The notes under the pieces are model-generated. The model was not told the origin of the DNA and did not search any database. It saw only the letters and a program-made list of their open reading frames with translations. The translations under genes were made by a program, and so were the position numbers. From Candidatus Peregrinibacteria bacterium (GTDB lineage Bacteria > Patescibacteriota > Gracilibacteria > UBA1369), in contig JADZCU010000042.1 of assembly GCA_020851415.1 (NCBI GenBank), forward strand, positions 1 through 36,948: a stretch of 36,948 nt of DNA, read 5' to 3'. Of the stretch, positions 1-36,948 are shown piece after piece; position 1 is the first letter of the stretch; each line of letters starts with the position of its first letter.

Positions 1-1857
1 GATAAAGACGACGAAGAAAACTTCGTAACACGCAAAGTATATGTTGGTTCAGATAATCAACCTATTGCTGCAATCAGCGTAAAACTCAACGGTGAAGATA
101 TTATTCCGGATGCAGTAGATCCACTGGTTATCAATCGCAAAGACGTTCTCACATTAAGCGGTGCGCAATCACGCAACGTAGATGGTACAGGACGCCGCCT
201 TGTATACAGTTGGAATCTGGGTGACAGCGAATTAAGTGCCAAAGAGTCAGTAACAAAAGCATACAAAAATCTTGGCGACTATGAAATAAAACTCGCAGCT
301 AAAAACGCCAACGATCTCAGCATGCCTGCAGGAAACGACACACTCAAGATCACGGTAATCGGTGAAAAACCAACACTTAAAACAATCACTGCAGTACCAA
401 CAGGCACAACACTTACAACCCCGGTAACAGTGGCAACAACAGCAGTCGGAGCAGAGGATTTGGACGGAAAAGTAATCCGCTATCGCTGGTGGTATTTCTC
501 ACCAAGCGCACCGGACGATCAACTTGGGGTACAGGTAACAACTACGCCAACGGCAAACATCACCATCGGTACACGCGGTGAAGAAGGCGCGGAAGTTCCA
601 TACTACTTTGGTGTTGAATTAACCGACGATGAAAACAACACAGTATCAAGTGTAGATCTCATCGATCCAAAAACAACAGAATTAACCGTAACCAACGGCC
701 CAAACAAAGCCCCAATCGCTAAATTCAACGTAGATCGCACTAACCTGTTCGTTGGAGAATCTGCTCAATTTAGCAGCAGCTCAAGCGACCCGGATGGAAC
801 AATCAAAGCCTACTACTGGGATTGGGAAGGTGACGGTTTTGCCAACAACAATAAAGACGAAGGTCCAAACGTAACACACGTTTTTGATGCACCGGCAAAA
901 GACGGAATAAAAGTAAGACTACAGGTTATTGATAGCAATGAATCTCCGGCAATTTCCGACCCTGTTGTTATCTATGTAGACAGCAAAGCGCAACCACCGG
1001 TTGCAGCATTTACTTCTACCCAGGACGGTACGACAAAAAAAATGACTCTCAAAAATAACTCAACAGTCGATAAAGAAAGTGGTGTAAATCTCACCGCAGC
1101 GGTTTGGGATTACGACGTGAATATCGATTCCAACGGCGACGGCAAAAAAGATAACGACCAGGACGCAAAAGTTACAGATCAGGTTACTTATGAATACCCT
1201 GACTACGGAATCTACAGAGCAAAACTCACAGTAACGGACAGCAATGGTGCAACCTCACAAGTAACAAATTTCGTGAATGTAAAAGCTCCGGCACCAGCAC
1301 CAGCTCCACCGCCGGTAGTTCCTCCACCAGCACCAGCTCCAGCCCCTGCTCCAACACCAACACCGTCTCCAGCATCAACAGTTGTGCTCGACGCCAGACT
1401 GCTCACTATTCCAGAAACAAGTTTCAATGATGGTAAAATTCACGTAAAAGGTGAAAGTGCCACAGTAACTTTGGATTACTCTTCATCAACAGGAAAAATC
1501 AAAACATACATCATCGATAAAAACGTTTTCTACGACACCAACGGTAACAACGTCAAAGAAGATGATGAAGATTACAAATCCACATCACCAGGTAAGTGGG
1601 TAACAGAGTTCTTCAAATCATACGGTCAAATAAAAGTACGTCTGACAGTTGTGGGTGAAGACGGTAAAAAAGATTATGTAGAAAAGGAAATCGTCTTCGA
1701 TAAAGAAGCAGCTGCTGCAACAACCACATCACTAGGTGCAGTCAGTGTCTTCGACGTGGAAACCGACACGGCAGTGATACTTCTTGTTTCTGCTGCTAGT
1801 TTTGGTATACTGAGCTTAAATTTATATCGCCGTAAAAACAAAAAACCAAATGCCTGA
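1..1857 (+). CDS. PKD-domain surface protein, 5' end outside the window
   Basis: The frame is open from base 1, so the true start lies upstream; 618 residues are visible. They contain about four or five PKD-like or related Ig-like beta-sandwich units (WNLGDSE near residue 70, YYWDWEGDG near 270, VWDYDVN near 370). A Ca2+-loop-like stretch follows (DSNGDGKKDND near residue 377) with a second near 515 (DTNGNNVKEDDED). A Pro/Ala linker occupies about 430-460, and the protein ends in one membrane helix (about 588-608) followed by RRKNKK. This layout fits an extracellular adhesin-like or stalk protein held by a C-terminal anchor; PKD domains usually mediate protein-protein or carbohydrate contacts. 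The TGA stop overlaps the next start by 8 bases, so the two genes are translationally linked. Ligand unknown. Confidence 0.85.
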   Translation, partial: DKDDEENFVTRKVYVGSDNQPIAAISVKLNGEDIIPDAVDPLVINRKDVLTLSGAQSRNVDGTGRRLVYSWNLGDSELSAKESVTKAYKNLGDYEIKLAAKNANDLSMPAGNDTLKITVIGEKPTLKTITAVPTGTTLTTPVTVATTAVGAEDLDGKVIRYRWWYFSPSAPDDQLGVQVTTTPTANITIGTRGEEGAEVPYYFGVELTDDENNTVSSVDLIDPKTTELTVTNGPNKAPIAKFNVDRTNLFVGESAQFSSSSSDPDGTIKAYYWDWEGDGFANNNKDEGPNVTHVFDAPAKDGIKVRLQVIDSNESPAISDPVVIYVDSKAQPPVAAFTSTQDGTTKKMTLKNNSTVDKESGVNLTAAVWDYDVNIDSNGDGKKDNDQDAKVTDQVTYEYPDYGIYRAKLTVTDSNGATSQVTNFVNVKAPAPAPAPPPVVPPPAPAPAPAPTPTPSPASTVVLDARLLTIPETSFNDGKIHVKGESATVTLDYSSSTGKIKTYIIDKNVFYDTNGNNVKEDDEDYKSTSPGKWVTEFFKSYGQIKVRLTVVGEDGKKDYVEKEIVFDKEAAAATTTSLGAVSVFDVETDTAVILLVSAASFGILSLNLYRRKNKKPNA

Positions 1858-4315
1858 AAACCAACCAAATCCAACAAATCCGAACCAGCCGGTAGGTCAG
1901 CCTACGGCTCAACCTGTGCCAACTCAGCCGGTTCAGCCAGTACAGCAGCCCCAACCGCTACAGCCAATCCAGGCCGTTCCACAGGCTCCGGTTCAACCGG
2001 TACCACAACCTGTTCAACCTCCTGTTGTCCAGCAAGCACCGGTGCAACAAGTACCAGTTCAGCCAGTACAACCAATGGTACAACAGCCTCAACCGGGACA
2101 ACCAATCCAGGCCGTTCCTCAGATGCCGGTACAACCTGTTCAACCAGTTCAGCAGGCGCCAATGCCAAGTCAGTCACCCGCAAGACCAATGCAGGGCGTG
2201 CAACAACCGGTTCGTCCAGGTATGCCACAGCAACCTCTTCGCCCGGGTCAAAGACCCCCAGTTGTGCGCAAACCGCCAAATCCCAAAAAACTTCTCTTTG
2301 GATGTTTAGGATGTTCAGGCGCGGCACTGCTGTTTTTCATAATTTTCGTTCTTATCTTTGTTGGGCAAACCACAGCGTCCGGTGAAAACCCATTGGCACG
2401 TTCACTTGGCGTTGATACTGGAAGCTTCATCAACACGCTGATCTTACTGGTAAACCTCATCTTCGGAGTAATTTCCGTTGGTTTGTTCATGGTTATGATC
2501 ATCGGATTCTTCCGCCTCTTTATGGCAAGAAAAGATGATAAAGAAGCCAAAAGACGTGGTGTCACCCAGGCTGGAGTATCAGGGTTATTGCTATTGGTGT
2601 TCGCTATCATGTGGGTAGGAATTTATCTCTTCTTGAGTGCAAAAAAAGTACCGGTTCAAAAGGCAAACACTACTATAGGAATCATCACCGAGCCGGCCAA
2701 TACACTGCAGCTCACAGCACCGGCCACTATTAAATTTGACGGTTCACAGCTCCCAATAGACGCCAAACAGTACGATATTCTTTCATACAATTGGAGTTTT
2801 GGTGACGGACAAACATCAACAGTCCCGGTAGCAACTCATACATATCCGGACAAAGGAGCAAACAACGGCCGTTTTGACGTGACTCTGGACGTCATGAAAC
2901 GTGACAAAAAGACCAAAGAAGAAACATCAAGCACCTATGCAACTATCGTCACAATCGCCAACGTAAAAATCAATCCGGTGATAAACGCAACACCTGAAAC
3001 AGGATCAGGTCCGCTTGAAGTACAGTTCGATGCATCAGCATCAACAGCACCAGCCGGAGACATTGTAAATTACGAATGGGATTTCGATAACAACAATGTA
3101 TTCACAGACGCAACCGGCTCAACCGCAACACATACATTTGAACAGGAAGGCAAATACAAAGTAAACCTCCGTGTTACCGACAACACCGGACAGTTTGAAG
3201 TCGGATCAAAAGAAATTACCGTAACACCGCCAAATGTACCGGTCGCCATGATCAGTATCCCAACAACAAGTGGAAAATATTTCACGGGAACCCAATACAC
3301 ATTCCTCGGTGAAAAATCCACAAGTCCAAACGGTGAAATAAAAAAATACGAATGGGATTTCGGTGACGGATCACCAAAGGCAAATACAAGAACAGCAAAT
3401 CACATATATAAAAATCCTGGAAGTTACGAAGTAAAACTCACAATCACAGATGAAACCGGAGCAACCGGCGACAGTACCAACACCATCAAAGTCGAAGTTG
3501 CGGAATCCGCACCGATCGCATCATTCACAACAGTTCCGGCACCTGGAAAAGATGAAAATTTCATAGCAGGAACAATGCCGTTTGAAGTGATCTTTGACGC
3601 GACAAGCAGTAAAGACCCGGACAACAACATCGTTGACTACAAATGGGATTTCGACGGCGACGGCACAAGTGACAACACCGGCGAAAAAACAACCTACGTT
3701 TATAAAGAACCAGGCACATTCAACGCAACACTTACAGTGATCGATGCTGAAAACAACGAAGGCAGTGCAATCCTGGTCGTAAAAGTTGGCTCACAGCCAT
3801 TGCAAGCCCGCATCGTCGCAGAACCAGTTGAAGGAGTAGTTCCATTAACAGTTATATTCGACGCCAGTTCATCATCATATCCAAACGGACAAATCGTAAG
3901 TTACGAATGGGATTTCGGTGATGGAACACCAAAACGCATCGATGTATCAAAGGTTACATACAAATACACAAAGATCGGAACCTTCACGGCTTCAGTAACA
4001 GCCATCGCATCCGACAACACTCGTTCAGCATCTCAAACACCGGTAAACGTGCGTCCGGTACCATTAACATCATGTTATGAGGCCAGCACGGAAACAGGTC
4101 CGGCTCCGCTAACAGTAGAATTCGACCCTCGCTGTTCAACCGGCACAGTAGCAAAATACAGTTGGGATTTCGGTGACGGAGAAACATCAAAAACTCGAAA
4201 ACCGACACATACTTTTACCAAAGCAGGCAGCTACGAAGTAACTCTGGAAGTATCAGACGCGCAAAACGTTCTCGATACATTCACAAAAAGTATATTAGTA
4301 ACCGGAACTATCTAG
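1850..4315 (+). CDS. Membrane-anchored protein with six PKD domains
   Basis: 821 residues. Residues 1-145 are a low-complexity Pro/Gln/Val tract, probably cytoplasmic or a flexible spacer. Three hydrophobic segments follow (about 148-171, 193-224, 241-263). After them come six PKD-like domains, each marked by a W(S/D)F(G/D) core: NWSFGDG near 314, EWDFDNN near 409, then EWDFGDG, KWDFDGDG, EWDFGDG and SWDFGDG. The protein ends about seven residues after the last domain. Many charged residues and the DGDG loops suggest Ca2+ binding. The ATG overlaps the end of the preceding PKD gene (ATGCCTGA), and no ribosome binding site is visible. Likely an envelope protein with a long extracellular PKD stalk; the partner is unknown. 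The first hydrophobic segment carries a Cys pair (GCLGC). Confidence 0.88.
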   Translation: MPENQPNPTNPNQPVGQPTAQPVPTQPVQPVQQPQPLQPIQAVPQAPVQPVPQPVQPPVVQQAPVQQVPVQPVQPMVQQPQPGQPIQAVPQMPVQPVQPVQQAPMPSQSPARPMQGVQQPVRPGMPQQPLRPGQRPPVVRKPPNPKKLLFGCLGCSGAALLFFIIFVLIFVGQTTASGENPLARSLGVDTGSFINTLILLVNLIFGVISVGLFMVMIIGFFRLFMARKDDKEAKRRGVTQAGVSGLLLLVFAIMWVGIYLFLSAKKVPVQKANTTIGIITEPANTLQLTAPATIKFDGSQLPIDAKQYDILSYNWSFGDGQTSTVPVATHTYPDKGANNGRFDVTLDVMKRDKKTKEETSSTYATIVTIANVKINPVINATPETGSGPLEVQFDASASTAPAGDIVNYEWDFDNNNVFTDATGSTATHTFEQEGKYKVNLRVTDNTGQFEVGSKEITVTPPNVPVAMISIPTTSGKYFTGTQYTFLGEKSTSPNGEIKKYEWDFGDGSPKANTRTANHIYKNPGSYEVKLTITDETGATGDSTNTIKVEVAESAPIASFTTVPAPGKDENFIAGTMPFEVIFDATSSKDPDNNIVDYKWDFDGDGTSDNTGEKTTYVYKEPGTFNATLTVIDAENNEGSAILVVKVGSQPLQARIVAEPVEGVVPLTVIFDASSSSYPNGQIVSYEWDFGDGTPKRIDVSKVTYKYTKIGTFTASVTAIASDNTRSASQTPVNVRPVPLTSCYEASTETGPAPLTVEFDPRCSTGTVAKYSWDFGDGETSKTRKPTHTFTKAGSYEVTLEVSDAQNVLDTFTKSILVTGTI

Positions 4316-4316
4316 T

Positions 4317-4424
4317 ATGAGTCACATGACAAAAAAACAGCGTTTAACCATGCAGGTAATTGCCATTCTCACCATATCGGCGGTGGTCATCGGCATCGTA
4401 GCTCCATACCTCAGCATCCAGTAA
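4317..4424 (+). CDS. 35-residue single-helix membrane microprotein
   Basis: This small ORF starts two bases after the stop of the six-PKD gene and ends 22 bases before a strong terminator, so it is the last gene of that operon. It reads MSHMTKKQRLTMQ, then a clean hydrophobic helix of about 20 residues (VIAILTISAVVIGIVA), then PYLSIQ. The short basic N-terminus followed by one helix predicts an N-in membrane peptide. Position, length and composition support a real gene; there is no ribosome binding site, as is usual in this window. It could be a small accessory subunit of the PKD proteins, which is only inferred from position. Confidence 0.6.
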   Translation: MSHMTKKQRLTMQVIAILTISAVVIGIVAPYLSIQ

Positions 4425-4445
4425 AAATTGATCGTCATAAATCTC

Positions 4446-4478
4446 AAAAGCCTTCCACTGTACAAGGAGGGCTTTTTT
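4446..4478 (+). terminator. Rho-independent terminator of the PKD operon
   Basis: A ten-base-pair stem (AAAGCCTTCC paired with GGAGGGCTTT, one G-T pair) around a nine-base loop is followed by a T run. It lies just after the microprotein stop. Confidence 0.9.
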
Positions 4479-4558
4479 CGTAATCCATGAGTTTTTTTTT
4501 GGTTACGTCCCCATGAGCAATTGAACATAATCCCGTATGTTTAAATTATAAAACATAA

Positions 4559-4587
4559 TTGACCTATAGCAATAAAAATGATATAAT
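4559..4587 (+). promoter_or_regulatory. Sigma70-type promoter of the 1000-residue surface protein
   Basis: TTGACC (4559-4564), a 17-base spacer and a perfect TATAAT (4582-4587). The predicted leader is about 30 bases, very A/T-rich, with no Shine-Dalgarno sequence before the ATG at 4626. Confidence 0.85.
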
Positions 4588-4625
4588 TTAAAGAATATTA
4601 AATTTAAAACTAAAACCAAAAAACT

Positions 4626-7600
4626 ATGGATGAACTGAATATCAAAACACTGGGATCAGAAAACCCAGACCCAAAAGTTCCAAGTGTAACACCGGAAACA
4701 CCGGTTGTTCCTGCTACTCCTGCAGCTTCGACTGCACCGACAGCGTTTAGTCTAGATTCAATCGGTTCATCAAATCAGCAACAAACATCAGCACCTTCAA
4801 CCGCTGCTCCGGCTTCTTCTGAAACAGAAAAAGTTCAACTCACATCAGGAGATGCGTCGCTCAATGGATCTGAAATGACGGCAGCCGGCACAACCGATGT
4901 AGTAGCACCTAAAAAATCATTTCTCAAAACCGGTCTAATTATTGCCGGTTCAGTAGTTGCAGTTGGCGCTGTAGTAGCAGCCGTATTTTTCGGACAAAAC
5001 GGATGGCCGTTCAAAGGCGAGCTGACCGCGGTAAACGAAGCAACGCGTTTTGTTGCGTTAACGCTCTGTCCGGACGATCAATATATGCCAAAGCAAACAG
5101 ACACAGCATTGAAATTAGTTGAATCGGCATTCGTCCCTGCCAACGCTCAGTCAGCAATTAACACGGAACTTTCAGACGTAAGAATTCTTGATAAAGCAAC
5201 AAGCATAAATCTGCAAGATGCAAGTCGTTTGCTAAATGAGGTAAACACTGTAGATACAACTGCCGACACTCTGAACACAGAGTTTCAAGCAAGCAACGAG
5301 TTAGTGCCATTACAATACGATATCAACCAATACCAGGCAACAATGGAACTTGCTCCATCATTACAGTACAACCTCAATAATCAATACCAGGCAACAATGC
5401 AGGTTGCCCCTGAATATGAAGTTACTTGTAAGGACATTCCACATGACAATCTCATCCCGGGTGAAAGAGAGTGTGAAGCGATTGATCTTCTCTACGCAGA
5501 CCCAACAGGATACTTATTGAACGATGTCACAAAACAACATCTCGAAGAATGGTATCAGATGTGTCACCCAAAAACAGAAGTACAATGTGGAGTAAATGAA
5601 GATTATTCCAAAGAAACAAACGAATGCGTATGTAAAGAAGGATACTTTGATATCGGCGCTGAAGTCGCAGATATGGAAAAAACAGACACACTGGCAACCA
5701 CAGATGAGGTAGTTGCAGAAACGTTCTCATACGCTGAAATCACAGACAAAATGATGTTGGAAGCCCCATTGGAAGGCACAAGATTACTGTACACAGACAG
5801 CATAAACACAAGAAGCAGATGTATGAATTGTGATGACATAAACGGCTATCTTGAAAAATACCAAACTCAACTCGCTACTGAAACTGATGAAACAATGAAA
5901 GTAGCTCTGCAGGCACGTATCGACAGGTTAAATCAGATTGCAGAAAAATATGGATGCAAAAAGCCAACTGTAAAATGTGCAGAAGATCAGGTACTTACAT
6001 CAGATGGTGTTTGCGAATGTCCTGCTTACTCTTACCTAGATGAATCAACACAAAAATGTACATTTGATTGTAAGAAGATTGTGAACTCAATAATTTCACT
6101 CCGTGATTCACCGACAAAAACTCCTGAAACAGAAAAACAGCTCAATGAATTCATGGATCTTGCGGCAAAAAATCAATGTGAAATCCCTGAAGAAAAAACA
6201 ATATGTCAGACCTATGAAGAAGATGCTCAAAAAGCCCTCAGTGAAAAAAACTATGACGCATACATTAGCATTAGCATGAAACTACTTTCTGCAGATTGTG
6301 GAAGGGAAGTAAACTCATGCCAACGTACCCTCGCAGAGGGAAGCCTTGTAAAGCGTGTCCAGGACATGGTTCAGGGAAACACCGAACTTGAAGAAAAATA
6401 CAAAGCACGCATGGAAGAATTAAGAGGTGAATATTACAGCAACGAAGAATGTCGTGACGACAATCGTTGTACAGAGATCGAAGCAACTCGTACAAAAGAG
6501 GATACTACCGTAACGATGCTCGATGAAACAAACGCCGAAACATTCAGAATTACTGAATACGCCAATATGGAACTCGCGCCTTTGAATCTTGAATACAGTG
6601 AGGTATATCTGACGGACAGAATCAACTACGAGTTAACTCCAAGCGAAGTATTCGAAGACGATAAAGAATACTACGACAAATACTGTCAAAAGCCGGAGCT
6701 CACTTGTGAAGAACTTTTGAAGAGATACAACCTTGATAGCTCAACTCCACAAAACAGCTCACTGGTTACAACGCTGGATGTCTCTCCGGAAGTTCAAGAT
6801 CAATTAAATCGTTGTCTTACGCCAACACGTGAATTTATACCTGAGAACCCAACGCTCACTTGTGAACCTTCTACAAGGAACGCAACCACAGGCCAGGTTG
6901 TGACCTGGACTGCAACAGTCGATGGCGTACTTGATAAAAATAGCGTTACCTACGAATGGAGCGAAGATGCCATTGGAACTGGAGAATCTGTAACAGCTAC
7001 ATATAATACAGAAGGTGAAAAGAACGTCTTGGTAGTAGCTTCAATAGCAGGTGACCCATCACTCAGAGCAACGTGCAGTACAAATGTAACTCCAATATCA
7101 CCTGTCCAGCCACCACCACCAACAGCTCCAGTACCAGGTCCGACCCCAGCTCCAGCGCCAGCACCGACACCTCCTCCAACCGCACCGGCTATAGCTCCAC
7201 CAACACCACCATCTCCGGTATCCAGCCCAACCCCAACTCCACCTCCGGCATCTGCAGCAATCCCGGCTGTGACACCGCCAACCCCTCCTCCAACCGCACC
7301 GGCTATAGCTCCACCATCACCATCATCTCCGATTGCAAGTCCGACACCTTCTCCAAGTACACCAGTGTCCCTTCCAATCACAACACCAAGTGCTCCGGTG
7401 ATAGCTACAACTACAAAACCGGTAGCCGTAACCCCGGTAGCTCCAGGCGCCCCGGTAGTACACTCTTCAGCACCTGAAGTAATACCTCCGGTGGTAGTCC
7501 CAGAAAAAGAAGTACCTCCAACCATCACTCCAACAGGTCCGGAAGTATATATCTACCTCATCGGCCTTGCAGTAGGACAGCTCTACTTCTTCCGTCGCAA

Positions 7601-7628
7601 GGTATTCGGATCGGTAAAAAATAAATAA
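4626..7628 (+). CDS. Large Cys-rich, Pro-rich surface protein with internal repeats
   Basis: 1000 residues. Residues 1-97 are Ser/Thr/Pro-rich. One membrane helix lies at about 100-123, so most of the chain is extracellular. The middle part has paired cysteines in EGF-like patterns (ECVCKEGYFD, VCECPAYSYLDESTQKC). A divergent repeat built around AETF...MELAPL...YTD.IN occurs more than once, along with two QYQATM(E/Q)xAP copies. A PKD-like beta-sandwich follows near residues 740-820 (YEWSEDAIGTGESV), then a Pro/Ala/Thr tract of about 130 residues and a C-terminal hydrophobic segment followed by FFRRKVFG. The segment before that helix (PTGPEVYIYL) resembles a C-terminal anchoring signal but is not a canonical LPxTG. 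Transcribed from its own promoter and closed by a terminator. Function unknown; adhesin-like. Confidence 0.85.
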   Translation: MDELNIKTLGSENPDPKVPSVTPETPVVPATPAASTAPTAFSLDSIGSSNQQQTSAPSTAAPASSETEKVQLTSGDASLNGSEMTAAGTTDVVAPKKSFLKTGLIIAGSVVAVGAVVAAVFFGQNGWPFKGELTAVNEATRFVALTLCPDDQYMPKQTDTALKLVESAFVPANAQSAINTELSDVRILDKATSINLQDASRLLNEVNTVDTTADTLNTEFQASNELVPLQYDINQYQATMELAPSLQYNLNNQYQATMQVAPEYEVTCKDIPHDNLIPGERECEAIDLLYADPTGYLLNDVTKQHLEEWYQMCHPKTEVQCGVNEDYSKETNECVCKEGYFDIGAEVADMEKTDTLATTDEVVAETFSYAEITDKMMLEAPLEGTRLLYTDSINTRSRCMNCDDINGYLEKYQTQLATETDETMKVALQARIDRLNQIAEKYGCKKPTVKCAEDQVLTSDGVCECPAYSYLDESTQKCTFDCKKIVNSIISLRDSPTKTPETEKQLNEFMDLAAKNQCEIPEEKTICQTYEEDAQKALSEKNYDAYISISMKLLSADCGREVNSCQRTLAEGSLVKRVQDMVQGNTELEEKYKARMEELRGEYYSNEECRDDNRCTEIEATRTKEDTTVTMLDETNAETFRITEYANMELAPLNLEYSEVYLTDRINYELTPSEVFEDDKEYYDKYCQKPELTCEELLKRYNLDSSTPQNSSLVTTLDVSPEVQDQLNRCLTPTREFIPENPTLTCEPSTRNATTGQVVTWTATVDGVLDKNSVTYEWSEDAIGTGESVTATYNTEGEKNVLVVASIAGDPSLRATCSTNVTPISPVQPPPPTAPVPGPTPAPAPAPTPPPTAPAIAPPTPPSPVSSPTPTPPPASAAIPAVTPPTPPPTAPAIAPPSPSSPIASPTPSPSTPVSLPITTPSAPVIATTTKPVAVTPVAPGAPVVHSSAPEVIPPVVVPEKEVPPTITPTGPEVYIYLIGLAVGQLYFFRRKVFGSVKNK
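7170..7202 (+). repeat. Direct repeat copy 1 in the proline-rich tract
   Basis: A 33-base exact match to 7284-7316, encoding the same PPPTAPAIAPP segment in frame. It indicates recent expansion of the proline-rich linker. Confidence 0.8.
7284..7316 (+). repeat. Direct repeat copy 2 in the proline-rich tract
   Basis: Second exact copy of the 33-base repeat, 114 bases downstream of the first and in the same reading frame. Confidence 0.8.
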
Positions 7629-7650
7629 CAACTCATTGCAAAAAACAAAA

Positions 7651-7679
7651 AAAGGTCTCGCCAACGCGGGACCTTTTTT
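7651..7679 (+). terminator. Rho-independent terminator after the surface protein
   Basis: An eleven-pair stem (AAAGGTCTCGC with GCGGGACCTTT, one T-G pair) with loop CAAC, followed by T6. Confidence 0.9.
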
Positions 7680-7692
7680 GAAATTAGAGCGA

Positions 7693-7722
7693 GGAAAGTC
7701 AACGCAACCGATTTGACTTTCC
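7693..7722 (+). other. Perfect 10-bp inverted repeat overlapping the tRNA-Gln -35 box
   Basis: GGAAAGTCAA (7693-7702) and TTGACTTTCC (7713-7722) are perfect complements around a ten-base loop. The right arm contains the -35 hexamer TTGACT of the tRNA-Gln promoter. A T6 run follows eight bases later, so it could be a second terminator or an operator. Confidence 0.55.
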
Positions 7723-7741
7723 CTGGCTTTTTTCTTACATT
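7713..7741 (+). promoter_or_regulatory. Promoter of tRNA-Gln
   Basis: TTGACT (7713-7718), 17 bases, TACATT (7736-7741). The tRNA begins 31 bases downstream of the -10 box. Confidence 0.65.
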
Positions 7742-7771
7742 TTGTCCGTTGCAAAAAAATCACCCAAACGT

Positions 7772-7846
7772 TGGGGAGTCGCCAAGTGGTAAGGCACCGC
7801 CCTTTGGAGGCGGCATTCGAAGGTTCGATCCCTTCCTCCCCAGCCA
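7772..7846 (+). tRNA. tRNA-Gln (anticodon TTG)
   Basis: The acceptor stem TGGGGAG (7772-7778) pairs with CTCCCCA (7836-7842). The D stem is GCC/GGC. The anticodon stem CCGCC/GGCGG encloses loop CTTTGGA with anticodon TTG. The T arm is GAAGG-TTCGATC-CCTTC. Discriminator G and CCA are encoded. A U1-A72 first pair is typical of bacterial tRNA-Gln. Confidence 0.95.
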
Positions 7847-7938
7847 TATCTCAGAAGCCGCATTTACAAGGATGCTCTTTTGAGTTGACTACAGTACACA
7901 AATAGGATTTGAATGCCTCTGCAAATAACTCAACTTTT

Positions 7939-9249
7939 ATGAAACCTGAACTCCTCATGCCCGCAGGAGATATGGAAAAATTGAAAACAGCATTTCAATA
8001 CGGGGCAGATGCTGTTTACGCAGGCGTACCAATGTTTTCTCTGCGTGCCCGTGAACAAATGTTCAACATCAAAAGCGTAAAAGAGGCTGTGGATTACACC
8101 AGATCACTCGGGAAAAAGATTTATCTAACACTCAATATTTTCCCACATAATTACAAAATCCCTGCTCTCAAAAATGCCCTTAAACCGTTGGCTGAACTCA
8201 AACCAGACGCTTTTATCATGGCAGATCCAGGCGTCATTATGCTGAGCAAGGAAATAGCCCCAGAAATACCAATCCACCTTTCAGTACAGGCAAATAACGT
8301 CAACTGGGCATCAGCAAAGTTTTGGCATAAACAGGGGATTGAGCGAATAATACTTTCTCGTGAAATTTCCTTGGCAGAAGTCAAAGGCATTCACGAAATG
8401 AATCCAAATCTGGAATTAGAATTTTTTGTACATGGCTCCATTTGTATGGCTTATTCTGGGCGATGCTTGCTCTCAAACTACTTTTCCTACAGGGATGCCA
8501 ATCAGGGAACTTGTGCTCACAGTTGTCGCTGGCAATACAAAGTCCATGAAGCGCATTCAAAACGGGAAATTGATCAGGAAGAAGCCGAAAAAAGAGGATT
8601 CAAAGAACTTGATCACGACTATTATCTTGAAGAAATAAGCAGACCCGGAGAATACATGGAAATTGCTGAAGATGAGCACGGCACATACATTATGAACTCC
8701 CGTGATATGTGTTTAGTCGAGTATCTGAAAGATCTAAAAGACGCCGGTGTTTGCAGCTTCAAAGTTGAAGGAAGAAATAAAACGGTCTTTTACGTTGCTA
8801 CAGTAGCAAAAACATACCGCCAGGCCATCGATGACATGGAGGCAGGAAAACCATTCAATCCAGAACATATAACTGAATTGGCAAAAACATCAAACAGAGG
8901 ATTCATTCCGGGGTTCCTCATGGCCAACCCAAGAGAAAAGGCTCAGGAATACAAGAAGAATATCACTCATCAAACCCACGAATTCGTTGGGATTATAAGA
9001 AATATTCATGAAAGGGATCACCAAAAACTCTACGAGGTTGAGGTGAAAGGAAGAATAGATGTTCCTGATACAGTTGAAGTATTCTCTCCATCAAAAAGTT
9101 TCAAATATGAAATGGTAAAAATCATGAATTTAAATGGAGAAGAACTAAAAGTAGTTCATCCCGGCCAGAAGGATAAAGTTTTAATCGAGTTACCTGAAGA
9201 AGTTGAAATTGGTGCTATGATAAGAAAAGAAAGAGCCCATCACATCTAG
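7939..9249 (+). CDS. U32 peptidase-family protein, TrhP (YegQ)-like tRNA hydroxylation factor
   Basis: 436 residues from the ATG at 7939. An in-frame TTG at 7909 would add ten residues, but MKPELLMPAG is the usual family N-terminus. The TIM-barrel-like first half opens with ELLMPAGDMEKLKTAFQYGA. The U32 signature EFFVHGSICMAYSGRC lies at about 161-176, with cysteines 169, 176, 192 and 196 as the expected metal or cluster ligands. The C-terminal part (about 350-436) looks like the small beta-barrel found in this family. Members of this subgroup (TrhP/YegQ) are needed for prephenate-dependent 5-hydroxyuridine formation at tRNA position 34; older annotations call them collagenase-like proteases. 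It sits downstream of a tRNA gene and 7 bases before a membrane-protein gene. The TrhP assignment rather than another U32 subgroup is likely, not certain. Confidence 0.85.
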   Translation: MKPELLMPAGDMEKLKTAFQYGADAVYAGVPMFSLRAREQMFNIKSVKEAVDYTRSLGKKIYLTLNIFPHNYKIPALKNALKPLAELKPDAFIMADPGVIMLSKEIAPEIPIHLSVQANNVNWASAKFWHKQGIERIILSREISLAEVKGIHEMNPNLELEFFVHGSICMAYSGRCLLSNYFSYRDANQGTCAHSCRWQYKVHEAHSKREIDQEEAEKRGFKELDHDYYLEEISRPGEYMEIAEDEHGTYIMNSRDMCLVEYLKDLKDAGVCSFKVEGRNKTVFYVATVAKTYRQAIDDMEAGKPFNPEHITELAKTSNRGFIPGFLMANPREKAQEYKKNITHQTHEFVGIIRNIHERDHQKLYEVEVKGRIDVPDTVEVFSPSKSFKYEMVKIMNLNGEELKVVHPGQKDKVLIELPEEVEIGAMIRKERAHHI

Positions 9250-9256
9250 TTCATTG

Positions 9257-9859
9257 ATGGAAAATTATTTAGTCATCTTTGGTGCACTCGTTTCGCTTTT
9301 TGGAATATTTTTCTACATTCGTGAAACAATAAAAGGTAAAACCAAACCAAATCGGATAACATGGTTCATGTGGTCTGTAGCACCATTTATAGCTACGGCA
9401 GCAGCACTGAGCAGCGGGGTAACGTGGGCTGCATTACCAGTGTTTATGTCAGGCTTTAGCCCGTTTCTTGTTTTTTTGTCATCATTTTGGAACCCCAAAT
9501 CGTACTGGAGACTCGGAATGTTCGATTATCTGTGCGGTCTTTTTTCTATTTTGGCCCTGATACTCTGGGCAATAACTCAAAACCCAACAGTAGCAATAGT
9601 TTTTGCCATAGCGAGTGACGCTTTTGCTGGGGTACCTACCGTGGTTAAATGTTGGAAAAAACCGGAAACAGAAACATGGACTCCATTTTTTGCAGGACTG
9701 ATCAGTGCCGCAACAACTTTCTCAATAATAAATACCTGGTCATTTACCGAATACGCCTTCTCTGCATACCTCATCACTTTGAACTGCATATTATTGATCG
9801 CAATTTTCAGGAAAAATTTTTTCTATTCAAAGACAAGAGATACAAAAAATAAACTATAG
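9257..9859 (+). CDS. PQ-loop/SWEET-like multi-pass membrane protein
   Basis: 200 residues with about seven hydrophobic segments. Two related halves can be seen: one around residues 5-45 (YIRETIKGKTKPNRITWFMW) and one around 115-160 (VPTVVKCWKKPETETWTPF). Each carries a conserved P...TW pattern after a basic linker, as in PQ-loop/SemiSWEET-type three-helix bundles. The ATG at 9257 is preferred over the in-frame TTG at 9254; it lies 7 bases after the U32 gene, so the two are probably co-transcribed. Substrate unknown. Confidence 0.65.
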   Translation: MENYLVIFGALVSLFGIFFYIRETIKGKTKPNRITWFMWSVAPFIATAAALSSGVTWAALPVFMSGFSPFLVFLSSFWNPKSYWRLGMFDYLCGLFSILALILWAITQNPTVAIVFAIASDAFAGVPTVVKCWKKPETETWTPFFAGLISAATTFSIINTWSFTEYAFSAYLITLNCILLIAIFRKNFFYSKTRDTKNKL

Positions 9860-9870
9860 AGTTCCCTGTT

Positions 9871-9918
9871 TTAAAAAAGATCATGGAAAGCCTTTTAAAA
9901 AGGCGCTGAAGGTCTTTT
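9871..9918 (+). terminator. Possible terminator after the PQ-loop gene
   Basis: An inner palindrome GCCTTTTAAAAAGGC (9890-9904) is flanked by a weaker outer pairing of an A-rich arm with GTCTTTT. There is no long T run, so it may be weak. Confidence 0.35.
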
Positions 9919-9937
9919 ACTGCTGTTTAACTCGGCA

Positions 9938-9966
9938 TTGACCAATTCAATGTGTATCTATATAGT
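9938..9966 (+). promoter_or_regulatory. Promoter of the marR-ABC operon
   Basis: TTGACC (9938-9943), exactly 17 bases, TATAGT (9961-9966). The -10 box overlaps the palindromic operator. Confidence 0.85.
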
Positions 9967-9980
9967 TAAGTAACTTAACT
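9964..9980 (+). promoter_or_regulatory. Perfect palindromic operator, probably bound by MarR
   Basis: AGTTAAGTAACTTAACT: two 8-base arms around one central base. It covers the end of the -10 box and the predicted transcription start, the usual position for an autorepressor of the MarR family. Confidence 0.8.
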
Positions 9981-9988
9981 AATATTTT

Positions 9989-10420
9989 GTGAATCGACAA
10001 AAGATCATAGCCGACTTTATGGAAAAGATGTCCCATATGCGCAAAACCTTTATTGCTGCAAAGGGAAAAGATCATAGCCATGAGGGGCTCCCCACTCACG
10101 CAGAGGTCAGATTCCTGATAATGATAGCTCAAAGCCATCCTCAGGGAATTAAAGACCTGGCCGAAAAGTTTTGCATGACCCCCAGTGCAGCTACGCAATT
10201 CGTAAATCAACTGGTGAAAAACGCTTTTGTAGAGAGGAAAGAAGACAAAGCGGATCGCCGGAAAATATACATAGAACTCACGGAAAAAGGTAAGAAAATT
10301 ATTAAAAAAGCTAAAAAGCTTCATCTCGCTTCTCTTACAAAGATGCTGGCTCCATTAAGTGACCAAGAACTCATACAACTAAAAAATATTCAGCAGAAAA
10401 TAATCAAAAACCTCGAGTAA
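9989..10420 (+). CDS. MarR-family transcriptional repressor
   Basis: 143 residues from GTG at 9989; an ATG at 10019 is possible. The winged helix is clear: the recognition-helix region reads GIKDLAEKFCMTPSAATQFVNQLVKN (given here as a family pattern, residues about 52-77), and the wing has the MarR hallmark RKEDKADRRKIYIELTEKGK region near 82-101, with DRR and LTEKG. N- and C-terminal helices would form the dimer interface. It is preceded by a palindrome over its promoter and followed two bases later by the ABC exporter genes. By family knowledge it should repress this operon and release it on ligand binding; the ligand is unknown. Confidence 0.93.
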   Translation: MNRQKIIADFMEKMSHMRKTFIAAKGKDHSHEGLPTHAEVRFLIMIAQSHPQGIKDLAEKFCMTPSAATQFVNQLVKNAFVERKEDKADRRKIYIELTEKGKKIIKKAKKLHLASLTKMLAPLSDQELIQLKNIQQKIIKNLE

Positions 10421-10422
10421 CC

Positions 10423-12231
10423 ATGAAACAAGCGAAAAAATCAGAGCATGAAAGTCAGCAACTGCCAGATAAAAAAAGCTCCACACCCGGGCAGGGTAAA
10501 ACTCCAAAACTCAAAAAGGGACCAAGCCTAATCGATTTACTCGTACCATACAAAAAGTGGATTTACATACTTATATTTCTATCTTTTGTCAGTAACGGTT
10601 TAAACTTAATTTTGCCAAAACTGGTCGCAAATTCAATAGATAACTACCAGGCCGGAACCTTTGTTTTAAACACAGTTATTTTAGAATTTTCAGCTGCTGC
10701 AATTTGTGTTTTTGCTTTTGCAGTTCTGCAAAGCATAGTCCAAAACTATACAGCAGAAGTTGTCGCAAAAAATCTCCGCCAAGAACTCGCCGCAAAAATT
10801 TCCCGTCAAAGTACAGAATATATACAACAAATAACCCCGGGACGTCTTTTGACAAATCTGACTTCCGATATCGACTCCATAAAACAGTTCGTATCGCTTG
10901 CCGTAGTTTCAATTGTTTCTTCAGTAGTACTCATAGTCGGATCAAGCATTATGCTGCTTCTTATAGAATGGAAGTTGGCAATAGTTGTGCTGACGGTAAT
11001 CCCAATTATCGGAATAACATTCTTTGTTGTATTAAAAAAAGTAAGAGCATTTTTTGGAGAATCCCGCCTTGTAATCGACTGGCTCAATAAAGTGATCAAC
11101 GAAAGCATTCTGGGGGCGGCACTCATCCGTGTTCTGAATTCACAAAATAAAGAACATAAAAAATTTCTTGATGCAAACACCAAGGCCAAAGATATTGGGT
11201 TAAGCATTCTCAAACTGTTTGCAGGCCTCATCCCGCTCATCACTTTCGTCGCTGGGATGGCCAATATCGCCATCCTTCTGCTGGGTGGATATTTTGTCAT
11301 CAACAATGAAATGACACTGGGTGGACTGGCCGCTTTCAACAGCTACCTGCTGATTTTTATCTTCCCCATTCTCATCCTGGGTTTTATGAGCAACATCATC
11401 GCACACGCAAGCGCTTCATATGCTCGCGTAGGTGAAATGATTTCCGCAGAAGAAAAAAAAGATACCGGAACAATTACAAAAAAACTACACGGCGACATAG
11501 ATATAAAAAACATTACCGTAAATTACGGCGAAAAACCTGTACTCAAAAACGTAACACTCAGCATAAAATCTGGCAAAAAAACGGCAATTATCGGTCCAAC
11601 GGCAGCCGGAAAAACACAATTACTCTATTTGTTGGTAGGTTTATTCAACCCAAATTCAGGAACAATCGAATACGACGGGAAAAACCTCAATGAGTACGTC
11701 AAATCTTCGCTGCACAATCAGATCGGATTCGTTTTTCAGGACAGCATTATCTTTAACATGAGTCTGCGTGAAAATATCGCCTTCAGTGACACCGTTACAG
11801 ATAAAGATCTAAAAAAAGCCATAGATACGGCTGAGCTCCAGGATTTCATCAATGCGCTACCTGACAAACTGAACACAATAGTTTCAGAGCGTGGAACCAG
11901 CCTATCCGGGGGACAAAAACAGCGCATTATGTTGGCTCGGGCACTGGCTCTCAATCCCAAGATTCTCCTTTTAGATGACTTTACCGCACGTGTAGATCGC
12001 CAAACAGAACAAAAAATTCTCAATAACATTCATAAAAACTATCCGGACATTACCCTGATCTCCGTAACACAAAAAATATCTTCCGTAGAACACTACGACC
12101 AGATCATTCTCCTTATGGAAGGTGAAGTACTGGCGGCCGGTAAACATCAGGAACTGCTCAAAACATCTCCGGAATACGTGCAGATTCACAACTCACAACA
12201 AAGTACCAATCACTATGAATTACGCTCTTAA
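10423..12231 (+). CDS. ABC exporter half-transporter with degenerate catalytic residues (subunit 1)
   Basis: 602 residues: a charged Lys-rich N-terminus, six transmembrane helices (about 45-340), then an ATPase domain. Walker A is GPTAAGKT (about 391-398), the Q-loop region is FVFQDS, and the signature is a canonical LSGGQ (about 494). Walker B is ILLLDDFTARVD, with Asp where the catalytic Glu normally sits, and the H-loop His is replaced by Gln (SVTQKISS). Such changes mark the degenerate subunit of heterodimeric exporters (BmrCD, LmrCD and TM287/288 type). The partner is the next gene, which overlaps by 17 bases. Probable function: efflux of drugs or lipophilic compounds across the cytoplasmic membrane, regulated by the upstream MarR protein. 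Confidence 0.93.
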   Translation: MKQAKKSEHESQQLPDKKSSTPGQGKTPKLKKGPSLIDLLVPYKKWIYILIFLSFVSNGLNLILPKLVANSIDNYQAGTFVLNTVILEFSAAAICVFAFAVLQSIVQNYTAEVVAKNLRQELAAKISRQSTEYIQQITPGRLLTNLTSDIDSIKQFVSLAVVSIVSSVVLIVGSSIMLLLIEWKLAIVVLTVIPIIGITFFVVLKKVRAFFGESRLVIDWLNKVINESILGAALIRVLNSQNKEHKKFLDANTKAKDIGLSILKLFAGLIPLITFVAGMANIAILLLGGYFVINNEMTLGGLAAFNSYLLIFIFPILILGFMSNIIAHASASYARVGEMISAEEKKDTGTITKKLHGDIDIKNITVNYGEKPVLKNVTLSIKSGKKTAIIGPTAAGKTQLLYLLVGLFNPNSGTIEYDGKNLNEYVKSSLHNQIGFVFQDSIIFNMSLRENIAFSDTVTDKDLKKAIDTAELQDFINALPDKLNTIVSERGTSLSGGQKQRIMLARALALNPKILLLDDFTARVDRQTEQKILNNIHKNYPDITLISVTQKISSVEHYDQIILLMEGEVLAAGKHQELLKTSPEYVQIHNSQQSTNHYELRS

Positions 12232-14002
12232 TACCACAACAAGCAGAAAAACCGATGGCACCGGACTGATGTCAGCGATCAAAGCGTTCCTGCCTTTGTT
12301 GAAAGATGAAAAAATGAAAATGGTGATAGCATTCATCGCCATACTTATAAATTCATCCATGAACCTGCTCGCCCCGGTTGCTGTAGGTTACGCAATCGAC
12401 ACATTCATACAGTCGCATGACTATGATGGCGTTATAAAGTTTTCAGGTTTGCTCTTTATCATGTATGCCGTTTCTCTGGTCGCAAGCTACATTCAAACCA
12501 AAACCATGGGAGGCGTCGGTCAGCGCACACTTTTCAATTTGCGAAACGCTGTATTCAACAAACTGCAAGATTTACCAGTGTCTTTCTTCAATCAAAACAA
12601 AGCGGGGGATTTAATTTCACGTATCAATAACGACACAGATAAACTCAATCAATTTTTTTCTCACGCTCTCCTGCAATTTGTGAACAACGCTTTCATGATC
12701 TTGGGCGCAGGAATTTTCATTTTGTATCTAAACATCCGTCTTGGCGGAGCCACACTCCTTCCAGCCGAAGCTTTACTCGTGTTTACAGTGGCAATCTCCG
12801 GCTATGTAAAAAGAAAAAACGCCCTCAGTCTTGAAAGCACAGGCAGCATGAGCTCGGAAATACAAGAAAGTCTCAATAATTTCAAAGTGATTGTTGCCTT
12901 CAATCGTCGCGATTATTTCAGAAAAAAATTCAACGAAGTAAACGAAAAAAACTACAAAGCCTCCATGCAGGCCGGCATAGTAAACACAGTATTTCTACTC
13001 CCTCTCTACGGTCTTATATCCGCTTCTGCGCAACTCATCGTTCTGGCGCTTGGCATTTACCTCATCTCAATAGGACAATTCTCTGTAGGCTTACTCATAA
13101 CCTTCCTGACATTCGTCAGCAGATTCTACGACCCACTCAGACAAATCGCCTCACTCTGGGCACAGTTTCAGGTCGCAGTGGCGGCCTGGGATCGCATTAC
13201 CGACATACTATCCATGAAAACCGACCTGGTTGTTTTGCCAGAATCAAAAATCGTAAAACATCAACCACAGGGAAAATTACCCAATTCGATTCTCGAATTC
13301 CAAAATGTACACTTCGGATACACCGAAGGTCAGGAAATCCTGCACAACGTAAGCCTCAATCTTCAGTATGGGAAAACATACGCGCTTGTCGGCCCGACCG
13401 GTGGCGGAAAAACAACAACAGCATCACTCATGGCCCGCCTCTACGATCCGGTGGAAGGAACAATATTCTTCAACGGTAAAGATATTCGTTCATACAAGCC
13501 GGCCGAAAGAACCCAAAAAATAGGATTCATTTTACAGGAACCATTCCTTTTCACAGGTACGGTAAAAGACAATATTCTCTACGGGAACGAAGAGTACCAG
13601 AACCATACCTCGGAACAACTTTATGAAGTACTCAAAAAAGAACAACTCGAAGACCTCATCGTAAGATTCGAAAAAGGTTTAGATACCGAAGTAAGCGGAA
13701 GCGGTGAAACCATTAGTCTCGGCCAAAAACAGCTCATCGCCTTCATACGCGCGGTGCTGCGCAAACCGGAACTCCTCATTTTGGATGAAGCCACCGCCAA
13801 CATCGACACAGTAACCGAACAATTACTTGAAGGAATTCTGCAAAAACTTCCAAAAACAACAACACGTGTTATCATTGCGCACCGTCTAAACACCATCGAA
13901 AACGCCAACGAAATCTTCTTCGTCAATTCAGGACAAATAACCCGCGCCGGATCATTCAAACATGCAGTAGAAATGCTGATGCACGGCAAACGTGACAGTT
14001 AA
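12215..14002 (+). CDS. ABC exporter half-transporter, catalytic subunit 2
   Basis: 595 residues from the ATG at 12215. An upstream in-frame ATG at 12122 would overlap the previous gene by more than 100 bases and adds non-family sequence. Six transmembrane helices are followed by an ATPase with Walker A GPTGGGKT (about 393-400), Q-loop FILQEP, Walker B LLILDEATANID with the catalytic Glu, and an intact H-loop His (IIAHRLNT). Its signature motif is changed from LSGGQ to ISLGQ (about 500). The faulty signature here and the faulty Walker B/H-loop of subunit 1 would meet in the same ATP site. The pair therefore has one consensus and one degenerate site, as known for heterodimeric exporters. Confidence 0.93.
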   Translation: MNYALNTTTSRKTDGTGLMSAIKAFLPLLKDEKMKMVIAFIAILINSSMNLLAPVAVGYAIDTFIQSHDYDGVIKFSGLLFIMYAVSLVASYIQTKTMGGVGQRTLFNLRNAVFNKLQDLPVSFFNQNKAGDLISRINNDTDKLNQFFSHALLQFVNNAFMILGAGIFILYLNIRLGGATLLPAEALLVFTVAISGYVKRKNALSLESTGSMSSEIQESLNNFKVIVAFNRRDYFRKKFNEVNEKNYKASMQAGIVNTVFLLPLYGLISASAQLIVLALGIYLISIGQFSVGLLITFLTFVSRFYDPLRQIASLWAQFQVAVAAWDRITDILSMKTDLVVLPESKIVKHQPQGKLPNSILEFQNVHFGYTEGQEILHNVSLNLQYGKTYALVGPTGGGKTTTASLMARLYDPVEGTIFFNGKDIRSYKPAERTQKIGFILQEPFLFTGTVKDNILYGNEEYQNHTSEQLYEVLKKEQLEDLIVRFEKGLDTEVSGSGETISLGQKQLIAFIRAVLRKPELLILDEATANIDTVTEQLLEGILQKLPKTTTRVIIAHRLNTIENANEIFFVNSGQITRAGSFKHAVEMLMHGKRDS

Positions 14003-14023
14003 TAATCAATCCTAATTACCACT

Positions 14024-14356
14024 ATGGCAAAAGAAATAAACAAAACCAGAGCAAAAAATACTAGTCAATTTCGTACAAAAGTTTTAGAAATCGTCAGCAA
14101 AATTCCCAAAGGAAAAATCATGACCTACAAACAGGTAGCAACTCTTGCCGGAAATCCTCTGGCTTCACGCGCAGTAGGGGCCATCATGAACAAAAACCGC
14201 AGTCCTCTCGTCCCGTGTCATAGGATCGTCAGCAGCGACGGTTGGCTTCGGGGCTTCGCCTGGGGTCTCAACAAAAAGAAAGAAATTCTCCAGCAGGAGG
14301 GGATAGAAATAAGCGGTTATACTATCAAAGACCTCAACAAATTCATGGCCAAATAA
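14024..14356 (+). CDS. Single-domain MGMT/alkyltransferase-like DNA repair protein
   Basis: 110 residues carrying only the DNA-binding and active-site domain of O6-alkylguanine-DNA alkyltransferases. The helix-turn-helix part reads MTYKQVATLAG, the arginine-finger region is SRAVGAIM, and the active site is PCHRIV with Cys65. Cys is present, so it can in principle accept an alkyl group, unlike ATL proteins that have Trp there. The usual N-terminal domain of Ogt/Ada is missing, so whether it is a methyltransferase or a damage-sensing protein is open. It follows the ABC genes by 21 bases and may be co-transcribed. Confidence 0.9.
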   Translation: MAKEINKTRAKNTSQFRTKVLEIVSKIPKGKIMTYKQVATLAGNPLASRAVGAIMNKNRSPLVPCHRIVSSDGWLRGFAWGLNKKKEILQQEGIEISGYTIKDLNKFMAK

Positions 14357-14396
14357 AAGGCCGCATCCACTCGTTGATAAAACATCAATATTTTTT

Positions 14397-14416
14397 GGGG
14401 CTGCCGCCGTAGCTCC
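14397..14416 (+). terminator. Weak hairpin between convergent genes
   Basis: GGGGCT and AGCTCC pair (one G-T) around eight bases, followed after GACAC by TTTTATTT on the plus strand. It lies between the alkyltransferase-like gene and the convergent bactofilin-like gene. Confidence 0.35.
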
Positions 14417-14423
14417 GACACTT

Positions 14424-15416
14424 TTATTTAATACCTTTCGCCAAAGCCCACTGAACTTTCGCCAGCGAACCCCAACTCAACAACATAAACGTAAGCGCAA
14501 CCAAAAAACCGACATAAGGAACAAGACTCACCAAATGTAGCAATGCAATACCGGTAACAACAATACCCCAGCCCATTTGGAGCTTTTTTGGACGTTTCAC
14601 CAATTTATACAAAAGCGCGCCAAAAATATAACCCGCAGTCACCATATTGATCATCATAAAAAGCACAAAAATAACCGCCAAAATAACACCCAACATCACG
14701 CCGATACCACTCATAAAACAAAGAATCGACGAAATAGGAATCCCGATCATCATAATCAAACCAAGCCCCACGTTCTTCCAAAACTGTCCCTTCTGCAAAC
14801 TCAAATGAACAACCTTATTCACAATATTCGGGAACAAACCAAAGAACGCCATCCCAATCAACAAAAGACCAATGATAGTCATCACCTGGCCAAGCAAAAA
14901 CGCCACCTGCAAAAACTTCTCAAACCCCTTTTTCCACTGGCCGTTACCGCCATCCTGGCTTTCTGATTGAATAGTGGTTTTCCCAAAAATCTTCGCTTGT
15001 GGATTCACAGTCACAGAACCTCCTGAGCCAAGCAAATCACCCTGAATGATGGCATTCGGACCAATTCTCACATCACCACCGGTCGCAACCACTTCGCCGT
15101 TCACGGTACCATCAACAAAAACGCTCCCGCCAAACACACGCAGATCTCCCAAAACCTTTCCGGAAATATTTGTATTACCTGCCATGATCAACGCGTCCTC
15201 ATCCACAACTCCCGTCAAAACAATAGTACCTCCAAACGCAATCAAATCACCCTGCACGTTGCCGGCCACAACCGGTGCTCCTCCACTCAAATACAAATTA
15301 CCAAAAACAACTTCCGTCTGCCCCACATTCCCTTCGCCCCTCACAGTCATCGCCTGGCTCAAAAAAGGCACGGCAAAAATCATCAAACCAACCAAGATCG
15401 AAAGAAGTTTTTTCAT
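14424..15416 (-). CDS. Bactofilin-like (polymer-forming) membrane protein
   Basis: 330 residues from the ATG at 15416; an in-frame TTG at 15428 would add four. It has a signal peptide (MKKLLSILVGLMIFAVPF, cleavage near SQA). Residues about 25-150 form short Gly-rich repeats (GNVQGDLIAFGG, GKVLGDLRVFGGSV, GTVNGEVVATGG, IQGDLLGSGGSV) typical of the right-handed beta-helix of bactofilin/polymer-forming proteins. About four hydrophobic helices occupy 170-325. The beta-helix is exported here, unlike classical cytosolic bactofilins. Such fusions are seen in many bacteria but have no settled role; scaffold or envelope-shaping function is an inference. It is divergent from the PEBP gene across a 64-base gap. 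Confidence 0.75.
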   Translation of the reverse strand: MKKLLSILVGLMIFAVPFLSQAMTVRGEGNVGQTEVVFGNLYLSGGAPVVAGNVQGDLIAFGGTIVLTGVVDEDALIMAGNTNISGKVLGDLRVFGGSVFVDGTVNGEVVATGGDVRIGPNAIIQGDLLGSGGSVTVNPQAKIFGKTTIQSESQDGGNGQWKKGFEKFLQVAFLLGQVMTIIGLLLIGMAFFGLFPNIVNKVVHLSLQKGQFWKNVGLGLIMMIGIPISSILCFMSGIGVMLGVILAVIFVLFMMINMVTAGYIFGALLYKLVKRPKKLQMGWGIVVTGIALLHLVSLVPYVGFLVALTFMLLSWGSLAKVQWALAKGIK

Positions 15417-15480
15417 ATTTTGTTTCAAAAAGTGAACTTTACATCTACAATATTTTTATCACACTCCTAAGATTTTGACC

Positions 15481-16059
15481 ATGGAAAGCCAAAAAAATGT
15501 CCGACTCATTCTCAGCATTCTGGGGGGCTTTGCCTGTGTGAACATTTTTGCCTGGTATCTGTTTTTCACCACAATGCAGCATCAGGAAGACCTAAAACAA
15601 CAAGCCATTAACTCAAATAACATGAAAATATTCAGCACAGCGTTCGAAAACAATCAAAACTTACCATCCAAATACACCTGCGACGCCGAAAACATAAACC
15701 CCCCACTCGTCATTTCCGAAACACCTGAAAATGCCAAGAGCCTTGTACTGATAGTAGACGATCCGGACGCCCCATCCGGGGATTGGGTACATTGGCTGGT
15801 TTGGAACATCGATCCAAAAACCACCACAATCAAAGAAAACAGTGTCCCGTCCGGCACACAGGGGCAAACAGATTTCGGCCAAAACAAATGGGACGGCCCC
15901 TGCCCTCCATCCGGATCGCATCATTACCATTTCAAAATCTACGCCCTCGACACCATGCTGGAAATCCCGGCCACCTTCAAAAAAGCAGAAGTTGAAGAAG
16001 CCATGAAAAACCACATCATAGACCAGTCAGAAACAGTTGGCATCTACCAACGAAAATAA
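15481..16059 (+). CDS. Membrane-anchored YbhB/YbcL (PEBP) family protein
   Basis: 192 residues. The N-terminal helix (about 9-31) is a membrane anchor or uncleaved signal. The rest is the bacterial phosphatidylethanolamine-binding protein / Raf-kinase-inhibitor-like fold: LPSKYTCDAENINPPL, the family's VDDPDAPSGDWVHW signature and GPCPPSGSHHYHFKIYALD, which line the anion-binding pocket. The ATG at 15481 is used rather than an in-frame TTG at 15475. The function of bacterial members is poorly known. The gene converges on endonuclease III without a visible terminator. Confidence 0.92.
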   Translation: MESQKNVRLILSILGGFACVNIFAWYLFFTTMQHQEDLKQQAINSNNMKIFSTAFENNQNLPSKYTCDAENINPPLVISETPENAKSLVLIVDDPDAPSGDWVHWLVWNIDPKTTTIKENSVPSGTQGQTDFGQNKWDGPCPPSGSHHYHFKIYALDTMLEIPATFKKAEVEEAMKNHIIDQSETVGIYQRK

Positions 16060-16105
16060 AAATCCCAGCAGCGACCCAAATCACCTGTGAAACTTTTCAT
16101 CCACG

Positions 16106-16798
16106 TTATTTCACCCCGATCCATCTACCCTTCGCGTCAAAACTAAATGCCGAAGGACAAACCTGACTCACCGGGCAAGCCCGGCAATCCGGTTTTTGCG
16201 CTTTGCAAACCGCGCGTCCATGATCAATCAACAAATACGAAAGATCCCCCCAATCCTTGCGCGGAACAATTTTCAAAAGGTCCTGTTCAATTTTTTCCGG
16301 CACATTGAGCACCGTAAATCCCAAACGCCGGCTCAATCTTCTCACATGCGTATCCACGACAATACCCTCAACAACCCCATAAGCATTATGTAAAACCACA
16401 TTCGCAGTTTTTCTCGCCACCCCCGGCAACTCCAAAATCTCTTTCATCGTCCTCGGAACCTCGCCCCCAAATTTTTCCAGAATCATCCGGCACGCGCCCT
16501 GAATACTCTTCGCCTTATTTCTATAAAACCCCGTAGATTTAATATCTTTTTGCAAATCTTCAGGCTTCGCTTTCGCATAATCCGCACAACTCTTATACTT
16601 CCGAAAAAGCCCAGGTGTCACCATATTCACACGCACATCCGTGCACTGCGCAGACAAAATCGTCGCCACCAAAATCTCCAGCGGATTCGAAAAATATAAA
16701 GCACATTTGGCATCAGGATAAGCCTTCCTCAAAATTTTAATCACTTTCACCACGTGCGGCGAAAGATCTTTTCGATTGATTTTCAGTGACTTTTTCAT
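16106..16798 (-). CDS. nth: Endonuclease III, DNA glycosylase/AP lyase
   Basis: 230 residues from the ATG at 16798. The helix-hairpin-helix-GPD fold shows LPGVARKTANVV with the Schiff-base Lys130 and the catalytic Asp149 in VVDTHV. The [4Fe-4S] cluster ligands Cys198, 205, 208 and 214 follow the expected C-x6-C-x2-C-x5-C spacing. It removes oxidised pyrimidines and cleaves the AP site in base excision repair. An earlier in-frame ATG at 16831 would run through the probable -10 box, so the shorter start, which also matches the family length, is preferred. Confidence 0.95.
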   Translation of the reverse strand: MKKSLKINRKDLSPHVVKVIKILRKAYPDAKCALYFSNPLEILVATILSAQCTDVRVNMVTPGLFRKYKSCADYAKAKPEDLQKDIKSTGFYRNKAKSIQGACRMILEKFGGEVPRTMKEILELPGVARKTANVVLHNAYGVVEGIVVDTHVRRLSRRLGFTVLNVPEKIEQDLLKIVPRKDWGDLSYLLIDHGRAVCKAQKPDCRACPVSQVCPSAFSFDAKGRWIGVK

Positions 16799-16810
16799 AT
16801 ACAAATAAGA

Positions 16811-16827
16811 GGTATACGAATCATACC
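16811..16827 (-). promoter_or_regulatory. Possible extended -10 promoter of nth within a short inverted repeat
   Basis: On the minus strand TGGTATGAT (extended -10, hexamer 16825-16820) lies 21 bases before the nth ATG. GGTAT-N7-ATACC spans the site. The -35 region is weak. Confidence 0.4.
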
Positions 16828-16829
16828 AC

Positions 16830-17525
16830 ATGGTACACCTCTCAAAATTTTATCACTGGATGGATGGTCTCAAAAATAATAAAAAATCCCTCCTTATTTT
16901 AATTGGTGTAGATATTTTTCTAGCCGTCGGATCCAATATCGCCGACTGGCCATGGCTGAGCAGCGTCGATTGGCGCCTTTTACTGTTCGCCCCAATCTGT
17001 TCGCTCTATCCACTGGTGCTCGCCATCGTATTCGGTCTCAAATATTTAGACAAAAAAGTCCCTGCCTGGCTCACAACATTTATCTTCATGGCCATCGTCA
17101 GTTACGGCATCATGGCCTACATTTATTACCCGTTCTACATGTCCTGGGACGGCGTAAAATTCCGTCTCGTTGGCAACATCATTTGGGTTACATGCTACGC
17201 AATCCAATCACTCATTCTGTTTTCAGACATCAAAAAACTCCCGATCTATCAATACGCATTGATCTTTGGCTATTTTGCCGCAAAAGACTATTCAGACCGT
17301 TTCCTTGGCTCATTCATAGATATCCTTCGTCCTGATTTTCCCAAATATCTCATCGATATTTTCACCGTCAGCATGATCGTGCTGCACGTGACAACAGCTT
17401 CGGCAGTCGTTGCCATTCCATACCTCCGCAAAAAAAAGAGTCCAACCCAAATTGGCTCGGACAATGCGAAAGCACTAACTCCAGATCTGCGTCGTACCAT
17501 GACAGCCGAATCAGAAAAAATCTGA
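16830..17525 (+). CDS. Six-helix integral membrane protein, unknown function
   Basis: 231 residues with about six hydrophobic helices (about 20-40, 48-70, 79-102, 113-133, 140-158, 178-200) and a polar Lys/Ser-rich C-terminal tail of about 30 residues. Several aromatic and acidic residues sit at helix ends (DWPWLSSVDWR, YYPFYMSWDG, AKDYSDRF). I cannot place it in a named family with confidence. A start at the second Met (16860) is also possible. It converges tail-to-tail on the M23 peptidase with only three bases between the stop codons, so the transcripts must overlap. TGA is its stop codon. Confidence 0.8.
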   Translation: MVHLSKFYHWMDGLKNNKKSLLILIGVDIFLAVGSNIADWPWLSSVDWRLLLFAPICSLYPLVLAIVFGLKYLDKKVPAWLTTFIFMAIVSYGIMAYIYYPFYMSWDGVKFRLVGNIIWVTCYAIQSLILFSDIKKLPIYQYALIFGYFAAKDYSDRFLGSFIDILRPDFPKYLIDIFTVSMIVLHVTTASAVVAIPYLRKKKSPTQIGSDNAKALTPDLRRTMTAESEKI

Positions 17526-17528
17526 TAA

Positions 17529-19094
17529 CTAAAATTTGGGAGCTTCTGGGTCTTCACGCTTAACCTTTTTCAAATCACCGGTTATGCGGTCTTGATATTT
17601 TTTCGGTAACGCATCAAAAGGCAAATAGCTCAGTGGCAAATAATCCAAAGGATCAACATGCTTTCCACCTTTCAAAACCTCAAAGTGCAAGTGCGCCCCA
17701 GTAGTCATATAACCGGCACCCTTTGTACCAGGGGTACCACCAGATAAAGCTACAGTCTGCCCACGATAAACCCGTTCACCTTCCTTCACGCGGAATTCGG
17801 AAACGTGACCATAAATAGTCATAAATCCACCCTTATGGGCAACAATCAAATAACTGTAACCATAACCGTTATCACGGACTTTATAAGCAATGCCGTCTTC
17901 CGGCGCACGAATAGGTGTGCCCTGATGGGTAGGAATATCAATGGCATTATGACCTACACCAAACACAGCAACATAACTCGGATCATGATAGTAAGCACTG
18001 ATACCGCGCCCTGGACTTACCGGCCAGCTTGGTGAAAAATCTCCCTGATTTTGAGTATCACGAATAAATTGGTACACGGAAGTCTTATCTCCATGAATCA
18101 AAGCCTCGTAATTTTCCGGATCAAAATCATCACCCAGTTCCTGAACTTTTTCCTCAATAAATTTCAAATTATCCCGCAGAGTTTGCAAATCAAGTTGAAC
18201 CTGCTCCTGTTGAAGCTTGGATTCAGCCAATAACTGTTCATAAATTTTCTGTTCACCCTTTGTCTGCTCCAAAAGTTCAGTCTTGGCATTCTTTTGAATA
18301 TCCAAATTCATCTGTTCCTGATCTAATCTTTCGTGGAGCATCAATAAGCGGTTCTTTTGTTCAATCACCAAATCTTCATCCTCATGCAGCTCCACAATCA
18401 AAGACTCCAAACGATCAAAAATCTCATGTCCGGTATTTTCCAAAATATTAAAATACTTCATCTGTTGAAGCTGATCACCAATGCTGTCATCAGACAGCAA
18501 AAGTTTCGCCACACTAATCTGATCATTCTCCAATAAAGTGTTGGTAACACTACTTTCCTGTATATATATAGTCTCCAGATAATCCATCAACATATTTTTC
18601 TGGTTCTCAATCTCCAATTTTTTAGTTTCAATATCGTTATAGAGTTGAATCAATAAACTTTCCTTTTCATTAATTTGTAACTCAACGTTTGAAATAAGAT
18701 TTGCCGTCTGGGAAATCAGGGAATCCAGGTTCGCAAGTTGCTCATTCAAAGTCTTAATTTCATCTTCAACATGCTCCACGCGCCCGCTCGCTTCATCCAC
18801 ACTTCGGGTCACGTTGGCATAATCATGCTGGGTAGCCTTTAACTCATCGCGAATATTCTGCAAAAACTGCGCTCGCTTCAGTGCACGTTCATCTACTTGC
18901 TGGCTCAATTCTGTCTCCAGCGCTTGTGTTGCCCCAAACAGGGCATCCGGCACAGTTTGAGAGTTCATAACTTCAGACGAAGTCCCGGTCCCACCCTCCT
19001 GGGTTTCAGCCAACAAAACACCTGTGTCCACAAACATGGCCACAAATGCGAGCAATAACATTACGGTAAGGACTGGATTTTTAGTACTTTGCAT
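17529..19094 (-). CDS. Exported M23 (lysostaphin-type) peptidase with long coiled coils
   Basis: 521 residues. An N-terminal signal or anchor (about 8-29) is followed by two extended coiled-coil blocks (about 55-170 and 225-325), as in EnvC/NlpD-like hydrolase regulators. The C-terminal M23 domain (about 355-500) has its zinc ligands in place: His382 and Asp386 in GHNAID, and His470 in GAHLHFEV (468-470), with the assisting YGH at 430. It should therefore be catalytically active against peptidoglycan cross-bridges, acting in cell separation or wall remodelling. Its promoter lies so close to the ATG that the mRNA is probably leaderless. Confidence 0.93.
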   Translation of the reverse strand: MQSTKNPVLTVMLLLAFVAMFVDTGVLLAETQEGGTGTSSEVMNSQTVPDALFGATQALETELSQQVDERALKRAQFLQNIRDELKATQHDYANVTRSVDEASGRVEHVEDEIKTLNEQLANLDSLISQTANLISNVELQINEKESLLIQLYNDIETKKLEIENQKNMLMDYLETIYIQESSVTNTLLENDQISVAKLLLSDDSIGDQLQQMKYFNILENTGHEIFDRLESLIVELHEDEDLVIEQKNRLLMLHERLDQEQMNLDIQKNAKTELLEQTKGEQKIYEQLLAESKLQQEQVQLDLQTLRDNLKFIEEKVQELGDDFDPENYEALIHGDKTSVYQFIRDTQNQGDFSPSWPVSPGRGISAYYHDPSYVAVFGVGHNAIDIPTHQGTPIRAPEDGIAYKVRDNGYGYSYLIVAHKGGFMTIYGHVSEFRVKEGERVYRGQTVALSGGTPGTKGAGYMTTGAHLHFEVLKGGKHVDPLDYLPLSYLPFDALPKKYQDRITGDLKKVKREDPEAPKF

Positions 19095-19102
19095 ATCAGG
19101 TA

Positions 19103-19131
19103 ATTATAGCAAAATTTACCCAATCAAACAA
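19103..19131 (-). promoter_or_regulatory. Promoter of the M23 peptidase gene, probably leaderless
   Basis: TTGTTT (19131-19126), 17 bases, TATAAT (19108-19103), with a TGC extension. Only eight bases separate the -10 box from the ATG at 19094, so transcription should start at or within a few bases of the start codon. Confidence 0.8.
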
Positions 19132-19256
19132 CGCTCTCAGCGCTCACCAAAGCCAAAAGGTGGTTGCGTAAAGCGAAAATTTATGTAAAATCATCATTTC
19201 AAACCGCAAAGCACCAAAAACAGGCCTGTTTTGAGGCAATAAAGCTCTACTTACTC

Positions 19257-19285
19257 TTGCAACCACGGTTCTATTTCAGTACAAT
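19257..19285 (+). promoter_or_regulatory. Promoter of rpmA
   Basis: TTGCAA (19257-19262), 17 bases, TACAAT (19280-19285). The predicted leader is about 25 bases, without a Shine-Dalgarno sequence. Confidence 0.7.
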
Positions 19286-19316
19286 CACCCTGCTTTTTAA
19301 ATTTTGACGTAAATAT

Positions 19317-19595
19317 ATGGCTCATAAGAAAGCCGCAGGTAGTACAAGTAACGGACGAGATTCGCAGGCCAAACGCCTTGGTATCAAGGTATATGGTGGT
19401 CAGGTGGTTCGCGCCGGAAACATTATTGTTCGCCAACGCGGTACAAAATTCCATCCTGGTAAAAACGTAGGTATTGGCACCGACCATACCCTTTTTGCTC
19501 TCACAGACGGCAAAGTTGAGTTCCAGGAGAAGCAATTGCGCAAGTATGACGGTCGTGTCTTCAAAGACAAGTTCGTCAATGTTGTAGCTGCTTAA
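19317..19595 (+). CDS. rpmA: Large-subunit ribosomal protein L27 (bL27)
   Basis: 92 residues. The N-terminus [20 protein letters not shown] reaches the peptidyl-transferase centre and starts directly in its mature-like form, without the cleaved extension of Firmicutes L27. The body [22 protein letters not shown] is the family signature. rplU (L21), the usual partner just upstream, is absent here: the upstream 220 bases are non-coding. It is followed eight bases later by an unknown gene. Confidence 0.97.
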
Positions 19596-19602
19596 TTCCT
19601 GA

Positions 19603-20322
19603 ATGTCCGATCTCGAATCATTTTCAGGCTTTGACGGTAACGAGGCGTATGATCCCGCCGCGTTTGAACGATTCAAAGAACGCATGAAAGCTGCATCTGC
19701 CCAGCTGAAAGCAATTCAAGCCGGTGAGCAGAAACAAAAGAAAAAAGAGGACGAACTCATCAAAATCCTCCTCAAATTCATACAGTCCGGTCAAAATAGA
19801 GACGTACTCCTATTGATATCACACCTGCTGGAAGACAATGTCCCGGCAGGTTTCATCGTTGCCCTCATCGCCATCGCCTACGAAGAGATCCAAAACCAAA
19901 TCGGCCTCAAACTCCTGCCGGAGCCCGATGATTTAGCCAAGCATGCCGCAGCTGAGTCAGAAAAAGTACTCCTGGAAGGGACTACAGATCCACCAAAAAA
20001 AGAAACCCTGCCCGACCACTATATGCACGGGGATATTCTTCCGTTAAAAATCAAGATCGCCATAGACGCCTGGGTTCAGGAAATCTTTAAACGAGCCAGC
20101 GAAAACCCACATCGCATCATCAAAACCGGCATCGACCAGGAAGGAAACATCAAACTCACCATTATTCAGTTATCCACATTCTGTTTACGCGACTTCATGG
20201 AAAACCAGTCGCAGCCAGCGGAATATGACCGCCTCCGCGACTTCATGGAAGTTATGCTTCAGGGCATCTTCAAAAAACTCGATGACATGGTCAAAAACCA
20301 AAAAGAGCTTCGCGGGGAATAA
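19603..20322 (+). CDS. Unknown, mostly helical soluble protein
   Basis: 239 residues, no recognisable domain and no signal peptide. The N-terminal 45 residues are charged (Lys/Gln/Glu), followed by amphipathic helices with one hydrophobic patch near 85-105 (VPAGFIVALIAIAYEEI), too polar at its edges for a sure membrane helix. A DPPKKETLPDHYMHGDILP linker separates the halves; the second half contains a repeated RDFME motif. It starts eight bases after rpmA and is presumably co-transcribed with it. It may be a lineage-specific protein. Confidence 0.75.
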   Translation: MSDLESFSGFDGNEAYDPAAFERFKERMKAASAQLKAIQAGEQKQKKKEDELIKILLKFIQSGQNRDVLLLISHLLEDNVPAGFIVALIAIAYEEIQNQIGLKLLPEPDDLAKHAAAESEKVLLEGTTDPPKKETLPDHYMHGDILPLKIKIAIDAWVQEIFKRASENPHRIIKTGIDQEGNIKLTIIQLSTFCLRDFMENQSQPAEYDRLRDFMEVMLQGIFKKLDDMVKNQKELRGE

Positions 20323-20326
20323 ATAC

Positions 20327-20377
20327 AGGAACCTTACCTTTTATTGACTTTTTACAGGTCAAAAGGGTAAAGTACCT
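20327..20377 (+). other. Imperfect inverted repeat with a promoter inside
   Basis: The left arm 20327-20342 and right arm 20361-20377 match with about two mismatches and one bulge over 16-17 bases. The -35 box lies in the loop and the -10 box in the right arm. No T run follows the right arm, so it is not an obvious terminator. Confidence 0.55.
20344..20373 (+). promoter_or_regulatory. Possible promoter of the 393-residue unknown gene
   Basis: TTGACT (20344-20349), 18 bases, TAAAGT (20368-20373), 23 bases before the ATG at 20397. Confidence 0.5.
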
Positions 20378-20396
20378 CCCAATTTAACATCACAAT

Positions 20397-21578
20397 ATGC
20401 CTAAAGATACTATCGAAACACAGGATGTCTTCAACGTGCCGGATCAAATCTGTGACACCGTTTGGGAGATGGTAAAAAGCCCAAAATTCAGACAGTTCCT
20501 CAAATACTATAACAACCTCAGGAAAAGCCAAATCAAACAAACAAAAGCCAGAGCAAGCGGCAGAGCTGTAAAAGATTCTCCGGAATTGGAAGATCTACTT
20601 CTGGATCAAGAATGGCAGGAAGTTACATCCGGCGATTTATTCAACAACTACGACAAAGCAATGGATGCTTATTCTGTTTGGAAAGATCTGGAACTCCGCG
20701 GAAAAGTTGAGCCAATCTCACAAGTGCAAACACTGGTACGTGAAATGGTAGACAGTGCACGTGAAAGATCCGTTGACCGCATACTCCCTGAGCAGGAAAT
20801 GAAAGAACGTTTTCAGAAACTTGGCATAGATATTCAAAAAGTTAGTGCAGAGTGGGAACATTTCTACACTTCGAACAAAAATTTCAGAAGAATGCTGGTG
20901 CAGGCAGGACAAATGGCCGATAAAGAAAAATACTCATTACCAATACCGGAAATTAGTGAAGGTGCCATGCAGGCTTTTGAAAAAGCTTTTGCTGAAAATC
21001 GAATAGACAGCGTGATGATCGACGACGCCCGACTGAACAACGAAGACATGTACCAGGCACATTTTGGCAAAGCAATTGAAGCAGAGGTAGGCGAAGCACT
21101 TCCAATAGCACCTCAAAAAGTAGGAAACCCAAAATCAGCAGCATCAATAAAAAAAGCCCGTCCAAAACACCTCACCCAGCTCCCAACAGTACGCGTTGTG
21201 GGGTACAAATTTTCTCCCCAAGGCCGTGAACGCAACGCAACCAATGGAAGTTACAAATTCACCGACGATCTTCAAAAATCCCCAGGCTCCGGAGTTATGG
21301 AGTTTACTACCCTTATGAATCTCATCGCAAAATATTCCCAGGAAGGTGGCCGGAAACTGAGCGAATTCACATCATGGGATTATTACGACGGAAACAGCTG
21401 TGTTGGAGGCGCCCAGGTTTCCACAATCCTGAATAACGTAAATCCGGACGGCACTGTTCTTTTGGCAACCATAACAAACAGCAGTGAAGAGGTGGATGTC
21501 AGTATCCAAAATGTAAAACCCGACCAGCTCGTCGGCAACTCCTTTGCGCGACCAACCATCCAGAGCGACCTGGCTTAA
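20397..21578 (+). CDS. Unknown soluble protein
   Basis: 393 residues, no signal peptide or membrane helix. The first ~250 residues are charged and helical (KSPKFRQFLKYYNNLRKSQI, EISEGAMQAFEKAFAENR). The C-terminal ~130 look beta-rich (TVRVVGYKFSPQGRERN, SCVGGAQVSTILNNVNPDGT) and may form a separate domain. I recognise no catalytic motif. It is a single gene between rpmA-239 aa and tRNA-His, which is convergent with it 8 bases away. Confidence 0.75.
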   Translation: MPKDTIETQDVFNVPDQICDTVWEMVKSPKFRQFLKYYNNLRKSQIKQTKARASGRAVKDSPELEDLLLDQEWQEVTSGDLFNNYDKAMDAYSVWKDLELRGKVEPISQVQTLVREMVDSARERSVDRILPEQEMKERFQKLGIDIQKVSAEWEHFYTSNKNFRRMLVQAGQMADKEKYSLPIPEISEGAMQAFEKAFAENRIDSVMIDDARLNNEDMYQAHFGKAIEAEVGEALPIAPQKVGNPKSAASIKKARPKHLTQLPTVRVVGYKFSPQGRERNATNGSYKFTDDLQKSPGSGVMEFTTLMNLIAKYSQEGGRKLSEFTSWDYYDGNSCVGGAQVSTILNNVNPDGTVLLATITNSSEEVDVSIQNVKPDQLVGNSFARPTIQSDLA

Positions 21579-21586
21579 AGTTCTAA

Positions 21587-21663
21587 TGGGGTGATCTATG
21601 GGGCTCGAACCCATGACCCTCGGGACCACAACCCGATGCTCTGCCAGCTGAGCTAAGACCACC
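21587..21663 (-). tRNA. tRNA-His (anticodon GTG)
   Basis: On the minus strand the acceptor stem GTGGTCT pairs with AGATCAC, preceded by the tRNA-His-specific extra G(-1) opposite C73. The anticodon loop TTGTGGT gives GTG. T arm ATGGG-TTCGAGC-CCCAT. CCA is encoded (21589-21587). Confidence 0.96.
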
Positions 21664-21724
21664 ATGGAAATTATGTGTAGGCCAGTTTTGCTGTGGTGTT
21701 CAGCGCGCTTCCGCACGCCCGCCG

Positions 21725-21752
21725 ATTGTACCAGAGCCCCACAATTTTGCAA
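21725..21752 (-). promoter_or_regulatory. Promoter of tRNA-His
   Basis: TTGCAA (21752-21747), 16 bases, TACAAT (21730-21725) with a TGG extension. It lies about 60 bases upstream of the tRNA 5' end, so the precursor has a GC-rich leader. Confidence 0.7.
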
Positions 21753-21775
21753 TAAAATGATTTTAAATACCAAGA

Positions 21776-21886
21776 AGGCGCCAGAACTTGCCAGCGCCTC
21801 CTTTAGGGTCTTAGGAGTATCAACGCCCTAGAAAAGCCTTAATATCCTAAAACTAATTGTGTGTAAGGTGTAAACCTTATGCTGAG
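21776..21886 (-). ncRNA. Possible small structured RNA or leader (unassigned)
   Basis: No gene fits in 21664-21905. On the minus strand a promoter-like pair, TTGCTC (21916-21911) and TATAAT (21894-21889), spacing 16, would start a transcript near 21883. It would contain a 6-bp tetraloop hairpin (21879-21864), a TAGGG/CCCTA pairing (about 21830-21804) and an AGGCGC/GCGCCT hairpin (21799-21776). No long T run closes it, and I recognise no known RNA family. Confidence 0.3.
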
Positions 21887-21905
21887 TTATTATACACGAT
21901 ATGCT

Positions 21906-22772
21906 CTAGAGAGCAAGAAAACTTTTCATGTTATACGGAAGAATCGTAACATCGTAATTGCGAGCCAATACATCAACCTTTTTTTGCTCATCCCCAGTAA
22001 AATACTCTTTACCATTAAACACTTTATTTTTTAAGAAATCATACTTCACCGCAAGTGTGCCATTATTGTACGCAAGTTCGCGGAACTCATTTCCATGAAG
22101 TACATAATAGGCGTATGACTCTGCAAAATCTTCAAATACATCACTCTTGGAATACCCGGAAACAAAATCCAGATCAGTCATATCATCCCGCAGCGTGTTT
22201 TCATTCTTAAAACTCAAAGAATAAAACTCAGCACTTGGATCATCGCTATAAACAGGAGCAGTACCGTCTACAAATCCACTGGCGCCATTTTCAGCGGAAC
22301 CCTGTAAAGACCCGGTATCAACAACATGACCCATCTCATGGACAAGCACACTGATCAATTCCTCATCGGTCACATTTTGGCATCTCAAAATAATGGTCGA
22401 TCCACCACCAAGACCGCGGCGACCGCTATCGGAAAAATATAAAGTAAGATTTTTCAATTGAGAAGCGTGCCGTGGAGGCAAACTTGCCAAAGTTTTATAA
22501 ACCAAAGATTTACAATGATTCAAAGAAGATTCAGTAGGTTTCGGATCACTGGACTCAAAATCCGTGCCCGGATGAAGTTTCACTCCAAGTTCACTCAACT
22601 TTGCAGCCGCTTCTTCTTCTGTCAGTGCAGTAGTTTGAGTTTCAACAACCATCTGTGAGTTCAAACGTTTACTCTCCATGAGTGAGTTCATAAACTCATT
22701 TGATTGGCCTGAAAGATTCAGAAGCGTAGTAATCAGAGCCGCGAGATTGAAGAATGTAATAGATCGTTTCAT
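21906..22772 (-). CDS. Exported HExxH zinc metalloprotease, unassigned family
   Basis: 288 residues from the ATG at 22772; upstream in-frame codons lie in the transcript leader. The N-terminal hydrophobic segment (about 5-22) is a signal peptide or anchor. HEMGH at 145-149 is a classical zinc-binding HExxH motif, followed by a likely third ligand and helper in EDFAESYAYY (about 214-223), as in gluzincin-type proteases. A Cys pair (87, 131) could form a disulfide. Substrate unknown; the neighbourhood of surface proteins and an M23 peptidase suggests an envelope role, which is inference. It shares a divergent promoter region with the coiled-coil gene at 23034. Confidence 0.8.
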   Translation of the reverse strand: MKRSITFFNLAALITTLLNLSGQSNEFMNSLMESKRLNSQMVVETQTTALTEEEAAAKLSELGVKLHPGTDFESSDPKPTESSLNHCKSLVYKTLASLPPRHASQLKNLTLYFSDSGRRGLGGGSTIILRCQNVTDEELISVLVHEMGHVVDTGSLQGSAENGASGFVDGTAPVYSDDPSAEFYSLSFKNENTLRDDMTDLDFVSGYSKSDVFEDFAESYAYYVLHGNEFRELAYNNGTLAVKYDFLKNKVFNGKEYFTGDEQKKVDVLARNYDVTILPYNMKSFLAL

Positions 22773-22850
22773 AAAGACAAAAACATAATTACAGGGCTGT
22801 ACTTGTGTTTTTGTTTTACGAAATGTCGGAATTTTGAACCTTTTATCCGT

Positions 22851-22876
22851 TCTGGAATCAAACAATTTCTTCCAGA
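22851..22876 (-). other. Leader hairpin of the metalloprotease mRNA
   Basis: TCTGGAA and TTCCAGA pair perfectly (7 bp) around 12 bases, close to the predicted transcript 5' end. The leader of about 108 bases also begins with a CACCTCCTG sequence resembling an anti-Shine-Dalgarno sequence. Confidence 0.5.
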
Positions 22877-22886
22877 CAGGAGGTGA

Positions 22887-22914
22887 AGTATAGCAGATTA
22901 AATGATTTTGTCAA
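22887..22914 (-). promoter_or_regulatory. Promoter of the metalloprotease gene
   Basis: Perfect TTGACA (22914-22909), 16 bases, TATACT (22892-22887). Confidence 0.8.
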
Positions 22915-22974
22915 TACCGATAGAGTGAAGGCTGTAAGGGGTTTCCCGAACATATCGTTGTCAGATAAACAAAC

Positions 22975-22992
22975 CTGTCAGCCAATTGACAG
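22975..22992 (+). promoter_or_regulatory. Inverted-repeat operator over the -35 box
   Basis: CTGTCA-N6-TGACAG. The right arm contains the -35 box TTGACA of the gene at 23034, so a bound repressor would block RNA polymerase. A further TTGTCAG half-site lies just upstream. Confidence 0.5.
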
Positions 22993-23013
22993 TGCGAGCA
23001 AACGTCCTATAAT
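22986..23013 (+). promoter_or_regulatory. Consensus sigma70-type promoter of the coiled-coil gene
   Basis: TTGACA (22986-22991), 16 bases, TATAAT (23008-23013). The leader is about 14 bases with no ribosome binding site. Confidence 0.9.
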
Positions 23014-23033
23014 ACCGCCCTTAATCGAATTTT

Positions 23034-24725
23034 ATGTCAGCACAAATAGGTGTCCCGAAAGCTTATTTAAAGCAACGTTTAGTCAATAGTCAGCCGGCTT
23101 TTAACACTTTCGCTCAAGCGACTGGCGAAAGGTATCGCATGATCACGAGTGGAGATCTTCAAAAAGTTGTCGTCGATTTTCAGGCAAAAGTACTCAAGGC
23201 GATTGATAGTTTTGAAGGAGATACTATCGCCAGCCTCGAAGAGTTAGCCACTATCTGCCAGGCCATCAGCGACATCAAAAAAGAAACCGCGGATGGTATA
23301 TTCAATCACGCACCTGGTCTCTCAAAAATAGCTCTCAGCTTCCGCCAATTAGTGGATGGGGAAAGATCAAAAGCCCTGGATGCAATTAAACAAGAATATG
23401 CGCTCCCAGAAAAAAAAGCTCAAAAAAACGGCCAAAATAAACCAAAGGTTCTGGCAGAAGATTCAGTCTTTTCTCATCTGGAAACCATGAATCAGACTGT
23501 AGAAAAAATAGTCGGAAAAATCAGTGCGCTCCTCTTAAACTGGTATCAGGACACAATCAGCAAACTTCAACAAAAGCTTAACAGTAATGATGGCGAGTAC
23601 AGCAAATCAATGTTAACAAGCATTGTCAGTGCAACAACCGCCATAGTCGATGACCTCAACGCCTTAAAACAGGATTTGGAAAAGTCGGCGGAAGAAAGTG
23701 CAGATATAAATTTTCCTACACTGCAGGATAAGCTCTTAAGAATGCTGGAAAGCATAGAGCAAAAGATCAAAAGTCCTGCCAAAAATCGTTCCCCGCAAGT
23801 ACAGGCTGCTTTGGATGAGGTAAATACTGAATCAATTGCATTAGCAATGATGAGTTTGGATATCAAACAATTTCACAAGATAGAGGGGACCCCGATTCTC
23901 AGTGGTGACACCCTGGAAAAAGCATTAGCCGAAAAATTTCTTGGCGAAAAGATCGCGGCAATAAAAGAAGGGAACGGCTCAAGAGATAACATAAGAGTAG
24001 GCGTTGCCGAGTACGAATATCTCAGTAAAAGCATCACGAATTGTGATGTAGCATCGGCGGAAGAGATTCCCCACGGCCGGCTCAAAAGAATGATCGAACA
24101 TTTAAACAATGAGTTTCACGGTGGCCTGGCTGTGCGTGATGCGAAATTTATAAAAAAATACGCGGAAAGCATAATTCAGGAACAACGGGAAAGTTTAGAT
24201 TCAGTTGGAACTAAGCTTGATCAGCTCAGCAAACCAAGCTTTAAAGCAGTCGCTACAGTGATAGATGCATTTTTCGCACTGGAAAGTGAACTGGCCGAGT
24301 TAGATATAAAGCTGAACGAATGTTTGGAGATAGAAAGGAAAAAAGACGAAATCGAAGGGAAATACAGACTTGCCAATCAGAAACATGAGCAATTAAAAAG
24401 AAGTGTTTCAGATGAAGAAAAAAAGATCAGTAGATTACGAAAAACCATGTCGGAAGGAGCGACCAATGCCACAACAGCGGAAGATTTTGCTGAATTGGCA
24501 AAATGCTCTGCGTCACTGAGTAGTGCATTAGCAAATGTAGAAAGACTCAAGCCGGAACTCATAACTTCATCTGAAGAAGTCGAGAGTATACAAATGCTGC
24601 TATTAGAAGCAGATCAAAACGATCAACTGCCGGAAAAAGCAAAAATCCTCAAGCGACAAGCCGAACTCAAAGCGGAAATTCAGGCAGCATCTGACCGCAC
24701 ACTCAAAGCACTCGAAACAAAATAA
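23034..24725 (+). CDS. Large coiled-coil protein, unknown function
   Basis: 563 residues, soluble, with no signal peptide. It is almost entirely helical: early helices (60-110), helical blocks from 150-250, and a strong C-terminal coiled coil (about 395-480, 505-560) rich in Glu/Lys/Leu. No enzymatic motif is visible. It is driven by the best promoter in the window and ends before a long hairpin. It resembles in style the helical proteins of the 25801-34469 locus but shows no motif in common that I can point to. A structural or scaffold role is possible. Confidence 0.8.
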   Translation: MSAQIGVPKAYLKQRLVNSQPAFNTFAQATGERYRMITSGDLQKVVVDFQAKVLKAIDSFEGDTIASLEELATICQAISDIKKETADGIFNHAPGLSKIALSFRQLVDGERSKALDAIKQEYALPEKKAQKNGQNKPKVLAEDSVFSHLETMNQTVEKIVGKISALLLNWYQDTISKLQQKLNSNDGEYSKSMLTSIVSATTAIVDDLNALKQDLEKSAEESADINFPTLQDKLLRMLESIEQKIKSPAKNRSPQVQAALDEVNTESIALAMMSLDIKQFHKIEGTPILSGDTLEKALAEKFLGEKIAAIKEGNGSRDNIRVGVAEYEYLSKSITNCDVASAEEIPHGRLKRMIEHLNNEFHGGLAVRDAKFIKKYAESIIQEQRESLDSVGTKLDQLSKPSFKAVATVIDAFFALESELAELDIKLNECLEIERKKDEIEGKYRLANQKHEQLKRSVSDEEKKISRLRKTMSEGATNATTAEDFAELAKCSASLSSALANVERLKPELITSSEEVESIQMLLLEADQNDQLPEKAKILKRQAELKAEIQAASDRTLKALETK

Positions 24726-24730
24726 ATATA

Positions 24731-24824
24731 GCAAAGAGGGGATACCGAGTTGCGAGTGACCCGTCATGTGACAGTCAATCGCGAATCTCATTGGTACCCC
24801 CGGTAACCCCTCTCTGCTCTTTTT
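24731..24824 (+). ncRNA. Long bipartite hairpin: terminator or small RNA
   Basis: GCAAAGAGGGG (24731-24741) pairs with CCCCTCTCTGC (24807-24817) with one mismatch. TACCG pairs with CGGTA one base further in, and the interior (about 24749-24785) folds again through TTGCGA/TCGCGAA and GTC/GAC arms. TCTTTTT follows, so it can terminate the upstream gene. The length and nested structure are unusual for a simple terminator. Confidence 0.55.
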
Positions 24825-24852
24825 GTAGTGCGCCCTGAATCCGGTGACTCAA
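24775..24852 (-). CDS. Possible 25-residue peptide with a perfect Shine-Dalgarno sequence
   Basis: AGAAAGGAGG (24870-24861) lies eight bases before a TTG that opens a frame of 25 codons ending in TGA. It follows the foreign lipoprotein-like gene. The sequence (MSHRIQGALQ...) is polar and unremarkable and overlaps the hairpin RNA. It may be a remnant of a gene that once continued downstream in the donor. Confidence 0.3.
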   Translation of the reverse strand: MSHRIQGALQKEQRGVTGGTNEIRD

Positions 24853-24882
24853 GGCTCACACCTCCTTTCTATTGGTTGTTGT

Positions 24883-25524
24883 TCAGTGGTGGCCTCCACC
24901 GTGGTCGTCGGCCTTGGCATGTGCCGCAGCCGGTTCGTCCGGGCTGTTCAGCGCTGACGCGACGACGACCAGGATCAGCACGGTGCCGATCAGCATGATC
25001 ACGGGGTGGTAGGTGAAGCCGGACACGATCGCCTTTCCGGCCATCCACAGGCTCCACATCAGGAAGGCGACTGCGAAGCCGCCAAACACCTTGAACTTTC
25101 CATCCTCCCCCTTAAGGAAGAGGTAGATCGCGCAAGGCACCACCCACGTGAGGAGCAACCAGGGCTCCAGATCGTGCGCCGTGGCCCAGTTGTACATCAA
25201 GGCAGCGCCGATCAGCAGTCCGATGATCTCGAACGGCTTCTCGCGCTTCCCGAACATCCAGCCCGAGACCCCGAAGAAGATTCCCCATGGAACGGCCAGA
25301 ATCACCAGCCAGCAGAGCAGGAACCCACCGCGATTTCCGGCGGCGTACCAGTTCCGCTCCAGGGCGTTGGTGATGTTGTACTGGCCAGTCGCCGCCGTTC
25401 CGCTGCCGGTCGGCATGGAGATCTGGGGCAACTTGTTCTCGCTGCACCCGGCGAGCGGGGCAGCCATGAAGGCCAGGGACAGAACGATCATGAAGCGTGC
25501 GAACAGTGCGTGCAATTTGGTCAC
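24883..25524 (-). CDS. GC-rich lipoprotein-like multi-pass membrane protein, probably transferred
   Basis: 213 residues from GTG at 25524 (AAGG eight bases upstream). The N-terminus is a lipoprotein signal ending in APLAGC, so Cys27 would be lipidated. About five hydrophobic helices follow (about 63-83, 93-105, 110-128, 135-152, 162-183), and the tail is Ala/Asp/His-rich (AKADDHGGGHH). Base composition is unlike its neighbours: 38 of 60 bases are G or C in 25021-25080 against 26 of 60 in 25981-26040, with a preference for C or G in third positions. It has its own promoter and structured leader. No family recognised; its His-rich tail resembles those of two proteins in the next locus. Confidence 0.7.
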   Translation of the reverse strand: MTKLHALFARFMIVLSLAFMAAPLAGCSENKLPQISMPTGSGTAATGQYNITNALERNWYAAGNRGGFLLCWLVILAVPWGIFFGVSGWMFGKREKPFEIIGLLIGAALMYNWATAHDLEPWLLLTWVVPCAIYLFLKGEDGKFKVFGGFAVAFLMWSLWMAGKAIVSGFTYHPVIMLIGTVLILVVVASALNSPDEPAAAHAKADDHGGGHH

Positions 25525-25543
25525 TTGGAACCTTGAACTTTCT

Positions 25544-25613
25544 CTCCACCGAAGTGGAGCATTGGAGTTGTGTGGCCTCAAGCCACGGTCTTTCAACAAC
25601 GTGGCGAAGCCAC
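25544..25613 (-). promoter_or_regulatory. Structured leader with three hairpins
   Basis: In minus-strand order: GTGGC-TTC-GCCAC (25613-25601), GTGGC-N5-GCCAC (25586-25572), and CTCCAC-TTCG-GTGGAG (25559-25544), the last with a stable UUCG tetraloop. They lie in a ~180-base leader, the last one 19 bases before the GTG start. It could be a cis-regulatory RNA. Confidence 0.55.
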
Positions 25614-25709
25614 TGTAAGAGCAGAGAGTACATCTACCCACTTGGCACTTTTTTAAAGTCCGAGCGAGCAAATGACTCCCTGTTCGATATGTCAAAGAAC
25701 AAGCATTGT

Positions 25710-25738
25710 AGGATACAATAAATAAGCTGAATTGTCAA
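25710..25738 (-). promoter_or_regulatory. Promoter of the GC-rich membrane gene
   Basis: Perfect TTGACA (25738-25733), exactly 17 bases, TATCCT (25715-25710). Confidence 0.8.
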
Positions 25739-25800
25739 ATAAAGACACTCTCAAAAACACCTTCCAGAAACAGAAAGAAAGTTACGCAAAGAAATTACCT

Positions 25801-28161
25801 CTACAACTCTATTTTTTTAGTACCCGTACTGTAATCTTTTGTGAATTGAATGCAGCGTTCCTCATAGTCAGAAATAAGATCTGACATCCAGTTAGAGCCG
25901 GTAATTTTGCTGATCTTTGATCCAATCCAAGATTCACGGCGAGCCGGATCATATTTCACCGGATCCAGAGATTTAAAGTAGGCGATTGCAGCACTGTCAC
26001 CAAGAACAGCCAAACGAACTTTATAACCTAAATCTTTTCGCATCTGTTCAACCAGCATCTGCTGGGCTGTAGAAGCATCCTTAAACCAGTTCGGCGGATA
26101 CAACTGTCCCAAAGTAGAAGTATCAAACCTTTCAGCAGCGCTTTTTTCAATATCAATAAGTTTCGTTTCAACATCTCTAAATACACCTTCGTTTGCGGCC
26201 AACTTTGGATTCAATTTTACTTCATCAAGAACAGCCTTTCGATCCTCTTCACTTTCAAAAATTTTCGTCAAAACATCTGCCGGTTTCATTCCACGGAGTT
26301 TATACTTATCAGTAAACCACTGACATATTTTCTGTAACTCTTCGGTTTGAGTAGCATCCATCATGAAGCGTGTTCGCAAACGCTCGGCTCTCCATGGGAA
26401 TTTTTCAGCCCATTCACTGTAATTTATTTTACTTTCAGGTCCAAAAACTTCGGCTGTTGCTTTTTCTTCACGAGCCGGAGGTTTATCAAGAATAACAGCT
26501 TTACGGCTATATTCAGGGCTGCCTTTAATCGGTACGCGGAAGAATTTCAAATACTTTGCGCCTTCTGCAACACGGACACCGTGACCAACTTCCAGAAATC
26601 TAAAAATAGTATCTTTAATGTCAGGATATTTACGTTTCAAAAAATCTTCAGTTTGGGTCAAAATACCGTTCACCATTTCACCAATCTTCTTCTCGTCGGC
26701 GGTAGCCATATCGATAGAAGTTTCATTCACGATATAAAGTGAGTCACCTGGGACTTCAACAAATCGGATGTTTGGAGCAACCGAATCTTTCGTTCCTTCA
26801 GAAGCAGCACGTTTAAAATGCGGTGCAGACTGAGGAGAAAATTTCTTATCAATAAATCCAGGAACATCACCATCTTTCATTACCTCATTTTGGAAATCTT
26901 CCTTAAAATATTTTTCACCCCATTCACGAACCTCCTGATCACTGCCTTTCGTACCACGAACCTTCAAATACAAAGGTCTCATAACACCAAGCCCTTCAGT
27001 AGTAACCCAAAAACCGTTCCAAATTCTATTGCCGTACTCCCGAACACCGTCAACAGTTCGCGCAGCCAGATTACCTTTAAAATCAAGCATGCCGTCCTCA
27101 GACATTTCCGTGGAAATAACCTGTGTCCAGTTGAGCTTCTGTTTTACGTTTCTATATTTAGGAACCAGTTTTTCTACCGGATAACGGCTGAAAAAAGTAT
27201 CAAGCGCTATATAAATCTCTTCCGGTGTCATATCACTGTTTTTCACAGTAACCACCGAAACTTTCTTTTCACCGGATGCTTTAGCATCCTGGTATTTCTT
27301 TGCCAGATCATTAAAATCCTGGGTTCCCATGTAGACAGTACTCTTTCTCAAACACTCTGCATTTTCAGGTGTTGTCTTAAAAGTTTCAGTCCAAAAAGAA
27401 TCCGTATCAACATTATTTTTGCTCCAATCCTTCAAAGTATCTACACCAGATTTACCGGTAAAAAGTTTCACCAGATAATTTAAAGTAATTCCACCGGCAG
27501 CCATTCCACCCGTAAATTTCAAAGCACCCCAAAGTTTCTCACGCATACCGGCAGTCTTTTCGCTGGTACCAAACCATATTGCACCGGCCAAAATACCACC
27601 GACAGTAACCAGTTTTTCACCGGAAGACATTTTCGCGTAATTTTTCTTAATATCTCTCAAAGTATCAGTAAACTGCTCCTTAATGCCCTTTTCAGCAGAA
27701 ATTTTCTCATCCTCGCGTTCACCCACAAAACGTTCACGCAAACGCAGTGAGCGGTAAGCAAGATCACGGACAGTCATATAACAAAGATGCGCCTGGCGAA
27801 GTTTTCCTTCCTTATCCAGTTCATTACGGCGCATCAACTCTTTTTGTAAATTCGAATTAAAAGTATTTTCATTCGTTTCCAGCATAAAGTCAGTCAGGCC
27901 GATTTTCTCAAAATAAGTCTGTCCTTCACGAATCATGTGAGCCATTTCCAACTCACCTTTCGTTCCTCCCTTATCCAAAATTTCCAAAGCAACACGCTGG
28001 TTAAAACGAGTATCAAAATTGTCGGCAGTATATCCGCCCTTATCCAAAAAATCCCGAAGTCGGGCATTATTGAGCGTCTCCTTTTCAGGAATTGCTTCAC
28101 CTTGCTGAGTTTTTTCGTCCTTTCCTCTATATTCACCCAGGACCTGCAGATAATCTCCCAT
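25801..28161 (-). CDS. 786-residue unknown protein with two hydrophobic segments
   Basis: No family recognised. Residues 1-180 are charged and helical (RLRERFVGEREDEK). Two hydrophobic stretches follow (about 184-203, GILAGAIWFGT, and 212-236, GGMAAGGITLNYLVKLF), which could be a membrane hairpin. The rest (about 250-786) is a mixed soluble region with many aromatic residues. No signal peptide and no catalytic motif. It is the last gene of the minus-strand locus but has its own extended -10 promoter and is separated from the gene before it by a bidirectional hairpin. Its promoter is nearly a copy of that of the first gene of the locus, which suggests co-regulation. Confidence 0.8.
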   Translation of the reverse strand: MGDYLQVLGEYRGKDEKTQQGEAIPEKETLNNARLRDFLDKGGYTADNFDTRFNQRVALEILDKGGTKGELEMAHMIREGQTYFEKIGLTDFMLETNENTFNSNLQKELMRRNELDKEGKLRQAHLCYMTVRDLAYRSLRLRERFVGEREDEKISAEKGIKEQFTDTLRDIKKNYAKMSSGEKLVTVGGILAGAIWFGTSEKTAGMREKLWGALKFTGGMAAGGITLNYLVKLFTGKSGVDTLKDWSKNNVDTDSFWTETFKTTPENAECLRKSTVYMGTQDFNDLAKKYQDAKASGEKKVSVVTVKNSDMTPEEIYIALDTFFSRYPVEKLVPKYRNVKQKLNWTQVISTEMSEDGMLDFKGNLAARTVDGVREYGNRIWNGFWVTTEGLGVMRPLYLKVRGTKGSDQEVREWGEKYFKEDFQNEVMKDGDVPGFIDKKFSPQSAPHFKRAASEGTKDSVAPNIRFVEVPGDSLYIVNETSIDMATADEKKIGEMVNGILTQTEDFLKRKYPDIKDTIFRFLEVGHGVRVAEGAKYLKFFRVPIKGSPEYSRKAVILDKPPAREEKATAEVFGPESKINYSEWAEKFPWRAERLRTRFMMDATQTEELQKICQWFTDKYKLRGMKPADVLTKIFESEEDRKAVLDEVKLNPKLAANEGVFRDVETKLIDIEKSAAERFDTSTLGQLYPPNWFKDASTAQQMLVEQMRKDLGYKVRLAVLGDSAAIAYFKSLDPVKYDPARRESWIGSKISKITGSNWMSDLISDYEERCIQFTKDYSTGTKKIEL

Positions 28162-28186
28162 GGTTTACGAACAAAAATATCTAATT

Positions 28187-28195
28187 ATTATATCA
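28187..28195 (-). promoter_or_regulatory. Extended -10 promoter of the 786-residue gene (twin promoter, copy 2)
   Basis: TGATATAAT (28195-28187) with a weak -35. The bases from 28205 to 28172 match the region 34540-34507 closely, including TAGATATTTTTG just downstream. The leader is about 20 bases with no ribosome binding site. Confidence 0.75.
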
Positions 28196-28196
28196 C

Positions 28197-28226
28197 AAAA
28201 GCCTTCAGAAAGCCATTAAGGCTTTT
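28197..28226 (-). terminator. Hairpin terminator inside the helical-protein locus
   Basis: AAAGCCTT and AAGGCTTT pair around a 12-base loop, with short T runs on both strands. The stop codon of the 140-residue gene lies in the stem. Probably bidirectional and perhaps leaky. Confidence 0.7.
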
Positions 28227-28638
28227 TCGTAAGCAACTTTGCCCTCAGGGCGGCAATTTCATCAGTTTCTCCCGTTTTTCTCATTCCCTCAAGCGATGCC
28301 ATCATTTCCTTCTCGGCGCCAAGGATTTCCCCTGTAAAAGCCTTATATTGGCTATTATTGTAGTCATCCTGAGTCTCTGTAAGACGTTCAAGATAGGGAA
28401 GTGACTGTTCCTTCAAAGCCCTGAGTCTGGCTTCATCAGAAGCAAGAGCCCCTTCAACAAACTCAATCGAACTATCCAGCATTTGCAAGTGCTGTGTCAT
28501 TTCTGCCATAAACTGGTCCTCGTCGCCCGCGCTGGCATCATTTGAGCTCAATTTTGAGATCCAATAAGCCTTTCGATCCGCCGGAAGTCCGGAAGTCTCA
28601 AGCGCCAGAAGAAAATTTTGAAGAGAAGTAGTATCCAT
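28216..28638 (-). CDS. 140-residue unknown helical protein
   Basis: A small, acidic, wholly helical protein (MDTTSLQNFLLALETSGLPA at the N-terminus, then long amphipathic helices). No motif recognised and no signal peptide. It follows the 628-residue gene after 20 bases, in the same operon, and ends in a terminator. It could be a partner or chaperone-like subunit of the larger proteins; that is inference from position only. Confidence 0.7.
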   Translation of the reverse strand: MDTTSLQNFLLALETSGLPADRKAYWISKLSSNDASAGDEDQFMAEMTQHLQMLDSSIEFVEGALASDEARLRALKEQSLPYLERLTETQDDYNNSQYKAFTGEILGAEKEMMASLEGMRKTGETDEIAALRAKLLTKKP

Positions 28639-28658
28639 AAAATTGAAGAGTAGTGGTA

Positions 28659-30545
28659 TTAGTTAACTGTAGCTTGTGCCCCACCGTTGGGATTTACATT
28701 TTTATTTTTCTTTTTGTCGGCCGCACGTTTGCGGTACTCCGCCAAAAGACGCTTATACACATCGGGTGTAAATCCACGCACACCTTCACTCTCATATTCG
28801 GGCGTAGCTTTGAAAGCCTCCAAAACACCTTTCATCTCACCCATATCGGCCTTCTCTTTGGAAAGCTCCTCAACCGTTCGATACACCTTAAAAAAATCTT
28901 CAGTCAAAGCCCCCATAAGTTTGCCTCCATCGGCAATGAAAGTTGTGCCGTCAAACTTACCGTCAAAGAAAAATCGCATCATTCTCTTTCGTTCAGGAGA
29001 AAGCTGTTTCAATTTTTCCAGGAAAATTTGCGGACCTTCGGTAAAATGAGGAGACCGTGCAATGAAAGCCAAAATCTCATCGTACTGTTTACCGTCCAAA
29101 TCAAGCTTTCCGGTCAACTCTTTCCACACCGGCTCAAAATCTTCCCTCAACTGATCCGAAAGTTCCGGACGTTTACTGTTCAGAACAATTTGATCATAAA
29201 TCGAATCAAAATCCTCTGACTTATAGTGATCGGGCCATAAGTTGGCATAATCCGCCAAAATACGATCCGCAGTTGTTGGATCCTTGGCATACTCTTTAGC
29301 CATACCCATAAACTTCACAACATTTTCCGGCGTAAGCTGAGCCACGCGTGACTCTTTCAATAAAAGTTTGCCATCCAGTTTCCCGCTGAAAAAGAACCGA
29401 AGATATTTTCCCATATAAGCATCAACTCGCTGAGTTTTAATCAAATCACGCAAAATTCCAGGCTGGTCTTTACGCATGGTTTCAAGAAATCCCGAGATCT
29501 CCTGTTCGGAAGGATCTTTATCAAACATTTCCTTCCACCAGCGTGCAATCTGCGCCTTCTCTCTGGACTTTTCAAGCGCGGTTGTTGGCGCAAGATAAAC
29601 ATCATTCAATGATCGTGCATGAGCAGGTTTAATACCAATAGCTTCATTCAGAAAAAACTCCATGTGAGTAATTCCCACATCTTTACCAAAAGCGGCTACC
29701 TGCTTACGGATGTTCGCCAATTGCTCATTATAAGCAGTCTCATCCATATCATCCTTATGCGCCTGTAACGTTTCAACCGTCGTCCCAAAACTTTTCTGAA
29801 AAAGTGCGCGACCCTTTTCGCGTAAAACCTGAACTTTTGCCAGTGTCGCTTCCAAAACCTTTTTATGATCCTCAAGCGTTTTAGTATCTTCCTTCAGTTT
29901 TTTAATTTTGTCCTTGGCGTGAAGATCATACTCCTCACGGGCGCGCTGCCGTTGGTTCCAGGCCGCCCCAAGACTCTCCACACTGTTCAAATCCGTAGAG
30001 AAAATCGTGTTCCAGGTCCCGCGCGCCTCCATTCGAGCCTTAAAAATATCGCGCGCCATACCAAGAACATTAGAAGTAGACTCTTTTGCCGCTGTCAAAA
30101 CAGCCAATTGCGCTTTGTTCGCTTCAATACGATCTTCAATCTCCTGAGTCTCTCGCATGATCGAATCAAGTTCATCCGCATCAACATTTTTACCAAAAAC
30201 TCTTCGAAAAACATTCCCCGCTTTCACTCGAACACTAAACTTTTCATCAACACCCACCGGCTTAAATTTCCCGTTTACCACATCAACCTGATCCTCAAAT
30301 TTATTCAGAATTTTTTCTTCCTGTTCAGTTTTAACCTTAGCCCGAAGATCCGCCACACGTTTCATAACTTCACGTCGAAAACGCAATTGCAGTTCACTGT
30401 GGATCGTCTCCTTTTTTAGGACATCCTCCACCAATTTATCCGCAGCCTCAGCTTTATCCTTCGGAAGTTTTGCCGCCTGTTTCACTGTGGACTCAACCAC
30501 CTCCTGATAATACTGCTGCTCAGTCTGAGAAATTCTATCAGCCAT
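28659..30545 (-). CDS. 628-residue unknown protein with paired FFFxGKxDG repeats
   Basis: No family recognised. Residues 1-80 and 125-290 are long charged helices, probably coiled coil. The C-terminal half holds two copies of a module marked by RFFFSGKLDG (about 383-392) and RFFFDGKFDG (about 524-533), each followed by helices, so a domain of about 140 residues appears duplicated. The end is basic and disordered. No signal peptide or membrane helix. It lies between the 129- and 140-residue genes with 19- and 20-base gaps, with no ribosome binding site. Confidence 0.8.
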   Translation of the reverse strand: MADRISQTEQQYYQEVVESTVKQAAKLPKDKAEAADKLVEDVLKKETIHSELQLRFRREVMKRVADLRAKVKTEQEEKILNKFEDQVDVVNGKFKPVGVDEKFSVRVKAGNVFRRVFGKNVDADELDSIMRETQEIEDRIEANKAQLAVLTAAKESTSNVLGMARDIFKARMEARGTWNTIFSTDLNSVESLGAAWNQRQRAREEYDLHAKDKIKKLKEDTKTLEDHKKVLEATLAKVQVLREKGRALFQKSFGTTVETLQAHKDDMDETAYNEQLANIRKQVAAFGKDVGITHMEFFLNEAIGIKPAHARSLNDVYLAPTTALEKSREKAQIARWWKEMFDKDPSEQEISGFLETMRKDQPGILRDLIKTQRVDAYMGKYLRFFFSGKLDGKLLLKESRVAQLTPENVVKFMGMAKEYAKDPTTADRILADYANLWPDHYKSEDFDSIYDQIVLNSKRPELSDQLREDFEPVWKELTGKLDLDGKQYDEILAFIARSPHFTEGPQIFLEKLKQLSPERKRMMRFFFDGKFDGTTFIADGGKLMGALTEDFFKVYRTVEELSKEKADMGEMKGVLEAFKATPEYESEGVRGFTPDVYKRLLAEYRKRAADKKKNKNVNPNGGAQATVN

Positions 30546-30564
30546 ATTTTTTTATTTTAGTTTT

Positions 30565-30954
30565 TTATTTTTTTTCGAGAATTTTGATGATCTCAACCCG
30601 TAATCGGATGATTAACGGTCCCAATTCATGTTGTATTTCGTGATCTTTTTGCAAAGCCGCAATGGCCTTAACCGCTTCAACACGAGTTTTAGCTCTCAAT
30701 TTTTTTGCACTCTCAGTCGCAATCCTTTTAAGTGCTGACAATTGTTCCGGAGTTGCCTGTTTTGGCGCATCATGCAAGTACTGTGCAAACTCATCATGTC
30801 CATGCCCGTGTCCGCCACCATGTCCATGTTCGGCACCATGGCCGCCATGTCCGGCCCCGTGCCCTCCATGCGAGTCACCATGACCTTCTCCATGTTCACC
30901 ATGATGTTCATCATGGCCGTGCCCTTCAGTATGTTCAGAATGTGTTTCAGACAT
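30565..30954 (-). CDS. 129-residue protein with a histidine/glycine-rich N-terminal half
   Basis: The first ~55 residues are built of H, G, E and D (HGHDEHHGEHGEGHGDSHG), with over 20 histidines, and the rest (about 56-129) is an ordinary helical domain. His-rich tails of this kind typically bind Ni2+, Zn2+ or Cu2+ in metal chaperones, but I see no metallochaperone domain beside it. No signal peptide. It is in an operon with a DUF5663-like gene (12-base gap) and the 628-residue gene. Metal storage or metal-dependent assembly is a hypothesis. Confidence 0.75.
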   Translation of the reverse strand: MSETHSEHTEGHGHDEHHGEHGEGHGDSHGGHGAGHGGHGAEHGHGGGHGHGHDEFAQYLHDAPKQATPEQLSALKRIATESAKKLRAKTRVEAVKAIAALQKDHEIQHELGPLIIRLRVEIIKILEKK

Positions 30955-30966
30955 ATATATAAATAA

Positions 30967-31335
30967 TTAAACCGCCAAAGGCTGCTTCATGGCACGTTCC
31001 ACCATGCTCGCTTCGCCAACCAGTTCCGAATACAAAGAATTAATGGCACGCTCCAACTGCTCTTTCAGTCCGTCAATACTGCTCGCAAGAACCATCAACG
31101 CATCAACTTCATCCAGTTCCGGATGATCCTCGAGCATCTTTTCAAACAGCTCCAGATCACGCTTCGTAAACGCACCGATAACAGTATCCAAAATGCGTTC
31201 CGTAAGCATCGTTTCAATCTGATCATGCAACGCTTCAAGAGTTTCCGGACGAACCTCGCCCAGTTGCATATCCTGAATAACACGGTCACCAAACTCGGTT
31301 GGATTAAAGTACAGAGTTTTCTTTTGATCTGACAT
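30967..31335 (-). CDS. 122-residue helical protein, DUF5663-like
   Basis: Acidic helical protein with evenly spaced hydrophobic positions (TLEALHDQIETMLTERILD, FEKMLEDHPELDEVDALM). The pattern resembles DUF5663-type small proteins common in CPR genomes, from memory only. AAAGG ends one base before the ATG, too close to act as a ribosome binding site. It follows the 1022-residue gene by 65 non-coding bases. Confidence 0.7.
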   Translation of the reverse strand: MSDQKKTLYFNPTEFGDRVIQDMQLGEVRPETLEALHDQIETMLTERILDTVIGAFTKRDLELFEKMLEDHPELDEVDALMVLASSIDGLKEQLERAINSLYSELVGEASMVERAMKQPLAV

Positions 31336-31400
31336 ACCTTTGAGAATTAATAATTATTATTTTTGTAAAACGCTTAGTGGTTTTGGGCGCCGATGCCTTC

Positions 31401-34400
31401 CTAATGATGCCCCCCACCGTGGCCGCCCCCGCCATGCCCGCCTCCGTGACCACCTGCCTTCGAAGGTGTAAATGCCCATTTCCACATAGGTCCCACAATA
31501 TTTCCCGCCAGAACAAATGGTGCTTTAGCAATCTTCAATGCAGTCCCGCCAATCCATTTAATTGGTCGGACAATTCCATGTCGAACCACAGGTTTCGCGA
31601 CTTTATTCACTCCAACGCTGGCAACCTTACCGCCTTTATCAGCCACAGCCCCAAGCGCGGACTTACCAACTCCTGCCGCAACCTTCGCCACGTCATAAGC
31701 CTCTTTCATGGCAAGCGCCGTAGATAAAGCCTTATAAGCGGTACTCAAACCACTTTCCTCAATCGAGTGCTCAAAATCACCATCGGACATACCGCTGGCT
31801 TTCGCCTCTTTTTTCTTTTCGTGAATTTTATCCAGGAATTTATCCTTCAAAAATTTCTTACTGAACATATTTTTCCAGTCGGCCAGTTTATCCGTCACTT
31901 TCTGGAAAATGGTACGTTCATCTTTCATCTGAGTTTCATATTTTTCACGCAACATATTCAAAACAATTTCCGCTTTATTGCCGTGCATAGTATTCACTTT
32001 TTCCTGGCGTGCACTCGCACGCAACACAGCACGAACCTTCAGCAGTGTGCGTATCAATTTTTCCATAGCTTCCGCATCGCGGTCATCAAGCTCTATTTTT
32101 CCTTCATGATGAGCGCTTTCAAACTTCAAATACGAAGAACGCAGTCTCATCGAATAATCGAACAAAGTCTTATACATTTCCGGGCTGCGAATATCTCCAA
32201 CACGACTGATTCGATCAATAATATCCGACTCCTGAATATCAGGTGGCATATCTTTAAACACGGAAAAGTTTTTATCCATGCCGGCAATATAATTAATCAA
32301 ATCTTTTCCACGATAAACTTTACGATTCTGATACCAGTCTTTCACCCACTGTTTCGCACGGCTCATTTTTCCATGATCTTTGCTCAACCATTGCTGATGT
32401 TCAAGATTAGTAGAACGGTGTACCTGCAGCATAACACCAGCTTCGTCTACCAACATATCAGCTGAAGCCTCTGCGTCCGCGTAAGCCATAGCCGGATCCA
32501 TAATACCAACACGGACAGCTTCACCACGCATAAGTTCAACCAACAGTTCATAAGGTTTCAACTGAGTTTTCAATTTAAACACTTTCAAACATTCATCAAT
32601 AACTTCCTTCTTCGCTTTCTTAGCATTCTCCGGTTTAAAATGATCCCGGAAAATCTTACGTAAAGGAGATTCGTCATCAGAAGGGCCTGTAGGATCTGCA
32701 GTACGACTAGCGGCTGGCGCTCTTGCCGCTTCTGCTATTGCAGCTGCAGCTTCCTCAGCATTTGTTATACCAAAAACACCTTTCTCCTTAGAACGATCAG
32801 GTTCGGTATCCACAATTCTTGTAATCATCACGCGCAAATTAGACACTGGGTCGGGAGTCGCAACTGCCGGAAGTGCTTTACTGTCATCCAATAATTTTTT
32901 CAAATCTGTCGCACTCTTCAAAAAAGCGGTCTCCGCTTCACGAACAGAAGTAAACATCTGTTTTTTGACAGCCTGTTTAGCGGTAATTGAAGCCTTTGTT
33001 TCTTTAATAAGATCTTTAACGGTATTGGCAGAAGAGTCCTGTTGATTGTTTCCACCCCTGTTACCACCAGGAGCAGGATTAGCTCTCGCCGTCGCAGCAG
33101 CTGCTAAAATAGTCTCCAAATTTTGGTTATATTTTGCCAATGCCATCGACTCTTCCAACAGTTCTTTACCAAGTGTCGCCGCCTCCGTATACAAATCATT
33201 CAAACCACTATATTTCGTAGCCAATAGCTCATTCGCTTCCTCAATTTTTTTCTTCTTATCCTCCGGCTTTTCTTTCCCTTCCTCATGATGATCGTCATGA
33301 CCGTGGCCATGACTTTCTTTAATCTTTATATCCTTCAATTTTTTCACCAGATCCTCAAGTTCCGGTTTCAAATCCGGAGCATTCGGATCACTCATGCGGC
33401 TCTCCAAATAATGTACCAAAGCCATCGCCTCGGCATTATGCTCAAGCTTATACAAAGCATCATGTTCCAAAACTTCATGTAACAAAAGATGATGAACATC
33501 ATGGTTCGAATGCTCAAGATCCCGAATAAAATTTGCTAAACGCTGTGGATCATAGACGGTACTTGAAACCATCTCATGACGTTCCTGGCCTTCAATTTTT
33601 TTGAACTGCAGTAATCGGTCAAATGGTGACAACGGTGGGCTGGCAGCCCTTCGAGCAAATATCTCGTGCGTCAAACCAACGGCACGGGTCACAAAATGAT
33701 CCAAAATATTCGGATCTTGCTGATAAGCCAAATCCCGCATCTGCGCCAATTCCCACGGTCTTGCAGAAGCCAGCTGGACAGCCTGTTGATAACGCAAAGC
33801 TGTTTGCGGTGTAAATCCTCGGGGTAAATTCGCCGGAACCGGTGGTAACTCAACTCCCAGTGTTTGAAGAGAGCTCTGCACAATACTGCGCTGCGCATCA
33901 TTCAAATCTTCCAGAGCACGGTTGGCCAGTCTCATCGACATCCCGGCAATAGTTTTTTGATCATCAAAAGCCTCCAGAAAGCGTTTTTCTGGATCAGTCT
34001 TTGGAGAAATAAAATTCGTGAGTTTTTTAAAAGCATGTTTCCCCAGGTGGAAAATTTTTCCCAAACGACCGCGTTCAACGCCATCATCCAGCTGCTCCTC
34101 TGGAACATTGATTTTTCGCTTAACACCCATACCTGCTTCCTCCTTTTGCTCATCCGGAAAAACCTCCTTCAAAAACCTTTGCGTCACACGTTCGTCCAAA
34201 AGCTGAGCATTCACTTTGCTGAACTCCCGGCGAACACCCAAACGTTCACGATCAGTCGCCTGATCGCCAAGTTGCAAAAACCCCTGGCGTTCTTTTACAT
34301 TCTCTGCCAGTTCACCGGAACGTCGAAGAGCTTCCGTTACACGAAACTCTTCCATGTTGAGCGGAGCATCTTCGTCGACTTTCTTTTTCAACAACACAGC

Positions 34401-34469
34401 TCTTTTCGGCAGCAAACGTATGGCCGAATCAAAACTTTTGTTTCCAGAGCAATGAAGAAAATTATTCAT
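31401..34469 (-). CDS. 1022-residue unknown protein with two His-rich segments
   Basis: First gene of the minus-strand locus. No family recognised and no signal peptide. It is mainly helical with charged N-terminal 150 residues. A His-rich patch lies near 388-400 (HGHGHDDHHEEG), followed by a Lys/Glu coiled coil, a Gly/Asn linker (about 480), more helices, and a Gly/Ala/Val-rich amphipathic stretch near the end (about 930-1000). The last ~18 residues are a His/Gly tail (GGHGGGHGGGGHGGGHH). The repeated His patches suggest metal-dependent binding or assembly. Transcribed from an extended -10 promoter shared in sequence with the last gene of the locus. Confidence 0.82.
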   Translation of the reverse strand: MNNFLHCSGNKSFDSAIRLLPKRAVLLKKKVDEDAPLNMEEFRVTEALRRSGELAENVKERQGFLQLGDQATDRERLGVRREFSKVNAQLLDERVTQRFLKEVFPDEQKEEAGMGVKRKINVPEEQLDDGVERGRLGKIFHLGKHAFKKLTNFISPKTDPEKRFLEAFDDQKTIAGMSMRLANRALEDLNDAQRSIVQSSLQTLGVELPPVPANLPRGFTPQTALRYQQAVQLASARPWELAQMRDLAYQQDPNILDHFVTRAVGLTHEIFARRAASPPLSPFDRLLQFKKIEGQERHEMVSSTVYDPQRLANFIRDLEHSNHDVHHLLLHEVLEHDALYKLEHNAEAMALVHYLESRMSDPNAPDLKPELEDLVKKLKDIKIKESHGHGHDDHHEEGKEKPEDKKKKIEEANELLATKYSGLNDLYTEAATLGKELLEESMALAKYNQNLETILAAAATARANPAPGGNRGGNNQQDSSANTVKDLIKETKASITAKQAVKKQMFTSVREAETAFLKSATDLKKLLDDSKALPAVATPDPVSNLRVMITRIVDTEPDRSKEKGVFGITNAEEAAAAIAEAARAPAASRTADPTGPSDDESPLRKIFRDHFKPENAKKAKKEVIDECLKVFKLKTQLKPYELLVELMRGEAVRVGIMDPAMAYADAEASADMLVDEAGVMLQVHRSTNLEHQQWLSKDHGKMSRAKQWVKDWYQNRKVYRGKDLINYIAGMDKNFSVFKDMPPDIQESDIIDRISRVGDIRSPEMYKTLFDYSMRLRSSYLKFESAHHEGKIELDDRDAEAMEKLIRTLLKVRAVLRASARQEKVNTMHGNKAEIVLNMLREKYETQMKDERTIFQKVTDKLADWKNMFSKKFLKDKFLDKIHEKKKEAKASGMSDGDFEHSIEESGLSTAYKALSTALAMKEAYDVAKVAAGVGKSALGAVADKGGKVASVGVNKVAKPVVRHGIVRPIKWIGGTALKIAKAPFVLAGNIVGPMWKWAFTPSKAGGHGGGHGGGGHGGGHH

Positions 34470-34521
34470 AAATTATTTTCACATTTCAGGGTCAGGGCAA
34501 TTGCCTCAAAAATATCTAGCT

Positions 34522-34530
34522 ATTATAGCA
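34522..34530 (-). promoter_or_regulatory. Extended -10 promoter of the helical-protein operon (twin promoter, copy 1)
   Basis: TGCTATAAT (34530-34522) with a weak -35. TAGATATTTTTG lies just downstream, as at the promoter of the last gene of the locus. The leader is about 45 bases with no ribosome binding site. Confidence 0.75.
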
Positions 34531-34540
34531 CAAAACCGTA

Positions 34541-34569
34541 TTGAAAAAAAGCCCGCAGGCCGCTAACAT
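34541..34569 (+). promoter_or_regulatory. Probable promoter of tig
   Basis: TTGAAA (34541-34546), 17 bases, TAACAT (34564-34569), divergent from and almost touching the minus-strand operon promoter. Confidence 0.55.
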
Positions 34570-34600
34570 ATCCAGGCTTTGTAAATAATCCACAACTCCC

Positions 34601-35878
34601 ATGAACGTTACGGTCAGCTCACTTCCAAAATCTGAAGTAAAAATTACAGTCGAACTCACTGAAGAACAAATGCAGAAATACCTTCAGAAAGCGGCAAAAC
34701 AGATCTCTCAGATGGTGAAAATCCCAGGCTTCAGACCTGGCCATGCTCCGCTGGACGTGCTCAAAAAGCATGTGCGTGAAGAGGCTTTCGACGGCCACCT
34801 GGTTGATATTGCCGTACCGGAAACTTATGGTGAAGCAGTACAAAAAGAGCAAGTAAAAGCAATTTCCCGCCCAAAAATCACCGTTTTACAACAAAGTCCG
34901 CTCAAATACGAGGCAGTAGTAGCGGTTTACCCTGAAGTGAAGGTTTCAGGATACGAAAAAGTGAAAATCGACAAAAAAGAGGCAAAAGTTGAAAACAAGG
35001 AGATCGAAGACGTCCTTGCGGAGATCCAAAAGCACCGCGCAACTTCAAAGGAAGTTGAACGTGCAGCCCAAAAGAGTGACCGTGTAGAAATTGACTTTCA
35101 GGGGTTTGACGAAGGCGGTGCCCCGCTCGAAAACACCGAAAGCAAAAATCATCCCGTAGTGATTGGAGAAGGCAGCCTGGTACCAGGTTTTGAAGACGCA
35201 CTGATTGGCATGAACAAAGGCGAAACCAAAGAGTTCACCGTCACATTCCCAAAAGACTATTTCCACAAACCGTTCCAGGGCAAAAACGTAAAATTCAAGG
35301 CCACCATGAACCGCGTTCAGGAGCCAATTTTACCTGAATGGACACCAGAATTCATCAAACAGGTGGTAGGTGAAGAAAAAACACTCGATGAAGTAAAGCA
35401 GACAATTCAAAACAACCTTCAGGAAGAAAAAACTCACAGCGAAACGGTTCGCCGTGAAAACAAATTCCTGGAACATATTGTTGAATCAACAAAAGTAGAC
35501 GTTCCGGAATCTCTGATTGAAGAAGAAATAGATGGCATGGTCGACGAATTCAAAAACGAGCTCGAAGGAAAGGGGATTACCATGGAACAATTTTTAGCTC
35601 AAACCCAAAAAGAGATAAAAGATCTTCGTGAAGAACGCCGCAAGGAAGCTACAAAACGCCTCACTCTGCGCTTTGGTTTGCAGCAAATTTTTGAACAGGA
35701 CAAAATCGAAGTAACTCCCGACGACATCAAAAAAGAGATGGAGCATGTTATAGGTCTGTATCCTGCAAATGAGCAGGCTCGTATGAGAAAAGAGTACACG
35801 GAGGGCAGCTACCTCATGCGCCGTCTGGAAAATAAGCTCAAAATGGACAAGCTATTTGAAAAATATATTGGTAAATGA
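34601..35878 (+). CDS. tig: Trigger factor, ribosome-bound chaperone
   Basis: 425 residues. The N-terminal ribosome-binding domain carries the signature loop GFRPGHAP (about 43-50), which contacts L23 at the tunnel exit. The FKBP-type prolyl isomerase domain follows (about 150-235: KSDRVEIDFQGF, VVIGEGSLVPGFEDALIGM), and then the helical C-terminal arms. Length matches the usual 430 residues. It folds nascent proteins; the tandem stop TGATAA is compatible with TGA being a stop. It is divergent from the helical-protein operon. Confidence 0.97.
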   Translation: MNVTVSSLPKSEVKITVELTEEQMQKYLQKAAKQISQMVKIPGFRPGHAPLDVLKKHVREEAFDGHLVDIAVPETYGEAVQKEQVKAISRPKITVLQQSPLKYEAVVAVYPEVKVSGYEKVKIDKKEAKVENKEIEDVLAEIQKHRATSKEVERAAQKSDRVEIDFQGFDEGGAPLENTESKNHPVVIGEGSLVPGFEDALIGMNKGETKEFTVTFPKDYFHKPFQGKNVKFKATMNRVQEPILPEWTPEFIKQVVGEEKTLDEVKQTIQNNLQEEKTHSETVRRENKFLEHIVESTKVDVPESLIEEEIDGMVDEFKNELEGKGITMEQFLAQTQKEIKDLREERRKEATKRLTLRFGLQQIFEQDKIEVTPDDIKKEMEHVIGLYPANEQARMRKEYTEGSYLMRRLENKLKMDKLFEKYIGK

Positions 35879-35926
35879 TAATCTGTTGATCAGTTTTTCT
35901 GTTCAACACCCTGTAGCAAACTCAGT

Positions 35927-36172
35927 ATGAAACCTTTTTTTATCACGGGATCGATCATCTCCACAGTCATCATTCTGATCATGGCGTTCGGCAATCTGGG
36001 CGCTACCTGCAGTGGATTCATGTTTTTATTCACAGAGCTGGACTCCTCATTCTTCATGGTGTTGCTCTTGAGCTTTATTGGAATCGTCACGGGAGTGTTC
36101 TATTCGGGCCTTGTTGCCAGCATCCTCAATAGTGGAAAAGACGAGGAAGAAGCTCCGGGGAACGAGTGGTAA
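35927..36172 (+). CDS. Small two-helix membrane protein
   Basis: 81 residues with two hydrophobic segments (about 5-35 and 43-66) and an acidic C-terminus (KDEEEAPGNEW). No family recognised. It starts 48 bases after tig, probably co-transcribed, and is closed by a strong terminator. Confidence 0.65.
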   Translation: MKPFFITGSIISTVIILIMAFGNLGATCSGFMFLFTELDSSFFMVLLLSFIGIVTGVFYSGLVASILNSGKDEEEAPGNEW

Positions 36173-36183
36173 AATCAGTATGC

Positions 36184-36215
36184 AAAAAGCTCCGCCGTAA
36201 GGTCGGAGCTTTTTT
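36184..36215 (+). terminator. Rho-independent terminator after the small membrane gene
   Basis: AAAAAGCTCCG and CGGAGCTTTTT form an 11-bp stem around about nine bases, followed by further T. Confidence 0.93.
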
Positions 36216-36277
36216 AGTATAAAAAAATTGAACAAACTCTTGCAAGCAGTATACAAACCCATTAGTATGCACGCGGT

Positions 36278-36296
36278 TGTATAAATAACTTATACA
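36278..36296 (+). promoter_or_regulatory. Palindrome upstream of the regulator gene
   Basis: TGTATAA-ATAAC-TTATACA, perfect 7-base arms. It is 30 bases before the ATG of a winged-helix protein, and a GTATAC sequence lies about 28 bases upstream. Likely an autoregulatory operator. Confidence 0.6.
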
Positions 36297-36326
36297 GCTT
36301 TTTCTAATGCTTTTGGTTAATACCCA

Positions 36327-36890
36327 ATGCTAAAACGGCTTTTTACCTCCAATACCAGGGTGAAGCTTTTAACGCTTTTCCTGCTCAATCCCGACAACGA
36401 ATATTTCATTCGTGAACTCACCAGAAAACTGGATGAGCAGATCAATTCCATTCGCCGAGAGCTGGACAATCTCAAGAAAATGGGACTTTTAAAGACAAAA
36501 TCCCGCAACCGCAAAAAATTCTATGTGGTGAACAAAAATTTTGTAGCCTTTCACGAACTCCGGAACATCATTCTCAAGGCGATGAGTGATAAAGAGACCA
36601 TCGCTAAAAAAATCATCAGTTTTGGCGACGTTGACGTCATTGTACTTTCCGGAATGTTCATAGATAAAGAAACCCCTATCGATCTGCTTTTAGTTGGAAA
36701 TGTAGACCGCAGACAGCTGGAAGAGTATTTCAGTGATGAGCTAGAAACCACTCGCCCGGTCAGATTCACCATCATGGGCAGGGAAGAGTATCTCTATCGC
36801 CTCAAGTGCAACGACAAATTTGTCATGGATATCTTAAACGACAGCGACAACATCACAGCACTCAATAAACTGGAAAAGGTGGAAGCCTAA
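36327..36890 (+). CDS. Winged-helix regulator fused to a nucleotidyltransferase-like domain
   Basis: 187 residues. Residues 1-75 are a winged helix (VKLLTLFLLNPDNEYFIREL, the recognition helix INSIRRELDNLKKMGLL, and the wing KTKSRNRKKFYVV). Residues about 95-187 look like a minimal nucleotidyltransferase fold: DVDVIVLSGMFIDKETPIDLLLVG has the alternating strand pattern with two acidic positions, though the GS...D.D catalytic motif of active enzymes is changed (LSGMF...ID). This suggests a sensory rather than a transferase role. Such fusions are frequent in CPR and archaea; DNA target unknown. The gene stands alone after a palindrome. Confidence 0.75.
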   Translation: MLKRLFTSNTRVKLLTLFLLNPDNEYFIRELTRKLDEQINSIRRELDNLKKMGLLKTKSRNRKKFYVVNKNFVAFHELRNIILKAMSDKETIAKKIISFGDVDVIVLSGMFIDKETPIDLLLVGNVDRRQLEEYFSDELETTRPVRFTIMGREEYLYRLKCNDKFVMDILNDSDNITALNKLEKVEA

Positions 36891-36948
36891 ACGATCGGCC
36901 ACAAGCCCAACCAAAACCTTCAAAATCACCCCAAAAAAACAATTTTCA

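Follow-up and report, generated by a model that had tools for sequence, protein, structure and literature searches.

Six consecutive minus-strand genes in the analysed window appear to be one version of an old, class-wide locus of Patescibacteria. Judging by sequence comparison, the conserved unit of this locus is the trio encoding proteins F1 (1022 aa), F2 (122 aa) and F5 (786 aa), and the genes of a 129-aa protein and of proteins F3 (628 aa) and F4 (140 aa) look accessory. The tentatively preferred reading of the locus is a platform associated with the membrane, one subunit of which serves in recognition and is altered by recombination; we infer the contact between subunits, the membrane site and the recognition alike.

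The window is a stretch of 36,948 nucleotides and makes up all of C42, one of the 81 contigs of a genome of 1.42 Mb. TGA serves as a stop codon in the order to which the window belongs; in-frame TGA occurs in some genomes of the same class, as in the code-25 Gracilibacteria, which suggests a Peregrinibacteria-like lineage for the window. An earlier sequence-only reading listed six closely spaced genes with products of 1022, 122, 129, 628, 140 and 786 aa. All six ORFs are present with exactly these lengths, and they are separated by gaps of 65, 12, 19, 20 and 54 bases, sizes that are consistent with one transcript. The alternation of large and small proteins described in that reading is imperfect, as two small genes stand in a row. 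The same reading suggested an assembly of several subunits associated with the cytoplasm or membrane. Membrane association is supported by a conserved hairpin in F5, but the 129-, 628- and 140-aa proteins are hardly constant subunits, their genes being missing from most relatives.

About 75 regions around trigger factor or zincin genes were compared. The gene order, which if confined to this genome would have counted against the earlier reading, also occurs in others and is fully present in the closest relative, G010, of a second genus, as 1022–122–(83)–628–140–786, with identities of 44 % for F2, 32 % for F3, 34 % for F4 and 37 % for F5. In most regions, a big gene lies divergent from trigger factor; it is often followed by F2, and then come zero to three variable genes, F5 and, often, a membrane protein and the zincin F7. 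Most families of the order have the core trio in this divergent position beside trigger factor; the exceptions among the regions, with the locus elsewhere or not seen, are G079, G034, G054 and, on split contigs, G022 and G027. Genomes of other orders of the class have a large gene whose product ends in a hydrophobic or basic stretch; next to it comes an F2 homolog in families f22 and f24, and a big gene straight away in f19. The next gene in f22 and f19 aligns to F5 profiles with E around 1e-4 (hhalign), a weak value in a set of 621 profile–profile comparisons, and the alignment in f19 includes the SGxEK hairpin of F5; the gene after F2 in f24 is not F5-like. Trigger factor in these orders is found on other contigs or, in G210, about 425 kb away. 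Since sets of the F1–F2–F5 type occur away from trigger factor, the trio is evidently linked in its own right and not just by regional synteny. The first gene can also be lost or reduced while F2 and F5 stay, as in three of five species of genus g23: G035 and G042 keep a C-terminal module of 125–128 aa that bears a His tail and shows a weak relationship to the C-terminus of F1, and G087 has none; the proteins of G024 and G086 have 784–802 aa.

Protein F2 (30967–31335, minus strand) is a small helical protein with 27 members in the loci and is present in 51 of 288 genomes of the class. Its alignment with 29 DUF5663 sequences (probability 97.5, E 8e-12, 117 columns; hhalign) indicates that it belongs to the DUF5663 superfamily as a remote relative, and profile–profile comparison (hhalign) ties it to four more groups. 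The Pfam model of DUF5663 (PF18908) is weakly matched by 3 of the 27 members; the F2 of the window gave no match to it at E up to 1 or 0.1 and lies below the curated cut-off. The earlier statement that no enzymatic function could be assigned to any of the six proteins holds in that none has an enzymatic or family match, and needs amending for F2. No description of DUF5663 was found in the published papers searched. Elsewhere in the same genome, two very large ORFs (902 aa and at least 964 aa) lie near a true DUF5663 gene, in a region of dnaK-/grpE-like genes (L129:9197–14811).

The accessory genes differ in their distribution. The 129-aa protein (30565–30954, minus strand) has a His/Gly-rich N-terminal half (residues 5–56) and no detected homolog; G010 has an 83-aa ORF in its place, with no similarity detected between the two. 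Helical protein F3 (28659–30545, minus strand) contains the FFFxGKxDG motif twice, as claimed, at residues 382–393 and 523–534 (29367–29402 and 28944–28979, minus strand). Both copies are degraded but recognisable in its sole ortholog, and in a low-confidence model each module is predicted to consist of a helix followed by a β-hairpin. Among 59 and 89 genomes (single-sequence or two-row search), F3 was found in the window genome and G010 only, and it is therefore regarded as accessory. Helical protein F4 (28216–28638, minus strand) recurs beyond G010 in three more loci (G004, G023 and G016); its homologs directly follow a big gene and precede F5 where F5 is seen.

F1 (BIG1; 31401–34469, minus strand) comes from the gene that opens the locus and is divergent from that of trigger factor. 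Homologs were found in 16 other loci by iterated HMM search, and its C-terminal half is homologous to the genes in first position in other families, with E from 2e-12 to 4e-5 (hhalign). Besides the 129-aa protein, F1 is the one with His/Gly-rich stretches, in keeping with the two such proteins noted earlier: the internal one, ESHGHGHDDHHEEG, covers residues 385–398 (33276–33317, minus strand), and the tail, GGHGGGHGGGGHGGGHH, comprises the last 17 residues, 1006–1022 (31404–31454, minus strand), with similar tails in relatives. The tail is preceded by a basic/aromatic, Gly/Ala-rich amphipathic segment, residues 959–1004 (31458–31595, minus strand), which is putatively membrane-associating. Relatives share its character, and proteins in the F1 position often end with a stretch of Gly, Ala and aromatic residues together with basic ones. 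His-rich tails are found in 11 of 55 F1-position proteins, in four families, versus 22 among 468 other ORFs (p 2e-4 in Fisher's test, uncorrected for kinship). A genome-wide role of the His tail as a common sorting tag was rejected, as only one other protein in the genome has a GHGG-x-HH ending. This 138-aa protein (L139:1108–1524), encoded on contig C33 near mutM, ends with GHGGGHH, as F1 does, and has an amphipathic helix between long His-rich segments.

F5 (BIG2; 25801–28161, minus strand) has 31 other members and is present in 46 of 288 genomes of the class; it aligns to big genes of families f3, f9 and f14 with E from 7e-12 to 2e-5 (hhalign). The hydrophobic pair noted earlier in this protein is a pair of moderately hydrophobic helices at about residues 179–236, conserved in homologs. 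It forms part of a hairpin, NYAKMSSGEK..KLFTGK, residues 174–237 (27451–27642, minus strand), with two Gly/Ala-rich helices. In the consensus, N-x(4)-SGxEK leads into a hydrophobic run of about 17 residues, and a charged loop connects this to a second one of about 18, which is followed by N-x(2)-KLxTGK. Its conservation supports membrane association of F5. The hydropathy is moderate (best windows about 1.3–1.9), several members fall below the usual transmembrane threshold, and a hydropathy scan found no segment of transmembrane strength in any of the six proteins. AlphaFold models, each built from two sequences, reached a mean pLDDT of 47 for F5 and 56 for F3, too poor to show a fold; comparison of the F5 model with the PDB gave a best Z of 5.2 to common helical arrangements only, which is not evidence either way. 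Sequence-profile searches of the PDB gave no match for F5 and coiled coils only for F1.

Across the order, trigger factor and zincin are roughly 28–63 % identical to the window sequences, F1 21–29 % and F5 21–41 %. F1 and F5 change far faster than the genes beside them. In three congeneric pairs of relatives, the first gene is a mosaic: the lowest identity per 100 codons is 0.49, 0.21 and 0.24, and dS there ranges from about 1 to saturation. The reference dS, taken from trigger factor or zincin, is 0.08 to 0.44. The C-terminal part retains an identity of 0.92–0.99 in two pairs and 0.79 in the third. In the pair G007/G011, codons 101–500 show 49–54 % amino-acid identity and dS from 1.5 to saturated, and codons 601–1000 show 98–99 % identity, with dS falling from 0.6 to 0.04 (zincin dS 0.08). 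Codons 201–500 in G058/G049 are 21–38 % identical at dS 1.6–2.6 (trigger factor dS 0.44). The first 1000 codons in G025/G036 are 24–45 % identical at dS above 1, and the last 260 codons are 92–97 % identical at dS 0.33–0.45 (trigger factor dS 0.25). F2 and F5 are nearly normal in divergence in congeneric pairs. The F1 identity between G007 and G011 is 0.764, against a median of 0.96 over 86 sampled reciprocal best pairs; among pairs with identity of at least 0.5, only one 310-aa pair, of doubtful orthology, is lower (0.55), and F1 is the lowest of the unambiguous orthologs sampled. Pairs below 0.5 were set aside, as they look like paralogs from incomplete sampling.

Synonymous divergence raised inside one gene points to the import of divergent alleles and not to relaxed constraint alone. 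The first gene in relatives of the window is, by these comparisons, allelically hypervariable beside a more stable C-terminus, and the allelic replacement suggests diversifying selection on it. As the window's F1 is without a close congener in the sample, its hypervariable part is placed by analogy: a hypervariable N-terminal and central part and a conserved C-terminal part, seen in its relatives, would be present in it as well.

These data bear on a rather unlikely alternative, in which the locus encodes a scaffold or a cytoskeleton-like intracellular assembly serving in shape, pole or division; its helical rods would tolerate almost any sequence, and the divergence would reflect relaxed constraint. 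The sequences are helical, charged and Cys-poor, the PDB profile matches of F1 are coiled-coil-like, the locus stands beside trigger factor in nearly all genomes of the order, and dN/dS is low in F2, F5 and the F1 C-terminus, all of which would suit such an assembly. Relaxed constraint, however, does not raise local synonymous divergence, and dS is saturated inside the first gene only.

The same hypervariability, together with the F5 membrane hairpin and the changing accessory genes, could also be expected of anti-phage defence, with F1 as a polymorphic sensor and F5 acting on the membrane as the effector. This explanation is quite improbable: the searches found no nuclease or NTPase and none of the other domains usual in sensors or effectors, PADLOC-DB gave no match at E 0.01 for nine proteins, and the locus is not patchily distributed but stands at a single fixed site in almost every species of an order.

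An N-terminal tag, xR[LF][VIL][FWY], occurs in about 12 % of locus proteins (19 of 156) and is rare elsewhere. The tag was defined on families f14 and f15 and then tried on the others, and was scored as xR[LF][VILC][FWYCHM] within the first 42 residues. It is present in 14 of 56 locus proteins in the two defining families, in 5 of 100 in the remaining families and in 2 of 456 other proteins; p is 0.003 for the comparison of the latter two, in a test that is not fully blind, the motif having first been noticed by eye in the full set of lists. Composition bias was all that an unsupervised search for N-terminal motifs found. One of the two tagged proteins outside the locus, a 1020-aa protein of G007 (L178:11265–14327), carries the tag as FKPARLVFD, lacks a Sec signal and matches GDSL hydrolases below threshold. 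GDSL hydrolases are often of an exported type.

If the tag directed proteins to export or docking by a pathway not yet described, proteins of the F1 and F5 types could act outside the cell, attaching to or attacking a host cell. The enrichment of the tag in the locus, its presence in the GDSL-like protein, the secreted-type zincin adjoining the locus and the twin-arginine-like N-termini of two of the three genes following F2 in family f24 all agree with export or injection, as does the low Cys content: 0.2 % in F1, F2 and F5, versus 0.93 % in 39 soluble G007 proteins and 0.25 % in nine secreted-like ones. Trigger factor is also low in Cys (0.07 %), so Cys content leaves the localisation undecided. 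Export is distinctly unlikely, in view of the missing Sec signal in F1, F2, F3 and F5, the lack of the strict tag in most locus proteins, those of the window included, and the internal hydrophobic hairpin of some members, which would hinder passage.

The transcription unit may run on beyond F5 into the gene of F6 (24883–25695, minus strand), a multi-pass membrane protein with six homologs in five other loci, and, in most relatives, into that of F7 (21906–22865, minus strand), a predicted secreted zincin that closes the locus there. F6 has a His tail, HAKADDHGGGHH, and a probable internal start at a lipobox-like LAGC (25444–25491); its gene is tandemly duplicated in G011 (L040:6418–7951). F7 contains HEMGH and FEDFAE, nearly invariant in 25 members, that is, the HExxH and downstream acidic ligand of a zincin. 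It is 33–57 % conserved across the order and nearly always adjoins the locus. On the other side, tig (34601–35878, plus strand), identified by Pfam as trigger factor, lies divergent to the locus and serves as its anchor in the order. A 563-aa coiled-coil protein with a weak Rad50-like match is encoded at 23034–24725, between the genes of F6 and F7 but on the other strand, and was not seen at that position in the relatives compared. A 239-aa conserved protein of the same synteny block (19603–20322) weakly matches a model of a gliding-motility ATPase-complex subunit (E 0.002), and three large PKD-repeat or Pro-rich proteins (618+, 821 and 1000 aa), probably secreted or anchored, are encoded at 1–7628. 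The row of large unassigned ORFs that makes up the locus might suggest a remnant of an integrated virus or mobile element. The chance of this is very slight, given the absence of PHROGs matches for the six proteins, a site with neither integrase nor tRNA, and order-wide synteny.

In the tentatively preferred reading of a membrane-associated platform, F5, via its SGxEK hairpin, and F1, via its amphipathic, often Gly/His-tailed C-terminus, would sit on the cytoplasmic membrane, and F2 would join both. The F1 C-terminus, F2 and F5 would form the constant platform, with further helical genes inserted among F1, F2 and F5 in a lineage-specific way. The N-terminal two thirds of F1 would be a recognition face, swapped by recombination under diversifying selection and directed at something variable: a phage, a host cell or a competitor. 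A broader proposal, which we consider unlikely, is that of a class-wide machine unrelated to known systems, in which the platform displays the recombining F1 N-terminus and several components, together with at least one hydrolase encoded elsewhere, share a short N-terminal targeting tag, which would mark a new route of sorting or docking used in interaction with hosts or phages. Patescibacteria account for a large share of bacterial diversity and are mostly uncultured and host-dependent. The locus is a concrete, testable candidate for the means by which they recognise hosts, rivals or viruses; the SGxEK hairpin, the F2 family and the N-terminal tag are markers for finding the system where ordinary homology search fails.

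Searches of Pfam, NCBIfam, PHROGs and PADLOC gave nothing significant for the six proteins, all members of the F1 and F5 alignments lacked a family match, and no description of the locus was found in the published papers searched. Type IV secretion or conjugation was rejected: the matches to T4SS (E 0.58) and TraP (16 bits, cut-off 135) are non-significant and the locus has no ATPase. The two large proteins of the core match no known system or family, although they may have remote relatives at the level of fold.

Several known groups can be compared with parts of the locus. DUF5663 comprises small helical proteins widespread in Patescibacteria, with which F2 aligns over its length. The DUF5663 genes inspected in other genomes are for the most part close to genes for IF-2 or for methionyl-tRNA formyltransferase-like and peptide deformylase-like proteins, whereas F2 is encoded between two large helical genes. 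F7 shares HExxH and FEDFAE with zincins of the Peptidase_Mx (PF15887) and TIGR04549 type; it matches TIGR04549 weakly, and all 25 aligned members match PF15887 weakly. The F7 of the window, however, is below the curated cut-off, and no SusC/SusD-type neighbours were seen beside it. Hypervariable recognition loci of bacteria include restriction specificity subunits, surface antigens and polymorphic toxins. No sequence relation between these and the locus was found, and the locus is without a restriction, toxin or surface-anchor domain; like the allelically exchanged recognition loci, however, it has a swapped segment beside a constant one, with a gradient of linked divergence.
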